Assembly: GCA_903873475.1 (NCBI GenBank) | Contig: CAIQON010000116.1 | Span: 1-54,005 of the forward strand | Source: an uncultured bacterium | GTDB taxonomy: Bacteria > Pseudomonadota > Gammaproteobacteria > Burkholderiales > CAIKXV01 | Length of the DNA stretch: 54,005 nucleotides | Reading direction: 5' to 3' | Shown here: in pieces, positions 1 through 54,005 of the stretch | How positions within the stretch are numbered: position 1 is the first letter of the stretch | How the letters are laid out: every line of letters begins with the position of its first letter | Position numbers and translations under genes: made by a program | The notes under the pieces: generated by a model | Seen by the model: the letters and a program-made list of their open reading frames with translations, nothing else | Database searches by the model: none | What the model was told of the DNA's origin: nothing

Positions 1-53
1 CGCAGCCGGGCGATCTCTCTCAGTTTTCTCATGGATAACCTCGCTTGTGCCAT
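1..53 (-). CDS. istA: IS21-family transposase IstA, N-terminal fragment (runs off window)
   Basis: Only the first 17 complete codons are present. They read M-A-Q-A-R-L-S-M-R-K-L-R-E-I-A-R-L, which matches the usual opening of IS21 IstA proteins (a short lead, then the MRKLREI/MRKIKEV helix that starts the helix-turn-helix). A good ribosome site, AGGGAGG, lies about ten bases before the ATG at 53-51. IstA is the DDE transposase of the element and normally precedes the ATPase gene istB, which would lie to the left. The call rests on a short stretch, but the start, ribosome site and flanking terminal repeats agree. Confidence 0.65.
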   Translation of the reverse strand, partial: MAQARLSMRKLREIARL

Positions 54-107
54 CGGCTTTGCCTCCCTTTTCGAGGCGACCGACGGTACGGGTTACCCGC
101 TCTTCAT

Positions 108-199
108 GTACCGGCATGGACCGGAATCGCGTACCGGCATGGGCCGGAATCACGTACCGGCATGAGCCGGAATCGTGTACCGGCATGGGCCGGATTACG
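108..199 (-). repeat. Four tandem 23-bp repeats (IS21-type multiple terminal repeats)
   Basis: Four head-to-tail units start at 108, 131, 154 and 177. Each has the pattern GTACCGGCATGGGCCGGAAT plus three bases, with one to three substitutions per unit. The inner palindromic part CCGGCATGGGCCGG is nearly constant. Their place between istA and the element tip fits transposase-binding repeats of IS21 family ends. Confidence 0.75.
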
Positions 200-235
200 C
201 AGTCGGACTCGAGCAACGCGGCCAGCGGCCGGCGT

Positions 236-511
236 TCACCGGCGCGACCCGCGACGCAACAGGTTCCGCCGTCGGCGGCTGGCATCCACTTGGCCCCACA
301 CTGCGCCGGGAGCGTTCGAGCCGACTTTTATCAACGACGGCCGATTTTCAACCGCGGACGGCATCGCTTCGGTATGCGTGTCCCGCGAAACGTCGACGAA
401 GGACAACGGGGAGAGATTGCGCCTGATCAGCGCCTGCTCGAACGGATCATTGATGGCGTCCGCCGTGGCGAGCAGAAGTTCCCGATGCTGCGGATATTGA
501 CGCCTGAACAA
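236..511 (-). pseudogene. Unrecognised ORF remnant beside the IS21 end
   Basis: The stretch 202-575 contains no gene I can name. This 91-codon minus-strand frame has amino-acid composition resembling real protein in its first half (hydrophobic and charged residues alternate around FRRQYPQHRELLLA and DPFEQALIRRNL) and becomes Arg-rich near its end. The frame can only start at TTG, and upstream it stays open into the end of vapC. It may be a gene fragment cut by the insertion at 201. I could not assign a family, and it may equally be non-coding. Confidence 0.2.
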
Positions 512-575
512 TGCTTGGAGGCACGCGCGCCCGGCATCGCGAGTTGCTGGTGTGCCAGTGCGGTCTTCCGATGTC

Positions 576-992
576 TCAGGTCGCCGACGCCATCCAATCT
601 TCCACGCTCAGCCCTGACACTCGTTCGAACTCACGTGTGTTGTGCGTCACCAGCGTCATGCCGCGAGAGCGCGCATGCGCGGCGATGAAGAGGTCGTGGT
701 TGCCGATCGGAGTGCCTGCACGCTCCAGCGCCGCGCGAATGTCCGCATAGTGCTGGTCGGCAGGCTCGTCGAATGGCAGTACCGTCAAGGCGCCAAGCAG
801 TTGCTCGACCCGACTTGTCAGCGCATCCGAGCCCTTGCGCCTGGCACCGAAACGCAGCTCGCAGGCCACTACGATGCTGGTGGCAACCGCATCAGGTTCC
901 ATGCTGCTCAGGCGCTGGACAAGCGCTTCCCGGGGATTGCGGATCAGGTCGGACAGCGTGTTGGTGTCCAGCATCCAGGTGGGCTCGGCCAT
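576..992 (-). CDS. vapC: VapC-type toxin, PIN-domain ribonuclease
   Basis: A 138-residue PIN-domain protein of normal VapC length. VapC toxins are Mg-dependent ribonucleases that stop translation, usually by cutting tRNA or rRNA, and are held inactive by VapB. The acidic catalytic positions are visible: Asp in MLDTNTLSDLI near the N-terminus, Glu in VACELRFG about a third of the way along, and Asp in GNHDLFIAAHA, followed by TLVTHNTREF which forms the last strand of the fold. The ATG shares its A with the TGA of the upstream vapB (TGATG), so the two are translationally coupled. It looks intact. Confidence 0.9.
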   Translation of the reverse strand: MAEPTWMLDTNTLSDLIRNPREALVQRLSSMEPDAVATSIVVACELRFGARRKGSDALTSRVEQLLGALTVLPFDEPADQHYADIRAALERAGTPIGNHDLFIAAHARSRGMTLVTHNTREFERVSGLSVEDWMASAT

Positions 993-1225
993 CAGAACGC
1001 TTCGCGGGTCTGGGGCGGGCAGTCTTCGACCGGGGGCAAGCCCTCGTCCAGCGGTTCCCAGGTAGCCAGCAATTCCAGCAGGCGGTTCCTGCGGATGGGT
1101 GTGATGATCAGGCGGTCACCCTCCTTGCGCATCAGCACCTCGGTGCCATCCATCTCGAACTCGCGCGGGATGCGCACCGCCTGGTTGCGGCCGTTGCGGA
1201 ACAATGAAGCGTGCCGTTCGGTCAT
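992..1225 (-). CDS. vapB: VapB-type antitoxin, AbrB/MazE swapped-hairpin DNA-binding protein
   Basis: A 77-residue antitoxin partner of the adjacent VapC. The N-terminal part, around FRNGRNQAVRIPREFE, is the typical AbrB/MazE beta-hairpin DNA-binding segment. The acidic and hydrophobic C-terminus would wrap the toxin. I chose the ATG at 1225 because AAGG lies just before it. An ATG at 1252 would add nine residues but has no ribosome site and abuts a palindrome. VapBC pairs usually repress their own promoter through the VapB domain, and the inverted repeat at 1255-1270 is the likely target. Confidence 0.85.
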   Translation of the reverse strand: MTERHASLFRNGRNQAVRIPREFEMDGTEVLMRKEGDRLIITPIRRNRLLELLATWEPLDEGLPPVEDCPPQTREAF

Positions 1226-1254
1226 GGGAGCCTTCGGTTGCTGACTTGACATAT

Positions 1255-1270
1255 GGCATAAGCATATGCC
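1255..1270. promoter_or_regulatory. Inverted repeat upstream of vapBC, candidate autoregulatory operator
   Basis: GGCATA-AGCA-TATGCC is a perfect 6-bp dyad with a 4-base centre, directly upstream of vapB. Its place fits autorepression by VapB. Function is inferred from position only. Confidence 0.45.
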
Positions 1271-1316
1271 GCTGTTGACGCTGAGACAAGGCGGATCGGG
1301 CTGGTTGAATCCCTGT

Positions 1317-1514
1317 CTACGCCGCGCCCGTCGACCACGGATCGACGACCTCGAGCCCCGCCGACTGGAAGTCGCGCAGCTTGCGCGTCACCAGCGCCAG
1401 GACCGACAGGTACAGCGTCTGGCTCCGGCGGCCTTCGAACCAGGTCACCACGCCGGGATCGGGCGAACGGCGCCGCAGTTCCGACACGACGTTCGTGTCG
1501 ATCAGGTAGCTCAG
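1317..1514 (-). pseudogene. VapC-type PIN toxin with internal deletion
   Basis: A 65-codon frame overlaps the end of the phd gene by a few bases and would have to start at CTG. The first 41 residues are a normal VapC start (YLIDTNVVSELRRRSPDPG to LYLSVLAL) with the first catalytic Asp. The sequence then jumps to VTRKLRDFQSAGLEVVDPW, which is the C-terminal strand of the same family. The central part, about 65-75 residues with the Glu after the LSVL strand and the second Asp cluster, is missing in frame. The protein cannot be an active nuclease. The precise in-frame join suggests a clean deletion. Confidence 0.75.
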
Positions 1515-1762
1515 AGTGGCACCTCGCGGCCAGGGCTGCGGTCGCGCGGGAACTCGATGTCTTCGGCCTCGGCCAGGGGCGAGCGCCGCATGAAATCCGG
1601 CAGCGACTCGCCCGTTTCCACCAGGCGGTCGTAGTCCGTACGCGAAAGCACCACCGCCACCGGGCGCCCGTGCACGGTGATTTCCTGCGGCCCACTTTGC
1701 TGCGCATCCTTGACGACCTCGGCCAGGCGCGCCTTCGCTGTCTGCATCTGCCACGTACCCAT
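1511..1762 (-). CDS. Phd/YefM-type antitoxin
   Basis: An 83-residue Phd-family antitoxin. The N-terminal segment around QMQTAKARLAEVVKDAQQSG, then EITVHGRPVAVVLSRTDYDRL, is the standard Phd DNA-binding fold. The C-terminus (residues 50-83), with SLPDFMRRSPLAE, is the toxin-neutralising tail seen in Phd partners of VapC-like toxins. It precedes and overlaps the deleted PIN toxin, so it is an antitoxin left without an active cognate toxin. It may persist as a repressor or as an anti-addiction gene. The ATG at 1762 follows a clear TATAAT box and a dyad. Confidence 0.85.
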   Translation of the reverse strand: MGTWQMQTAKARLAEVVKDAQQSGPQEITVHGRPVAVVLSRTDYDRLVETGESLPDFMRRSPLAEAEDIEFPRDRSPGREVPL

Positions 1763-1774
1763 GGCTTTGCCTAT

Positions 1775-1798
1775 TCTGACTAGATTGGTCAGATTATA
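1775..1798 (-). promoter_or_regulatory. Promoter -10 box and operator dyad of the phd gene
   Basis: On the minus strand TATAAT lies at 1798-1793 and runs into the dyad TCTGAC-N7-GTCAGA at 1775-1793. An operator that overlaps the -10 element just upstream of a Phd gene is the classic autorepressed toxin-antitoxin layout. Confidence 0.5.
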
Positions 1799-1852
1799 GG
1801 CCGTGCAGCCTGATGTCGCCAACGCCGGTGCGTACCGGTTCAGGCCGGAAAC

Positions 1853-2002
1853 TTGGCCATCGCCGTGCTGGATGCATCCGAATCGAAACGCACGATGACC
1901 CTGATGCAGGCGTTCGCCCTCGACCAGCGCGAGGCCGCCGAGATCTTCGATGGCGGCGTCAATGCGTTCTCCAGGTACGAGACCGGCAAGGCCAGACCAC
2001 TG
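1853..2002 (+). pseudogene. MqsA-like antitoxin remnant, helix-turn-helix part only
   Basis: About 35 codons (1892-1999) resemble the C-terminal helix-turn-helix of MqsA/YgiT antitoxins: the segment FALDQREAAEIF, then GGVNAFSRYETGKARP, is characteristic. The zinc-binding N-terminal half is absent, and after ARP the family resemblance stops. No MqsR toxin is visible. It is a fourth toxin-antitoxin trace in this patch, probably a dead fragment. Confidence 0.6.
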
Positions 2003-2094
2003 TTCGCAACAATCGCAGACAATGCATCTGCATTCAAAAGACAAGGCGATTGCATTACTATGCGGGATATCCACCTCTACAACCAGAGAGCGCC

Positions 2095-2424
2095 ATGCCC
2101 GCCACCCTTGAAGTCGAATCCACGTTGACCGACCGCTACCAGACTACCGTGCCAGAAACGGTGCGTCGTGCGCTTCAGCTCGGCAAGCGCGACAAGATCC
2201 ACTACACCATCCGCCCGAGCGGCGAAGTAGTGCTGACCCGCGCCGAGCAGTCCGAGGGGGATGACCCGGTGCTCGGGCAGTTCCTGGGCTTTCTCGCCCG
2301 CGATATCGCCAGCCATCCCGAGCGCCTGCAAGCCGTGGATGCCAGCCTCGTTCAGCGACTCCAGTCTCTGGTCGGGGGCGTGAAAGTCGATCTCGATACC
2401 GCCCTGTCGGCAGACGATGAATGA
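2095..2424 (+). CDS. prlF: PrlF (SohA)-type antitoxin
   Basis: A 109-residue AbrB-fold antitoxin, of normal length for PrlF. The N-terminus, around STLTDRYQTTVPETVRRAL, is the swapped-hairpin DNA-binding segment. It is followed by KIHYTIRPSGEVVLTRAE and an acidic C-terminus that should bind YhaV. PrlF neutralises YhaV and represses the shared promoter. The ATG at 2095 was chosen because homology starts there. Its stop overlaps the start of yhaV by four bases (ATGA), the usual coupling of this pair. Confidence 0.88.
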   Translation: MPATLEVESTLTDRYQTTVPETVRRALQLGKRDKIHYTIRPSGEVVLTRAEQSEGDDPVLGQFLGFLARDIASHPERLQAVDASLVQRLQSLVGGVKVDLDTALSADDE

Positions 2425-2927
2425 GCAATGGCAAGCCTGCGCCCCTGGTCATTCATGGCTGGACGGTGTTCGCCCACCCGCTGTTCCTCGCACAGATTGA
2501 GGCGCTGGTACGGCAGGTCGAGGCCTTGAAGCAGAAAGACCCGGTCGGATACATGAAGAAAAACGCCAGCAAGCGACTGGCGGCCATCATGGCGTTGGCC
2601 TTCGATGTCGTCCCGCAAGATCCGGCCCGACCAGAGTACCGCCAGGGCGGCACCCTCGGCGGCGATCACAAGCACTGGTTTCGGGCGAAGTTCTTCCAGC
2701 AGTACCGGCTGTTCTTCCGCTACCACGCGCCCAGCAGAGTGATCGTGTTCGCCTGGGTCAACGACGAAGATACCAGGCGTGCCTACGAGAGCAGAGACGA
2801 CGCCTACCGGGTGTTCCGCAAGATGCTGGAAAGCGGCCACCCTCCGGACGACTGGAGCCAGCTGCTGGCCGAGGCCCGGGCCGAGGTGCAGCGCTTGCAG
2901 CGGTTCGCCGCTGACATGACGCCGTAA
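2421..2927 (+). CDS. yhaV: YhaV-type toxin, RelE-superfamily ribonuclease
   Basis: A 168-residue protein matching YhaV over its whole length. YhaV is a ribosome-dependent RNase of the RelE superfamily that is neutralised by PrlF. Visible family landmarks are the opening VIHGWTVFAHPLF, the middle motif YRQGGTLGGDHKHWFRAKF with conserved His, Arg and Lys residues, and the strand QYRLFFRYHAPSRVIVFAWVND. The gene seems intact, making prlF-yhaV and vapBC the two complete toxin-antitoxin systems in the patch. Confidence 0.9.
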   Translation: MSNGKPAPLVIHGWTVFAHPLFLAQIEALVRQVEALKQKDPVGYMKKNASKRLAAIMALAFDVVPQDPARPEYRQGGTLGGDHKHWFRAKFFQQYRLFFRYHAPSRVIVFAWVNDEDTRRAYESRDDAYRVFRKMLESGHPPDDWSQLLAEARAEVQRLQRFAADMTP

Positions 2928-3133
2928 GACCTGGCTGGGCGTTTTCGGCGCATGGTTCGTCGGTCATGGTGAGTAAGCCGTAGCGACGGCCTGCGTTCTC
3001 CGCTGCCGGTGGTGGTGTTGCGCACAGCAAACAATGGAAAACAGGAACCCTCGTTTTCTTACGTCAGGCGAATGAAGGCTGGTTTTGAACCGGCTAAGAT
3101 CGCGGCTGCAGAAAATTCTCGAGCGTTCATGCG

Positions 3134-5136
3134 ATGACCATTTCCCTCGCCCTTCGATGCCGGGCGGCAGTGATCGGTTTGTCCTGCCTGGCTGCACTGA
3201 CCGGATGTGCCACGGACACTCCGACCGCCTCTGATGCCGCTCGTACGCCCGCCGCGTCTGGCAGTTTCTACTACACCGGCGGCGATATCCTCACGATGGT
3301 TGGCGATACGCCACGCTACGCCGAGGCGCTGCTGGTGAGAAACGGCCGGATCGCGGCAGTCGGATCGCTGACGCAAGTCCAGCGGGCTGCCGGTCCGGAT
3401 GCCACCCGCGTCGACCTCGCAGGCGCGACCCTGATGCCCGGGTTCATCGATGCGCACGGCCATCTGGTGTACGCCACGCACACGATGCTCGATGCCGACC
3501 TCGCCGGGGTCAAGGACATCCCCGAACTGCTCGCTCGCCTGAAGGCGCATGCGGCCGAAGTTCCCGCGGGTGACCGGATCGTGGGAATGGGCTATCGCGC
3601 GGAGCAGATGGCCTAGAAGCGCCATCCGACCGCTGCCGAACTCGATACCGTCAGCGCAACCCGCCCGATCGGTGTCTCCGACGGGTCTGGCCACCAGGGC
3701 GTCATGAACAGTGCCTTGATCCGCGAGATGAAGTTCACGGCCGCCACGCCCGACCCAGAGGGCGGTTTCTTTTCGCGCCAGCCCGGCTCGCGTGAACTCA
3801 CCGGCCATGCTGCAGAGTCCGCATGGATGAGCGTGCTGGCGACGCGTGCGCCGTTGACCGCAGCCCAGACGCGAAAGGGTGTCGCCCGGGCGGTGGCGCT
3901 GTGGACGCAGCATGGCATCACTACCGCCAGCGAGATGGGGCTCGGTCTGAGTGGCGACGACATTTCGATCGTGCAGACGATCGTCGACGAACAGTTGCTG
4001 CCGATCGATCTGGTGCTGTTCGCCAAGGCATCCTCGGCCGATCGGATCATCACCGCGGCGTATCAGATCCAGAAGAGCCGCACCGCGCCGGATACTGATA
4101 CCAGCACCGCGATGCTTGCGGCGCGCCCCGATCTGGACAAGCGCTACATCAATCGTGTCCGCCTCGCCGGCATCAAGTTCTGGCTCGACGGCAGCGTCGA
4201 CACCATGTTCATGTCGCGGCCTTTCACCACGAACCCGCCCGGGGCACGACCGCCGACTATCGCGGTGTGAGGGTCGATCCGCAGGAGCAGCTCGTCGCCT
4301 TTCTCGACAAGTACTGGAAGAGCAACCGGCAGATCGCTGCCCACGCCATCGGCGACGAAGCCAATGAACAGTTCCTGCTGGCGCTGGAGGACGTCATTCG
4401 CCGCCAGGGCAGGGGCGACGGGCGTCCGATCTTCCAGCACGCCCAGTTCCTGCGTCCAGACCAGATCTCGCGCATCAAGGCGGTCGACGGCACGACCAGC
4501 TTTACCGCTGGTGGTCTCTTTCCGATGGGTGACTACATCGCGAGCCTGGTGCCCGATCGGATCGACTGGGTGGGTGTCTCTGGCTCGGTTCAGCGCCAGG
4601 GCGTGAACTGGACGCTCAATACCGACTGGCCGGCAGGCGTGAGCCCGAGCCTGATGTATGCCGCCTGGAACGTCGTCAACCGCGTCACCCGCTCCGGCAA
4701 ACCGTTTGCGCCGCACGAGCGTGTCTCGGCCTACGATGCCATGCGCAGCCTGACCATCAATGCTGCCTATCAGTACAAGGAAGAAAAGAGCAAGGGCACG
4801 CTCGAGGTCGGCAAGCTGGCGGATCTGGTCGTGCTCGATCGAAATCCGCTCAAGGTCCACCCGATGTCCATCAAGGACATCCAGGTCGTGCAGACCCTCA
4901 AGGAAGGGGTGCTGGTCTACAACCGGAAACCGGATGCCACGGCAATATTCGCGCCGGGATTCCGAGCCGGCCAGAACGACCCGCACGTCCATGGTCCGGA
5001 CTGCAACCACGCAGCAATGTTCGCCCGAGCCGACGAGATCGACCGGCTCGTCCATGGCCCGGAAGGCGCGCGCGGGCGCCCACTGTCGGTCGACCAGGAG
5101 CGGGTGCTGGCCCGTCTGTTCCGCGCTTCCGAATGA
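3134..5136 (+). pseudogene. Amidohydrolase (YtcJ-like) lipoprotein, broken by amber codon and frameshift
   Basis: This metal-dependent amidohydrolase is interrupted twice. The first part has a lipoprotein-type signal (LSCLAALTGC) and the metal motif DAHGH in GFIDAHGHLVY. A TAG at 3614-3616 lies between ...RAEQMA and KRHPTAAEL, where a single base change would restore a sense codon. The frame continues to about 4245. There it shifts at a CCCGGGG run: one missing base would restore PPGGTTADYRGVRVDPQ and continue to 5136. The C-terminal part keeps AAHAIGDEAN, the His/Asp region TLNTDWPAG and the composite-domain strand GKLADLVVLDRNP. Without the lesions it would be about 667 residues, normal for the family. 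Either a decayed gene or two assembly errors. Confidence 0.8.
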
Positions 5137-5225
5137 GACCGACGTTGTTGGAACAGAAGCTTCATCCGATCCCCGACACGGGCGTCGTTCGTCATGCCGC
5201 GACCTTTCGTCTCGACGGTGAGCCG

Positions 5226-6737
5226 ATGATCTTGGCCAGGGCGGCGATGCTGCGTGCAGTTGCATGTGCTGGGGTCCTCGCCGTGTGCGCGCCGCTCGCG
5301 CACGCCGCGTCGCCAGCCGAGGAGATCGAGGTACTGCGGGCGCGCATCGTTGAGCAGCGTGCACGGCTCGACGCACAGGAACGGCAGCTGCGCGAGCAGC
5401 AGTCGCGGCTGGCCGAGCAGGAGCGCTTGCTCGACGATCTCGCGCGGCGGACCGCCGGGACGCCGACCGCTGCTGCGCCTGCGGCCGCGCCGCCGGTGGC
5501 TGCCGCTGCTGCTGCTGCGGTGGCTGCGACTGCTGCGCCTGCAGCTGTTGCGCCGGTGGCTGCGGCCGCGCCTGCTGCGACCGCTGCAGCGGGCGGCGCT
5601 GCGCCCGTCAGCGAACGCGAGCCGATCCGTGCACGCTTCGAAGGGGTTCGCGTCACCTTGGGCGGCAGCCTGCGCACGACGCTGACCACCACCACCGCGC
5701 GGATGCAGCCGGACGCCACGCCGTTCATCGTGCTGCCCTCGGTGCCCGGGGTGCGCGAGGGCACCACCAAGCTCGACAATCGGCTTTCGTCGCTGGTGAT
5801 CTCCGTGGAGGGTGCCAGGCTTGGCGACTTCCAGCTCGGTGCGGGCATCTTCGCCTACCTGTTCGACGGCGACCTGTTCTCCGGGAAGTACGGCATCTAC
5901 CCAGGCATGGCCTACGTCGATGCGACAGACGGTCGCTGGCGGTTTGCGGCGGGGCTGCTGATGGACGTGTTCAGCCCGCGCATCCCGACGATGGTCGACT
6001 CGATGTCGGCTTTCGCCGGCAGCGGCAACCCGGGGAACTCGTTCAAGCCGCAGCTGCGCGTCGAGCGGCGGGTGCCCATCGGATCCGATCGCCTGATGCT
6101 GCAGGCCGCGCTGGCCGATGCGCTGCCGAGCAATATCCAGCCGCCAACCCTGTCGTCGACCGAGAACACCGGCGTGCCCAACGTCGAGGCCCGCATCGCG
6201 TACACGAGCGGACAGCCGCGCGGCGACGGCGCGTGGGTGCCCTGGCCGGCGTGGGAGCTCGGACTATCGGCGGCGAGCGGCCAGTTCCGCACCTTCAGCA
6301 CCGGCGGCGCCTTCGTCCCGTACAACACGCGGCTCTCGGGGGTCGCGCTCGAGGGCGCCCTGCGGATCGGCCGGCAGTTCGGCCTGCAGGGCGAGCTGTA
6401 CGAGGGCAGCGCACTCGGGCCCTATCTCGGCGGGGTGTTCCAGACCGTCGGACCGACCCGTCAGGCGATCCGCAGTCGCGGCGGCTGGGGCGAGGCCGCG
6501 TGGTGGTGGACGCGAACCCTGCACTCGCATGTCGGATACGGCATCGATCGTGCCAACGCCGCCGACCTCCTCGGCACCGGGTTCACGAGCAACCGTACGG
6601 GCTTCGTCAACCTGTTCTGGGATCCCTCGCCGATGACGACGCTGGCGGTCGAGCTGACCCACCGGCGCACGGTGTACGGGAGTGGGCTCGACGCCGACGG
6701 TTATGCGCTGATGCTTTCGTCCGAACTGCGCTTCTGA
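5226..6737 (+). CDS. DcaP-like outer-membrane porin
   Basis: A 503-residue outer-membrane channel candidate. A signal peptide (MILARAAML to AHAASPAEE) is followed by a coiled coil of about 45 residues rich in Glu, Gln and Arg, then an Ala/Pro linker of about 50 residues made from GCTGCT-type low-complexity DNA. A beta-barrel starting near RFEGVRVTLGGSLR follows. Alternating strands, many Gly and aromatic residues, and a terminal Phe (SSELRF) support an outer-membrane barrel. The coiled coil plus barrel resembles the trimeric DcaP family, which takes up small carboxylated compounds. I chose the ATG at 5226 because the signal peptide begins there; the frame is open upstream to 5133. It probably supplies the outer-membrane step for acids used by the neighbouring operons. 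Confidence 0.75.
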   Translation: MILARAAMLRAVACAGVLAVCAPLAHAASPAEEIEVLRARIVEQRARLDAQERQLREQQSRLAEQERLLDDLARRTAGTPTAAAPAAAPPVAAAAAAAVAATAAPAAVAPVAAAAPAATAAAGGAAPVSEREPIRARFEGVRVTLGGSLRTTLTTTTARMQPDATPFIVLPSVPGVREGTTKLDNRLSSLVISVEGARLGDFQLGAGIFAYLFDGDLFSGKYGIYPGMAYVDATDGRWRFAAGLLMDVFSPRIPTMVDSMSAFAGSGNPGNSFKPQLRVERRVPIGSDRLMLQAALADALPSNIQPPTLSSTENTGVPNVEARIAYTSGQPRGDGAWVPWPAWELGLSAASGQFRTFSTGGAFVPYNTRLSGVALEGALRIGRQFGLQGELYEGSALGPYLGGVFQTVGPTRQAIRSRGGWGEAAWWWTRTLHSHVGYGIDRANAADLLGTGFTSNRTGFVNLFWDPSPMTTLAVELTHRRTVYGSGLDADGYALMLSSELRF

Positions 6738-6756
6738 CGGCGCGGTTGGTTGGCAG

Positions 6757-6772
6757 TGGCACCGTGAGTGCA
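6757..6772 (+). promoter_or_regulatory. Possible sigma54 (-24/-12) promoter for the hydrolase-Bug pair
   Basis: TGGCACCGTGAGTGCA has GG at 6758-6759 and GC at 6770-6771, the required ten bases between them, and differs from TGGCACG-N4-TTGCA at two positions. It lies about 90 bases before the hydrolase gene. A sigma54 activator is encoded in this window, which raises the odds, but one such match can occur by chance. Confidence 0.3.
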
Positions 6773-6861
6773 GGCGGCCCGGCATCAAGACCGAAGCGTC
6801 CCGCCTGCACCAGCCGTCAGCCAGTTGTCGTATCTTCTCCATCGACACTGGAGGAGTTGCC

Positions 6862-7761
6862 GTGCAAGAAGACCTGTTCTACTACAGCGATTGCCTGAAG
6901 ATCTCGGCACGCATCTACGTGCCCGACGGCCTCGCGCCGGGCGAGCGGCGCCCGGCTGTGATCTGCGTCCATGGCAACTCGGGCCGCCGGGATGTCTACA
7001 TGCCGGCCTTCGCCCGCCACCTCATCGCGCACGGTTACGTGGCGCTGATCTTCTATCACCGTGGCTTTGGCGACAGCGAAGGCGTACGCACCCGGAACAT
7101 CCCGATGGAACAGGTGAGCGATATCGTCAACGCGGTCACGTTCATGCAGCAGCGGCCGGAGGTCGATCCGGCCCGGGTCGGCCTGTTCGGGGTCAGCTTC
7201 GGCGGGGCGACGGTGACGTATGCAGCGGCCATCGACGAGCGGGTCCGTTGCGTGGTGGATGTCGCAGGCCCGGCCAACGGCGAGCGCTGGACGCGCAGCA
7301 AGCGCCCGACCTGGGAAATGCTCAGGCTGATGGACGAGCTGAAGGAAGACCGTATCCGCCGGGTGATGACCGGGCAGTCGAAGCGGCTTCCCTACCAGGT
7401 GCTGTTCCCGCAGGGGCCGGGCATCACGCAGCGCCAGGCCGATGCCTATGCCGAGGGGCAGCGCTACGAGGGTCAGTATCCGGAAGGCTATCCGCTGGAG
7501 AGCGTGGATGCTGCGATGACCTTCCGTCCCGAGGACGTCGTGCACCAGATCTCGCCGCGTGCCGCGCTGTTCATCCACACCGAGCGCGACACGATGGTGC
7601 CGGTGGAGGAAGGACGCACGCTGCATGCGAAGGCGGGCGAGCCGAAGAAGCTGTTCATCATCCCGGGCATGGACCACAAGGAGGTCTACCAGGAGATCAA
7701 CGCCGAGGTGTTCGAGGTCGTGATGAAAGAGACGGTCGACTGGTACCGGCAGTACCTTTGA
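6862..7761 (+). CDS. Alpha/beta hydrolase, dienelactone-hydrolase/peptidase S9-like
   Basis: A 299-residue cytoplasmic serine hydrolase. The nucleophile elbow is GVSFGG with Ser112. The acid is likely the Asp in HTERDTMVP and the base the His in PGMDHKEV, both at the expected late positions. An oxyanion-hole strand, ICVHGNSG, is at residues 34-41, and FYHRGFGDSEG follows as in the dienelactone-hydrolase/acyl-peptidase group. A cap of about 90 residues rich in charged side chains lies after VVDVAGPANGERW. The start is GTG with a good GGAGG site. It precedes a Bug protein by about 50 bases and may cleave an ester or lactone taken up through it; the substrate is not known. Confidence 0.8.
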   Translation: MQEDLFYYSDCLKISARIYVPDGLAPGERRPAVICVHGNSGRRDVYMPAFARHLIAHGYVALIFYHRGFGDSEGVRTRNIPMEQVSDIVNAVTFMQQRPEVDPARVGLFGVSFGGATVTYAAAIDERVRCVVDVAGPANGERWTRSKRPTWEMLRLMDELKEDRIRRVMTGQSKRLPYQVLFPQGPGITQRQADAYAEGQRYEGQYPEGYPLESVDAAMTFRPEDVVHQISPRAALFIHTERDTMVPVEEGRTLHAKAGEPKKLFIIPGMDHKEVYQEINAEVFEVVMKETVDWYRQYL

Positions 7762-7810
7762 GGGTGGCGCGCGGTGTCGTCCAGAGCACCGCCGCTCGGG
7801 GAGTAGAAAC

Positions 7811-8812
7811 ATGAAGCGAAGCGCGCTGTTGTCGATCGGCCTGCTGGCCGGCGCAGGTCTGTCGTCGGCTGTGCCGTCGGCCGTGCTGGCAGCCGAGGGA
7901 CCTGCGGCGGCTTGGCCGGCAAGGCCCTTGCGCATGATCGTTCCGTTCGCGGCGGGCGGAGCGGTCGACACGACCGGACGCATGATCGCCGTGCGGCTCG
8001 GTGATGCACTCGGCAGGCCGGTGCTGGTCGAGAACCGGCCCGGTGCCGCAGGGATGATCGGTGTCGAGGCGCTGCTCAAGGCACCGGCCGACGGGTACAC
8101 CCTGTTCGTCGGCGCAGCCGGCGTGCTCGCCACGACCCCGGCTGGCCAGGAGAAGCCGGTCTACGACCCCCTGCAGGACGTCGCGCCGGTCACCCTGGTC
8201 GCGACCTTTCCGTTCGTGCTGGTGGTGAACCCTTCACTGCCGGTGCGCTCGCTGGCGGAACTGGTGCGGCTGGCGAGATCGAAGCCGCTCGAACTCACCA
8301 ATGCGACCACTGGCCAGGGCACGGCCACCCATCTGGTGGCCGAGTACCTGAGCCTGGCCGCCGGCATGAAGCTCACCCACGTTCCGTACAAGGGCGACAA
8401 CCCGGCTGCGAGCGACATCATGGCTGGCCATGTGTCGATGGGCATGCTGACCCCGATCATAATGGTGCAGCAGGTGAAGGCCGGTCGGCTGCGTGCACTC
8501 GCGGTGTCCTCGCCCGGCCGCTTCGCGCCGTTGCCCGACGTGCCGACGGTCGCGGAACAGGGCTATCCGGGCTTCGCTGCAGAGTCCTGGCATGCGGTGG
8601 TCGTGCGCAGCGGCACGCCGCGCGAAATCGTGCAGCGGCTCAATGCCGAGATCGTATCCATGCTGCGCGAGGCGCCCGACCTGCGCGCGGCGCTGGAGGC
8701 GGCCGGCGGGAAGGTGGTCGGCAGCACGCCCGAGCAGTTCGGCGAATACCTGCGCGCCGAACTGGCCAGGTGGCGCAAGGTGATGAAGGCGGCGGGGATC
8801 CGGCCGCAGTAG
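7811..8812 (+). CDS. Bug/TctC-family periplasmic substrate-binding protein
   Basis: A 333-residue exported binding protein. After a signal peptide ending near AVLAAEG, the mature part opens with PLRMIVPFAAGGAVDTTGR, the first ligand loop of Bug proteins. NRPGAAGMIG and ADGYTLF follow, then the THVPYKG loop. Bug proteins bind small carboxylates, often dicarboxylates, for TctAB-type transporters, but no tctA or tctB gene is present here. The gene is paired with the upstream hydrolase on the same strand and ends facing the convergent CoA-transferase operon. The ligand cannot be told from sequence. Confidence 0.9.
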   Translation: MKRSALLSIGLLAGAGLSSAVPSAVLAAEGPAAAWPARPLRMIVPFAAGGAVDTTGRMIAVRLGDALGRPVLVENRPGAAGMIGVEALLKAPADGYTLFVGAAGVLATTPAGQEKPVYDPLQDVAPVTLVATFPFVLVVNPSLPVRSLAELVRLARSKPLELTNATTGQGTATHLVAEYLSLAAGMKLTHVPYKGDNPAASDIMAGHVSMGMLTPIIMVQQVKAGRLRALAVSSPGRFAPLPDVPTVAEQGYPGFAAESWHAVVVRSGTPREIVQRLNAEIVSMLREAPDLRAALEAAGGKVVGSTPEQFGEYLRAELARWRKVMKAAGIRPQ

Positions 8813-8976
8813 CCCCTGCCACGGTGTCTGCGGACAGCCCCTGTCGCCGTCTTGCAAGCGGCCGGTGCTCGACGCACACCAGCTGCCACAGGTTGCCACC
8901 GCGGCGCTCGTGCAGCCCGCCTGCATGCGGCTGTCCTTCCACCGCGCGTCGCGGCACGCAATAGTGATGAGATGCG

Positions 8977-8997
8977 CCGGGTGATCAGATCACCCGG
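8977..8997. terminator. Perfect hairpin at the convergent gene ends
   Basis: CCGGGTGAT-CAG-ATCACCCGG is a 9-bp perfect stem with a 3-base loop. It overlaps the stop codon of the minus-strand CoA-transferase and lies between the convergent transcription units. No T-run follows on either strand, so it may act as a weak bidirectional terminator or an mRNA 3' end stabiliser. Confidence 0.4.
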
Positions 8998-10199
8998 TCA
9001 CGCTTCAGTTCCGCGACCTCTTCCTTCGAAAGCCCCAGCCATTCCTCATACACCTCGCTGTTGTGCTCCCCGAGCTCGGCGCTGGGCTTGAGTTCGGGCG
9101 GCGGTTGGTGCTCGAACCGGAGCGGGCTGCGAGCGGCGGCGATCCGCCCGTACTTCGGATGGTCCATCCATTCCAGCATGCCCCGCTGGTGCAGGTGCGG
9201 GTCGTTGGTGACCTCGGCAAGGTCCCGCACCGGGGCACAGGGAATGTGGTGCGGCGATAGGAGGGCGAACAGTTCATCGCGCTGGAAGCGTGCCGCGTAG
9301 GCGCCCACGACGGCGTCGACTTCATGGCTCAGGTTCGCCCGCTTCTTCGGCGTGTCGAAGCGGGGGTCGGCTGCGAGTTCCTCCCGGCCCATCACCTTGG
9401 TAAGGGAAACCCAGTGTTTGTTGTTGGTGCACAGGATGGCGATGTAGCCATCCTTCGCCGGGTAGACGCTGTAGGGCGCGGCGGCCTTCCCGCTATGGGT
9501 GTTACCGGTACGTTGCGGGAAGTCGACCGGCCCGCCGTAATTGCCCGAAGCAAAGTAGAGCCCCAGGCTCGATGCCAGTGAAAAATAGATGGCGTCGAGC
9601 ATCGCCACTTCCACCTTCTGCCCGCGCCCGGTCTTCTCCCGCTCGTACAGCGCCGTCACGACCGCACCATACAGATGGATGCCGCAGGAAAAATCGCAGA
9701 GTGCAGGGCCGATCTTCGTCGGCGGCCCGTCGGGGAATCCGGTCACCGCCATCGCGCCGGACATCGCCTGGATCGAGATGTCCATCGCTGGGTAGTCTCG
9801 GTACGGCCCAGTGCTGCCGTACCCCGACCCTGATGCCACGATGAGCCTGGGATTCGCCTCGCTCAGGACGTCATAGCCGACGCCGAGCTTGTCCAGCTTT
9901 CCCGGCAGGAAATTTTCCAGCAGGACGTCTGCGCGGCGGGCCATCGAGATCAGCAGCTCGCGCCCGCGCGCGGTCTTCAGGTTCAGCGTCACCGCCTGCT
10001 TGTTCGAATTCAGCATCGCGAACGGTAGCGCAGCGCCGCCGATCAGCGTTCTCTGGCGCATCGACTCGCCCTCGAGCGGCTCGATCTTGATCACCCGGGC
10101 ACCTGCCATGCCCATCAGGAAGGTTGCGTAGGGGCCGTTGTAGATCTGCCCGAGGTCGAGGACGGTGATCCCCTGCAGCGGGCTGCGCGTGCTGGTCAT
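8985..10199 (-). CDS. Family III CoA-transferase (CaiB/BaiF type)
   Basis: A 404-residue class III CoA-transferase, which moves CoA between carboxylic acids through an aspartyl-anhydride intermediate. The N-terminal Rossmann-like part has VLDLGQIYNGPYATFLMGMAG and VIKIEP. Asn/Lys of LNSNKQAVTLNLK are where the CoA-contacting residues normally lie. The catalytic Asp is D169 in ALCDFSCGIHLYG, the standard place for formyl-CoA transferase relatives. It is the last gene of the selenoprotein operon: its ATG overlaps the stop of the 370-residue gene by four bases. Acceptor and donor acids are unknown, although coupling to UGSC suggests a common substrate. Confidence 0.9.
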   Translation of the reverse strand: MTSTRSPLQGITVLDLGQIYNGPYATFLMGMAGARVIKIEPLEGESMRQRTLIGGAALPFAMLNSNKQAVTLNLKTARGRELLISMARRADVLLENFLPGKLDKLGVGYDVLSEANPRLIVASGSGYGSTGPYRDYPAMDISIQAMSGAMAVTGFPDGPPTKIGPALCDFSCGIHLYGAVVTALYEREKTGRGQKVEVAMLDAIYFSLASSLGLYFASGNYGGPVDFPQRTGNTHSGKAAAPYSVYPAKDGYIAILCTNNKHWVSLTKVMGREELAADPRFDTPKKRANLSHEVDAVVGAYAARFQRDELFALLSPHHIPCAPVRDLAEVTNDPHLHQRGMLEWMDHPKYGRIAAARSPLRFEHQPPPELKPSAELGEHNSEVYEEWLGLSKEEVAELKRDRVI

Positions 10200-11308
10200 T
10201 TGAACTGCTCCACGGAAGTGGCGAAGGCGCCGCCAACCGTCTGGATGGCACGTGTGATCGGGACGGTCACGCCGAAGGTGGGTACCGCGGCCGAGTGCTT
10301 CCCGGGGCCGCCGATCACGACGACCAGCAGGTCTTCCGCACGCTGGAACATCGGGACGGGGACGGCCGAACCGGCATCGCCGTAGCGCTCCTTGTATGTC
10401 ACCAGGAAACGGCGTTCGATGTTTTCACGCGAGAAGCGTTGCAGCGGCAGTGTTGCATTCTCGAACAGATAACGTTTGACGTCCGCCTTGGAATAGCCAT
10501 CCGCAGCGATCGTCCTCGCATGCTCCGGACCGATGATGACCGCAGGATGCGGTTCGATATTGTAGACGTCGTTGTTCCCGGTCGTCGCCATCGTGCCTGC
10601 GATCATCTTCAGGATGCCGACACCGGTGATGCTCTGGTGGTCGTTGACGTTGTGGGGGCACTCCGCTCCGATTACCGTGACGGTCGAGGCTTCCGGCGGG
10701 AAGCCGCGTTCGACATGGAGCGGCTCCCACGGGCTCTCGGCCTCGTTCTCCGCGGCCAGGTAGCTGTACTTCGCCGGCGAGCCGAACGTCGCCATGTCGC
10801 CCGTGCCGGGTTGCGCGCCGCCGATGTTGACCAGCGACAGGCGCACGGCCCTGCCGATCGTGGCATTGCTGCGGCAGCCCGAGCCCAGCGCGCCGTAGCC
10901 GCTGTTGATGCCGAGCTCCTTCGCGATCGGCCCGTTGACGATGATAAACGGCGAGACGGGATGCGTCGTGGCCTGCAGGCCGTACAGGTTGAACGGCTCT
11001 TCGCAGAGTGCCTCGATCGCCGCGACGACGACCGGGAAGTACTCGGGCCGGCAGCCCGCCATCACGGCGTTCGTGGCCAGCCGCACCGGCGTAGCTTCGC
11101 CATATCGCGGAGGGATCTTCGCTACCGGCCGATCCCATGGCCTGTCGCAATAGGCCAGCATCTGCCCGACCAGCTTTTCCGTCGGCGGGATGATTGGAAA
11201 ACCATCCGTCCAGCCCCGCTCGTGGAAGAGGTCGTTGATGGCCACGTAGTCATTGACTGTGTCGATCCCTGCGTGGGCTCCGCGCGAAAACGTGCGGTTG
11301 GTGCTCAT
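10196..11308 (-). CDS. Uncharacterised 370-residue protein, partner of the UGSC selenoprotein
   Basis: I do not recognise a characterised family. The protein has no signal peptide or membrane segment. It opens with NDYVAINDLFHERGWTDGFPIIPPTEKLV. The middle has a striking conserved-looking patch, YGALGSGCRSNATIGRAVRLSL, with a Cys in GSGC. ECPHNVNDHQSITGVGILKMIAGTM follows, then a long segment with HPAVIIGPEHARTIAADG. The last part, RAEDLLVVVIGGPGKHSAAVPTFG, looks like a core strand and loop. Its gene overlaps both neighbours by ATGA, so it is made together with the selenoprotein and the CoA-transferase. The Cys-containing GSGC near the UGSC gene suggests a redox or acyl-transfer partner, which is a guess. 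Confidence 0.75.
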   Translation of the reverse strand: MSTNRTFSRGAHAGIDTVNDYVAINDLFHERGWTDGFPIIPPTEKLVGQMLAYCDRPWDRPVAKIPPRYGEATPVRLATNAVMAGCRPEYFPVVVAAIEALCEEPFNLYGLQATTHPVSPFIIVNGPIAKELGINSGYGALGSGCRSNATIGRAVRLSLVNIGGAQPGTGDMATFGSPAKYSYLAAENEAESPWEPLHVERGFPPEASTVTVIGAECPHNVNDHQSITGVGILKMIAGTMATTGNNDVYNIEPHPAVIIGPEHARTIAADGYSKADVKRYLFENATLPLQRFSRENIERRFLVTYKERYGDAGSAVPVPMFQRAEDLLVVVIGGPGKHSAAVPTFGVTVPITRAIQTVGGAFATSVEQFK

Positions 11309-11847
11309 GCCCGCATCCTCTCGATCAGGTCCATGACCTGCCCAACTGCGTGGTGCGCGCGCTCGCGGATCTCCGCGTCGGCCAGGCCGCCCAGCGGATG
11401 CTCGATGACCACCGTCGGAAGATCGGGTGCGCCGAAGATCCGGGCCTGTGCCACGGCCAGCTTCGCGAAGGGTGTGCTGCAGACCACGACCCCGGGGACA
11501 CCGCGTTTGGCCAGTTCACACATGTCGTGGACACTCCACGACGTGCACGATCCTCAATCCGCCATCGCGGTGATCACCAGATCGGCCTCCCGCGCGAACT
11601 GGTCGATCAACTCGTTGCCCGCCGCGAGGCTTACGCTCTGCTTGCGAAGCGAAACGCTCGATGAAAGGTCGAGTCGACCGCCCAGCGATTCGCGGATGAA
11701 CCGCAGCAGGTGGTCTGCGTTGCCCTTGCCGTTGTCGAGGAAGCCGATCCTCAGGCTCTCCGATGGCAGGCGCGTCGATGCCGGTGCCGTCACTTCCGAA
11801 TCGGGCGCTGGCGCCTCGGGGATGAGCAGGAAAACGCGATCTTCCAT
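11305..11847 (-). CDS. UGSC-family selenoprotein (in-frame UGA = selenocysteine 98)
   Basis: An in-frame TGA at 11556-11554 separates two frames that join perfectly: ...DLVITAMAD-U-GSCTSWSVHDMCELAKRG... . U-G-S-C is the hallmark of the UGSC (seleno)protein family described from environmental genomes. Read through, the protein has 180 residues with Sec98 and Cys101 forming a UxxC redox motif like that of thioredoxin-fold enzymes. The downstream half (VVVCSTPFAKLAVAQARIFG, then LPTVVIEHPLGG) is well-formed and keeps family order. A SECIS-like hairpin lies at 11524-11542. I chose the ATG at 11847, overlapping the amidohydrolase TAA (TAATG). The stop overlaps the next ATG (ATGA). Without Sec insertion only a 97-residue fragment would form. 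selA, selB and selC are expected elsewhere in the genome. Confidence 0.85.
11524..11542 (-). promoter_or_regulatory. Bacterial SECIS-like hairpin for selenocysteine insertion
   Basis: The mRNA reads GTCGTGGA-GTG-TCCACGAC: a perfect 8-bp stem with a 3-nt loop whose first base is G. The stem starts 12 bases and the loop 20 bases after the UGA. Known bacterial SECIS elements have a short apical loop with a G among its first bases, about 16-37 bases downstream of UGA within the coding region. The fit supports SelB-directed decoding. Pairing was checked by eye only. Confidence 0.75.
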
Positions 11848-12710
11848 TACCGTGCTCCTGTCGATCCAGCTGGCCAGCCCAGCCAGTCGCATACGCCGCG
11901 CCCCATGACCCAGTCCAGGTCCTCTCCGCTCAGCCAGGGGAGCGCTTCGGTGAACATCGTCACGCCCTGGCGGTACGGGCAGGGAAGCCGAGACAGGTCT
12001 GAGCCCCAGAACATGCGCCTTGGCCCGAACGCATCGAATACGCGGCGCAGCGGTTCGTGCAGATTCCGGAACGGATAGGTATCGGTGGTGAAGAAAGGCG
12101 TGATCGACGCCTTTGCAGCCACGTTGGGATACTTCGCAAGCTCGAGCAGGTTGCCCATGTCGGCAAAGGCCTCTTCATCCTTGCCGTGCACCAGGCCGAG
12201 GTGGTCCATCACCAGTTTCAGCCCGGGATGTCGTTCGACGACCCGGGCTACCGACGGCATCAGTCGGTGGGGCACCAGGATCATCACCGGGACGCCCGCC
12301 GCTTCCGCCTCACGCCACACCCAGTCAAGCTCTCCCGACACGAACGGACGCTCCAGCAGCGGCGTGTGGAGTGCGAAGCGCAAGCCCAGCATGCCGGGCT
12401 GCTTGATCCAGTCCCGTATCTGTGCCCTTGCGTCGCTGCGCTGGATATCCAGCCGGCCCATCACCGCGAACCGGTCCGGATGCGCCGCTGCCGCTGCAAG
12501 GGCCAGGTCGTTGCGATCGCCCTCCCACGAAGGCGGCACGATGATCGCTCGATCCACCCCCGCTGCATCCATTTCATCCAGCACATGTCCCTGCGTGAAC
12601 GGGATGCCATTGTTGTGGACAGGCACCGCCTTCAGCCCCGCTGGCGGGACGGGCCACGGTCGCTCGGGCGTGTTTGCCCCCCAGATGTGTACCTGCGAAT
12701 CGACGATCAT
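11847..12710 (-). CDS. Amidohydrolase-2 family TIM-barrel hydrolase/decarboxylase
   Basis: A 287-residue cytoplasmic protein of the amidohydrolase-2 group (ACMSD and gamma-resorcylate-decarboxylase relatives, and lactonases). The start MIVDSQVHIWG replaces the usual first His of HxH by Gln (Q-V-H). The later metal/acid sites KLVMDHLGLVHG and RRMFWGSDLSRLP (Asp) are present. Members hydrolyse lactones or decarboxylate aromatic and alicyclic acids, so it could open a lactone in the same route. It lies between the Bug gene and the selenoprotein gene and overlaps the latter by one base, TAATG. I cannot choose between hydrolase and decarboxylase. Confidence 0.8.
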   Translation of the reverse strand: MIVDSQVHIWGANTPERPWPVPPAGLKAVPVHNNGIPFTQGHVLDEMDAAGVDRAIIVPPSWEGDRNDLALAAAAAHPDRFAVMGRLDIQRSDARAQIRDWIKQPGMLGLRFALHTPLLERPFVSGELDWVWREAEAAGVPVMILVPHRLMPSVARVVERHPGLKLVMDHLGLVHGKDEEAFADMGNLLELAKYPNVAAKASITPFFTTDTYPFRNLHEPLRRVFDAFGPRRMFWGSDLSRLPCPYRQGVTMFTEALPWLSGEDLDWVMGRGVCDWLGWPAGSTGAR

Positions 12711-12735
12711 CGAGTTGATCTCCGGTTAGGTTGGA

Positions 12736-13716
12736 CTAGTCGGGCTTGGCGCCCGTGGCCTTGACGACCTTGGCCCAGCGCTCGATTTCCGTGCGGATCA
12801 GTGCGCCGAACTCTTCGGGGCTGCTGCCCGAAGGGATCGCACCTTCACCCGACATCCGTGCAGAAGTGTCGGGTCGCGCGAGGAAGGCCTGGATGTCCGC
12901 GTTGATCCTGTTCACGAGCGCCCGCGGCGTGTTGGCGGGCGCGAGCATGCCGTACCACTGCGTCACCTCGTATTCGGGGACACCCGATTCCCGGATCGTC
13001 GGCAAGTCGGGCAACAGGCTGAGCCGTTTGTCGCTCGCCACGGCGATGGCATTGAGCCGCTTCGACTTGACGTGGGGAAGCAGGGGCGGCACGCCGTTGA
13101 TGGTGAGCGAGATATGGCCGGCGATCAGGTCGGTCAGCATCGGTCCGGTGCCCTTGTAGGCGACATGGACGATGTCGGTGCGCGTGAGCATCTTGAAGTA
13201 CTCAACGCACAGGAACGGATTGCTGCCGCTGCCGCTGGAGCCGTAGTTGAGCGTCCCCGGGCGCTGCCTGGCCATGTCCACCAACTGTTTGACCGTCTTC
13301 ACTGGCAGCGAGGGATGTACGGCGAGCATGTTCGGCACGCGTGCGATCAGGGAAATGGGTGCGAAATCCCTGATGGCGTCATATCGGAGCTTGGGAAACA
13401 GCGATGGGTTGACGCCGAACGTACCGATATGTCCGATGACCAGCGTATAGCCGTCCGGGGGCGCCTGTGCCGCGAGCTCGACCCCAATCTGGCCGCTTGC
13501 GCCGCCCCGGTTGTCCACCGTCACCTGCTGCCCCCAGAGTTCAGAGAGGCTCTGCGCAGCGACGCGGCCGACGATATCCGTGCTTCCGCCTGGTGGGAAA
13601 GGCACGATGAGCCTGACCGGCTTCATCGGATAGCTTGGCTGCGCGCTGGCGATGTCGGCCACCAGCCCTGCGACGACCAGCAGACCCGCCGTGGCGGCGA
13701 ATGACACTTTGCTCAT
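12736..13716 (-). CDS. Bug/TctC-family periplasmic substrate-binding protein
   Basis: A 326-residue protein with a signal peptide (start MSKVSFAATAGLL, cleavage near IASAQPSYP). Bug landmarks are VRLIVPFPPGGSTDIVGR, then NRGGASGQIG, PPDGYTLV, and HVAYKG. I chose the ATG at 13716 because GAGGAGG lies about seven bases before it; the frame is open further up to 13791. It is the only Bug gene inside the selenoprotein operon, with 55 bases upstream to the hydratase and 25 bases downstream to the amidohydrolase. It therefore probably delivers or senses the substrate of that operon. Confidence 0.9.
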   Translation of the reverse strand: MSKVSFAATAGLLVVAGLVADIASAQPSYPMKPVRLIVPFPPGGSTDIVGRVAAQSLSELWGQQVTVDNRGGASGQIGVELAAQAPPDGYTLVIGHIGTFGVNPSLFPKLRYDAIRDFAPISLIARVPNMLAVHPSLPVKTVKQLVDMARQRPGTLNYGSSGSGSNPFLCVEYFKMLTRTDIVHVAYKGTGPMLTDLIAGHISLTINGVPPLLPHVKSKRLNAIAVASDKRLSLLPDLPTIRESGVPEYEVTQWYGMLAPANTPRALVNRINADIQAFLARPDTSARMSGEGAIPSGSSPEEFGALIRTEIERWAKVVKATGAKPD

Positions 13717-13771
13717 CGATTCCTCCTCTGATCCAGGCCCTGTAGACCAGGCCCGTGATCCGTTCAGCGAA

Positions 13772-14566
13772 TCAGGTTCTCTTGCGTGCAAGGAACGCGG
13801 CCATCAGCCTGGATGGCTCATCGGTGCGACGGGCCTCGACACACATTTCGATGCCCCTGCGGATGCTGTCGGACAGGGACATCCGTTCCCAGTCGCGCAG
13901 CAGCGATTTCTGCAATCGCACGGCGCGCGGTCCGCTCACCAGTATCGACTGTAGCCACTGCTCGATGGCCGCGTCGAGTTCCCCTGCAGGGACCAGCTTC
14001 TGCAGGAACCCGAACTGGTGCATTTCCTTCGCCTCGAAGATGTCTCCGGTCAGCACGAGCTCGGCCGCCTTGCCCCAGCCCAGGAGCGCCGGCAGCAGCG
14101 CTGCTTCCATCCCGGACGGCAGGCCCACGCGTACCTCCGGCATGCCGAATTTCGCATGCTCGGACGATGCCCGCAGGTCGCACGAGGCGGCGAGCTCCAT
14201 TCCGGCACCGAAGCAGTAGCCGTTGATGCGCGCGATGACAGGCACCGGGCAACGCCGGATCGAGTCGCACGCATAGTGGGTAAGCGTGTGTTCTTCCCGC
14301 GCCTCGTCGAGGGTCAGGTCCTTCATCTCCGCCAGGTCTGCCCCGGCGATGAAGGATTTTTCGCCGGCGCCAGTCAGGACCACTGCGCGAAGGTCTTCGT
14401 CGAGGGACAAGCTCAGGAACGCTTCCGCGATCGCGCGCTTGCCCGCCATGCCGAGCGCATTGCGCTTGGTGGGGTTGTTGATCGTGACGAAGGCGATGCG
14501 ACCTGCTGCGCCATGGTCCTGCATGCGCACGAGCACCAGGTCGTCCGGTTGTGATGAGTTCTTCAT
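13772..14566 (-). CDS. Enoyl-CoA hydratase/isomerase, crotonase family
   Basis: A 264-residue crotonase. AGEKSFIAGADLAEMKDL holds the oxyanion-hole strand. Both catalytic glutamates of classical hydratases are in place: E124 in GAGMELAASCD and E144 in GMPEVRVGLPSGMEAALLP. It therefore should hydrate a 2-enoyl-CoA. The C-terminus RLMAAFLARKRT is the normal family ending. The ATG at 14566 overlaps the upstream CoA-transferase stop by four bases. A longer frame exists upstream but is only the shadow of that gene. It could act on CoA esters made by the two upstream CoA-transferases. Confidence 0.88.
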   Translation of the reverse strand: MKNSSQPDDLVLVRMQDHGAAGRIAFVTINNPTKRNALGMAGKRAIAEAFLSLSLDEDLRAVVLTGAGEKSFIAGADLAEMKDLTLDEAREEHTLTHYACDSIRRCPVPVIARINGYCFGAGMELAASCDLRASSEHAKFGMPEVRVGLPSGMEAALLPALLGWGKAAELVLTGDIFEAKEMHQFGFLQKLVPAGELDAAIEQWLQSILVSGPRAVRLQKSLLRDWERMSLSDSIRRGIEMCVEARRTDEPSRLMAAFLARKRT

Positions 14567-15774
14567 TGATGCGCTTCCTTCTTCGCTTTCGTGATCGAGG
14601 CGGCGGTCTCGCTCTCGCCGTATCCCAGCTCGCGCAGGATCTCCGCGGTGTGCTGTCCGAGCGAGGGTGCGGGCACCGGGTGCCGGAGGGCGAGCCCTGC
14701 CGTGGCGAACGGACTGACCAGGTGCGGTATCCGTCCTTCCTGTGGATGGTTGAAGTGGTCGATCGATCCGCGTGCGCTTACGTGCGCGAGGTCCATCGCA
14801 TCCTGCGGGCTGCACACCGGGCAGATCGCAATGCCGGTGCGCTCCATGTGCGACAGGATCTCGTCCCATGTATACGAGGCGCAGTACTGCGCCAGTGCGG
14901 CGCGGTACTCAAGCCCGCGCTCGCCGTGCGTGCTCAGGCGATCGGCCGGCGCCTCGTCTGCATGCACGAGGTCCAGGCGACCGATGGCGGTGCAGAACTC
15001 CTTCCATATCTTCGTTTCCAGCAGCGTCACCGCGGCGTATCGCCCATCCTTCGTTCGGTAGGTCGAGTACCTCGGATTGCCCCCGAAAGCTTCCATCCGC
15101 GGCTCGCCCGACCCGCCGGCTGCCCTGGAAAACGCCGAACTGAGCGGAATGAGGCACAGGTCGAGCAGGGCCTCGAACATCGCCAGATCGACTTCGCAGC
15201 CCTCGCCGGTCCTGGCGCGGCGGGCGAGCGCCGCCTGGATGCCGATCACCGCGTAGAGACCGCCGGCGAAGTCGGCCGCCTGCAGCCCGGGCACGGGCGC
15301 CGATCCGTCGGGGGCGCAGCCCATCAGGCCGGTCATCGCCTGGATCACCAGGTCATGGCCAGCGACATGCGACAGCGGCCCGGTCTGTCCGAAGCCGCTG
15401 ATCGAGCAGTAGATGATGCCCGGGTTGATCGCCTTCGCGCTGGCGTAGTCGAGGCCCAGCTTGCGCATCAGCCCCGGCCGGAACGACTCGACGACGACGT
15501 CGCAGTGTCCGATCAGCCGGCGCGCCTGTTCCTTGCCCTGGTCGCTGCGCAGGTCCATTTCGATGCTGCGCTTGTTCGTGTTGACCGCATGGAAATAGAC
15601 GCTGTTCTCGCGGTACCGCGGATAGCTGTGGCGGCTGGGGTCGCCCGTGACCGGTTCTTCGACCTTGATGATGTCTGCCCCCATTGCGCCGAGCATCTGT
15701 GTGGCGAAGGGCCCCGGCAGCAGGCGGCTGAAGTCGGCGATGCGCACGCCGGAGAGCGGAAGGTTGCCGTTCAT
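14563..15774 (-). CDS. Family III CoA-transferase
   Basis: A 403-residue class III enzyme with NGNLPLSGVRIADFSRLLPG at its start and MLGAMGADIIKVEEP for the Rossmann part. NTNKRSIEMDLR is the CoA/substrate contact strand. The catalytic Asp is D168 in LQAADFAGGLYAVIGIQ. The gene lies 13 bases after the tandem CoA-transferase and is translationally coupled to the hydratase. Its relation to the other four CoA-transferase genes in this window is close in design but not identical, consistent with different acid substrates. The acid cannot be named from sequence. Confidence 0.9.
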   Translation of the reverse strand: MNGNLPLSGVRIADFSRLLPGPFATQMLGAMGADIIKVEEPVTGDPSRHSYPRYRENSVYFHAVNTNKRSIEMDLRSDQGKEQARRLIGHCDVVVESFRPGLMRKLGLDYASAKAINPGIIYCSISGFGQTGPLSHVAGHDLVIQAMTGLMGCAPDGSAPVPGLQAADFAGGLYAVIGIQAALARRARTGEGCEVDLAMFEALLDLCLIPLSSAFSRAAGGSGEPRMEAFGGNPRYSTYRTKDGRYAAVTLLETKIWKEFCTAIGRLDLVHADEAPADRLSTHGERGLEYRAALAQYCASYTWDEILSHMERTGIAICPVCSPQDAMDLAHVSARGSIDHFNHPQEGRIPHLVSPFATAGLALRHPVPAPSLGQHTAEILRELGYGESETAASITKAKKEAHQ

Positions 15775-15787
15775 GTTTCCAGGTCTT

Positions 15788-17848
15788 TCATGCGGTTGGA
15801 TTGTCTTCTCCGAGCCGGGCCATTCGGGTCGGTACCGATACCGGGATGCCGAACGGGGCTGCGAACACGTCGATCATGCAATGTCCGAGCGGTGCCTGCA
15901 CCGACTGCAGCGAACCGCGGGCGGCCAGTGCCGGCTGCCTGAGTACTTCGCCGGCTTCGAGCACCGGCACTGCCGTGATGCCCGACCCTGCCAGCGCCTG
16001 CACGAGTGCAGCCCGTGTCAGGGGCGACGCTGCGGGTACGTCTGCCGAGGCGGCCACTACCCAGCCGTCGCTCGTGCGCACCACGCGGGTCGGTGGCAAC
16101 GCGTCTGCGTCGGCCCAGGCCAGGTGCGTCAGCCAGGCGATGGCATCGGCCATCGCGATGTCGACATGCTGGGCGCGTCCGGTACGGGCGACGGCGTGCA
16201 ATGCCGCGATGATACCGGTGGCCGCGAAGTGCCCGGTCAGCTGGTCGGCGATCGAATAGCCGATGCGAAGCGGCACCGACCCGTCGCCCACCGCCGACGC
16301 CAACCCGCCATGGCCCTGTATCACGGTATCGAGCGCCGGCAAGGAAGGGCCGTCGCTGCCGTAACCCGAGATGGCGCAATACACGATGCGCGGGTTTCGC
16401 CGCACGACCGGGTCGATGCCGAATCCGAGCCGCTCGACCGCGCCCGGCCGCAGGTTGTGCAGGAACACGTCGGCCTGGTCCAGGAGGGCCCAGAGTCGCT
16501 GGCGGTCCTGCTCGTGGCGCAGGTCGAGGCAGAGCGAGCGCTTGCCGGCATTGTAGTTGGCGAAATAGCCGCTCACACCGTCGAACTGGGGTTGCCACTG
16601 CCTGCACGCTTCGCCATCCGGCGATTCGATCTTCGTCACGTCTGCACCGAGGCTGGCGAGCCCGAACCCGGCCAGGGGTCCGGCCGCATACACGGTCAGC
16701 TCAACCACCCGGATGCCCGAGAGCGCGTGCCGTTGCGCGCCGGGCTGCCCGGCGAAGGCCGGTTCGGACCATTGCGACCTTGCCGGGTCGGGGCCTGCCG
16801 GCCGGATGCGCACGGGCACGCGCGACACCGCCTCGGCGCGATAGCGCTCGACGCTGCCGCTGGCCAGCAGCACGGGGTCCGCGGCAACTTCCGTTATCGG
16901 TACGACCGGCCCCACCGGCACGCCCGAGGCGCCGAGCGTCTCGAGCAGATCCGCGACGGTACGGCCCTGCGTGCGGTGTTCCAGCAGACGGTCGACGTCA
17001 GCCCGGTTCGCAAGGCGCGCCGAACGCGTCGCATAGCGTGGATCGCGGGCGAGCGCGCCCTCGCCGATCGACTCGACGATCGCGGTCCAGTGCTCGTCGG
17101 TGGCCGAACAGATCAGTATCCAGCCATCGAGCGCGCGATAGGCATTCCACGGGCAGCACAGTGGATGGCCACAGCCGGAGCGGAACCCGCTGGCTTGCCC
17201 GCTCTGAAGCAGCGATACATGCGACCTGAGCTGGTCGGCAACGATCTCGACCAGGCTCAGGTCGATCATCTGCGACTGCGGTGAAAGGAGCGACGCCACG
17301 ACCGAGATGCTGGCGATCACCGCGGCGCTCAGTTCGCCGATCGGCACGCGTGCAAACTCCGGCTCGCCCTCGGGCCTGCCGGTCACGGCCATCAGCCCGC
17401 CCAGGGCCTGCACCAGGGCGTCGGTGGCCGATTCGGGAAGGTCCGGGTGCCCCAGACCTTGTGCGGAAATACAGCAGACGACCGAAGCGGGGGCGTGGCC
17501 GCCGGTGGCCGACGGCGGGGCGGCAGGATCATTCAGGCGGTCGATGGTTGCGCGCAGCATGCCCGGCAGGGGATCCGAATCTTCGGCCGAGAGTAGGACG
17601 ACGCGTGCGATCGAAAGCGCCTCCGACCAGCGGAACCCGCTCGCCTCGACCCGGGTCTTGCCCCCGATCAACAGTCGCTCGAGGGCGGGCGACGCCGATG
17701 CGACCGCAGCCGCGTCGACAGCCTGCTCGACCCGGATCACCCGGGCCCCCAGGCTGGCGAGCAGGAAGCCGCAGGCGCTGACCGACAGCCTGCCGGCGCG
17801 TTCCACGACGACCAGGCCGGTCAGCGGGCCATCGGTGCGCTCGATCAT
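15788..17848 (-). CDS. Tandem (double-domain) family III CoA-transferase
   Basis: A 686-residue protein made of two CaiB-like halves, about 1-350 and 375-686. The C-terminal half is complete: LSGIRVVELTVYAAGPLAG, YNAGKRSLCLDLR, and catalytic D535 in SIADQLTGHFAATGI. In the N-terminal half the same place reads PIGELSAAVIASIS, so the Asp is Glu172, and the Asn-Lys contact strand is missing (IGGKTRVEA). The N half is therefore probably a non-catalytic partner. Class III enzymes work as interlocked dimers, so the fusion may supply both subunits in one chain. I chose the ATG at 17848 with AAGG upstream; a TTG at 17860 overlaps the regulator stop. Confidence 0.85.
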   Translation of the reverse strand: MIERTDGPLTGLVVVERAGRLSVSACGFLLASLGARVIRVEQAVDAAAVASASPALERLLIGGKTRVEASGFRWSEALSIARVVLLSAEDSDPLPGMLRATIDRLNDPAAPPSATGGHAPASVVCCISAQGLGHPDLPESATDALVQALGGLMAVTGRPEGEPEFARVPIGELSAAVIASISVVASLLSPQSQMIDLSLVEIVADQLRSHVSLLQSGQASGFRSGCGHPLCCPWNAYRALDGWILICSATDEHWTAIVESIGEGALARDPRYATRSARLANRADVDRLLEHRTQGRTVADLLETLGASGVPVGPVVPITEVAADPVLLASGSVERYRAEAVSRVPVRIRPAGPDPARSQWSEPAFAGQPGAQRHALSGIRVVELTVYAAGPLAGFGLASLGADVTKIESPDGEACRQWQPQFDGVSGYFANYNAGKRSLCLDLRHEQDRQRLWALLDQADVFLHNLRPGAVERLGFGIDPVVRRNPRIVYCAISGYGSDGPSLPALDTVIQGHGGLASAVGDGSVPLRIGYSIADQLTGHFAATGIIAALHAVARTGRAQHVDIAMADAIAWLTHLAWADADALPPTRVVRTSDGWVVAASADVPAASPLTRAALVQALAGSGITAVPVLEAGEVLRQPALAARGSLQSVQAPLGHCMIDVFAAPFGIPVSVPTRMARLGEDNPTA

Positions 17849-17856
17849 CGCGGCCT

Positions 17857-19449
17857 TCAACGCCGTGCCAGCCGCTTGTAGAGATGCGAGCGCGAGATGC
17901 CCAGTTCACTGGCGGCCTGCTTCTTGTTTCCGTCGCAGCGGATCAATGCGTCCTCGATCATCTTCAACTCGACATCCTCGAGGGTCTCGCGCACCTGCGA
18001 CACGGTTGCGGCGTGGATCGGTGCGCTGCGCGGCAGGTCTTCGGCGCCGATGACGTTCCCCTCGCTGAAGATCGCCGCCTGTTCGAGATCATGCTGCAGC
18101 TGGCGGATGTTGCCGGGCCAGGGCAAGGTTCTAAGCACGGCGCAGGCCTCGGGCGAAAGGTCTTTCGCCACGCGTTCATTGCGCTGCGCGAAGGCCTGCA
18201 GGAAATGCCTGGCGAGCAGCGGGATATCTTCCAGCCGTTCGCGCAGTGGCGGCAGGCGCAGCACGACCGTGCTGATCCGGTAGAACAGATCGAGCCGGAA
18301 GCGACCGGTGCCGACCAGCTGTTCGAGGTCGCAGTGGGTGGCACTGATCAGCCTGAAGCTCGACTGGGTGCTGGTCGAGCCGCCGACACGTTCGAACTGG
18401 CCGTCCTGCAGCACCCGCAGCAGCTTGACCTGCACCTCGATCGGCATGTCGCCGATCTCGTCGAGGAACAGCGTCGAGCGGTGTGCCATCTCGAAGCGGC
18501 CCCGGCGACCCTTGCGGTCGGCACCCGAGAAGGCGCCCGGTTCGTACCCGAACAGCTCGCTCTCGACCAGCCCCGATGGCAGCGCCGCCGCGTTGACCGT
18601 CACCATCGGCTTGCCATGGCGCGTGCTCAGTGCGTGGATTGCGGTGGCCGCGAGTTCCTTGCCCGTGCCGCTCTCCCCGATCAGCAGGACGGGTACGTCC
18701 AGTGGTGCCACGCGCTCGATATCCGCCTTCAGCTTGCGCACGGCGCCGCTGGTGCCGACGATCTGGTCGACCACGCTGCCGCGAAGCCGCATGTCGGACA
18801 GCTCCCGGCGGTAGAACGCCACTTCGGAGCGAAGCCGCGTCACCTCGCGCGAGAGGTCGTGCACGGCTTCCGGGGCCTTGAACATCACCTGTCCGATCGC
18901 ACCCACCGTCTTCGAACCGGAGACGATCGGAATGCGGCTGACGACCCGCGCCACGCCGCGCATGTTCTGCACCTGGCCGATCTCGGCCTTGCCCGTCTGC
19001 ACGACTTCGTGCAGCCTCGTGTTCTCGATGATTTCGGTCACGTGGCGTCCGAAGCCTTCGCCGGGCGCAAGCCCGAAGAAGCGCGCATGGACGGGGCTGA
19101 TGTAACGAACGCAGCCGCGCTCGTCCACCACGGTCATGGCTTCATACGGGCTGCTCAACAGATGCTCGAAGATGGCATAGGCGAAGTCGACACTGGCAAC
19201 GAAGTCGAACAGCGCATCCTCGACCCCAGCCTGATGCGCGAAACGAACCGCAGTGTCGTGGCCGGCGCGGTACATGAGGATCAGCCGCTGGCCGTCCACT
19301 TCGACCACGTTCATGTCTGCGGGCTGCGACGGCTGCCACGCAAGTGCAGCCTCGCGTACCCGTGGGTTCTCCATGAGATCGCTCACATGCAGAACCACGC
19401 CCTGCCGATCCGTGACCAGCACGCCAATGCCAGACCGCCGATGAGACAT
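17857..19449 (-). CDS. Sigma54-dependent activator with PAS domain (bacterial enhancer-binding protein)
   Basis: A 530-residue activator. Residues about 100-220 are a PAS-type sensory domain (EAMTVVDERGCVRYISPVH). The AAA+ domain has Walker A GESGTGKE near 257-264, the sigma54-contact loop as GAFSGA near 304-309 (usual form GAFTGA), Walker B LFLDEIGDM near 326, and the arginine-finger region VVLRLPPLRERLEDIP. The C-terminus NKKQAASELGISRSHLYKRL is a Fis-type helix-turn-helix. I chose the ATG at 19449 because GGGAGGATGGG precedes it; an ATG at 19512 has no ribosome site. It heads the minus-strand operon and diverges from the plus-strand operon, so it probably controls both, in response to a small effector bound by its N-terminal domain. 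Confidence 0.9.
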   Translation of the reverse strand: MSHRRSGIGVLVTDRQGVVLHVSDLMENPRVREAALAWQPSQPADMNVVEVDGQRLILMYRAGHDTAVRFAHQAGVEDALFDFVASVDFAYAIFEHLLSSPYEAMTVVDERGCVRYISPVHARFFGLAPGEGFGRHVTEIIENTRLHEVVQTGKAEIGQVQNMRGVARVVSRIPIVSGSKTVGAIGQVMFKAPEAVHDLSREVTRLRSEVAFYRRELSDMRLRGSVVDQIVGTSGAVRKLKADIERVAPLDVPVLLIGESGTGKELAATAIHALSTRHGKPMVTVNAAALPSGLVESELFGYEPGAFSGADRKGRRGRFEMAHRSTLFLDEIGDMPIEVQVKLLRVLQDGQFERVGGSTSTQSSFRLISATHCDLEQLVGTGRFRLDLFYRISTVVLRLPPLRERLEDIPLLARHFLQAFAQRNERVAKDLSPEACAVLRTLPWPGNIRQLQHDLEQAAIFSEGNVIGAEDLPRSAPIHAATVSQVRETLEDVELKMIEDALIRCDGNKKQAASELGISRSHLYKRLARR

Positions 19450-19484
19450 CCCATCCTCCCGCGCGGCGCCCGTGCCCTTATCGT

Positions 19485-19522
19485 GGACACTGTGTGTCGC
19501 CGTGTCCTTCATGAAAACACGG
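19485..19522. promoter_or_regulatory. Two overlapping dyads, candidate enhancer sites for the activator
   Basis: GGACAC-N11-GTGTCC at 19485-19507 and CCGTGT-N11-ACACGG at 19500-19522 are perfect 6-bp dyads with the same arm spacing. They lie about 50-90 bases upstream of the -24 element of the divergent operon, where activator-binding sites usually sit, and inside the untranslated region of the activator gene, so autoregulation is possible. Confidence 0.5.
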
Positions 19523-19573
19523 ACGCACCTCGTTTCGCAAGCCGTATCTGGGGAAGGCGCGTCGTGACAGCGA

Positions 19574-19589
19574 TGGCATGGACCTTGCA
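19574..19589 (+). promoter_or_regulatory. Sigma54 (-24/-12) promoter of the plus-strand catabolic operon
   Basis: TGGCATGGACCTTGCA matches TGGCACG-N4-TTGCA almost fully. GG (19575-19576) and GC (19587-19588) are ten bases apart, as required. It points at the CoA-transferase and lies next to a divergent sigma54 activator gene. The transcript would begin near 19600, almost at the ATG at 19602, and an ATG at 19578 would lie inside the promoter. Confidence 0.7.
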
Positions 19590-19601
19590 TTAACGAAAGC
19601 C

Positions 19602-20852
19602 ATGGCTACAACCACCCCTTCGCCGTTACCACTCGATTCGTTGCCCCCACCTGTTCCGCCGGGCAATGGCCTGCTCAAGGGCGTTCGCGTCCTTGACCTC
19701 ACAACGTCCGTCGCCGGGCCTTACGCGACCATGATGCTGGGCGACATGGGTGCGGAGATCATCAAGGTCGAGCGGCCGGGCCGCGGCGACGATGCCCGTG
19801 CATGGGGGCCGCCCTTCCTCGATGGCGAGTCGCTCTGGTTCCTCAGCGTGAACCGCAACAAGCAGAGTTTCACGCTCGACTATGCATCCGAGGCGGGGCG
19901 GGCCGTGCTTCACGACCTCGTCCGGCATGTCGATGTCGTGGTGGTCAACCTGGTCGAGCGGGTCCAGCGCAAGCTTGGCATCGATCACGCAGCCCTCGCC
20001 GCAGTGCGCGCCGACCTCGTGCATGTGTCGATCACGGGTTTCGGCCTGTCCGGACAGCGCAGCGATCTTGCCTGCTACGACCTCATTGCCGAGGGCTACA
20101 GCGGCGTGATGGATCTCACCGGCGAGGCCGACAACCCGCCGCAGAAAGTGGGTACGCCGGCCGCCGACCTGGTGTCGGGCATGGACGCGGCCTTTGCCGT
20201 TGTCAGCGCATTGTTCGACCGACGCGCCACCGGCCGCGGCCATCAGATCGACATCGCCATGGTCGAGAGCATGACCCGCTTCATGTCGCCCCGCATCGTC
20301 CCCTACCTCGGGTCGGGCCGCGTGCCGGCGCGCTCCGGGGCCAGGGACAGCGTCATCGCCGTGTACCAGGTATTCGACACGGCGACCGAACCGCTCACGC
20401 TCGGCCTGGGCAACGATGCCATCTGGAAAAGGTTCTGGCAGGCGATCGGCCACCCCGAGTACGCGGGCAACGAAGCGTATGCGAGCAACGCCGGGCGGCT
20501 CGAGCACCGATTGCGAATCGTCGGCGACATCCAGGAAATCCTCAAGACCCGGCCGCGCGACCATTGGCTGTCGCTGCTTGCGCCCGCCGGGGTACCGGCG
20601 GGCCCGGTGAACCGTGTCGACGAGCTGGTGCACGACGAGGAACTGGTGGCCCGTGGCCTGTTCTACAGCGCGGTGGCTCCCGATGCCCGGCGCATCCCGC
20701 AGGTGGGGCTGGGCATCGGCATCGACGGCAACCGCTCGACCTACCGCAGCGCGCCGCCCCTGCTGGGCGAGCACACGGCCACGCTGCTTGGAGACCTGCT
20801 GGGTTACGACGACAAGAGAATCTCCGAACTTCGCGAGGCCAACGTCATATGA
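19602..20852 (+). CDS. Family III CoA-transferase, first gene of the ring-degradation operon
   Basis: A 416-residue class III CoA-transferase with a Pro-rich lead of about 25 residues before the domain proper (GVRVLDLTTSVAGPYATMML). The contact strand is NRNKQSFTLDY and the catalytic Asp is D189 in GTPAADLVSGMDAAFAV. The start is uncertain: the ATG at 19602 is nearly at the predicted transcript start, so it would be leaderless or translation may begin inside the lead. The last bases overlap the hydrolase ATG (ATGA). As first gene after the sigma54 promoter it may activate the growth substrate by CoA transfer, alternative to the ligase downstream. Confidence 0.88.
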   Translation: MATTTPSPLPLDSLPPPVPPGNGLLKGVRVLDLTTSVAGPYATMMLGDMGAEIIKVERPGRGDDARAWGPPFLDGESLWFLSVNRNKQSFTLDYASEAGRAVLHDLVRHVDVVVVNLVERVQRKLGIDHAALAAVRADLVHVSITGFGLSGQRSDLACYDLIAEGYSGVMDLTGEADNPPQKVGTPAADLVSGMDAAFAVVSALFDRRATGRGHQIDIAMVESMTRFMSPRIVPYLGSGRVPARSGARDSVIAVYQVFDTATEPLTLGLGNDAIWKRFWQAIGHPEYAGNEAYASNAGRLEHRLRIVGDIQEILKTRPRDHWLSLLAPAGVPAGPVNRVDELVHDEELVARGLFYSAVAPDARRIPQVGLGIGIDGNRSTYRSAPPLLGEHTATLLGDLLGYDDKRISELREANVI

Positions 20853-21628
20853 GCTACGAAACCATCCTTTATGAAGAGCAGGGCCCCGTGGGCTGGCTCA
20901 CCCTGAACCGCCCGGACGACGGCAACATGTTCACCGCGCAGATGTGCCACGAGATCCGTGACTGCATCGACGACATCCGCCGCGAGACGCGAACCCGCGT
21001 ACTGGTCATCACCGGCGCTGGCGATCGGTTCTTCTGCATCGGTGGCCGCAAGGAAGGAATGGAAGACACGACGCTCTACGCCGGGATGCTGCCGACGCTG
21101 GAGATCTACGAAAGCATCGAGCGCCTGCAGAAGCCTGTCATTGCCTCGGTCAACGGCTTCGCGGTCGGTGGAGGCCAGGTGCTGCAGGTGATGTGCGACA
21201 TGACCATCGCCAAGGAAAGCGCCGTCTTCAGGCAGGTCGGGCCGATGATGGGCAGCTTCGACGCAGGTTACGGGACGTGGTATCTCGAAGACCTCGTCGG
21301 CAAGAAGAAGGCCAAGGAGATGTGGTTCACCAACCCCAGGCTGTCGGCACAGGAGGCGCTCGCGCTGGGCCTGATCAACAAGGTCGTCCCTGACGATCAG
21401 CTGCGCGAAGAAACCACGCGCATGGCCATGCAGATGTGCGAACGCGGCGCGTTCGCGCTGGCTGCGGTCAAGGCCGCCTTCACCGCGAGGCACGGCGGGG
21501 TTGGCGGGCTTGCGCGGGTGAGCCACGACCTGCTGCTCAGGCTCTACCTCGAGACGGACGAATCGAAGGAGCTGGGCGAAGCGTTCCGCGGCAAGCGCAA
21601 GCCCGATCCGGACAAGATGGGTCACTGA
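20849..21628 (+). CDS. BadI-like 2-ketocyclohexanecarboxyl-CoA hydrolase (ring-opening)
   Basis: A 259-residue crotonase-fold protein of the MenB/BadI branch rather than a hydratase. The first catalytic Glu of hydratases is replaced (GFAVGGGQVLQV, Q110), and residues 128-142 read FRQVGPMMGSFDAGY, the MenB/BadI signature with the Asp and Tyr used in Claisen chemistry. GKKKAKEMWF and the ending ETDESKELGEAFRGKRKP also match BadI of Rhodopseudomonas in order and length (about 260). BadI adds water to a 2-keto cyclohexane ring and opens it to pimelyl-CoA. The neighbours supply the preceding steps, which strengthens the assignment. Naphthoate synthase is excluded by the lack of other menaquinone genes here. 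Confidence 0.75.
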   Translation: MSYETILYEEQGPVGWLTLNRPDDGNMFTAQMCHEIRDCIDDIRRETRTRVLVITGAGDRFFCIGGRKEGMEDTTLYAGMLPTLEIYESIERLQKPVIASVNGFAVGGGQVLQVMCDMTIAKESAVFRQVGPMMGSFDAGYGTWYLEDLVGKKKAKEMWFTNPRLSAQEALALGLINKVVPDDQLREETTRMAMQMCERGAFALAAVKAAFTARHGGVGGLARVSHDLLLRLYLETDESKELGEAFRGKRKPDPDKMGH

Positions 21629-21639
21629 AGAAACGCCTC

Positions 21640-23310
21640 ATGACCACGCTGCTGACCCTGCACGATCCAGCCGCTGCGCGCGCGTATTACGCAGCAGGCC
21701 ACTGGTGCGACGACACGCTCTATTCGTTGCTGGCGAAGCACGCGCTGGAGCGGCCTGACGGCTTTGCGCTGCGCGACAGCCGGGCCCGCCTCACGTGGCG
21801 CACGCTGCTGGCCCAGGTCGACCTGCTGGCGGCCGATCTGCACGGCGCGGGCGTGCGCCGCGGCGACCGGGTGGCCATCTGGTTGCCCAACCGGGTCGAA
21901 TGCGCAGTCATCATGCTTGCCTGCTCGCGCAACGGCTATGTGTGCAACCCGTCGCTGCACCAGAACTACACCGGCGCCGACGTGATGTCGCTGCTCGAAC
22001 GCACGGGCTGTGCGGCCCTGTTCGCGCAGGCCGGCTACGGCGCCGATGGCGAGCGCTTCGACATCTTTGCCGCCGTCGAGGGCCTGCCGAAGATGAAGCG
22101 GTTCTACCGCTTCTCGAAAGACCGGGACGACGAGACGCCACTGCCATCGGCTGGCGGCGAGCCCGCCGTCGATGCGCCGCCCGTGGACACCAACCCGGAC
22201 AAGGTCTGCTACCTCGCGTTCACCTCGGGCACCACGGGTGCGCCGAAGGGCGTGATGCATTCCGACAACACGTTGCTGGCCAATGCCCGCGCCATGGTCC
22301 GCGACTGGGGCCATGACCCGTCCACGATCCTGTGCTCGCTGAGTCCGCTGTCGCACCATATCGCCACGGTCGCGGTGCTGCAGTCACTGGTGGCCGGTTT
22401 CGAGCTGGTGATCAACGATCCGCCGCCGGGCGTCAAGCCACTCGACTGGATCCTGCAAACCGGCTCGACCTACGTGATGGGCGTGCCGACGCACGGCATC
22501 GACATCCTGGCCGAAGCACGCCGCCGGGGCCTGCAAGACCTGGGTGCGGTACGCATCTTCTACATGGCAGGTGCACCGATTGCACCGGAGCTCTGCCATG
22601 GCTTCCTCGACATGGGCATTGCCACCCTCAACGTGTACGGCATGACCGAGAACGGCTCGCACCAGTACACGCTGCCCGACGACACGGTCGAAGTCGTGAC
22701 CGGTACCTGCGGACGGGCCTGTGCGGGGTATGAGACACGGCTGTGGAATGCCGAGAACCCCGACATCGAAGCCGCCCCGGGCGAGATCGGGGAGATCGGC
22801 ACGCGCGGCGCACTGCTCACGCTCGGCTATTTCGACAACCAGTTCGCCACCGAGTCGTCGTTCAACGCCGGCGGCTGGTTCATGAGTGGCGATCTCGGCC
22901 GGCTCGACGCGCATGGCAACCTGCAGATCGTCGGCCGCAAGAAAGACCTGATCATTCGGGGTGGCCACAACATCCACCCCGCGCACATCGAGAACCTCGC
23001 CATGAAGCACCCCGGCGTGCTGAAGGCGGCGGCGTTTCCGATCGCCGATGTCCGGCTGGGCGAGCGCGTCTGCCTGGCGGTGATTCCGCGCCAGGGCGCG
23101 CAGGTCGATGCCCAGGCGATGCTCGAACACCTCGATGCTGCCGGCCTGTCGCGCTACGACATGCCGGAGTACTGGGTTACTCTGGAAGCCTTTCCGCTGA
23201 CCGCCAGCGGCAAGGTGCTCAAGCGCGAACTCATCGAGATGACCCGGACAGGTGCCATCGTCGCGCAGGCGATCCGGCGTGCCGCTGTCCGTGCTGCTAC
23301 CGAGGCCTGA
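21640..23310 (+). CDS. Acyl-CoA ligase (AliA-like, cyclohexanecarboxylate-type)
   Basis: A 556-residue ANL-family ligase that adenylates a carboxylic acid and forms its CoA ester. Motifs in order: AFTSGTTGAPKGVMHS (P-loop), NVYGMTENGSHQYT, GWFMSGDLGRLDAHG with its conserved Asp, GRKKDLIIRGGHNIHP (hinge) and the C-terminal catalytic Lys in TASGKVLKRELIE. I chose the ATG at 21640; the upstream frame is a shadow of the hydrolase. Placement beside the BadI-like hydrolase suggests that it activates an alicyclic or aromatic acid, but ANL specificity cannot be read reliably from motifs. Confidence 0.85.
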   Translation: MTTLLTLHDPAAARAYYAAGHWCDDTLYSLLAKHALERPDGFALRDSRARLTWRTLLAQVDLLAADLHGAGVRRGDRVAIWLPNRVECAVIMLACSRNGYVCNPSLHQNYTGADVMSLLERTGCAALFAQAGYGADGERFDIFAAVEGLPKMKRFYRFSKDRDDETPLPSAGGEPAVDAPPVDTNPDKVCYLAFTSGTTGAPKGVMHSDNTLLANARAMVRDWGHDPSTILCSLSPLSHHIATVAVLQSLVAGFELVINDPPPGVKPLDWILQTGSTYVMGVPTHGIDILAEARRRGLQDLGAVRIFYMAGAPIAPELCHGFLDMGIATLNVYGMTENGSHQYTLPDDTVEVVTGTCGRACAGYETRLWNAENPDIEAAPGEIGEIGTRGALLTLGYFDNQFATESSFNAGGWFMSGDLGRLDAHGNLQIVGRKKDLIIRGGHNIHPAHIENLAMKHPGVLKAAAFPIADVRLGERVCLAVIPRQGAQVDAQAMLEHLDAAGLSRYDMPEYWVTLEAFPLTASGKVLKRELIEMTRTGAIVAQAIRRAAVRAATEA

Positions 23311-23314
23311 TGCC

Positions 23315-24082
23315 ATGTCGATCCAACTGACGCGCGTTGAAGAATTCGCCCTGATCACGATCGATCGTCCGCAGGCGCTCAACGCGCTGTCGTTCGCGCT
23401 GATCGCCGACCTTGGCGCTGCGATCGACGAGGTCGCGGGCACCGATGCCCGCGCGCTGCTCATCACCGGCAGCGGCCCGAAGGCGTTCTGCGCGGGTGCC
23501 GACATCAAGGAACTCACCGGGCGGTCGATGCAGGCCCAGCATGACGGTGCAGTGTTCGGCCAGACGACGTTCGCCAGGCTCGACCGCCTGCCGATGCCGT
23601 CGATCGCGGTCATCAACGGGTTCGCCTTCGGTGGCGGCCTCGAACTGGCGATGGCGTGCACGTTCCGGCTGGCCACCGCCAACGCGAAGATGGGGCTGCC
23701 CGAAGTGAGGCTCGGTCTCATACCCGGCTATGGCGGCACGCAGCGACTGTCGCGCCTGATCGGCGAGTCGCGCGCGATGGAGATGATCCTCACCGCGCGC
23801 ACGCTCACCGCGAACGACGCGCTGCAGGTCGGCCTGGTGAACCGCCTCATCGGCGCCGATCCGCTCGCCGAGGGCATTGCCTTCGCGCGCGAGTTTTCCG
23901 GGTTCAGCCTGCCCGTACTCGCGCTCGCCCGGTCGGCGATCTCCCGAGGCATGGACATGCCGCTCCAGGACGGCCTGCGGCTGGAGGCCGATCTGTCGAC
24001 GCTGGCCTTCCAGACAGAGGACGCAGCCGAGGGCATGGATGCGTTCAGCGCCAAGCGCAAGCCTGCGTTCAAGGACCGATAG
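23315..24082 (+). CDS. Enoyl-CoA hydratase (BadK-like, cyclohexene-carboxyl-CoA type)
   Basis: A 255-residue crotonase with both catalytic glutamates, E110 in FGGGLELAMACTF and E130 in KMGLPEVRLGLIPGYGG, and the oxyanion strand FCAGADIKEL. It should add water to a 2-enoyl-CoA. In the ring pathway BadK hydrates cyclohex-1-enecarboxyl-CoA. The ATG at 23315 lies five bases after the ligase stop; the longer upstream frame has no ribosome site. The C-terminus AFSAKRKPAFKDR is the common ending. Ordinary fatty-acid hydratases look similar, so the ring role rests on the neighbours. Confidence 0.85.
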   Translation: MSIQLTRVEEFALITIDRPQALNALSFALIADLGAAIDEVAGTDARALLITGSGPKAFCAGADIKELTGRSMQAQHDGAVFGQTTFARLDRLPMPSIAVINGFAFGGGLELAMACTFRLATANAKMGLPEVRLGLIPGYGGTQRLSRLIGESRAMEMILTARTLTANDALQVGLVNRLIGADPLAEGIAFAREFSGFSLPVLALARSAISRGMDMPLQDGLRLEADLSTLAFQTEDAAEGMDAFSAKRKPAFKDR

Positions 24083-24084
24083 CC

Positions 24085-24837
24085 GTGCATATGCCGACGC
24101 ATGAACGAGTGGTTGCCGTGACTGGCGCGAGCCGCGGCATCGGCGCGGCGATTGCCGTCGAACTGGCACGCCGCGGTTTCACGGTCGCCTGCCTCACGCG
24201 CAAGGGGCTGGGCGTGGAGACGCCAGTGCCGGCGGGGTTGGCCGGACGCCTGCTCAGCGTGCAATGCGACGTGACCGACGAGCAAAGCCTTGCGCAAGCG
24301 TTCGATCGCGTCGCCCGCGAGGCCGGGGGGCTGCATGCGCTGGTCAACAACGCGGGCATCCATGTCGAATCGCCCAGCAACCAGATGAGTGCGGCAACCT
24401 TCGAGCAGGTGATGGCTACCAACACCATCGCGGTGTTCTCCGCCTGCCGGCTGGCCTATCCGCACCTGCTGAAGGCGGGCGCAGGCATGATCGTCAACAT
24501 CGGGTCGTTCTTCGACCGGATGGGTGTCAAGCGCAACCTCGCCTACTGCGCGTCGAAGGCGGCAGTCGGTGCCATCACGCGCTGCCTCGCTGTCGAGTGG
24601 GCGAGCAAGGGCATTCGCGTGATCGACATCGCGCCCGGCTACATCCAGACCGACCTCAACCGGGCGGTGCTCGAGAGCGGCCCGCTCCACGACTACCTGA
24701 AGCGGCGCATCCCCGGTGGCGCGCCCGGCGCCGCGGAGGACGTGGCCCGGCTGATCGGTGCACTCCTGGCCGAAGACATTCCCTTCCTCACGGGCGAGAC
24801 GATCTATCTCGACGGCGCACAAGGCATCGCGCACTGA
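24085..24837 (+). CDS. Short-chain dehydrogenase (BadH-like 2-hydroxycyclohexanecarboxyl-CoA dehydrogenase)
   Basis: A 250-residue classical SDR. The nucleotide motif is TGASRGIG (residues 13-20), the structural NNAG is at 88-91, and the catalytic residues are Ser141, Tyr154 and Lys158 in YCASK. The ending FLTGETIYLDGAQGIAH is typical. BadH oxidises the 2-hydroxy ring CoA ester to the 2-keto ester that BadI opens, and this gene lies directly between hydratase and acyl-CoA dehydrogenase. I favour the GTG at 24085 because AAGGA lies nine bases before it; the ATG at 24091 is the alternative. Other hydroxyacyl-CoA or fatty-acid reductases have the same motifs. Confidence 0.82.
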   Translation: MHMPTHERVVAVTGASRGIGAAIAVELARRGFTVACLTRKGLGVETPVPAGLAGRLLSVQCDVTDEQSLAQAFDRVAREAGGLHALVNNAGIHVESPSNQMSAATFEQVMATNTIAVFSACRLAYPHLLKAGAGMIVNIGSFFDRMGVKRNLAYCASKAAVGAITRCLAVEWASKGIRVIDIAPGYIQTDLNRAVLESGPLHDYLKRRIPGGAPGAAEDVARLIGALLAEDIPFLTGETIYLDGAQGIAH

Positions 24838-24838
24838 C

Positions 24839-26005
24839 ATGAACGCGCTTACCCGGCTCGACCGCACGATCAACCTCTCCGACGACGAGCAGATGCTGCT
24901 CGAAAGCGTACGTGCACTCTCACGCGACCTGATCGCACCGAACGCGCAGCAGATCGACCGTTCGGGCGTCTTTCCCCAGGACAACGTCGACGCGATCAAC
25001 GCGCTGGGCCTCAACGCCATGTTCATCCCCGAGGCCTACGGGGGTGCGCCGATGTCGTACACCGCCTATCTCGAGTGCGTGCGTGAACTGTCCAGGGCGT
25101 GTGCGTCCACGGGTGTGATCTGGGCAACGAACTTCCACGCGATCAAGCCATTGATCGACTTCGGAACCGAAGCGCAGAAGCAGCGACTGCTGCCGGTGAT
25201 GGTCGACGGCGGCCTTGCCTCGCTGACGATCACCGAGCCATCGGCAGGCTCCGACGCCACCGGCATGCGAACGTCGTTCACGCCGGACGGCGACGATATC
25301 GTCGTCGACGGCTCCAAGATCTTCATCACCAATGGCGCGCATGCCGACCTCTATCTGGTCTTCGGCAAGTGGAGCACGATCGAAGACAGCAAGGCATCCA
25401 TCTCCGCGCTGATCGTCGAAAAAGGAACGCCAGGGCTGTCGGTGGTGCGCGAGGAAGACAAGATGGGCCTGCGCGCGTCGAGCACCGCCGCCCTCAGCTT
25501 CGAGTCGTGCCGCGTGCCGAGGGCGAACCTGCTCGGCGCGCCCGGCGACGGCCTGCGCATCCTGCTGGCCTCGCTCAACAAGTCGCGCCCGAGCGTGGCG
25601 GCCCATGCCCTCGGCATCGCGCGCGCCGCTTTCGAGGACGCAGTCGCCTACATCAACGAGCGGCGGCAGTCCGGCCGCCGTATCGTCGAGTTCCAGGGCA
25701 TCCAGTTCATGCTGGCCGACATGGCCACCGACCTTGCCATGTGCGAGCGCTGGCTGTGGCATGTCGCCGCGCTGGTCGACGCCGACGCGGCCGACTTCGG
25801 CATCGAAGCGTCGATGCTGAAGTTGCGTGCGTCCGACCTCGCCATGCGCATCACCACCGACGCAGTACAGCTGTTCGGCGGCTACGGATACATCCGCGAC
25901 TATCGCGTCGAGCGCCTGATGCGCGATGCCAAGATCACCCAGATCTGGGAAGGAACCAATCAGGTGCACCGCCAGCTGATCGGGCGGAGTTTCATGCGGA
26001 AGTAG
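24839..26005 (+). CDS. Acyl-CoA dehydrogenase (AliB-like)
   Basis: A 388-residue flavin acyl-CoA dehydrogenase. The FAD/substrate motif ITEPSAGSDATG, the middle strand GSKIFITNGAHADLY, GLRASSTAALSFESC and the C-terminal QLFGGYGYIRDYRVERLMRDAK are all present. The catalytic base is Glu in IWEGTNQVHR. In the ring route it would introduce the first double bond into cyclohexanecarboxyl-CoA, as AliB/BadJ do. It starts one base after the SDR stop. Electron transfer would go through ETF proteins encoded elsewhere. Short-chain acyl-CoA dehydrogenases are the main alternative. Confidence 0.88.
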   Translation: MNALTRLDRTINLSDDEQMLLESVRALSRDLIAPNAQQIDRSGVFPQDNVDAINALGLNAMFIPEAYGGAPMSYTAYLECVRELSRACASTGVIWATNFHAIKPLIDFGTEAQKQRLLPVMVDGGLASLTITEPSAGSDATGMRTSFTPDGDDIVVDGSKIFITNGAHADLYLVFGKWSTIEDSKASISALIVEKGTPGLSVVREEDKMGLRASSTAALSFESCRVPRANLLGAPGDGLRILLASLNKSRPSVAAHALGIARAAFEDAVAYINERRQSGRRIVEFQGIQFMLADMATDLAMCERWLWHVAALVDADAADFGIEASMLKLRASDLAMRITTDAVQLFGGYGYIRDYRVERLMRDAKITQIWEGTNQVHRQLIGRSFMRK

Positions 26006-26083
26006 ATCGACACCGGCCCAGACAACATCCACGGGAGCAACAGACTCCTGGCCGGTCCACTCAAGCGCTGGAGGAGATTGCAG

Positions 26084-27052
26084 ATGAATCATCTGAAGAC
26101 ATCATTGCTGGTTGCAGGGTTGGTCGCTTCGACCGGGTGCCTGGCCCAGGCGCCCGCGTTCCCGTCCAAACCGGTCCGGATCATCGTTCCGTATGCACCC
26201 GGCGGTTCGACCGACGTGGTCATGCGAACCATCGCACCGCGGCTGACCGAAGACTTCGGACAGCAGGTGGTGGTCGACAACCGTCCGGGCGCATCCTCGA
26301 CCATCGGCCTCGACCTCGCGGCAAAGTCCGCTCCGGACGGGCTGACCTGGGGCGTGCCGAACATCGCGTTCGGTGCCAACCCGAGCATGATCAAGAAGAT
26401 GCCGTTCGATTCCGAGAAAGACCTGATCCCGGTGACGCAGGTGTCCGTGGTGAGCATGGTCCTGGTGGTCAATCCGTCGTTGCCGGCGCGCTCGGTGAAG
26501 GAACTGCTGGCCCTGGCCAAGGCGCGCCCTGCGCAACTGACGTTCGGCTCCGCGGGCAACGCCACCGCAAACCATCTTGCGGCCGGACTGTTCATGCAGC
26601 GCACCGGCGCAGACATGGTTCACGTGCCCTACAAGGGCGGCGGACCAGCCGTGGTGTCGCTGCTCGCGGGTGAGACGTCGCTGCTGTTTGCCACGATTCC
26701 TGCAGCCCTCCAGCACATCCAGAGTGGCCGGTTGCGCGCGCTCGGCGTGACCCGTGCACGCCGCGCGGCCATGCTGCCGGATGTCGCGACCGTCGCCGAG
26801 TCGGGCGTGCCCGGTTACGAGGCCATCGAGTGGAACGGCGTGATGGTGCCGGCCGGCACGCCGATGCCAGTCGTGCGGCGCATTCGTGACGCCGTCGCGA
26901 AGGTACTGGCGCCCACTGAAATGAAAGAGCGCCTGCTGGCCGTCGGTGCCGAGGGCGTTGGCAGCACGCCAGAAGAGTTTTCCGCCTTCATCCGCACTGA
27001 ACTTGCAACGTGGTCGAAAGTCGTCCGTGAGCTTCAACTGAGCGTGGACTGA
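26084..27052 (+). CDS. Bug/TctC-family periplasmic substrate-binding protein
   Basis: A 322-residue binding protein with a lipoprotein-like or plain signal (LVAGLVASTGCLAQAPAF; a Cys lies in ASTGC). The binding loops are VRIIVPYAPGGSTDVVMR, NRPGASSTIG and HVPYKGGGPAVV. The ATG at 26084 has GGAGGAG upstream; a TTG at 26078 is less likely. It sits inside the ring-degradation operon between the acyl-CoA dehydrogenase and the hydroxyacyl-CoA dehydrogenase, so uptake or sensing of the operon's substrate is its likely role. The pattern of a Bug gene inside each catabolic unit repeats through the window. Confidence 0.9.
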   Translation: MNHLKTSLLVAGLVASTGCLAQAPAFPSKPVRIIVPYAPGGSTDVVMRTIAPRLTEDFGQQVVVDNRPGASSTIGLDLAAKSAPDGLTWGVPNIAFGANPSMIKKMPFDSEKDLIPVTQVSVVSMVLVVNPSLPARSVKELLALAKARPAQLTFGSAGNATANHLAAGLFMQRTGADMVHVPYKGGGPAVVSLLAGETSLLFATIPAALQHIQSGRLRALGVTRARRAAMLPDVATVAESGVPGYEAIEWNGVMVPAGTPMPVVRRIRDAVAKVLAPTEMKERLLAVGAEGVGSTPEEFSAFIRTELATWSKVVRELQLSVD

Positions 27053-27083
27053 CCCAGCCGCAGAAAGACGAAAGGACGCAGCA

Positions 27084-27959
27084 ATGAGCGACATCCGGAC
27101 AGTCGGCATCGCCGGCAGCGGAACGATGGGTGCCGGCATCGCCATCGTCGCCGCCCGTGCAGGCTTTCGCACGATCGTCTACGACACCCGCCAGGCAGCG
27201 CTGGACCGCGCTCGCAAGCAGACCGAGGGTTTCTTCGCGAAATCGGTCCAGCGAGGCAAGCTGACCCAGGCAGAGGTCGATGCCATCCTTGCCCGCCTGC
27301 AAGGCACTACCGAGATCGGTGCCATGGCCGAATGCGACATCGTCATCGAGGCCGTGTTCGAAGACCTGCAGACCAAGCACGCGGTGCTGCAACAGCTCGA
27401 TTCGGTATGCCCGGCCAGCACGCTGTTCGCGTCGAACACGTCGACCCTCGCGATCACCGAGATCGCGGCAGGTTCAGGCCGCGCCGATCGCGTCGTCGGC
27501 ATGCACTTCTGCCTGCCAGCGCAGCTGATGAAGCTGGTCGAGATGTCGCCTGGCATCCGCACCAGCAGCGACACGTTCGACGCTGCCTGGGCGTTCTGCA
27601 AGGCGATGGGACAGACCCCGGTGAAGACACGAGACAACCCGGGGTTCATCCTCAACTACTTCCTGGTGCCGTTCAACAACGATGCGATACGCCTGGTCGA
27701 AGCGGGGGTAGCCCAACCGCGCGACATCGACCTGGCCATCAAGCGCGCACTGGGCTATCCGATGGGCCCCCTGGAGCTGCTCGACCTGGTCGGGCTCGAT
27801 ACGCACCTGCTGGTCGCCGAAGCGCTGTTCGCGTCGACCCATGAACCGCGCGCGGCCGTACCCGCGCTGGTGCGCAGGATGATCGCGGCCGGCCACCTCG
27901 GGCGCAAGACCGGCCAGGGGTTCTACACGTACGAGACCAACGCGATGTTCGGAGGCTGA
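27084..27959 (+). CDS. 3-hydroxyacyl-CoA dehydrogenase, NAD and catalytic domains
   Basis: A 291-residue L-3-hydroxyacyl-CoA dehydrogenase. The Rossmann start GIAGSGTMGAGIAIVAARAGF binds NAD. The catalytic His lies in VGMHFCLPAQLMKLVEM, followed by the usual region TPVKTRDNPGFILNYFLVP, and a helical C-terminal domain with GYPMGPLELLDLVGLDT. It acts in beta-oxidation on 3-hydroxyacyl-CoA esters. Together with the following gene (6 bases away) it equals the roughly 500-residue PaaH-type enzyme cut in two. A 3-hydroxypimelyl-CoA substrate would fit ring opening upstream. Confidence 0.88.
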   Translation: MSDIRTVGIAGSGTMGAGIAIVAARAGFRTIVYDTRQAALDRARKQTEGFFAKSVQRGKLTQAEVDAILARLQGTTEIGAMAECDIVIEAVFEDLQTKHAVLQQLDSVCPASTLFASNTSTLAITEIAAGSGRADRVVGMHFCLPAQLMKLVEMSPGIRTSSDTFDAAWAFCKAMGQTPVKTRDNPGFILNYFLVPFNNDAIRLVEAGVAQPRDIDLAIKRALGYPMGPLELLDLVGLDTHLLVAEALFASTHEPRAAVPALVRRMIAAGHLGRKTGQGFYTYETNAMFGG

Positions 27960-27965
27960 GCCGAT

Positions 27966-28634
27966 ATGTCCTACACGATCCTGTCCACCGGACCCAGCGC
28001 CGCGTTCGCGGCCGATCACCCGCTGCTGACTGGCGGCGTTGCGCAAGGCGAGGTCGTCGTCGTGCTCGGGCCTGGCGCCGGCGCGGCGGCCATGGCCCTT
28101 GCCCCGGCCAGCGACCGGGTCGCGGTGCTGGTCGAGCTCGGTACCGAGTGCCTGGGCGAGTACACCGGCGAGTCGCGCGGGCAGGAGGGATCCTGCGTCG
28201 TGGGCTTCTCCCGCTTCCGGCTGGGCGACCTGCCACCGAGCAACCTGGTCGAGCTGGTGCGCCAGCCGGCCACGCCCGATGCAGCCATCGAGGCTGCACG
28301 CAGCGTGCTCGAATCGGCCGGGCTCGAAGTGGCCGTGTGTGGCGACTTCGTCGGTCGTATCGTCGATCGCCTCGTGCGTCCGTATTACAACGCTGCGCTG
28401 CGCCGGCTCGATGAAGGCCTGGCCACGGCCGACGACCTCGACACCACGCTGCGGCTCGGGCTGGGCTATCCGCAGGGTCCGATCAAGCTGCTGGAAGACA
28501 GCGGGCTGGCTGCGCACTGGCAGGTCTCGCAGGCCCTTTTCGAGCAGACGGGCGACACCGGCTACGCGCCGGCGCGCCGCGCGACCGTAGCCCACCGCCG
28601 CCAGGCTGGCACGACAAAGGACGGGCGCGCATGA
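27966..28634 (+). CDS. Separate C-terminal module of a PaaH-type 3-hydroxyacyl-CoA dehydrogenase
   Basis: A 222-residue protein. Its second half (CGDFVGRIVDRLVRPYYNAALRRLDEG, then TTLRLGLGYPQGPIKLLEDSGL) is the helical 3HCDH C-terminal domain. The first half has no complete nucleotide-binding motif (VVVLGPGAGAAAMALA is only loosely Gly-rich) and corresponds to the RFF-like spacer of long PaaH proteins. It cannot work alone as a dehydrogenase. It probably forms a complex with the enzyme encoded 6 bases upstream, which has the NAD domain. A decaying duplicate is the alternative. Confidence 0.7.
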   Translation: MSYTILSTGPSAAFAADHPLLTGGVAQGEVVVVLGPGAGAAAMALAPASDRVAVLVELGTECLGEYTGESRGQEGSCVVGFSRFRLGDLPPSNLVELVRQPATPDAAIEAARSVLESAGLEVAVCGDFVGRIVDRLVRPYYNAALRRLDEGLATADDLDTTLRLGLGYPQGPIKLLEDSGLAAHWQVSQALFEQTGDTGYAPARRATVAHRRQAGTTKDGRA

Positions 28635-28653
28635 CGCGCTCGAGACCCATACG

Positions 28654-29784
28654 ATGAGCCAGCCACTGAAAGGCCTGCGCGTGCTCGACTTCAGCACGCT
28701 GCTTCCGGGACCGCTGGCCAGCCTCATCCTGGCCGAGGCTGGCGCCGAGGTGATCAAGATCGAGCGTCCCGGCCGCGGCGACGAAATGCGTTCGTACGTG
28801 CCGCGTTTCGGCGAGGACAGCGTCAACTTCGCGCTGCTCAACCGCGGCAAGCGCAGCGTCGCCATCGACCTCAAGGCCGCCGGTGCCGTCGATCGGCTGG
28901 CACCGCTGATCGCCTCGGCCGATGTCGTGCTCGAACAGTTCCGTCCCGGCGTGATGGATCGCCTGGGGCTGGGCTATGGCGCCCTGAGTGCCGTCAACCC
29001 GCGCCTGATCTACTGCGCGATCACCGGCTATGGACAACACGGCCCGCGGGTGGACGTGGCTGCACACGACCTCAACTTCATCGCCGAGGCAGGCATGCTC
29101 GGCCTGTCGGCCGGCGCCGACGGTGCGCCGATCCTCCCGCCGGCGCTGATCGCCGACATCGCGGGCGGCACGTATCCCGCCGTGCTCAACATCCTCCTTG
29201 CGCTGCGGGAACGTGACCGCACCGGCAAGGGAAGCAGGCTCGATATCGCGATGGCCGACAACGTCTTCACGTTCATGTACTGGGCGCTGGGCAATGCGCA
29301 TGCCGCCGGGCAGTGGCCGCAGCCGGGTGGCGAACTCGTGACTGGCGGCAGCCCCCGCTACAACATCTACCGCACGCGCGACGATCGATTCATCGGGGCC
29401 GCGCCCCTGGAAGACAAGTTCTGGGCGACGTTCTGCGAAGTCGTCGGCGTTCCGACCGAGGCCCGCGATGACGCGCGTGATCCGGCTGCAACGCGCGCCT
29501 GCGTAGCCGCGCTGATCGCGCTCGACACCGCCGACGGCTGGCGTGCGCGCTTCGAGGGGCGCGAAGTGTGCTGCTCGGTGGTGGCGACGCTGGCCGAAGC
29601 CCTCGCGTCTTCCCACTTCGCCGCGCGCGGCATCTTCTCGCGCTCACTGCAAGGCGATGGGCGCGCCATTGCAGCCCTGCCGGTACCCGTCGACGAGGCG
29701 TTCCGGGCGCCGGTGCTCGACGCCGGCTACCCGGCCCTGGGTGAAGGCAATGACCTGCTTGCCCCCGGGCAGGGTCCGTCATGA
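28654..29784 (+). CDS. Family III CoA-transferase
   Basis: A 376-residue enzyme that is slightly shorter than its relatives here. It opens GLRVLDFSTLLPGPLASLIL with EVIKIERPGRGDEMRSYVPRFG. The contact strand is NRGKRSVAIDLK and the catalytic Asp is D168 in PALIADIAGGTYP. The C-terminal part after RTRDDRFIGAAPLEDKFW is complete. It lies 19 bases after the 3HCDH module and 10 bases before the oxidoreductase. It may act on a ring-opened dicarboxylate such as a pimelate homologue or exchange CoA with succinate, but the acid is not determinable. Confidence 0.88.
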   Translation: MSQPLKGLRVLDFSTLLPGPLASLILAEAGAEVIKIERPGRGDEMRSYVPRFGEDSVNFALLNRGKRSVAIDLKAAGAVDRLAPLIASADVVLEQFRPGVMDRLGLGYGALSAVNPRLIYCAITGYGQHGPRVDVAAHDLNFIAEAGMLGLSAGADGAPILPPALIADIAGGTYPAVLNILLALRERDRTGKGSRLDIAMADNVFTFMYWALGNAHAAGQWPQPGGELVTGGSPRYNIYRTRDDRFIGAAPLEDKFWATFCEVVGVPTEARDDARDPAATRACVAALIALDTADGWRARFEGREVCCSVVATLAEALASSHFAARGIFSRSLQGDGRAIAALPVPVDEAFRAPVLDAGYPALGEGNDLLAPGQGPS

Positions 29785-29794
29785 GGGCGCTGCG

Positions 29795-30802
29795 ATGCTA
29801 GCCCTGGTCGTCGAGAGCCACGGGCCCGTCGACAGCCTGCAGTTGCGCGACCATGCGCAGCCACCTGCGCCGGGTGCGGGCGAAGTGCTCGTAGAGGTGC
29901 ACGCCGCAAGCATCAACTTCCCCGACCTGATGGTGGTCGCGGGAACCTATCAGAACCTGCCGCAGTGCCCGTTCGTGCCGGGCAAGGACCTCGCGGGGCG
30001 GGTGTTGGCCACCGGGCCCGGCGTACGTCGACTGCAATCCGGTGACCGCATCATGGCGCATGTGGAACATGGCGCGTTCGCCCAGCGCGTGCTGGTGCCC
30101 GAGCAGCAGTGCCATGTGATGCCTTCCAGCATGAGCTATCGGCAAGGCGCCGCGATGGGACTGGCCTACCTGACTGCCCACTTCGCGCTGGTCGAGCGCG
30201 CGCGGATGCAGCCGGGCGAGATCGTCATGGTGACCGGTGCAGCCGGTGGCGTGGGGCTCGCGGCAGTGCAGGTGGCCCGGGCACTCGGTGCGACCGTGGT
30301 TGCCGCAGTCGGATCCGAGGCCAAGGCCAGGTTCGTCGCCGCACAGGGCGCGCACCACGTCGTGCGTACCGACCGGCCCTCGCTGAGGGACGCGCTGCGC
30401 GAGCAGGTGTACGCCGCCGTGGGAAAGCGCGGCGTGGACGTGGTCATTGACCCGGTCGGCGGCGACGTGTTCGACGCGAGCCTGCGCACGCTGGCCTGGT
30501 GCGGCAGGCTGGTGATCGTCGGATTCGCGGAGGGCCGGATCCCCGAGGTGAAGGCGGGGCTGTTGCTGGTCAAGAACATCTCGCTCATCGGGCTGCAGGT
30601 CAGCGACTACCGCGACCGGGCGCCGCACAAGGTGGATCAGGTGCAGGACGAACTGCATCGACTGTTCGAGCGTGGCAGCCTGAGCCCCTCGATCATGGCC
30701 ACCTTCCCGCTGCAGGATTACCGCGCCGCCCTGCGCACGGTGCAGGACCGCGCCGTCCTCGGAAAGGTCGTGCTCGACCTGTGCGGTCAGTCGTCAGATT
30801 GA
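29795..30802 (+). CDS. Zinc-free medium-chain dehydrogenase, NADPH:quinone-oxidoreductase-like
   Basis: A 335-residue MDR-superfamily reductase. The GroES-like part has SINFPDLMVVAGTYQ and FVPGKDLAGRVLATGPGV. The nucleotide part begins at VMVTGAAGGVGLAAVQVARALGATVVA, the AxGGVG motif of NADPH-binding quinone oxidoreductases. VDVVIDPVGGDVFDASLRTLAWCGRLVIVGFA is the typical second half. No zinc ligands are seen. Members reduce enones, quinones or enoyl-CoAs. In this operon it could reduce an unsaturated CoA intermediate. The ATG at 29795 follows the upstream stop by ten bases. Confidence 0.85.
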   Translation: MLALVVESHGPVDSLQLRDHAQPPAPGAGEVLVEVHAASINFPDLMVVAGTYQNLPQCPFVPGKDLAGRVLATGPGVRRLQSGDRIMAHVEHGAFAQRVLVPEQQCHVMPSSMSYRQGAAMGLAYLTAHFALVERARMQPGEIVMVTGAAGGVGLAAVQVARALGATVVAAVGSEAKARFVAAQGAHHVVRTDRPSLRDALREQVYAAVGKRGVDVVIDPVGGDVFDASLRTLAWCGRLVIVGFAEGRIPEVKAGLLLVKNISLIGLQVSDYRDRAPHKVDQVQDELHRLFERGSLSPSIMATFPLQDYRAALRTVQDRAVLGKVVLDLCGQSSD

Positions 30803-30873
30803 GTGACCGGTACGCTCACCAGGCCAGGTGAAGCGGGCCCATCCCCCATCCCAATTCGAAGGAGTACTTCCAG

Positions 30874-31602
30874 ATGGCACGACTCGGGCTTCTTGTTCCT
30901 TCATCGAACACCTCGGTAGAGACCGAGTTCCATCGCACGCTTCCCGACGCGGTGACGCTGCACGTGGGACGCCTGTTCCTCACCCAGGTCACGCCGGAAT
31001 CGGTGCGCCGGATCGTCGCCGACATGGAGGGGCAGGCGAAGCTGCTGGCCTCGGCCGATGTCGACCTGATCGTGCTCGGCGCAACGCTGCCCAGCCTGCT
31101 CAATGGCCTGGGCTACGACCAGCAGTTGATCGGCACGATCGAGGCGGCCACCGGCAAGCCTGCGACCACGACCACCACGGCGCTGGTCAAGGCCTTGCGC
31201 CGCATGGACATCCGGCGCGTGGTGATGGGTGCAGCCTATGACGACACGATGAACGGCGTGGCCTGCAACTTCCTCCAGGCAAGCGGTTTCGAGGTCCTGG
31301 AAGCCGCGTCGCTCGGCTACGTGGACAACCTGCAGATCGGCCGGCTCCCGTCGGAGACAGCCTACGAACTGGGCTGCAGGATCGCCCGGCCCGACGCGGA
31401 TGCGATCGTGCTCGCATGCACCAACTGGATGACGCTCGATGTGATCGAGCGTATCGAGGCCACCACGGGCAAGCCGGTGATCACGACGACGCAGGCCACG
31501 CTGTGGGCGGCACTCGGCCTGCTGGGCGTGGAGCCACGGGCCGGCTTCGGCCGCCTGATGCACATGAGTGCCGAACGCGCCACCTCGACGCCGGCTGCGT
31601 GA
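30874..31602 (+). CDS. Asp/Glu racemase superfamily protein, maleate-isomerase/arylmalonate-decarboxylase type
   Basis: A 242-residue protein of the group that contains maleate cis-trans isomerase, hydantoin racemase and arylmalonate decarboxylase. Two cysteines catalyse isomerisation or racemisation in the family. Here the first site reads VLGATLPS with Ala70 where Cys is normal, and the second reads VLACTNWM with Cys182. One remaining cysteine is the pattern of arylmalonate decarboxylase, so a decarboxylase role is favoured over isomerase. Other landmarks are LVPSSNTSVETEF and the repeated TGKP-T-TTT strands. The TGA overlaps the next ATG by one base. Substrate unknown. Confidence 0.82.
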   Translation: MARLGLLVPSSNTSVETEFHRTLPDAVTLHVGRLFLTQVTPESVRRIVADMEGQAKLLASADVDLIVLGATLPSLLNGLGYDQQLIGTIEAATGKPATTTTTALVKALRRMDIRRVVMGAAYDDTMNGVACNFLQASGFEVLEAASLGYVDNLQIGRLPSETAYELGCRIARPDADAIVLACTNWMTLDVIERIEATTGKPVITTTQATLWAALGLLGVEPRAGFGRLMHMSAERATSTPAA

Positions 31603-31775
31603 TGGAAACGCACGCCGATGTCCTGGTGATCGGCGGTGGCGGCGCCGGCCTTGCGGCAGCGGCCGAGGCGGCGGCTGGCGGCCGCAGCGTAATCCTGCAC
31701 CACCTGGGCTGGGCCTTCATTTCCGGACGCATTGCAGTACACCATGCAGGCCAGAGAGCGGAGCAGGCACGATGA
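31602..31775 (+). pseudogene. Truncated flavoprotein, FAD-binding start only
   Basis: The first 32 residues are a regular flavoprotein N-terminus: ADVLVIGGGGAGLAAAAEAA is the GxGxxG dinucleotide fold, and GGRSVIL its second strand. After that the frame changes character (HHLGWAFISGRIA) and stops at 58 codons, with no flavoprotein body downstream. It looks like an in-place deletion of a 400-500-residue FAD-dependent reductase. A full-length flavoprotein at 34580 belongs to the same broad group and may have replaced it. The ATG is directly coupled to the decarboxylase-like gene, so it was once part of the operon. Confidence 0.6.
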
Positions 31776-32296
31776 TCTTCATGAGTCAGAGCGGGCTGGT
31801 CGACCCCAGCCGCCAGGCCGAGTGGGATGCGTGGTATCTCGAGCACCTCGCGATCATGGCCACGGTACCCGGCGTGCTTTCCGCCCAGCGGTTCGCCACC
31901 ACCAGCGCGGGCCATCCGCCATCGCTCGGGCTCTACACGGTCACGTCGCCAGACGTGTTCAACGGTGCCTACTACCAGAGCGTGCGCGGCATGGGGTCGT
32001 GGCTGCCGCTGATCGCCCGCGAACACTACCGTCGCAATCTGTTCGAAGGGCTAGCCTGCGCGCCTGAAGTCGAAGCCGGGCAGGTGCTGCTGCTCGAAGA
32101 CCTGAAGGCGGTGCCCGCCGGCGACGCCAGCGCGTCCTCGCCCGGCGTTCACTGCCTGCGATCGGTGGGGCTCGATCGATCGACGCCCTGCCGCCTCGTC
32201 CAGGTGGTGCCCGACGCGCCTGCGTCCCTGCCGCACCGTCCCGAAGTTGCAGTCTACCGTCCGGTCAGTGCACGCCTTGCGGGGAAGCCGGCATGA
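31772..32296 (+). CDS. Small cytoplasmic protein, dimeric alpha-beta barrel (EthD/DUF-like)
   Basis: A 174-residue protein that I place only loosely. SQSGLVDPSRQAEWDAWYLEHLAIMATVPGVLSAQRF is typical of EthD/monooxygenase-like dimeric barrels, in which His/Trp residues lie after WYxEHL. The second half may be a second strand set or a linker to VAVYRPVSARLAGKPA. No signal peptide is seen. The ATG at 31772 has GGAG about ten bases upstream. The next gene starts within its last codon (ATGA), so it is coupled to the PRISE reductase. A role as an accessory or decarboxylase-like domain for the neighbouring reactions is possible. Confidence 0.55.
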   Translation: MIFMSQSGLVDPSRQAEWDAWYLEHLAIMATVPGVLSAQRFATTSAGHPPSLGLYTVTSPDVFNGAYYQSVRGMGSWLPLIAREHYRRNLFEGLACAPEVEAGQVLLLEDLKAVPAGDASASSPGVHCLRSVGLDRSTPCRLVQVVPDAPASLPHRPEVAVYRPVSARLAGKPA

Positions 32297-33345
32297 AGCA
32301 CGGTGTGGCAGTGATCGTCGGCGCGACCGGCCTGATCGGGCAACGGCTGGCGAACCACCTGCAGGGCACGGGCGCGTGGGACCTCATCGGACTTTGCCGC
32401 AACGCGACCCGGCCGAGCCCGATACCCCTGCTGTCGGTCGACCTGGTCGATGCCACAAGCTGCCGGCAGGCCTTGGCGGGCCTCGACGCGGTCACGCATG
32501 TGTTCTATACGGCACGCTTCGACCATCCAGAAGGCGTCCATGAGTCGGTCGAAACCAACGCGACCATGTTGCGCAACGTGGTCGACGCAATCGATGCCGC
32601 CTCGCCCCGACTGGCCCACGTGCACGCCGTGCACGGAACCAAGTATTACGGCCACAACCTCGGGCCGATCCCGGTGCCGGCCAGCGAAGACAGCCCCCGG
32701 GCCTCGCGGGTCAACTTCTACTTCCCGCAGGAGGACTACCTGCGCGAGCGCAGCAAGGTGCGACCGTGGACATGGAGCACCTCGCGCCCCCACATCTTCT
32801 GCGACGACTCGCCCGGCACGCCCCGAAACCTTCCGCTGCTGATCGCGGTCTATGCATCCGTCCTGCGCGAGGCCGGGGAGCCCCTGTACTTTCCCGGCAC
32901 CGAGGCCAGCTTCCGTGCGCGTACGCAGTTCACCGATCTTTCGATGCTGTCCCGGATGATCGAATGGATGGCGATCACGCCAGCCTGCGCGAACCAGGCG
33001 TTCAATGTCGTCAATGGCGACTGCCCGCGCTGGTGCGACCTGTGGCCGGTGTTCGCCGCCTGCTTCGACATGCAGCCCGGGCCGGTCCGTCCCGCCCGGC
33101 TGCGCGAGATGATGGCGCCGCGAGCCGCGCAATGGGATGCCATCGTCACGCGCCATGCGCTCAAGCCCTCGAGCCTTGGCGACGCGGTATTGTGGGAGTA
33201 CGGCGACTATGTGTTCTGGCCGGAGTGGGACATCGTTTCAGACATGAAAAAAGCCCGCCAGCACGGCTTCACGGAGCAACTCGACAGTGCCCGGCAGCTC
33301 GTCGCACTGTTCGACCGGATGCGTGCCCAGCGGATCATTCCGTAG
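32293..33345 (+). CDS. PRISE-like NAD(P)-dependent enone reductase
   Basis: A 350-residue extended short-chain reductase related to progesterone 5-beta-reductase/iridoid synthase (PRISE). The nucleotide motif is VIVGATGLIGQRLA. The family motif HVHAVHGTKYYGHNLGP carries the conserved Lys117, and NFYFPQEDYLRE carries Tyr143, the Lys/Tyr pair used by these enzymes. WTWSTSRPHIFC and the motif FPGTEASF further match. PRISE enzymes reduce the C=C of an enone. A cyclic enone in an alicyclic or terpenoid route is possible. The gene overlaps the previous stop by ATGA and is followed 14 bases later by a Bug gene, a pair repeated at 36494-38527. Confidence 0.8.
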   Translation: MKHGVAVIVGATGLIGQRLANHLQGTGAWDLIGLCRNATRPSPIPLLSVDLVDATSCRQALAGLDAVTHVFYTARFDHPEGVHESVETNATMLRNVVDAIDAASPRLAHVHAVHGTKYYGHNLGPIPVPASEDSPRASRVNFYFPQEDYLRERSKVRPWTWSTSRPHIFCDDSPGTPRNLPLLIAVYASVLREAGEPLYFPGTEASFRARTQFTDLSMLSRMIEWMAITPACANQAFNVVNGDCPRWCDLWPVFAACFDMQPGPVRPARLREMMAPRAAQWDAIVTRHALKPSSLGDAVLWEYGDYVFWPEWDIVSDMKKARQHGFTEQLDSARQLVALFDRMRAQRIIP

Positions 33346-33358
33346 GAGGAGACTTCGA

Positions 33359-34321
33359 ATGAAGAGCATCTGCCGCGCATTGATCATGGCATCGCTGTCG
33401 TTTGCCGCAACCGCCCATGCACAGACCTATCCAGACAAGCCCATTCGCTGGATCGTGCCGTGGCCGCCAGGCGGCGGTGCCGATGTGCTGTCGCGCATGC
33501 TGAGCGGGCGGCTCGCCGAGTTGATGGGACAGCCGGTGATCATCGACAACCGCGGCGGCGCGGCGGGCAACATCGGTGCGGAGGTGGCCGCACGCGCGAT
33601 CCCGGACGGCTACACCATCGCCTTCGCCTACTCCGGCACGCACTCGATCAATCCGCACATCTATTCGAAGATGCCGTTCCGCGACAGCGACTTCGCGCCG
33701 GTGATCTGGTTGTCCATGGTGCCCCAGGTGCTGGTGGTCAATCCGGCCGTCCCGGCCAAGACGGTGAAGGAACTGATCACGCTTGCCCGGACACGCCCCG
33801 GTGAACTCACCTTCGGTTCCAGCGGCAATGGCGCGATCAACCACCTGACCGGCGAACTGTTCAACATTCGCGCGGGCACGAAGATCCTGCACGTTCCCTA
33901 CAAGGGGGGTGGCCCGGCCTCGATAGCGCTGATATCGGGCGAGATCAGCATGATCTTCGGTGAGCCGGCTACCATCGTGCAACAGGTCAGGTCGGGCAAG
34001 CTGCGCGCGATCGCCGTGACCAGCGCGGCGCGCGCCAAGGCCATGCCGGAATTGCCGACGCTGGCCGAGTCCGGCATCGCCGATTACGAGGTCACTTCAT
34101 GGAACGGCGTGCTGGCTCCGGCGGCGACCCCGCGCGAAATCGTCAACCGGCTGAATGCTGAATTCAACCGGATGATCGCGGCACCGAGCATGCAGGCAAG
34201 GATGCTCGAGTTCGGGTTCGAGCCCACTGGCGGAACGCCCGAGCGGTTCGGGAGCCTGATTCGCGATGAGCTCGCCAAATGGGCGCCTGTGGTCAAGGCG
34301 GCTGGCATCAAGATCGATTGA
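33359..34321 (+). CDS. Bug/TctC-family periplasmic substrate-binding protein
   Basis: A 320-residue protein with a clear signal peptide (MKSICRALIMASLSFAATAHAQ). Loops: IRWIVPWPPGGGADVLSR, NRGGAAGNIG, HVPYKGGGPASI. The start at 33359 has GGAGGAG upstream. It follows a PRISE-like reductase and precedes the small membrane protein and flavoprotein. Compared with the protein at 37559 it occupies the same place behind a PRISE gene, so the pair probably handles related compounds. No transporter membrane subunits are adjacent. Confidence 0.9.
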   Translation: MKSICRALIMASLSFAATAHAQTYPDKPIRWIVPWPPGGGADVLSRMLSGRLAELMGQPVIIDNRGGAAGNIGAEVAARAIPDGYTIAFAYSGTHSINPHIYSKMPFRDSDFAPVIWLSMVPQVLVVNPAVPAKTVKELITLARTRPGELTFGSSGNGAINHLTGELFNIRAGTKILHVPYKGGGPASIALISGEISMIFGEPATIVQQVRSGKLRAIAVTSAARAKAMPELPTLAESGIADYEVTSWNGVLAPAATPREIVNRLNAEFNRMIAAPSMQARMLEFGFEPTGGTPERFGSLIRDELAKWAPVVKAAGIKID

Positions 34322-34347
34322 TGAAACACTGAAGGGAAGAATGTCAG

Positions 34348-34569
34348 ATGGATCAGTATCCAACCTTGAACCTGATCGTGCGGCATGGCGAAGCCCTGGC
34401 CGCCGCCTCCGGGCTCCTGCCGTTGCTGGGCGCGATTGCCGCGTTCGTGCTCGGCACGCACTGGGTCGTGGTTGTGGCGGGCGCGGTTGCCGGCGCATTC
34501 CTGTACCTGCTGATGCGCAGTTACGTCGAGCTGGTGCGGGTGATGTCCGACATGCTGATTCCCAAGTGA
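34348..34569 (+). CDS. Small inner-membrane protein, two predicted helices
   Basis: A 73-residue protein. Residues about 17-36 (AAASGLLPLLGAIAAFVLG) and 39-57 (WVVVVAGAVAGAFLYLL) form two hydrophobic helices, so it should be a hairpin in the inner membrane with short charged ends. The ending is RVMSDMLIPK. It lies 26 bases after a Bug gene and ten bases before the flavoprotein gene; the two-helix size suits a membrane anchor or small subunit, maybe linking the flavoprotein to the quinone pool. Family not recognised. Confidence 0.6.
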   Translation: MDQYPTLNLIVRHGEALAAASGLLPLLGAIAAFVLGTHWVVVVAGAVAGAFLYLLMRSYVELVRVMSDMLIPK

Positions 34570-34579
34570 GGCAGAGCAG

Positions 34580-35992
34580 ATGAGCAACGAAGATATCCGT
34601 GATGTAGTCGTCGTCGGTGGCGGGCTGGGCGGGTTGAGTACGGCCGTGCGCGCGGCCCAGCTCGGCCTGCGCGTGACGGTGCTGGAACGCGGCGAGGAAG
34701 AGCTGTACCTCTGCAACTCGCGCTTTTCGGGGGGCATTCTGCATATCGCCCAGCACAACGTGCTCGAGCCGGCGGAACAGCTCGAACAGGTCATCCTCGA
34801 GGCCACCCTGGGCGAGGCGGATCCGGCCCTCGCGCGCACGCTGGCGCTCGATGCCCGCCGCGCCGTGGGCTGGCTCGCCGAGGCGGGCACGCGGTTCATC
34901 AAGGTGGGACAGATCGTATGGCAGCAGCATGTCCTTGCGCCACCGCGACCGATCACCCCCGGCCTCGATTGGAAGGGGCGCGGACCGGATGTCACGCTCC
35001 GTGTACTCGAAGCGCAGTTGACCAAGGCCGGGGGCTCGATACTGCGCGGCACGGCTGCCTGCAGCCTGATGGAAAGCGGCGGCAGGTGCATCGGGGTCGA
35101 AGCGCAGTCGCGCGACGGCAAGGCCCTGCAGTTTCCCGCGCGCGCGGTCGTGCTCGCCGATGGCGGCTTCCAGGCGAACCTGCAGATGATCGGCGAGCAC
35201 ATCACCCCTGCACCGGCCAGGCTCAAGCAGCGTGGCGCTGCAACCGGTGTCGGCGATGGCATGCGCATGGCCCGGGCGCTCGGCGCCGAAGTCAGTCCGT
35301 TGAACGCCTTCTATGGCCACATGCTGTCGCGCGACTCGTTCACCAACGACAAGGTCTGGCCCTATCCGCAGCTTGACGAACTCGGTACCGCCGGTATCGT
35401 CGTCAACAGTGACGGCGAGCGTTTCGTCGACGAAGGCATGGGTGGCGTCTACGTGGCCAACATGATCGCGCGGCTGGCCGACCCGCTCTCGACCTGGGCC
35501 GTGTTCGACGAGGCGATCTGGAACGGCCCGGGCAAGGACGCCCGGATTCCAGCCAATCCGCACCTGGTCAGGGGCGGTGGTACGGTGCTGCAGGCATCCA
35601 CGCTGACCGATCTGGCCGTCCAGATGCATGTCCCTGCCGAGCGCTTGATGCTGACCGCGGAGCGGTACAACGACGCCGTTGCACAAGGCAGCAGCGAGCA
35701 GTTGAGCCCGCGCAGGACGTCCACCCGAATCGCCGCCCGGCCCCTGCGGGAAGGCCCGTTCTATGCCGTGCCCCTGTGTGCAGGCATCACGTACACGATG
35801 GGCGGCATCTGCATCAGCGCCGATGCCCGTGTCGTTCGTGGCGGGGGCGACTCGATCAGCGGCCTGTACGCCGTCGGCGCCACGACCGGTGGGCTGGAAG
35901 GCGGCAGCGGCGCCGGTTACGTCGGTGGGCTGATCAAGGCGGCGACCTTCGGCATTCGTGCAGCCGAAGACATCGCGCGAACGATCCGATGA
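34580..35992 (+). CDS. FAD-dependent dehydrogenase/reductase, fumarate-reductase/tricarballylate-dehydrogenase-like
   Basis: A 470-residue flavoprotein of the succinate dehydrogenase/fumarate reductase and 3-ketosteroid-1-dehydrogenase group. It opens DVVVVGGGLGGLSTAVRAAQ. The second FAD contact is ARAVVLADGGFQANLQMIGE, and the last part has CAGITYTMGGICISADARV and LYAVGATTGGLEGGSGAGY. It oxidises or reduces a C-C bond next to a carbonyl or carboxylate. Without the His/Arg catalytic set being assigned I cannot name the substrate. The neighbouring two-helix protein may be its anchor. The fragment at 31602 may be the ruin of a related enzyme. Confidence 0.8.
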   Translation: MSNEDIRDVVVVGGGLGGLSTAVRAAQLGLRVTVLERGEEELYLCNSRFSGGILHIAQHNVLEPAEQLEQVILEATLGEADPALARTLALDARRAVGWLAEAGTRFIKVGQIVWQQHVLAPPRPITPGLDWKGRGPDVTLRVLEAQLTKAGGSILRGTAACSLMESGGRCIGVEAQSRDGKALQFPARAVVLADGGFQANLQMIGEHITPAPARLKQRGAATGVGDGMRMARALGAEVSPLNAFYGHMLSRDSFTNDKVWPYPQLDELGTAGIVVNSDGERFVDEGMGGVYVANMIARLADPLSTWAVFDEAIWNGPGKDARIPANPHLVRGGGTVLQASTLTDLAVQMHVPAERLMLTAERYNDAVAQGSSEQLSPRRTSTRIAARPLREGPFYAVPLCAGITYTMGGICISADARVVRGGGDSISGLYAVGATTGGLEGGSGAGYVGGLIKAATFGIRAAEDIARTIR

Positions 35993-36041
35993 TCGCGCGC
36001 TGGCGGGCCCAGGCCCGGTCGCACGAGGGGAGCAGACCGCG

Positions 36042-36443
36042 GTGAACGTGACCGGCCGGTGCCAGTGCGGGCAGATCACCTATGAGGCGACGGTCGATCC
36101 GGAGCAGGTCGGGATCTGTCACTGCACCGATTGCCGAAGGCTGTCTGGCGCACCGTATCGCGTGCGCCTGCCGGTGCCGATCGAGGATTTCAAGCTGCTG
36201 AGCGGCAGCCCGAAGACGTACCTCAAGACGGGCGACAGCGGTGCGCGCCGGATGCATGCGTTCTGCGCCGAGTGCGGAAGCCCGGTCTACGCCTGTGCGC
36301 CGGAAAGCCCGACCTCGATCACGCTGCGCGTATGCTGCCTCGACAACCCGGCCGACCTGCCGCCGAAGAAGCAGATCTGGTGCCGCTCGGCACTGCCCTG
36401 GGCCGGGCTGCTCGACGGATTGCCAAGCCTCGATCGACAGTGA
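36042..36443 (+). CDS. GFA/CENP-V-type zinc protein
   Basis: A 133-residue small zinc protein of the GFA (glutathione-dependent formaldehyde-activating enzyme) family. Cysteines are arranged as in the family: CQC in GRCQCGQITYE, the core CHCTDCRR, and CAECG later in the chain. They bind two zinc ions. The usual body AFCAECGSPVYACAPESP and the ending are kept. The start is GTG at 36042 with GGGG-rich ribosome site. Many members are uncharacterised, so activity on formaldehyde cannot be assumed; in this operon it may detoxify a one-carbon product or glutathione adduct. Confidence 0.85.
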   Translation: MNVTGRCQCGQITYEATVDPEQVGICHCTDCRRLSGAPYRVRLPVPIEDFKLLSGSPKTYLKTGDSGARRMHAFCAECGSPVYACAPESPTSITLRVCCLDNPADLPPKKQIWCRSALPWAGLLDGLPSLDRQ

Positions 36444-36493
36444 CGACACGCTCGCCTGCCGGCCTCGCCACACGGCAAGCCCGCTGCGAACCC

Positions 36494-37546
36494 ATGTCCC
36501 GCCCCTGCGCCCTGGTCGCCGGAGCCAGCGGCGTCGTCGGCCGGGCGGTGGCGCGCACGCTCGCTGAAAGCGGCGAATGGGACGTGGTCCCTCTTTCGCG
36601 CTCGCCAGCCGCCGCCACGGGCGCGCGCGCCATCGCCGTCGACCTGTCCTCGCCAGCCGACACCCGCGACCGCCTGTCTGCACTCACCGGCGTCACCCAT
36701 CTCATCTACTGCGCCCGCGCTACCCACACCATGGCCCGGCGCGAATCCGTCGACGACAACGTCGACATGCTGCGCAACCTGCTCGACGCGCTCGAGCAGT
36801 CATCCCCTCGGCTCGCGCATGTGCACATCGTCCAGGGCAGCAAGGTCTATGGCTCCGACCTCGGCCCTTACCGCACGCCGGCGAAGGAGTCGGACCCGCG
36901 CGTGCCGCAGCCCAACTGGTACTACGTACAGGAAGACCTGCTCGTTGCCCGCAGTGCCGGCAAGGCCTGGAGCTGGAGCGCCAGCCGGCCACACGGAGTC
37001 TGCGAGGGACGGCAGGCGATCGCGCGCAGCATCGCGAACATGATCGGCGTCTACGCGGCCGTGCTGAAGGAACTGCGCCAGCCACTCGCCTTTCCGGGGA
37101 CGCAGGCGGGCTTCGACGTGCTCTACCAGAGCGTCGATGCCGACCTGCTCGCGCGTGCGATCGCCTTCATCGTCACCACGCCGGCCTGCGCGAACCGCGT
37201 GTTCAACGTCACCAACGGCGACTACGTCCGCTGGTGCAACCTCTGGCCTGCGCTCGCCGATCGCTTCGGGATGGACGTCGGCCCGGTGCAGACGATCGGC
37301 CTCGCCGACTTCATGGCGGACAAGGGCGCGGTCTGGGACGCGGTGGTCGCGCGCCACGGGCTGGCTCGACGGTCGCTCGCCGATGCCGGCGTGTGGTCGT
37401 ATGCAGACTTCAACTTCCGCCGGTCGTACGATGTCATGTCGTCCACGATCGCCTTGCGCCAGGCCGGCTTCGCCGAATGCCTCGATACCGAACGCATGTA
37501 CCTCGACCACCTGCAGCGCTTCCGCGAACAGCGGGCGCTGCCCTGA
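36494..37546 (+). CDS. Second PRISE-like NAD(P)-dependent enone reductase
   Basis: A 350-residue paralogue of the protein at 32293, colinear over its whole length. Nucleotide motif LVAGASGVVGRAVA, conserved Lys117 in HVHIVQGSKVYGSDLGP, and Tyr143 in NWYYVQEDLLVA. The start is ATG 36494, whereas the frame is open upstream. The C-terminal segment (VTTPACANRVFNVTNGDYVRWCNLW) matches the first copy nearly residue for residue, showing duplication and divergence. It is followed 12 bases later by a Bug gene, again as in the first copy. The two may act on stereo- or regio-isomers. Confidence 0.82.
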   Translation: MSRPCALVAGASGVVGRAVARTLAESGEWDVVPLSRSPAAATGARAIAVDLSSPADTRDRLSALTGVTHLIYCARATHTMARRESVDDNVDMLRNLLDALEQSSPRLAHVHIVQGSKVYGSDLGPYRTPAKESDPRVPQPNWYYVQEDLLVARSAGKAWSWSASRPHGVCEGRQAIARSIANMIGVYAAVLKELRQPLAFPGTQAGFDVLYQSVDADLLARAIAFIVTTPACANRVFNVTNGDYVRWCNLWPALADRFGMDVGPVQTIGLADFMADKGAVWDAVVARHGLARRSLADAGVWSYADFNFRRSYDVMSSTIALRQAGFAECLDTERMYLDHLQRFREQRALP

Positions 37547-37558
37547 GGAGTGAACGTG

Positions 37559-38527
37559 ATGATCCACCGGCCCCTCTGGTTGCTCGCCGCGTCCGCTTCG
37601 ATGCTTGCCACCACGCCGAATGCGTTTGCGCAGGCGTATCCGGTGAAGCCGATCCGCATCGTCTGCACGCTGGCGGCCGGCGGTGGCGTGGACACCACCG
37701 CGCGCATCGTCGGCCAGGGCCTGACCGAGTCGTGGGGCCAGCCGGTGATCGTCGACAACCGGCCAGGCGCAGGCGGCACCATCGCCACCGAGGCGGTCGT
37801 GCGCGCAGCAGCCGACGGCCATACGCTGCTCATGACCTCGCCCGGCCATGTCACCGCGCCCAGTCTCTACAAGCTCAACTACGACACGCTGAAGGATCTC
37901 GCCGCCGTGTCGATGGTCGTGTCTTCGCCGAGCGTGCTGGTCGTGCATCCGGCGCTGCCCGCGCGGTCGATGAAGGCGTTGCTCGCGCTGGCGCGCACGC
38001 GCCCGGACGAGCTGCTGTTCGGCTCGTCGGGCAACGGCAGCCCGGGCCACATGACGGTGGCGCTGCTGGCGATGACCGCCGGGGTGCGCCTGGTGCACGT
38101 GCCGTACAAGGGCACGCCGCCGATCCTCACCGACCTGGTCGGCGGGCGCATCTCGGTCGCCGCCTCGAGCGTGGTGTCGACGATGCCGCATGTCGCGGCC
38201 GGCCGGCTGAACGCGCTCGCGGTGACCAGCGCCCAGCGCTCGGTCGCGCAGCCGCAGCTGCCCACGGTCGCCGAGAGCGGCGTGCCCGGCTTCGCGGTGG
38301 ATGTCTGGTACGGGCTGCTCGCGCCGGCCGAGGTGCCGCGCGAGATCGTCTCGCGGCTGCACGAAGGCATCGCGGCCGTGGTCGCGCGGCCCGAGGTGCG
38401 GCAGAAGCTGCTGGCCTCAGGGCTCGAACCGGCGCTGATGGCGCCGGAGCCGTTCGGACGCTACCTCGCGGCTGAAGTCGCGAAGTGGGCGAAGGTGATC
38501 AGGGGTGCGGGGATCCGGGTGGATTGA
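37559..38527 (+). CDS. Bug/TctC-family periplasmic substrate-binding protein
   Basis: A 322-residue protein with signal peptide MIHRPLWLLAASASMLATTP and cleavage near NAFAQAYP. Loops IRIVCTLAAGGGVDTTAR (a Cys-Thr variation of the usual Pro-Phe), NRPGAGGTIA and HVPYKGTPPIL are present. I chose ATG 37559, eight bases after AGGAG, over a GTG nine bases earlier. It ends the plus-strand catabolic run. The altered first loop suggests a ligand different from that of the copy at 33359. Confidence 0.9.
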   Translation: MIHRPLWLLAASASMLATTPNAFAQAYPVKPIRIVCTLAAGGGVDTTARIVGQGLTESWGQPVIVDNRPGAGGTIATEAVVRAAADGHTLLMTSPGHVTAPSLYKLNYDTLKDLAAVSMVVSSPSVLVVHPALPARSMKALLALARTRPDELLFGSSGNGSPGHMTVALLAMTAGVRLVHVPYKGTPPILTDLVGGRISVAASSVVSTMPHVAAGRLNALAVTSAQRSVAQPQLPTVAESGVPGFAVDVWYGLLAPAEVPREIVSRLHEGIAAVVARPEVRQKLLASGLEPALMAPEPFGRYLAAEVAKWAKVIRGAGIRVD

Positions 38528-38582
38528 AATCCTGCCACACAGGCGCCGTGTACGAGCGCAGGGCTCGTCTGGCGACCTCACC

Positions 38583-38717
38583 TCACGTCAGGTTGACGCT
38601 CGCGATGAACTTGACCACAAGGGTGATGAGACCGACGATGACCGTGAAGGTCAGGATGCCAAAGCCATAGATCTTGGCGAGCTTGTTTCTCGTGTTGCGG
38701 ACGGACGTTTCTGGCAT
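38583..38717 (-). CDS. Small single-span membrane ORF (44 residues)
   Basis: In the 394-base stretch 38528-38921, otherwise empty to me, a minus-strand frame encodes 44 residues: a basic start (PETSVRNTRNKLAKIYGFG) and then one long hydrophobic helix (ILTFTVIVGLITLVVKF) to a short ending. The composition is that of a real single-pass membrane peptide, and its codons look less GC-biased than the surroundings. No good ribosome site is seen. It lies next to the end of the Bug gene, in the opposite direction. Function unknown. Confidence 0.4.
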   Translation of the reverse strand: MPETSVRNTRNKLAKIYGFGILTFTVIVGLITLVVKFIASVNLT

Positions 38718-38921
38718 TGGGTCTTCATTCGAAGGTTCGACCCATCGGGTGTGACGGGGCTTGGGCTGGGGCAGGCAGGGTGCTGCGGGGGTGCTGCGCG
38801 AATCGGATCTCTGATGCCGATCGAGCCGCCGATGTTACAGGGACGCCGGTACTTGCAACAGGCTCGTATGGCGCGCCCGATAAATGGGTAGGATCGAAAC
38901 CTGCACCAGGCAGGCAGTGAC

Positions 38922-39689
38922 ATGATCCACACCCGGAATGGCAGCGAAGTCCTCGACGCCCTGCGCCCGGTCGCCTCGCGCGGCACCGGCGTCGAGCACT
39001 GGGGCGCGTCCTACTTCGGCCCGCGCTACAGCAGCGAGGGGCTCGCGCCGGGGCCGCAGTCGCTGATGACGCAGATGTGCGCGAACGAGACCATCCTGCC
39101 GCACTTCCATGGCGTCGCGCAGTTCCAGATCTTCCCCGCGGGCGCGGGCATGCTGGCAAGGACCGAGCTGCGTCCGCTGATGCTGCAGTACAAGGACCAC
39201 CATACCGGCTATGGCCCGCTGGTGGCCGGGCCGCATGGACTGACCTTCATCTCGCTGCGCAACCGCACGGGCGACTCGCATCCGGTGTACATCGGCCGGC
39301 CGGGCTATCGCGAGAAGCTGCGGCCGGGCAAGCGCCGCAACTGGGTGACGCCGCACATCCCGCTGTCGACCCGGCCGGTGCTGCAGTACCGGACCGACGT
39401 GACGTGGGAGGCGCTGTACGAAGCCCGGAAGATCGACGCCGGGATCGACGATGAAATGGCCGCGTACCTGGTGCGGCTGGGCGCTGGCCTGTCCACGCAG
39501 GGGCTCGACCCGAAGGCGGGCGGCGGCTGCTACCTGTTCGTCGCCAACGGCAGCCTCGTCCTCGGCGGACAGTCGCTGCCGGAGTGGTCGATGGTGTTCG
39601 TGGACCCCACCGAGGCGGGGTACGAGATCACTGCCGGGCCGCTGGGGGCCGAGGTGCTGGTGATGCAGTTCCCGAAGGACGACGACTGA
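38922..39689 (+). CDS. Cupin-like protein of unknown function
   Basis: A 255-residue protein with no signal peptide. ANETILPHFHGVAQFQIFPAG is a cupin-1-like metal or ligand motif (His-Phe-His in ILPHFHG). In the second half, GGGCYLFVANGSLVLGGQSL and GAEVLVMQFPK fit another beta-sandwich, so it may be bicupin. Many such proteins bind a small molecule or are dioxygenase-like, but the canonical metal His set is incomplete. It stands apart from the catabolic run and convergent with the helicase gene. Family not identified. Confidence 0.55.
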   Translation: MIHTRNGSEVLDALRPVASRGTGVEHWGASYFGPRYSSEGLAPGPQSLMTQMCANETILPHFHGVAQFQIFPAGAGMLARTELRPLMLQYKDHHTGYGPLVAGPHGLTFISLRNRTGDSHPVYIGRPGYREKLRPGKRRNWVTPHIPLSTRPVLQYRTDVTWEALYEARKIDAGIDDEMAAYLVRLGAGLSTQGLDPKAGGGCYLFVANGSLVLGGQSLPEWSMVFVDPTEAGYEITAGPLGAEVLVMQFPKDDD

Positions 39690-39766
39690 CGCCGGAGCGT
39701 GCTGTCGGGCGCGTGCCGCAGAGACGCTCCCGAGGCCAGCGGTGACCCCTGGCGCCCGGACCCGCC

Positions 39767-42700
39767 CTAGGGCGCTCGCACCTCGCTGTCGCGCAGGCAC
39801 GAGACGAGCCTGTCCACTTCCCCGTCGGCGTCGCGCCACCAGTCTGTCGACCACACCCGCGCGATCTTCCAGCCGAGGTTCTCCAGCACGAACTGACGCA
39901 ACCGGTCGCGGTCGCGTGCCGTCGCGCCGGAGTGATAGGTCCGTCCGTCGCACTCGATGCCGAGCAGGTAGCGCCCCGGCGCGTTCGGGTCGACGACCGC
40001 CAGGTCGATGCGGTAGCCGGAGCAGCCGACCTGCGCATGCACGTCCCAGCCGCGTTCGCGCAGCGCCTGCATCACCGCGCGCTCGAACGGACTGTCCGGC
40101 TCGCGGCCGGTCGGCGTGGACTGCGCGATGAGCGCGCGCGGGCCCTTGATCGCGAAATCGAGGTAGTGCTTGAGGTCGCGCACGCCCGCGGCGCGTACCT
40201 TCGAGGTGTCGATCTGCCCGGGGTCGAGCGAGCTGAAGATGCGCACGGCTTCGCGTGCGCGGGTGATCGCCACGTTCAGGCGTCGATGGCCACCCTCGCC
40301 GTTGAGCGGGCCGAAGTTCATCGTCATGCGCCCCGCGGCGTCCAGGCCGAAGGTGGTCGAGAAGCAGATCACGTCGCGCTCGTCGCCCTGCACGTTCTCG
40401 AGGTTCTTGATGAACAGCGGCTCGTTGCTGGCAGCCGAGATCGCGCGGTCGAGTTCGGCGTTCGTACGGCGGCGCTGGTCGAGCAGCGTCTCGATCAGGG
40501 CCTGCTGCGGCTGGTTGAAGGTGACCACGCCGATCGAGCGGGGCTTTGCGTCCCTGTTCGCCTGCGCATCGAGGTAGTGCTTCTCGATCGCCGCGACCAC
40601 CGCCTCGGCCTCGATGCGGTTGGTGCGCGAGCCGCCGCGGTCGTACACGCCCTCGACCCGCTCGTAGCGCACCGCGGTGTCGCTGGTGACCGGCGAGGGG
40701 AAGGTGATCAGGCTCGACTCGTAGTAGGTCACGTTGCTGAACGCGATCAGGCTTTCATGCCGGCTGCGGTAGTGCCATTGCAGGCTGCTGCGGTTCATGC
40801 CGGCGCCGAGGCACTCGTCGAGGATGCTCTCCAGGTCTTCGACCTGTTCTTCGTCGGTCGTCGTGTCGTCGTTGTCGGTGGACCTGTTGAAGAAGTTGGT
40901 CGGCGGCAGCTGCTTCGGATCGCCGACCACCACCAGCTGCCGGCCGCGGGCGATGGTGCCCACGGCGTCCCAGACGGTGATCTGCGAGGCTTCGTCGAAC
41001 ACCACCAGGTCGAACGGTGCATAGCCGGCGTCGAGGTACTGCGCGACCGACAGCGGCGACATCAGCAGGCAGGGCTTAAGGCGCGGCAGCAGCGTCGGCA
41101 GCGCCTGCACCAGCTGGCGGATCGGCAGGTGGCGGCGCTGCTTCTGCAGCTCGCGGCGCAGCCGGCCGAGCTCGGCATCCGCGCCCGGCATCGACAGGCC
41201 GGACCATGGCACGGCGGCGGCGAGCTTCGCGGCGATATAGGCCTGGGTGAGCGCCTGGAAGCGTGCGTCGGCGTCGCGGAACTCGAGGATGCAGCGCGTG
41301 TGGTCGGCGCTCGAGAAGCCGCGCAGTATCGGCTCGCCGTCGAGGGTCTTCTTCACCCACCAGTGGCGGTAGCTGTATTCGAAGTGGCCGGCGATCGCGG
41401 CGAGCGGCACGGTACCGCCGGGTTCGGCATGCTCCAGCGTGGCCACGAGGCCCTGCAGGCCGTGCGCGATCGCCTGTTCGCGCACCTTGCGCCACAGGCA
41501 CCACGGCTGCAGCCGGCGGTGCGCTGCAGCCCATCCGGCGAGCGTGCCGCGGATGCGCTCGAGCGCGCCTTCGGCGCCGACGGCGCTCGCATTGCCGGGG
41601 ATCGGCGCGGGCGCCACCGCTGCAGCCCCGGACGAGGCGACCGGGGTGAACGAAGTCTTCGCCAGCGCTTCGACCGCCTGCAGCGCGGCGTTCAGCGCGC
41701 GCCAGGCCTCGCGATGCTGGATCAGTGCCTGGCCTACCGGACCATCGGGCCGCAGCAGCGCGCGGTCTTCCGCCACCAGCGGCTGCAGCGTGGCGCGCAG
41801 CGCGTCGGCCCGCGCGGGGTCGGTGCCCGTGACCCGGGTGACGCTGTCGGCGAACTGCTTCGCCCATTGCTCATGGCCGGTGACTGCGGCCCAGTCGGTG
41901 GCGATGCCGTCGTAGTGCTCCTGCAGCAGTGCCTGGGCATCGGCCTGCATCGAGCGCAGCAGCTGGTCTTCTTCGTTCACCGCGGCGAGCGGCGCGAACA
42001 GCGCGGCGATGGCTGCGTCCGCGGGCGGTACGCCATCGGCGCGGAACGCAGCCAGCCGCTTGCGCAGCGCGCGCCGGCCGAGCGCCGACTTCGGCCACCA
42101 GGTGGCGCTCGCCTGCGCCCACTCGGCCTGCAGATCGACCGCATCGAGCTTCGCCAGCAGCGGTGTCCAGCCAGTGCCGAGCGCGTCCCAGTGCGCGTTG
42201 CGCGCCTGCCCGCACCTGGCCAGCACCTGCAGGCGCGCGCGCGCGCCCGGATCGTGTGCGGCGCGGGCGAGGCCCGCCGGCACCGTCGGGGCCGCCAGCA
42301 GCCGGTCGGCGAGCTGGTCGAGGCAATGCCAGCCATCCATCGACAGCCCGCTGCATGGCAGCTTGAGGTGCGCGCCGACGGCCTGCGCAGACTGCTGGAA
42401 GGCCGCGATCGCGGCGTCGAGCGTGCGCGCTGCGGCGAGCAGGTCGTCCTGCCAGCTCGGGCTCCACTCGGTGTGGCCGATCGCGGCGAGCGGATGGCCC
42501 TCGATGCGGCCGACCGGGTCGGCGAGCGAAGCCATCCGCCGCGACAGTTCGCGCAGCGTGTCGAGCGCCTCCCGGTCGTGCACCTGCGGGTCGGGCCAGG
42601 GCATCGGCGAGGCGGGCGCGGCGTCGTCGCGCCCTTGCGCCGCGATGCAGGTGCCGATCGCGTCGAACACGGTGAGCCCGTTCGGATACACCCGGTGCAG

Positions 42701-45241
42701 CGCATCGACCAGCCCGTTGAGCGACTGCCGCAGCGCGCCGAGGCGATCGGCCTCGCGCTGCCATTCTTCGGACGGCTTCTGCGCAGCGATGTCCAGCGTC
42801 GCCCCCAGCGCGCGCACGATCTCGGCCTTCTTCGCCTTCGCCGAATGCAACTCGAGGCAGAACGGGCCGAGGCCGATCTGTTCGAGCCGCCGGTGCACCA
42901 CCTCGAGCGCGGCGAGCTTCTCGGAGACGAACAGCACCGTGCGGCCCTTCGCCAGCAGGTGCGCGATCAGGTTGGTGATGGTCTGGCTCTTGCCGGTGCC
43001 GGGCGGGCCCTCGAGCACCAGGTCGCGGCCGGCATCGATCGTGCAGATCGCCTTCAGCTGCGACGAGTCGGCGATCAGCGGCGCCAGGATGTCGTGCGGC
43101 GCATAGGTGTCGTCGAGTCGGTCAAGCCCGGGCAGCGGCTCGTCGCGTACGAACGCTTCGCCCGGGCGGTCGATCAGGTGCTGCACCACGCGGTTGGCCT
43201 TCAGCTGCTCGGTGCGGTCCTGCAGGTCTTTCCACATGAGGTACTTGGTGAACGAGAACAGGCCGAGGTGCGCCTCGTCGAGCACCTCCCATTGCTTGAG
43301 CTCGGTCACCGCGAGGCGGAAGGCCTGCAGCAGGCGGGCGACGTCGATGCCCTTGTCGTCGGCGGGCAGGGCTTCGCTGCCTGCCGCGCTGCTGGCTGCA
43401 GCGCCGAGGCTGCCCAGCGCCCCGATACGGATCTCTTCGCGCTGGCGCATCATCTGCAGCAGCGTCGGGTTGACGATGGCATCGTCGTCGTGGCGCACCA
43501 GCCGGAAGCCGGAGCGCACCGACTGGCGCAGCAGCGTCACCGGCACGAGCAGGATCGGCGCCAGATGCGAGGCCTCGGCCCGTTCGGTGTCGGTCCAGCG
43601 CAGCAGCCCGAAGGCGAGGAACAGGGTGTTCGCGCCACCTTCCTCCAGCCCCTCGCGCGCCTTGCGGAACAGGCCGATCAGCGTGGCATCGAGGTCCTCG
43701 GGCGCGAGCCTGACCAGCAGTTCGCGCCCGGCCAGTGCGCTGCGGGCCATCTCGTCCCAGGGCGTCTGGCCGGTGCGGTTGCGCAGGACTTCGGACGAGC
43801 GCGGGTCCTTGCCGTCCATGATCTCCGGCTCGGCGCGCAGGCGGAACTCGCTGCCATCGGACAGCGCATCTTCCAGCGCGGCGAGGTCGGGTGCGGCGAT
43901 GCGCAGCGTCGACTTCGACGGCTTGAAGTTGAGCAGCCGGTTGCGCAGGGTCAGGTCGAGCAGCTTCGACTTCCACTTCGACAGCCGGCCCTCGGGCGTG
44001 TCGTCGGGGCTGGCGTCGACGATCCTGAGCAGCGCCGGGTCGAGCGGCGGCAGGTCGGGCATGGGCTCGATGGGGGCAGCGGCTGTTGCCGCGGTGCCGC
44101 CGGTGGCCGGCGCGGTGGCGTTGCCCGGCGTGCCGCCGCCATCCACCGCCATCGACTGCGAAGGCAGAGGCCGGATATGCACCGCGCGCGCGCGCCGGAT
44201 GTCGATCGCATACAGGAACTGTCCGCCATCGGCGAGGTAGCCCTGCCCCTGCTCGAGCGCGATACGCAGCGATGGCCGCTGCGCCGGGTGCTGTGCGACG
44301 CCGGTGGTCTCGAACACCAGCAACTCGCCGCTCGCCACCCGCTTGCGCACCGACTGCACGTCATCGACCAGCGGATCCGGGAACGCGGCGTCGTGCAGCC
44401 AGGCACCGATCCACGCATGGCCTTCCTTCAGCAGCACCACGGCTCCGAGGCCGGCCTGTTCCAGGCAGGAGGCGAACAGCATGGTCAGGTCGAGGCAGCT
44501 GCCCACCCGGTGCTCGAGGATGCGGCCCGGCGTGCGCACCTTCTGCCCGTCGGTGCCGAACGAGGCTGGCGGCTCGACATACTGCAGCCCCTCGTTGCAT
44601 ACGGCGGTGTAGAGCGCCGACACCTGCTGCCATACCGCCTCGCGGCGTTTCGACTGGTAGCCGTCCATCGACAGCCCCGGCTGCGCCGTCTTCAGCAACT
44701 GCGAAGCCTTGCCCACCAGCGAATCGACCGCCGGGTCGTTCGGCATGGAGAAGGCCGCCAGCAGTTCCGGCAGTGACCGCGTTCCGGCCCACTGGTCGTA
44801 AGCGAGTACTTCCACCGCATGGGTGGCACGGGCGAGCTCACGGTCTCCGGCACGCACGGAAACCGTGATGCTGGCCTGCACCGCCTCGGCCAGGTTGGCG
44901 AGGAAGGCGTGGTCCGGCTGCAGGTCGAGCGGCGCGACGTGCCGGCGCTCGCCTGGCTGCAGGCGGTCGAAGCGCAGCGTGACCCCGCGCGCGAACGGCG
45001 GGTTGCAGGCGACCTCGACCTGCAGGTTCTCCAGCGGCGCATCGCCGGCATGGGTCAGCGCGAGTGACCGCACCACCGGTACCCCGCACTGGATCGACGC
45101 ATAGCCGAGGATGGCATCGGCGTCCAGGGTGAGGGTGAGGTCGAGGTCAGGGTCGAGCGGGGGCGTGACCGGGGTGGTGGGCGAGGGAGGGTTCAGGGGT
45201 GGTCCGTTTCGGTGGCGCGGGGGACGCTGGCACTTTGGCAC
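39767..45241 (-). CDS. Giant helicase-nuclease: transglutaminase-like + DUF4011 + superfamily 1 helicase + MTES_1575-type endonuclease
   Basis: A 1824-residue protein. Residues about 205-300 resemble a transglutaminase-like fold with Cys249 (HRVGSCLDLTMLF) and His275 (KEGHAWIGAW). Residues 418-450 (LSKWKSKLLDLTLRNRLLNF) are a DUF4011-type start. The helicase has Walker A GPPGTGKS near 745-752, ERR-like box ELHSAKAKK and Walker B DLVVFDEASQ near 1411-1419 with VVVGDPKQLPPTNFF. The last 110 residues hold the nuclease fold: YRIDLAVVD and GIECDGRTYH near 1743-1768. Such large helicase-nuclease proteins are known in defence islands. The start is uncertain: GTG at 45241 lacks a ribosome site. The N-terminal Pro/Thr-rich part (15-30) is probably linker. 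Confidence 0.75.
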   Translation of the reverse strand: MPKCQRPPRHRNGPPLNPPSPTTPVTPPLDPDLDLTLTLDADAILGYASIQCGVPVVRSLALTHAGDAPLENLQVEVACNPPFARGVTLRFDRLQPGERRHVAPLDLQPDHAFLANLAEAVQASITVSVRAGDRELARATHAVEVLAYDQWAGTRSLPELLAAFSMPNDPAVDSLVGKASQLLKTAQPGLSMDGYQSKRREAVWQQVSALYTAVCNEGLQYVEPPASFGTDGQKVRTPGRILEHRVGSCLDLTMLFASCLEQAGLGAVVLLKEGHAWIGAWLHDAAFPDPLVDDVQSVRKRVASGELLVFETTGVAQHPAQRPSLRIALEQGQGYLADGGQFLYAIDIRRARAVHIRPLPSQSMAVDGGGTPGNATAPATGGTAATAAAPIEPMPDLPPLDPALLRIVDASPDDTPEGRLSKWKSKLLDLTLRNRLLNFKPSKSTLRIAAPDLAALEDALSDGSEFRLRAEPEIMDGKDPRSSEVLRNRTGQTPWDEMARSALAGRELLVRLAPEDLDATLIGLFRKAREGLEEGGANTLFLAFGLLRWTDTERAEASHLAPILLVPVTLLRQSVRSGFRLVRHDDDAIVNPTLLQMMRQREEIRIGALGSLGAAASSAAGSEALPADDKGIDVARLLQAFRLAVTELKQWEVLDEAHLGLFSFTKYLMWKDLQDRTEQLKANRVVQHLIDRPGEAFVRDEPLPGLDRLDDTYAPHDILAPLIADSSQLKAICTIDAGRDLVLEGPPGTGKSQTITNLIAHLLAKGRTVLFVSEKLAALEVVHRRLEQIGLGPFCLELHSAKAKKAEIVRALGATLDIAAQKPSEEWQREADRLGALRQSLNGLVDALHRVYPNGLTVFDAIGTCIAAQGRDDAAPASPMPWPDPQVHDREALDTLRELSRRMASLADPVGRIEGHPLAAIGHTEWSPSWQDDLLAAARTLDAAIAAFQQSAQAVGAHLKLPCSGLSMDGWHCLDQLADRLLAAPTVPAGLARAAHDPGARARLQVLARCGQARNAHWDALGTGWTPLLAKLDAVDLQAEWAQASATWWPKSALGRRALRKRLAAFRADGVPPADAAIAALFAPLAAVNEEDQLLRSMQADAQALLQEHYDGIATDWAAVTGHEQWAKQFADSVTRVTGTDPARADALRATLQPLVAEDRALLRPDGPVGQALIQHREAWRALNAALQAVEALAKTSFTPVASSGAAAVAPAPIPGNASAVGAEGALERIRGTLAGWAAAHRRLQPWCLWRKVREQAIAHGLQGLVATLEHAEPGGTVPLAAIAGHFEYSYRHWWVKKTLDGEPILRGFSSADHTRCILEFRDADARFQALTQAYIAAKLAAAVPWSGLSMPGADAELGRLRRELQKQRRHLPIRQLVQALPTLLPRLKPCLLMSPLSVAQYLDAGYAPFDLVVFDEASQITVWDAVGTIARGRQLVVVGDPKQLPPTNFFNRSTDNDDTTTDEEQVEDLESILDECLGAGMNRSSLQWHYRSRHESLIAFSNVTYYESSLITFPSPVTSDTAVRYERVEGVYDRGGSRTNRIEAEAVVAAIEKHYLDAQANRDAKPRSIGVVTFNQPQQALIETLLDQRRRTNAELDRAISAASNEPLFIKNLENVQGDERDVICFSTTFGLDAAGRMTMNFGPLNGEGGHRRLNVAITRAREAVRIFSSLDPGQIDTSKVRAAGVRDLKHYLDFAIKGPRALIAQSTPTGREPDSPFERAVMQALRERGWDVHAQVGCSGYRIDLAVVDPNAPGRYLLGIECDGRTYHSGATARDRDRLRQFVLENLGWKIARVWSTDWWRDADGEVDRLVSCLRDSEVRAP

Positions 45242-45458
45242 CGCGCGGCACGGCGCAGCGCGAGCGGCCGTGCAATGTAGCCGTTTCGACCGGGTCTGCT
45301 CAATGCCGGGGCGCCGCCGAAGCGATCGGTAACCGGGGTTCGCGCCTTCCGCCCCGGCTGCCGCCGTCAGGCATGCGGTACAGTTGCGAACGGCGCCTTC
45401 CGCGCCGCTGCGATCGGTTTGCCGCCGGCAACGTTCCGGCCATCAGGAGGAGGTCATC

Positions 45459-46442
45459 ATGGCACTCGGCCATCACGTCCGGAGGGTTTCCGGTTTCCTG
45501 GGCCTCGCACTGTCCGGCCTCGCGCTCCAGGCCGCGGCCCAGCAGGATTTCCCGGTGAAGCCGATCCGGCTCATCGTGCCCTCTGGCGCGGGCGGCGGCA
45601 CCGACGGCACCACGCGCCTGGTCGCGCCGAAACTCGATGAATTCTTCGGCCAGCGCGTGCTGGTCGAGAACCGGCCGGGCGCCGGCTCCATCGTCGGTAC
45701 CGAGTTCGTGGCCCGTTCCGCGCCCGACGGTTATACGCTGCTCACCGCGATCAGCAGCATGACCATCCAGCCGGCGATCGCGAAGAACCTTCCGTTCGAC
45801 CCGGTGCGCGACTTCGCACCGGTGAGCCAGTACGTGTCGCTGCCGAACATCCTGCTCGGCAACCTTTCCCTGCCGCCGCGCAACGTCAAGGAACTGATCG
45901 CGTTCGCGAAGGCCCGCCCCGGCACGCTCGAGTTCGCCTCGGCAGGCACCGGCTCCAGCCTGCACATGAGCATGGAACTGTTCCTCAGCATGGCCGGGCT
46001 GAAGATGGTGCACGTGCCATACAAGAGCGCCACGACAGGCATCGGCGACGTCGTCGCCGGCCACCTGCCGCTGATGGTGAACAACATGATCGTCGGCACG
46101 TCGTACGTGAAGTCCGGCCGCCTGCGCGCCTATGGCGTGACCAGCCCCACGCGGTCGAAGAGTGCCCCCGAGATCCCGACCATCGCCGAGCAGGGCGTAC
46201 CGGGCTACGAGGCGGTGCAGTGGTACGGGATGATCGCCCCCGCCGGCACGCCGAAGGAGGTGATCGCGCGCCTGCACAAGGGCGTGGTGTTCGCGCTGCA
46301 GGATCCTGGCACGCGCGAGCGGCTGGTCTCCAGCGGCGCCGAACCGGTGGGCAGCACGCCGGAGGAGTTCGCGGCGCTGATGCGCGCCGAGGTGGTGAAG
46401 TGGGCGAAGGTGGTGAAGGCTGCGGGCATCGCGCGCGAGTAG
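45459..46442 (+). CDS. Bug/TctC-family periplasmic substrate-binding protein
   Basis: A 327-residue protein starting at an ATG with AGGAGGAGG upstream; the frame is open further but without a ribosome site. The signal ends near LQAAAQQDFP. Loops: IRLIVPSGAGGGTDGTTR, NRPGAGSIVG, HVPYKSATTG. The third loop lacks the common Gly-Gly after YK, a mark that sets it off from the other copies. It is divergent from the helicase-nuclease and followed 124 bases later by another Bug gene, so the two may be a pair. Confidence 0.9.
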   Translation: MALGHHVRRVSGFLGLALSGLALQAAAQQDFPVKPIRLIVPSGAGGGTDGTTRLVAPKLDEFFGQRVLVENRPGAGSIVGTEFVARSAPDGYTLLTAISSMTIQPAIAKNLPFDPVRDFAPVSQYVSLPNILLGNLSLPPRNVKELIAFAKARPGTLEFASAGTGSSLHMSMELFLSMAGLKMVHVPYKSATTGIGDVVAGHLPLMVNNMIVGTSYVKSGRLRAYGVTSPTRSKSAPEIPTIAEQGVPGYEAVQWYGMIAPAGTPKEVIARLHKGVVFALQDPGTRERLVSSGAEPVGSTPEEFAALMRAEVVKWAKVVKAAGIARE

Positions 46443-46566
46443 GCGGCGCGGCTGCACCGACAGTTGACGCAAGGCACGGCAGACTTCATGCTGAAGCCGT
46501 TGTCTGTCTGTATCGATCGATCGCGCGAGCGGGGATACACCCGCCGCGTCGACGGAGGAGGGCGGC

Positions 46567-47601
46567 TTGTTCGCTCGCTGGAGCCGTATCCACGCCGGCC
46601 GCGTCCTGCGCCGCTGGGCGCGTGTGTCATCCATGGTGGCCAGCCTGGCAGGGGGCGGCATGTTCATGGCCGCCAGTACCGCCTTGCCCCAGGGCAGTGC
46701 GCCCGATCGCCCGGTGCGGTTGATCGTGCCGTTCGCCCCGGGCGGGATCAACGATACCGTTGCGCGGCCACTGGCCGAACGCATGCGCTCGGTCCTCGGC
46801 AACATCGTGGTCGAGAACCGGGCCGGTGCCGGCGGCACGATCGGCGCGGCGGTCGTGGCGCGGGCCGAACCGGACGGCAACACCCTGCTGCTGGGCAGTG
46901 CGGCCACCCACATCGTCGGGCCGCTGGTGACGACTGCGCCCGGCTACGACCCGGTCAAGGACTTCACGCCGGTCGGCATCATCGCGGTCAGCGGCCTGGC
47001 GATTGCCGTCCACCCCTCCTTGCCGGTGAAGACACTGCAGGCGTTCATCGCGTTCGCCCGCGACCGTCCGAACCAGTTGTCCTATGCGTCTGCCGGAGCC
47101 GGCTCGGCGACGCACCTGGGCGCCGAGCTGTTCAAGTCGCTCGCCAGGCTGCCATCGCTGTCGCACGTGCCCTATCGTGGCGGCGGTCCGGCCGCCACCG
47201 ACCTGCTGGGAGGCCATGTTCCGGTCGGCGTACTCAATATCAGCGGCCAGATGATCGAATACCACCGTGCAGGGCGGCTGCGCATCCTCGCGGTGACGAC
47301 CGCGAAGCGAGCCGGCAGCGCCTCCGAGATCCCGACGGCGATCGAGTCCGGGTTGAGGGACATGGTCGCCCTGAATTTCGCCGGGCTGTTCGTGCCGTCG
47401 GCAACGCCGGCCGCCACGGTCGAGCGCGTCTCGACTGCGCTGCGGGCCGCCATCGCCGACAAGGCACTGGTGAAGCTGTTCTCGAATGCGGGCCTCGAAA
47501 TGTCCGCAGACGATACACCGGAGCGCGCCCAGCGCTTCATCGAATCCGAGATCGGCCGCTGGTCGCCAGTGATCCGGTCCATCGGACTCAAACCGGGCTG
47601 A
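46567..47601 (+). CDS. Bug/TctC-family periplasmic substrate-binding protein (TTG start)
   Basis: A 344-residue protein. The start is TTG at 46567 after GGAGGAGGG; the leader is long (MFARWSRIHAGRVLRRWARV before the hydrophobic core SSMVASLAGGGMFMAAS). An ATG at 46630 or 46660 would give a shorter leader but no ribosome site. Loops: VRLIVPFAPGGINDTVAR, NRAGAGGTIG, HVPYRGGGPAAT. The Tyr-Arg replaces Tyr-Lys in the last loop. Together with the previous gene and the NMT1-like gene downstream it forms a set of three binding proteins with no catabolic enzyme in between. Confidence 0.88.
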   Translation: MFARWSRIHAGRVLRRWARVSSMVASLAGGGMFMAASTALPQGSAPDRPVRLIVPFAPGGINDTVARPLAERMRSVLGNIVVENRAGAGGTIGAAVVARAEPDGNTLLLGSAATHIVGPLVTTAPGYDPVKDFTPVGIIAVSGLAIAVHPSLPVKTLQAFIAFARDRPNQLSYASAGAGSATHLGAELFKSLARLPSLSHVPYRGGGPAATDLLGGHVPVGVLNISGQMIEYHRAGRLRILAVTTAKRAGSASEIPTAIESGLRDMVALNFAGLFVPSATPAATVERVSTALRAAIADKALVKLFSNAGLEMSADDTPERAQRFIESEIGRWSPVIRSIGLKPG

Positions 47602-47664
47602 CCTGCAGGTCGAGCCCTTCGTTGCTGCATGTGCTCTCAAGTTGATCGACAGGAGATTTCCATC

Positions 47665-48609
47665 ATGACCGCGCCGCTGAAGCAAACCCGCATCGAACTC
47701 AACAACGCCGTGTTCTCGCTGCCCGACATCGTGGCCAAGGCCGAAGGCTATTTCATCGACGAAGGCGTCGACGTCGAACTGGTCCTGCCCGAGAAGCGCA
47801 AGTCCATGATCGCGGCCGCGGATGCGCCGATCAAGCAGCACTCGGCCATCCAGTCGTTCCTCTGGCACGAGGGCATCGAGAAGGGCGAATTCTCGGTCTA
47901 CCACGCCTGCGAATGGGGCCAGATGCGCCGCACCCAGGATACCTGCGCCGGCGTGAAGGTGATCACCAAGCGCGCGGCCGTGTCGACCCAGGCGATCATC
48001 GTGCGCGGCGATTCACCGTACAACGTGCCGCAGGACCTCGCCGACGTCGAGGTCGCGGTCAACTACCATGCCGGCTCGCACTACATCACGCTCGGCATGC
48101 TGGCCGGCTTCATGAAGCAGGACCAGGTGAAGACCGTCCACATCGGCGTGCCCAACCAGCGCTTCAAGGCGGTGATGGAAGGCCGCATCCAGGCCGCCGC
48201 CGTGATGGAGCCGTGGATCTCTGCCGCCGAGAAGCTCGGCTTCAAGATCATCTGCGAGGCCTTTTACAATGGCCTCGAAGTGGCCGACCCGTCGGTGGAC
48301 ACCGAACTGTTCGATGCACTGCGCCGCGCCCACATCCGCGCGGTCGACAAGATCAACCAGGACATCCGCCCCTGGCTGCACCACCTCACCGCAGAGGTGC
48401 CGGCCGACATCGTGAAGCTGGAGGCCTCCGACCTGCACCTGCCCCGGCTGCGCTACAACCATCCGGAGTTCTATTCGCCAGCCGAGTTCCAGCGTACCTA
48501 TGACTTCATGGTCGAGCGGGGCCTGATCAATCCGGAAAGCACCTTCGACAAGCTGGTCGGCGGGCGGGCCGCCGAGCTGGGCAGGGGAGGCGCGCCGCTG
48601 GCGTCCTGA
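47665..48609 (+). CDS. NMT1/THI5-like substrate-binding protein without signal peptide
   Basis: A 314-residue protein of the NMT1/TauA-SsuA superfamily (ABC-type solute binding). It begins ELNNAVFSLPDIVAKAEGYFIDEGVDVELVL, the usual start of the mature fold, without a hydrophobic leader, so it may be cytoplasmic or its leader is elsewhere. Other landmarks are ITKRAAVSTQAIIVRGDS, ALGM-type helix in ITLGMLAGFM and AVMEPWISAAEKLGF. The last 70 residues, with NQDIRPWLHHLTAEVPADIVK and PESTFDKLVGGR, are extra. The ATG has AGGAG upstream. Such cytoplasmic forms exist that act as enzymes (THI5-like) or sensors. No transporter genes lie beside it. Confidence 0.75.
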   Translation: MTAPLKQTRIELNNAVFSLPDIVAKAEGYFIDEGVDVELVLPEKRKSMIAAADAPIKQHSAIQSFLWHEGIEKGEFSVYHACEWGQMRRTQDTCAGVKVITKRAAVSTQAIIVRGDSPYNVPQDLADVEVAVNYHAGSHYITLGMLAGFMKQDQVKTVHIGVPNQRFKAVMEGRIQAAAVMEPWISAAEKLGFKIICEAFYNGLEVADPSVDTELFDALRRAHIRAVDKINQDIRPWLHHLTAEVPADIVKLEASDLHLPRLRYNHPEFYSPAEFQRTYDFMVERGLINPESTFDKLVGGRAAELGRGGAPLAS

Positions 48610-48622
48610 GTCGCAGTCGATC

Positions 48623-48654
48623 GCATCGGTGTCGGCTGCGGCCGGCGCCGATGC
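48623..48654. terminator. Hairpin after the NMT1-like gene
   Basis: GCATCGG at 48623-48629 pairs perfectly with CCGATGC at 48648-48654 around a GC-rich 18-base loop that can pair further. It is 13 bases past the stop codon. No T-run follows, so factor-independent termination is uncertain. Confidence 0.35.
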
Positions 48655-48762
48655 TGAACGTGTCATGTAACTCAAGCGTCACGGGCCCGAAACACGGCCC
48701 TCGTAAGGTTCACCTCCCAATCCCCGAGTTTCCGTTTCCGGCAACTTGTCCGAGGTGACCTG

Positions 48763-51700
48763 ATGACCGCGCCCGTAACTCCGCCCAGCCCCTCCGCCCC
48801 GACCGCTGCAGCTGCTCAGGCGGGCACCGGTGAATCCACGCCGCGCGTCCGGACGACGGTTGCCGCTGCGGGTGTACCCAACCGGCTGCCGATGGGCGGC
48901 GAGGTTGCAGCCGCGCCGGTACCGGTCCGACCGGCCGGACGCCGGAACCTGCTCGTGGAAGAGCCTGAGGTCACCGAAGGCTTACCGAAAGAGCCGATGG
49001 CTGTGGACGCTGTGGTCACGGCCGCACCGACCGCCACGGGCGCCGCGCCCATCCTGCTGGCGCAGGCCGAGACTGCGGCCGGAGCCACGACCAGTGCTGC
49101 CAGTGGCGGTGCCGGGTCTGCCACCGCTGCAGGCGCTACCCCTGCAGCCGGCACCGCAGCCGCCGGTCCGGTGTCCGGCAGTGTGATCGGATCCACTGGC
49201 TGGCTGGTCGCGCTCGGTGCCGTCGGCGTGACAGCGGTCGCGGCGAGCAGCAATTCAGGCGGCAGCGCGGCGGCACCGGCGGCACCGGCGGCACCGGCGG
49301 TACCGGCGGCACCGGCGCCAGTGACCGGAACGGCCATCGATGGCTATCTGAGCGGGGCGACCGTCTTCATCGACGTCAATGGCAATGGGCAGCTCGACAC
49401 TGGTGAACCCAGCACCACCACCGACGCCCAGGGCAACTTCACCCTGCCGGGCGGCACGAGCGGCCCACTGGTCGCCTTCGGCGGCACCGACATTTCGACC
49501 GGACTGGAATTCAAGGGCATCCTGAAAGCCCCTGCGGGCGCAACTGTCGTCACGCCGCTCACCACGCTGGTGGCCGACATGGTGGCGAAGACAGGCTCGG
49601 TGGCCAACGCCGAAGCCGCAGTGTTCAAGGCGCTCGGCCTGGGTGCACTGGACTGACCTTCGACCCGATCCTCGCCACGCAGTCTACCGATGCAGCCCGT
49701 CGCAGCGCGGGCCTCGACCTGCAGAAGGGTGCGGTCCTGGTTGCGAACATGGTGACCGATCTGGTCACCCGGATTCAGTCGAGTACCGGCGCAGGCGACG
49801 CGCAACGCGACGACATCGCACGCGACATCTTCTCGACCCTGGCCGATCGACTGGGCGACAACGCACTGACCGCTACCGGCATCGGCACCCTTGCCACCAC
49901 GTTGATCGACCAGGTCGCTGCCCGGCCGACCGTCGGTGGCGTCAACATCACTGCTGTGCGCGCCGAGATCGAGGCTGATCGCACGGCCTTCAGCAGCACC
50001 CATACCGCCTTCCAGCAGGCGATCAAGGATGCAACGACCCTCAATGCCGTAGGCCAGACGCAGCGCGAAAGCCAGAGCGCGGTACGGCTGATCAACGCCA
50101 GTGTCGACGGGCTGGGCGATGTGATCACCCTGTACTTCGACCGCCCGCTGGACATGGACAACCTGCCTTCCGTGAGCCAGTTCACCGTGACCAACGGCAG
50201 CGCGGCGACGATCAGCAGCGTGCAGGTGGCCAGCAACCAGGTACAGCTCAAGCTCGCGTCGGCACTCGATGCCGCGCAGCCGGTGCGCGTCTCCTTCGCG
50301 GATGCTTCTGCCAGCAATGACACGGCAACGGTCCAGGACCGCGCCGGCGTGGATGCGCGGTCGTTCTCCAATGTCACGGTCGCCAACCGACTGTCGCTCA
50401 CGCCGACCCAGACCGAGGCCTTCGCGCAGGCCTCGTCGATCTCGCTCGCGAACGGTGCCGAGATATCGGCCTTCGATCCGGCGAGCGACCGGTTGTTCGT
50501 CACGTCCCCGCTCGGGCTTCAGGTGCTGTCGGTCGGCGCCGATCTCAGCCTCACGCTGCTGGGTACGGTCAGCCTCGGATCGAACGACGTCAACAGCGTG
50601 GCGGTCAAGAACGGCGTGGTCGCCGTCGCGGTCGCCGCGGTCGACAAGACCCAGCCCGGCACGGTGTTCCTCCTCAAGGCAGATGCCACCGTCGGCGCCG
50701 GCATGGTGCAGGGAAGCGTCACCGTGGGCGCGCTGCCCGACATGCTGACGTTCTCGGCGGATGGTCGCACGGTGCTGGTGGCCAACGAGGCCGAGCAGGC
50801 GACCGCGGCCACCGCCCCGGCGATGGCGACCGTCGCCAACCCCGAGGGCTCGGTGAGCATCATCGACCTGAGCGGCGGCGCCGCGGCCGCCACGGTGCGC
50901 ACTGCCTCGTTTGCCGCTTTCAACAGCCAGCGCGATGCGCTCAAGGCAGCGGGTGTTCGCCTGATGGCGGGCGAGACCGGTTTCGAGACTGTCACGGTCG
51001 CGCAGGATCTCGAGCCGGAGTACATCGCCATCTCTGCCGACGGGCGCACCGCCTTCGTGACGCTGCAGGAGAACAATGCGATCGCGGTGCTGGACATCGC
51101 GCGGGCCACCTTCACCGGCATCGTTCCGCTGGGGCTCAAGAGCTTCCTCGGCTTGCCGTTCGATGGCAGCGATCGCGACGGGGCGAGCAGCGGTGTTGCC
51201 ACCAACCTGCAGACCGACCAGCCGGTGTTCGGGCAGTACATGCCCGATGCGATCACCTCGTTCGCCGGCGCCGACGGACGCACCTGGTACCTGATCGCCA
51301 ACGAGGGCGATGACCGGGACGACTTCATCACCCCGGACGAGACCGCCCGTGTCTCCGTCCTGAACCTGGACGCCACGCGCTTCCCGAACGGCACCGCGCT
51401 CAAGACCAATGCCGAGATCGGACGCCTGACCGTCTCGAACGCGCCCGGCAACAACGGCGATACCGATCGCGACGGTGACATCGACAGCATCCTTGCCTAC
51501 GGTGCGCGCTCGTTCTCGATCCTCAACTCGGACGGTGCGATCGTCTTCGACAGTGGCTCGCACATCGAGCAGTTCGTCGCGACCGGCGGCGCCTTCACCG
51601 GTGCGGCCGGCAGCGGCCTGTTCGACGACACCCGCTCCGACAACAAGGGTCCGGAGCCGGAGGGCGTGACCGTGGGCCGCGTCGGCGATCGCACCCTGGC

Positions 51701-54005
51701 CTTCGTCGGCCTCGAGCGTGGCGGTGGCGGCGTGATGGTGTATGACGTCACCAACCCGCTCTCGGTGAGCTTCGTGCAGTACCTGCGCCGGCCGGGCGAC
51801 GAGTCGCCCGAGGGTCTCGCTTTCGTGACTCCGGCCGAAAGCCCGAACGGCAAGTCGCTGCTGGTGGTCACCAACGAAGTGTCGAAGACCGTCAGTGTGT
51901 ACCAGAACCAGACCTACACGCTGCAACTGCTGCACTTCGCGGATGGTGAGGCCGGTCTTCTCGCCTCGACGACCGCGCCGCGCATGGCGGCGATGATCGA
52001 CCGCTTCGAGGACGCCTACGCCAACAGCATCACGCTCGCGGGCGGCGACAATTTCATCCCCGGTCCGTTCCTCGCTGCCGGCACCGACAGCAAGGTGATC
52101 CCGGCGCTCAACGCGGTGAGCGGCTCGACGATCGCGGCGACCGCGACGGTGCCGATCGCCGCGGCAGACATCGTGTTGCACAACCTGATGGGTGTCGAGG
52201 CATCGACCATCGGCAACCACGAGTTCGACCTCGGCTCGCGCGTGTTCCGCGATGCGTTCATCCCGGCCAGCGGCTACGTGGGCGCCCAGTTCCCGTACCT
52301 GTCTGCCAACCTCGACTTCAGCGGCGACGCGGACCTGGCCAGCCGCTACACGAACACCACGGCCGCTCCTGGCCTTGAACTCGCGAGCGCCAACAAGGGG
52401 CGTATCGTCCCCTCAGCCGTGCTGCAGGAGGGTGGGCAGAGCATCGGCCTGGTGGGCGTAACCACGCAACTGCTCGAGGCGATCTCCTCGCCCTCCGGGA
52501 CAGAAGTGCGCGGGTTCCCGACCGGTCCTGGCGCCAACGGCGAAGTGGACAACATGGACCTGCTGGCCACGCAGCTGCAGCCGGTGATCGACGACCTGAT
52601 CGCGCAGGGCGTGAACAAGATCATCCTGATGTCGCACCTGCAGGTGCTGGCCAACGAGAGGCTGCTCGCGACCAAACTCTCCGGGGTAGACATCATCCTG
52701 GGCGCTGGTTCGAACACCCGGCTGGGTGACGCAAACGATACGGCAGTCGCGTTCCCCGGACATGCGGCCAACTTCGCCGACACCTATCCGGTGGTGATCC
52801 GCGACAAGACCGGCGGCAACACGCTGCTGGTGAACACCGACAACGAGTACACCTATCTCGGCCGCCTGGTCGTCGACTTCGACAACGCCGGCAACATCCG
52901 TGTCGACAGCCTCGCCACCAACGTCGGCATCAACGGCGCCTATGCCGCGACCGACGCGAACGTCGCTGCTGCGTGGAGTGTGGATTCAGCCCAGCTCGCG
53001 ACCACGGCCTTCGCCGCTGGCACCAAGGGCGGCCAGGTCAAGACCCTCGTCGATGCGGTGCAGTCGGTGATCGGCGCCAAGGATGGCAACGTCCTGGGGT
53101 ACTCGACGGTCTATCTCGAAGGCGAACGCGCGAAGGTGCGTTCCGAGGAAACCAACCTCGGCAATCTCACCGCCGACGCGAACCGCAATGCCGCGATCCA
53201 GGCGCTGGGCTCCGAGGCGGCGAATACGTTCGTGGTGTCGCTGAAGAACGGCGGCGGTATCCGCGCCCAGATCGGCGCGATCTCCCCGCCCAAGGCGGAT
53301 GGTACGGTCGACTATCTGCCGCCCGATGGTGGCGTCTCGCAGCTCGACATCGAGAATTCGCTGCGCTTCAACAACCAGCTGATGGTGTTCGACACCACGC
53401 CCGAAGGACTGAAAGCCATCCTCGAGCACGGCGTGGCGGCGGGTACGCTGCAGGGCCGCTTCCCGCAGATCGGCGGCGTTGCGTTCTCATGGGATCCTGA
53501 TTTTGCCGCGGGTGCGCGCGTGAACGATATCGCGCTGGTGGCAGACGGGCAGCGCGTCAACCTTTACAACGACGGAGCCAAGGTCGCCTCTGCGCCGGCG
53601 AAGATCACGGTCGTCACGCTCAACTTCATGGCCAACGGGGGCGACAGCTACCCGATGAAGGCTAACGGCGATAACTTCCGCTACCTGATCGAGAACGCGA
53701 ACGGCACGTTCAGCCTGAGTACGGCGGTCGACGAGGCGCTCGACTACACCGCCGCGACCACCGTCCAGACGTACACCACCGGTCCGACTGTCGACGCCAG
53801 CAAGGCGTTCGCGGCAGACACCTACCTGCTGGGCACCTCCGGTCGTGCAGCCTTCCGTGAAGTGATCTCGGCGGGCGAGACGGCGGGCAATGGCTACATG
53901 TTCAACGGCATCCCGGACGGGATCGGGGTGCTGGACAACGGTGACGGCACGCTGCGGGTCCTGGTGAACCACGAGCTGGGAGCGACGGTAGGAGACGTGC
54001 GGGCG
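48763..54005 (+). pseudogene. Giant secreted phosphatase-type protein with a -1 frameshift, open at window end
   Basis: From ATG 48763 (GAGGTGA upstream) a 297-codon frame ends at TGA 49654. The next frame continues without stop to 54005. One missing C in GGACTGACC would restore ALDLTFDPILATQ, so this is a single-base deletion, real or an assembly error. The order is: Pro/Ala-rich start, a hydrophobic segment (GWLVALGAVGVTAVAASS), a Cna/SdrD-like insert with VFIDVNGNGQLDTGE, then about 50500-51900 a choice-of-anchor-I-like beta-propeller (ISAFDPASDRLFVTS). About 51930-53700 is a 5'-nucleotidase-type metallophosphatase (LLHFADGEAG, ASTIGNHEFDLGS), with FMANGGDSYPMK in the C-terminal domain. 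The last residues (GNGYMFNGIPDGIG) look like the start of another phosphatase or lipase-like unit. Likely a surface or secreted phosphatase. Confidence 0.7.
49269..49317 (+). repeat. Low-complexity 9-bp tandem repeat in the phosphatase gene
   Basis: The unit GGCACCGGC is repeated five times in a row with one C-to-T variant. It encodes the Ala-Pro-Ala linker after the hydrophobic segment. Such repeats can change length by slippage, and indels in them keep the frame only in steps of three codons. Confidence 0.75.

Follow-up and report, generated by a model that had tools for sequence, protein, structure and literature searches.

A UGSC-family selenoprotein and its near-constant neighbor as the probable subunits of one enzyme, with many paralogues

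The window analyzed here, a 54,005-nucleotide stretch of DNA from an uncultured bacterium of the Burkholderiales, encodes what all computational tests available identify as a true UGSC-family selenoprotein. Its gene overlaps one for a 370-residue protein (here P) that adjoins UGSC genes near-constantly, and the two proteins are probably subunits of one enzyme. Our best explanation, in which we place middling confidence, is that the UGSC selenoprotein works with P as an obligate two-subunit, thioredoxin-linked reductase for imported organic acids, with Sec as its nucleophile. UGSC-P may further represent a previously unrecognized class of selenoenzyme with two subunits, related to the glycine and proline reductases but distinct from them, that has radiated into many substrate-specific paralogues, with selenium supporting broad organic-acid catabolism in the largest selenoproteome known; to this wider proposal we give somewhat less than even weight. 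The novelty lies in the obligate uncharacterized partner, in the kinship with PrdB and GrdB, and in the extreme paralogue expansion, and the obligate partner turns the function of UGSC proteins into a testable question.

The UGSC gene (positions 11305 to 11847, minus strand) encodes 180 amino acids. Translation from 11847 to 11305 with TGA read as Sec meets a single internal TGA, at 11556-11554, and gives MEDRVFLL...ITAMADUGSCTSWSVHDM...ERMRA, with the motif U98-G-S-C101. An earlier note on this DNA had joined two minus-strand frames at this TGA and proposed the redox motif Sec98-x-x-Cys101, and the translation and the aligned homologue codons bear out the join and the residues of the motif. 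The joined protein scores above the cutoffs of two family profiles, Pfam PF24696 (UGSC; E value of 2.2e-45; 155.3 bits against a cutoff of 25) and NCBIfam NF041046 (142.9 bits against 125). As the note had also stated, the gene overlaps its neighbors on both sides: its start shares one base with the stop of an amidohydrolase gene (TAATG at 11849-11845), and its stop overlaps the start of the P open reading frame (ORF) downstream (ATGA at 11308-11305). Ordinary annotation would split the gene in two at the internal TGA.

Across 108 homologues, the codon aligned with Sec98 is TGA in 92, TGC in 10, TGT in 4, and GGC and CAG in one each, so that the family alignment suggested by the note returns Sec or Cys (92 + 14 of 108) at this position. 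The corresponding motifs are UGSC (73 homologues), CGSC (13), UGAC (9), and UGGC (7), with UGSS in a few. Two homologues with neither Sec nor Cys, at L091 (7077-7493; GGNP) and L092 (4203-4646; QGVT), are possibly regulatory or decayed. Placing the Cys label on a maximum-likelihood tree takes 8 changes, at least 3 of them forced by well-supported branches, which indicates that the residue has switched between Sec and Cys several times in UGSC evolution. The window gene falls in an all-Sec clade of 17 members (support of 99/97), and its own genome holds seven UGSC genes, the window copy included, each with one in-frame TGA.

A SECIS-type hairpin follows the UGA (11524 to 11542, minus strand). 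Its 8-bp arms, GUCGUGGA and UCCACGAC, enclose the loop GUG (11534-11532), and the structure spans nucleotides 12 to 30 3' of the UGA. The perfect 8-bp stem and G-first loop described in the earlier note stand, but not the distance of 20 bases given for the hairpin: the stem begins 12 nt past the UGA, and it is the loop G that falls at +20. The loop likewise starts at nucleotide +20 in 73 TGA-type genes. In 93% of TGA-type genes the stem reaches 6 bp or more and G is among the first two loop bases; the figure is 50% for Cys-type genes and 23% for shuffles, and the hairpin is weak or missing in Cys-type homologues. The loop GU is invariant in 79 aligned TGA-type sequences; the loop reads GUN in nearly all TGA-type genes and GCN, CGN, or others at the same codons in Cys-type genes, which indicates that AGU and UGU codons are used where SelB must be bound. 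Base changes on both sides occur in six of the eight stem pairs, none of 500 shuffles reaches the real alignment on any of five covariation measures, and pairing is much poorer in slid controls. Taken as a single sequence, the window hairpin has a fold energy that is not significant (z of -0.76), and an Rfam gathering scan of the window returned nothing. Support for the hairpin comes from these comparative data, the single-sequence fold being insufficient by itself.

The window's own genome contains all four of the genes, selA, selB, selC, and selD, that the note had named for a search. With these genes present and with Sec or Cys in the homologues, no outcome that the note had listed as refuting its selenoprotein reading has arisen. 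Contig C368 carries tRNA-Sec (anticodon TCA), adjoined by selA and selB ORFs that were recognized from their translations by inspection. The selD gene (L043; C237, 4138-5079; 409.6 bits, above cutoff) contains an in-frame TGA and probably encodes a selenoprotein itself. Across genomes, selA scored above cutoff in 5 of 5 TGA-type genomes tested and in 0 of 5 Cys-type genomes; tRNA-Sec scores were 66 to 80 bits in TGA-type genomes, except for a Chloroflexota genome discussed below (G401), and 37 to 52 bits, the level of tRNA-Ser, in Cys-type genomes. A further selenoprotein of the window's genome is a PrdB-like protein (L126, 1290-2025, minus strand, on contig C309; TIGR04483, 94 bits) with an in-frame TGA in the motif UPNC; its gene adjoins a TctC-like gene, a proteobacterial, non-Stickland setting.

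P (10196 to 11308, minus strand) was present but unweighed in the earlier note, and by comparison across loci it is P that emerges as the real constant of UGSC loci. In an initial set of 21 loci, P lies beside UGSC every time; the set covers six loci of the window's own genome along with relatives in four further genomes and on ten plasmids (of Betaproteobacteria, Alphaproteobacteria, Actinomycetota, and haloarchaea). A search of genome_contigs with P alone found 585 loci, of which 80 were kept, and UGSC is adjacent in 69 of these 80. Among the other 11, three to four lie at contig edges (L063, L072, and L102 start right at the end of a contig). Three of the 11 (L118, L121, and L124) are from Poribacteria and encode a shorter P of about 264 amino acids with UGSC not adjacent, a P-only variant. 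P may lie upstream or downstream of UGSC, and in some loci the two are fused, as in Variovorax, where they form one 545-residue ORF, and in G401, where 25 of the 37 sampled modules that have P downstream are fused. Within the phylum, UGSC and P occur in the identical 5 of 398 genomes. This phyletic pattern, the near-constant adjacency, and the fusions are the grounds on which we regard UGSC and P as probable subunits of one enzyme. One locus of the window's genome (L027, 2403-4553, on C145) has two divergent UGSC genes in tandem with a P gene on either side. The second UGSC shares its reading frame with its P, and a TrxB-like gene that carries CxxC comes after the array.

P matched no family in Pfam or NCBIfam, and 23 P members searched against Pfam gave nothing credible. 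PDB sequence searches with UGSC and with P found no relative, nor did the viral_contigs database contain one. Residues conserved in P are Asp35, Cys86, Thr115, Asn148, Arg153, Asn161, Glu187, and usually Cys184; Cys86 is present in 79 of 80 sequences and Cys184 in 71 of 80, with Leu at position 184 in the window copy. For the predicted structure of P (pLDDT of 94.9), no structural relative is confident (best Z of 5.1), and the nearest PDB shapes, class I fumarase alpha domains and chorismate mutase (Z of 4 to 5), are too weak to use.

The family is most expanded in a 5.0-Mb Chloroflexota MAG (JACPQD, our G401, home of L083, L061, L092, L103, and L114 and of C9, C78, C97, C99, and others), which has at least 150 UGSC genes, 146 of them with an in-frame TGA; the count is a lower bound, as 150 of 208 candidates were scored and 150 of 150 matched. 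In a sample of these genes, Sec occupies the motif in 54 of 54 copies, and the median identity to the nearest paralogue is 69%, which argues that the copies are not assembly duplicates. The modules alternate with SBP_bac_5 receptor genes, with CoA-transferase, MmgE/PrpD, HpcH, and HMG-lyase genes between them. Both selA and selB are present, and tRNA-Sec was not found, the best candidate being a tRNA-Ser and none lying within about 7 kb of selB; incompleteness of the MAG is a likely cause, and a mixed bin is possible. Two betaproteobacterial MAGs, G406 (L109) and G407 (L077), carry 32 and 34 UGSC genes, and TGA is present in nearly all of those listed; both have tRNA-Sec, selA, and selB. The largest selenoproteome reported held 57 selenoproteins and then, in a groundwater MAG, 63 (PMC13188914). 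If our copy numbers hold, one bacterial genome would have more than twice that maximum, almost all of them of a single family and largely overlooked or split by standard annotation, and the view of how far microbial selenium chemistry extends into carbon metabolism would change.

We counted the genes within 4 kb of 90 UGSC-bearing loci, by a conservative BLAST count. The commonest identified neighbor is a TctC-type receptor (33 loci), followed by class III CoA-transferase (15), TrxB (10), amidohydrolase (9), crotonase (8), and MmgE/PrpD (7); any solute receptor is found at 38 of the 90 loci and any CoA-ester gene at 22. Five of the ten TrxB genes lie 85 to 162 bp from UGSC, CxxC is intact in 4 of 4 checked, and the gene order in Arthrobacter is trxB-trxA-P-UGSC. 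Neighborhoods are too varied to point at a single substrate class.

Profile comparisons place the UGSC protein at a distance from known Sec reductases. Residues 84 to 163 of the window protein match the Sec domain of GrdB (TIGR01917; E value of 9.4e-6) at 24.8 bits against a cutoff of 602.2; TIGR01918 was missed (18.3 bits against 65.45), and PF07355 gave no match in the Pfam scans. Aligned by hhalign, the UGSC and PrdB profiles agree with an E value of 1.9e-6 and a probability of 89.7, the UGSC motif falling on the UGTC of PrdB. We read this as distant homology to the Sec domain of PrdB/GrdB, confined to one domain and short of family membership, since all GrdB/PrdB cutoffs were missed. In profile comparison P resembled neither PrdA nor PrdB, and on this comparison no pyruvoyl-type subunit (PrdA/GrdE) was detected, so the PrdB-like step is not transferable wholesale.

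From these observations we propose the following mechanism. SelB and tRNA-Sec would decode the UGA as Sec98 with the aid of the hairpin, a step that is supported, and UGSC and P would form the obligate two-subunit enzyme, which is strongly supported genetically. Sec98, predicted to sit at the N terminus of a helix in a flavodoxin-like alpha/beta domain, would form the U-x-x-C redox center, in an active site probably shared by UGSC and P. By analogy with PrdB/GrdB, its selenolate would attack a substrate bound by P, and a carbon-heteroatom bond would be reductively cleaved or a group reduced; Cys101 would then resolve the selenium adduct, and thioredoxin/TrxB would restore the selenol. The substrates may be small organic acids imported by TctC, TRAP, or ABC receptors encoded nearby, each paralogue handling the acid of its neighboring receptor; in the window, the product would pass into a CoA-ester pathway or out of one. 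The case for a thioredoxin-linked reductase draws on the PrdB/GrdB kinship, the TrxB genes, and the Arthrobacter gene order, and that for imported acids on the receptors in the census and between the Chloroflexota modules. With no recognizable pyruvoyl subunit, amines are unlikely to be activated through a Schiff base, leaving C-O, C-S, and C-halogen bonds and C=C/carbonyl reduction as candidates. Against this explanation count the mismatch of P with PrdA and PrdB, the minority of loci with TrxB, the lack of a confident structural relative of P, the varied neighborhoods, and the 11 P loci without UGSC.

An alternative explanation, which we consider unlikely, is that UGSC-P belongs to the peroxiredoxin/thioredoxin (Prx/Trx) type and serves in general thiol-disulfide chemistry or peroxide detoxification. 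The UxxC motif and the TrxB neighbors would fit such a role, and published surveys have assumed it, placing UGSC among redox proteins, with a Trx-like fold suggested in 2008 (PMC2398784). However, the AF2 model of UGSC (built with 78 relatives; pLDDT of 93.7) has alternating alpha/beta elements with five strands, and among known structures it best matches response-regulator, PurE, and flavodoxin-type folds (Z of 9.8 to 12.3). The predicted fold is thus flavodoxin-like, and the matches do not suggest a Trx-like fold, although a missing Trx match is no proof. A large obligate partner is likewise at odds with this alternative, and the many divergent paralogues beside receptor and catabolic genes fit substrate specialization rather than housekeeping.

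In a second alternative, the reaction would be non-redox, with Sec or Cys as the covalent nucleophile of a lyase, isomerase, racemase, or hydrolase whose substrates are organic acids or CoA esters. The modeled position of Sec98, between strand 90-96 and helix 99-114 and hence at a helix N terminus in a Rossmann-like fold, would suit such a nucleophile, the few UGSS members imply that the second thiol is not absolutely required, and CoA-ester genes do occur near some UGSC loci. We nevertheless assign this alternative a low probability. Cys101 is conserved in 74 of 78 aligned sequences and belongs to a set of invariant or near-invariant residues (Asn39, Lys41, Lys69, Sec98, Gly99, Cys101, Asp108, Gly116, Phe127, and His150). 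The TrxB association and the PrdB/GrdB kinship also favor redox chemistry, and Sec is rare in non-redox enzymes.

The earlier note had linked Sec redox chemistry to CoA-ester catabolism on the basis of the window operon, which amounts to the proposal of a narrower role, a Sec-dependent enzyme specific to CoA-thioester breakdown. That operon is as described, with profile matches for each gene, all on the minus strand: an Amidohydro_2 hydrolase (11847 to 12710; PF04909, 6.8e-27), a TctC-type solute receptor (12736 to 13791, start codon uncertain; PF03401, 5.8e-60), a crotonase/enoyl-CoA hydratase (13772 to 14563, start uncertain; PF00378, 1.2e-40), a class III CoA-transferase (14563 to 15774; PF02515, 1.7e-102), a class III CoA-transferase with two CaiB domains in tandem (15788 to 17860; PF02515 in two stretches, 1.2e-120), a sigma-54-dependent activator with a PAS domain (17857 to 19590; PF00158, 3.3e-62), and, downstream and overlapping the P gene, another class III CoA-transferase (8985 to 10199; PF02515, 5e-112). 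The overlapping gene ends, the three CoA-transferase genes with the crotonase, and, in Roseovarius and haloarchaea, the presence of CoA-transferase genes close to UGSC speak for the proposal. In the 17-member clade of the window gene, however, the UGSC-P unit alone is constant (spacing of about 520 nt), TctC genes are common, and neither the amidohydrolase nor same-strand CoA-transferases adjoin UGSC at any other locus. Because of this absence, and with CoA-ester genes near just 22 of the 90 loci, the operon is real but local: the note's emphasis on CoA esters is partly supported and does not hold in orthologues as a general rule, and an enzyme specific to CoA-thioester breakdown is quite improbable. 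The best NCBIfam match of the sigma-54 activator is PrdR, at 367.7 bits against a cutoff of 795; it is the best of many similar activators, and we did not use it as evidence. At the window edge, ORFs at 576-1252 resemble, by translation, a PIN-domain toxin/antitoxin pair. Finally, that the TGA is a genuine stop or a sequencing error and the downstream half a remnant has nothing in its favor except the TGA itself; its probability is negligible, given the same codon in 92 homologues of many phyla and otherwise Cys, the covarying SECIS, and the complete Sec machinery.

In comparison with known systems, the window protein resembles the UGSC family (PF24696/NF041046) in its profile match, in Sec within U-G-S-C, and in its SECIS. 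That family is known mainly from environmental genomes (PMC2398784) and has been counted at 33 genes in 26 organisms (PMC5029168). The sources consulted describe a stand-alone protein with a likely Trx-like fold, whereas here we find an undescribed partner and a predicted flavodoxin-like fold; the Unknown_1 fusion domain of the GOS survey may be P. For P, the top Foldseek matches are class I fumarate hydratase alpha domains (best E value of 8.9e-4), a kinship that we rejected (Z of only about 4, rmsd of 5 to 6, cluster Cys missing). Those enzymes hold a 4Fe-4S cluster with three Cys ligands, in contrast to the two strongly conserved Cys of P, and since one of these is absent from the window copy, an Fe-S cluster is unsupported. 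With D-proline reductase PrdB (TIGR04483), UGSC shares a related Sec domain with UxxC at the same aligned position and, by analogy, may share selenolate chemistry on a small substrate with a dithiol reductant. It differs in that no PrdA/pyruvoyl subunit was recognized for UGSC, that P is unrelated to PrdA in profile comparison, and that the window's own genome encodes a separate PrdB-like protein with UPNC. The likeness to glycine reductase GrdB (PF07355, TIGR01917) is limited to residues 84 to 163, at a score far under the cutoff. A GrdB-related pair has been proposed for C-F cleavage in fluoroacetate (PMC10838667), and it offers a measure of how far GrdB-type chemistry may extend.

Follow-up and report, generated by a model that had tools for sequence, protein, structure and literature searches.

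The window analysed here, a 54,005-nucleotide stretch of DNA from an uncultured bacterium of the Burkholderiales, encodes a single-cysteine protein of the Amdase family whose sequence places it in a small, well-defined subfamily that appears to be neither a true arylmalonate decarboxylase (AMDase) nor a normal maleate isomerase. We use the working name NW for this subfamily, after its invariant Asn184-Trp185. Our leading reading, to which we give a probability of roughly 35%, is that the NW protein would be a one-base, Cys182-assisted proton-shift isomerase (catalysing a double-bond shift or tautomerisation) beside an operon resembling the bad-ali pathway of cyclohexanecarboxylate degradation. 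Tentatively, this could be an undescribed activity in which a cofactor-free one-Cys enzyme and an FAD dehydrogenase ready an alicyclic di- or oxo-carboxylic acid of the cyclohexane type for CoA-dependent opening of its ring. If true, it would provide a natural substrate class for an AMDase-like protein, a question still open for the AMDases themselves, and would mean that loss of the nucleophilic Cys occurred repeatedly in the superfamily and led to different results. No title or abstract describing the NW subfamily was found in the literature searched.

The NW subfamily and its missing first cysteine

The translation of the NW gene matches the Pfam Amdase family (PF17645) with 130.7 bits against a gathering cut-off of 25.9, so the original prediction, made from the bare sequence, was right to place it in the racemase/decarboxylase superfamily. 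The gene is truly coding and under purifying selection, with dN/dS values of 0.082, 0.049, and 0.129 against three relatives from the genus; the Pfam score and the low dN/dS rule out a chance ORF or a pseudogene. Aligned to solved relatives, Ala70 (VLGA70TLPS) falls on Gly74 of AMDase and on the first Cys of Nocardia farcinica (N. farcinica) maleate isomerase, while Cys182 (VLAC182TNW) falls on AMDase Cys188 and on the second maleate isomerase Cys, confirming the predicted replacement of the first Cys by Ala and retention of the second. For codon 70 the window gene has GCA and the three genus relatives have GCG, GCA, and GCC, all of which specify Ala. The prediction had named another Cys near residue 70 as a feature that would speak against it; none was found, since the remaining cysteines, C131 and C168, are unconserved across the NW clade and lie in helices of the predicted structure.

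Relatives were sought in 11 genomes of the genus and 399 genomes of the order. NW genes occur in 16 of the 399 (18 copies, 42-98% identity), and Ancylobacter polymorphus carries a plasmid-borne copy with 44% identity; the 18 NW rows compared here are the order copies plus this plasmid copy, minus the near copy from genome G006. In 369 genomes of the class, a profile search hit one genome besides the window's own, and the relative there carries Gly70. Position 70 is Ala in 17 of the 18 rows and Ile in one, position 182 is Cys in 16 and Gly in 2, and N12, H30, R33, N152, N184, and W185 are invariant (18/18). Judged from these aligned sequences, Ala70 is a fixed trait of the clade rather than a mutation. 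The two members with Gly182 (L051 and L052, from genomes G138 and G266) lack both catalytic cysteines; in L052, moreover, position 70 is Ile and two Cys lie around positions 207-209. Column counts leave out nine near copies or fragments (L001, L002, L003, L008, L009, L018, L022, L029, and L034), and L076, L081, and L082, which duplicate the window gene, L021, and L038.

In a 48-row tree, which omits 12 of 60 rows for their long or distant branches (4ix1, Sto_2dgd, L006, L007, L025, L026, L027, L028, L032, L036, L037, and L057), the NW rows form one clade with support of 100/100 and the four AMDase rows belong to a different branch. In an earlier tree of all 60 rows the NW rows formed one group against the AMDase rows, with deep forks that were weak or open and with L052, L047, L048, and L083 outside any supported clade with the other 14 NW rows. 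A second loss of the first Cys in the NW lineage, independent of that in AMDase, is likely from these sequence trees, and stays at that strength because a topology joining NW and AMDase in one clade is not rejected on the 48-row tree (p-AU 0.198). The first Cys is also absent in 10 of 38 family rows outside NW and AMDase, and 7 of these 10 lack the second as well. Because first-Cys loss is this common in the family sample, and is found in several of its branches, one Cys by itself does not predict decarboxylase chemistry, a warning against equating “one cysteine” with “AMDase.” One Amdase-family branch without either catalytic cysteine (SGVPVASV / PGGLWF) is conserved in the genus and includes a gene in the window's own genome (L007:1411-2142, contig C45) as well as L025, L027, and L037.

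The active site compared with AMDase and maleate isomerase

The original prediction saw in the single Cys the arrangement of AMDase, and concluded that the enzyme probably decarboxylates a malonate-like acid. What holds of the first statement is that one Cys occupies the AMDase proton-donor position; position 70, however, is Ala rather than Gly, and the active site otherwise does not resemble that of AMDase. A 2016 survey lists 12 AMDase criteria in its Table 4 (PMC4996985). The window protein keeps the equivalents of P14 (P9), T75 and Y126 of the dioxyanion hole (T71 and Y122), L40 and V43 of the hydrophobic pocket (L36 and V39), and C188 (Cys182). It lacks P15 (S10), S76 and G189 of the dioxyanion hole (L72 and T183), Y48, V156, and M159 of the pocket (V44, the polar N152, and I155), the G74 that pairs with C188 (Ala70), and both sequence motifs, having VLGATLPS and IVLACTNW where AMDases have LMGTSLSF and ILLSCGGL. 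Across the clade, hydrophobic residues fill four of the five pocket columns in almost every NW row, and the fifth, Val156 in AMDase, is Asn152 in 18/18.

The NCBIfam equivalog model for AMDase (NF052327) gives the window protein 129 bits against a cut-off of 225, which is passed in only 3 of the 399 genomes of the order, through genes other than NW. This cut-off and the published criteria rule out AMDase membership of the window protein, and together with Asn152 they leave the proposed malonate decarboxylation unsupported: the single-Cys observation is real, but the conclusion that it marks an AMDase is not carried by the other active-site residues as aligned. The likeness to the AMDase of Bordetella bronchiseptica (EC 4.1.1.76, 3dg9/3ixl) comprises the fold, the lone Cys at the second position, the dioxyanion-hole residues Thr71 and Tyr122, and TctC genes nearby, and 3dg9 is the best PDB sequence match of the window protein (E 3e-26), with maleate isomerases next. 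In contrast, the Asn12, His30, and Arg33 of NW are absent from the four AMDase rows. The prediction's further remark that such an activity has few known native contexts is dated, as the 2016 survey classifies 63 AMDases with their transporter contexts. The same survey states that the natural AMDase substrate is still to be identified (PMC4996985).

An AlphaFold model of the window protein (pLDDT 90.6) was compared with solved structures by VIA-align, giving Z 34.9 for the maleate isomerase 2xed (232 aligned) and Z 34.8 for 4fq5 (rmsd 1.4), and Z 33.3 and 33.2 for the AMDase structures 3ixl and 3dg9 (rmsd 1.7-1.8). The predicted fold is thus marginally nearer to maleate isomerase than to AMDase, the Z gap of 1.5 being small and the isomerase fold being common to AMDase as well. 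With the maleate cis-trans isomerases (EC 5.2.1.1; N. farcinica 2xec/2xed, P. putida 4fq5/4fq7) the NW protein shares the PSSN motif, H30, R33, Asp-Asn 151-152, and the second Cys. Both columns of the isomerase Asn pair, which we take to hold the substrate carboxylate in maleate isomerase, are Asn in 2xec and in every NW row (N12 and N152). The nucleophilic first Cys, by contrast, is replaced by Ala in 17 of the 18 NW rows and by Ile in one, so the window protein does not have the two cysteines of maleate isomerase. Its score with the EutA model (TIGR02990) is 109.1 bits against an equivalog cut-off of 318.

The operon and the FAD dehydrogenase

Table 1. Features of the window around the NW gene, and paralogues that occupy its operon slot in other genomes
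Feature	Position	Strand	Basis or remark
Sigma-54-dependent regulator, divergent from operon	17857..19590	-	
Class III CoA-transferase (CaiB1)	19578..20852	+	
Crotonase, MenB/BadI branch, ring hydrolase candidate	20849..21628	+	
Acyl-CoA ligase, AliA-like candidate	21640..23310	+	
Enoyl-CoA hydratase, BadK-like candidate	23315..24082	+	
Short-chain dehydrogenase (SDR), BadH-like candidate	24091..24837	+	
Acyl-CoA dehydrogenase, AliB-like candidate	24842..26005	+	
TctC-type solute receptor	26078..27052	+	
3-Hydroxyacyl-CoA dehydrogenase	27084..27959	+	
3-Hydroxyacyl-CoA dehydrogenase C-terminal-domain protein	27966..28634	+	
Class III CoA-transferase (CaiB2)	28654..29784	+	
Zinc-type/quinone oxidoreductase (MDR)	29810..30802	+	
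Single-Cys Amdase-family protein (NW subfamily), 242 aa; A70, C182, N12, N152, N184-W185	30874..31602	+	ATG start, family match, alignments
Remnant of second FAD protein	31602..31775	+	Both gene ends match genome G003
Small conserved protein, no family match	31775..32296	+	
PRISE-like reductase	32293..33345	+	
TctC-type solute receptor	33359..34321	+	
FAD-dependent dehydrogenase (FAD_binding_2), co-occurring, usually adjacent partner	34580..35992	+	Family match, co-occurrence
Two-Cys Amdase-family paralogues	L097:12224-12886, L098:2043-2708, L102:7557-8219		Same operon slot

The catabolic setting that had been predicted for the single-Cys gene is clear from its neighbours, which include CoA-transferases, a ligase, a hydratase, an SDR, and an acyl-CoA dehydrogenase (Table 1). 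From the first CoA-transferase to the acyl-CoA dehydrogenase the genes are nearly gapless, and they are followed by a TctC receptor, two hydroxyacyl-CoA dehydrogenase pieces, a second CoA-transferase, the MDR, and the NW gene. Candidates for five kinds of bad-ali enzyme (ligase, dehydrogenase, hydratase, SDR, and BadI-type hydrolase) stand in a row. The cyclohexanecarboxylate ligase model is the third match of the ligase, and the cyclohexane-1-carbonyl-CoA dehydrogenase model the second match of the dehydrogenase. Since the operon enzymes score below the cut-offs of the specific models (BadI 227.5 against 467.6 bits, ligase 265.6 against 792.3), the alicyclic reading rests on the set and not on single genes; as a set, the operon resembles the bad-ali pathway, which would suggest an alicyclic acid. 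The bad-ali pathway of Aromatoleum sp. CIB (PMC9795900) likewise has a CoA ligase, an acyl-CoA dehydrogenase, a hydratase, an SDR, and a BadI/MenB-type crotonase, whereas the window operon has extra CoA-transferases, a split hydroxyacyl-CoA dehydrogenase, an MDR, and a sigma-54 instead of a MarR regulator. Upstream of the operon (window 3134-17860) lie further CoA-transferase, TctC receptor, and amidohydrolase-like genes, labelled by eye and partly on the minus strand.

Similar operons with no NW gene in the stretch compared are present on plasmids of Cupriavidus, Burkholderia, Achromobacter, Paraburkholderia, Aminobacter, Salipiger, and Celeribacter; gene labels in these and in the other synteny comparisons are tblastn matches to window genes and not family assignments. 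Transporters near these operons are of the TRAP (L093, L094), ABC (L085, L087, L092, L094), and MFS (L090, L092) types. An association of the NW gene with TTT transporters, and of NW-less operons with ABC transporters, was not upheld, as NW-less plasmid operons have TTT receptors too (L091). Beside the NW-less operon of Cupriavidus sp. P-10 plasmid pMTS2 (L085:1-2560) are genes for a type II 3-dehydroquinate dehydratase, an SDR, and a PRISE-like protein, a possible alternative pathway entry. Ancylobacter polymorphus ZM13 has been mentioned in connection with dioxane, which is of no help in naming an NW substrate.

Two-Cys paralogues of the NW protein (YGCTSGSF / VACTQL) share about 30% identity with it. 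One is encoded in the window's own genome (contig C313), and in three genomes from another bacterial family (L097, L098, and L102) the NW slot between the MDR and the small protein is filled by a two-Cys paralogue with 81-84% identity to copies from the window's genus. A fourth genome (L104), cut off by the end of the compared region, probably has one there as well. These paralogues are like NW in family, second Cys, and operon position, and differ in having both cysteines; the exchange is an apparent gene swap within one superfamily. In a further genus relative (L112), a two-Cys paralogue lies among genes that by eye resemble hydantoinase/oxoprolinase.

The FAD-dependent dehydrogenase gene co-occurs with the NW gene and in most cases lies next to it. 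Matches to it (E up to 1e-90) occur in 14 of the 399 genomes of the order, all 14 of which carry NW, and among the NW genomes G061 and G144 lack it (2/16); a homologue of at least 50% identity lies in the surrounding sequence compared for 13 of the 18 NW copies. The operon acyl-CoA dehydrogenase is found in 20 of the 399 genomes, including the same 14 with the FAD protein and NW, and in 11 of these 14 it and NW are on separate contigs. Within the genus, NW, the FAD protein, and the acyl-CoA dehydrogenase are present together in the same 5 of 11 genomes and are all absent from the other 6. These counts are not independent, because the genomes are related and represent few lineages. The joint presence of NW, the FAD dehydrogenase, and the bad-ali-like operon in 14 of 16 genomes of the sample makes the AMDase-type substrate question testable: one can ask for the ring acid that induces the cluster and for the change that the NW enzyme makes to it.

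The FAD partner lacks the Arg that we take to be the acid of fumarate reductase and, by sequence alignment, the His and Arg that presumably bind carboxylates there. It therefore does not point to a C4-dicarboxylate, and fumarate-type chemistry for this protein is weakened. In G003 a full-length ORF of about 490 codons for a second FAD protein separates the NW gene from the one that follows it; the window and G006 lack about 1.3 kb of this ORF, and at this place in G007 the gene is absent.

Possible reactions of the NW protein

From the conserved residues, the clade, the predicted fold, and the co-occurring genes we infer a substrate class and a reaction. The cofactor-free NW enzyme would take a free carboxylic acid as its substrate, upstream of the CoA-dependent operon or beside it, together with its dedicated FAD dehydrogenase. 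One substrate carboxylate would lie in a dioxyanion hole that the loops near residues 70-72, 122, and 182-184 form, with Asn12 and Asn152 holding a second acidic group. The enediolate (or dienediolate) that would then form would receive its proton back from Cys182. Maleate isomerase works by Michael addition of its nucleophilic Cys (PMC12576825). With no nucleophilic first Cys this chemistry would be unavailable to NW, and we chose a one-base proton shift as slightly likelier than decarboxylation. The retained Asn152 argues against easy loss of the second carboxylate as CO2 and for its being held. Elsewhere a two-Cys paralogue takes the place of NW, and FAD and PRISE-like proteins are encoded nearby, both of which hint at redox and double-bond chemistry. 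For these reasons the isomerase is put first and a decarboxylase close behind. Cys182 is not universal, which counts against the isomerase, although one of the two rows with Gly182 is still found beside an FAD homologue.

An AMDase-like decarboxylation, in which a malonate-like acid taken up through TctC would lose one carboxylate, Cys182 would protonate the enediolate, and the mono-acid would pass to the CoA ligase, is in our view slightly less likely than the proton shift. The position of the single Cys, the closest PDB match, and the largely hydrophobic pocket columns speak for it, as do the adjacent TctC receptors, a feature also reported around beta-proteobacterial AMDases (PMC4996985), and the Ancylobacter relative, which sits with TctA/TctB and a ligase. 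Yet Asn152 takes the place of the Val156 that lines the leaving-group pocket, a pocket described as hydrophobic (PMC12576825) and without which an annotated AMDase was reported inactive in the 2016 study (PMC4996985). The missing S76, G189, and G74 and the low equivalog score also argue against decarboxylation, as does the occurrence of the same bad-ali-like operon near TTT, TRAP, ABC, or MFS genes without an NW gene. Classical two-centre chemistry, a cis-trans isomerisation or racemisation with another residue replacing the first Cys, would fit the predicted fold nearest to maleate isomerase and the two-Cys paralogues in the same slot, but positions 69-71 offer no Cys, Ser, His, or Lys in the clade alignment and the covalent route needs a Cys nucleophile (PMC12576825), so that we consider this improbable.

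Compared with the proton-shift isomerase, it is rather unlikely that the NW protein is a lyase, a hydro-lyase, or another enolate-forming enzyme acting on a ring acid, or that it has lost catalysis. In favour of this group of readings are L051 and L052, which have neither cysteine, and the dehydroquinase and PRISE-like genes by the NW-less operon of Cupriavidus P-10. That the protein is dead is made less likely by strong purifying selection and by the conservation of its partner genes.
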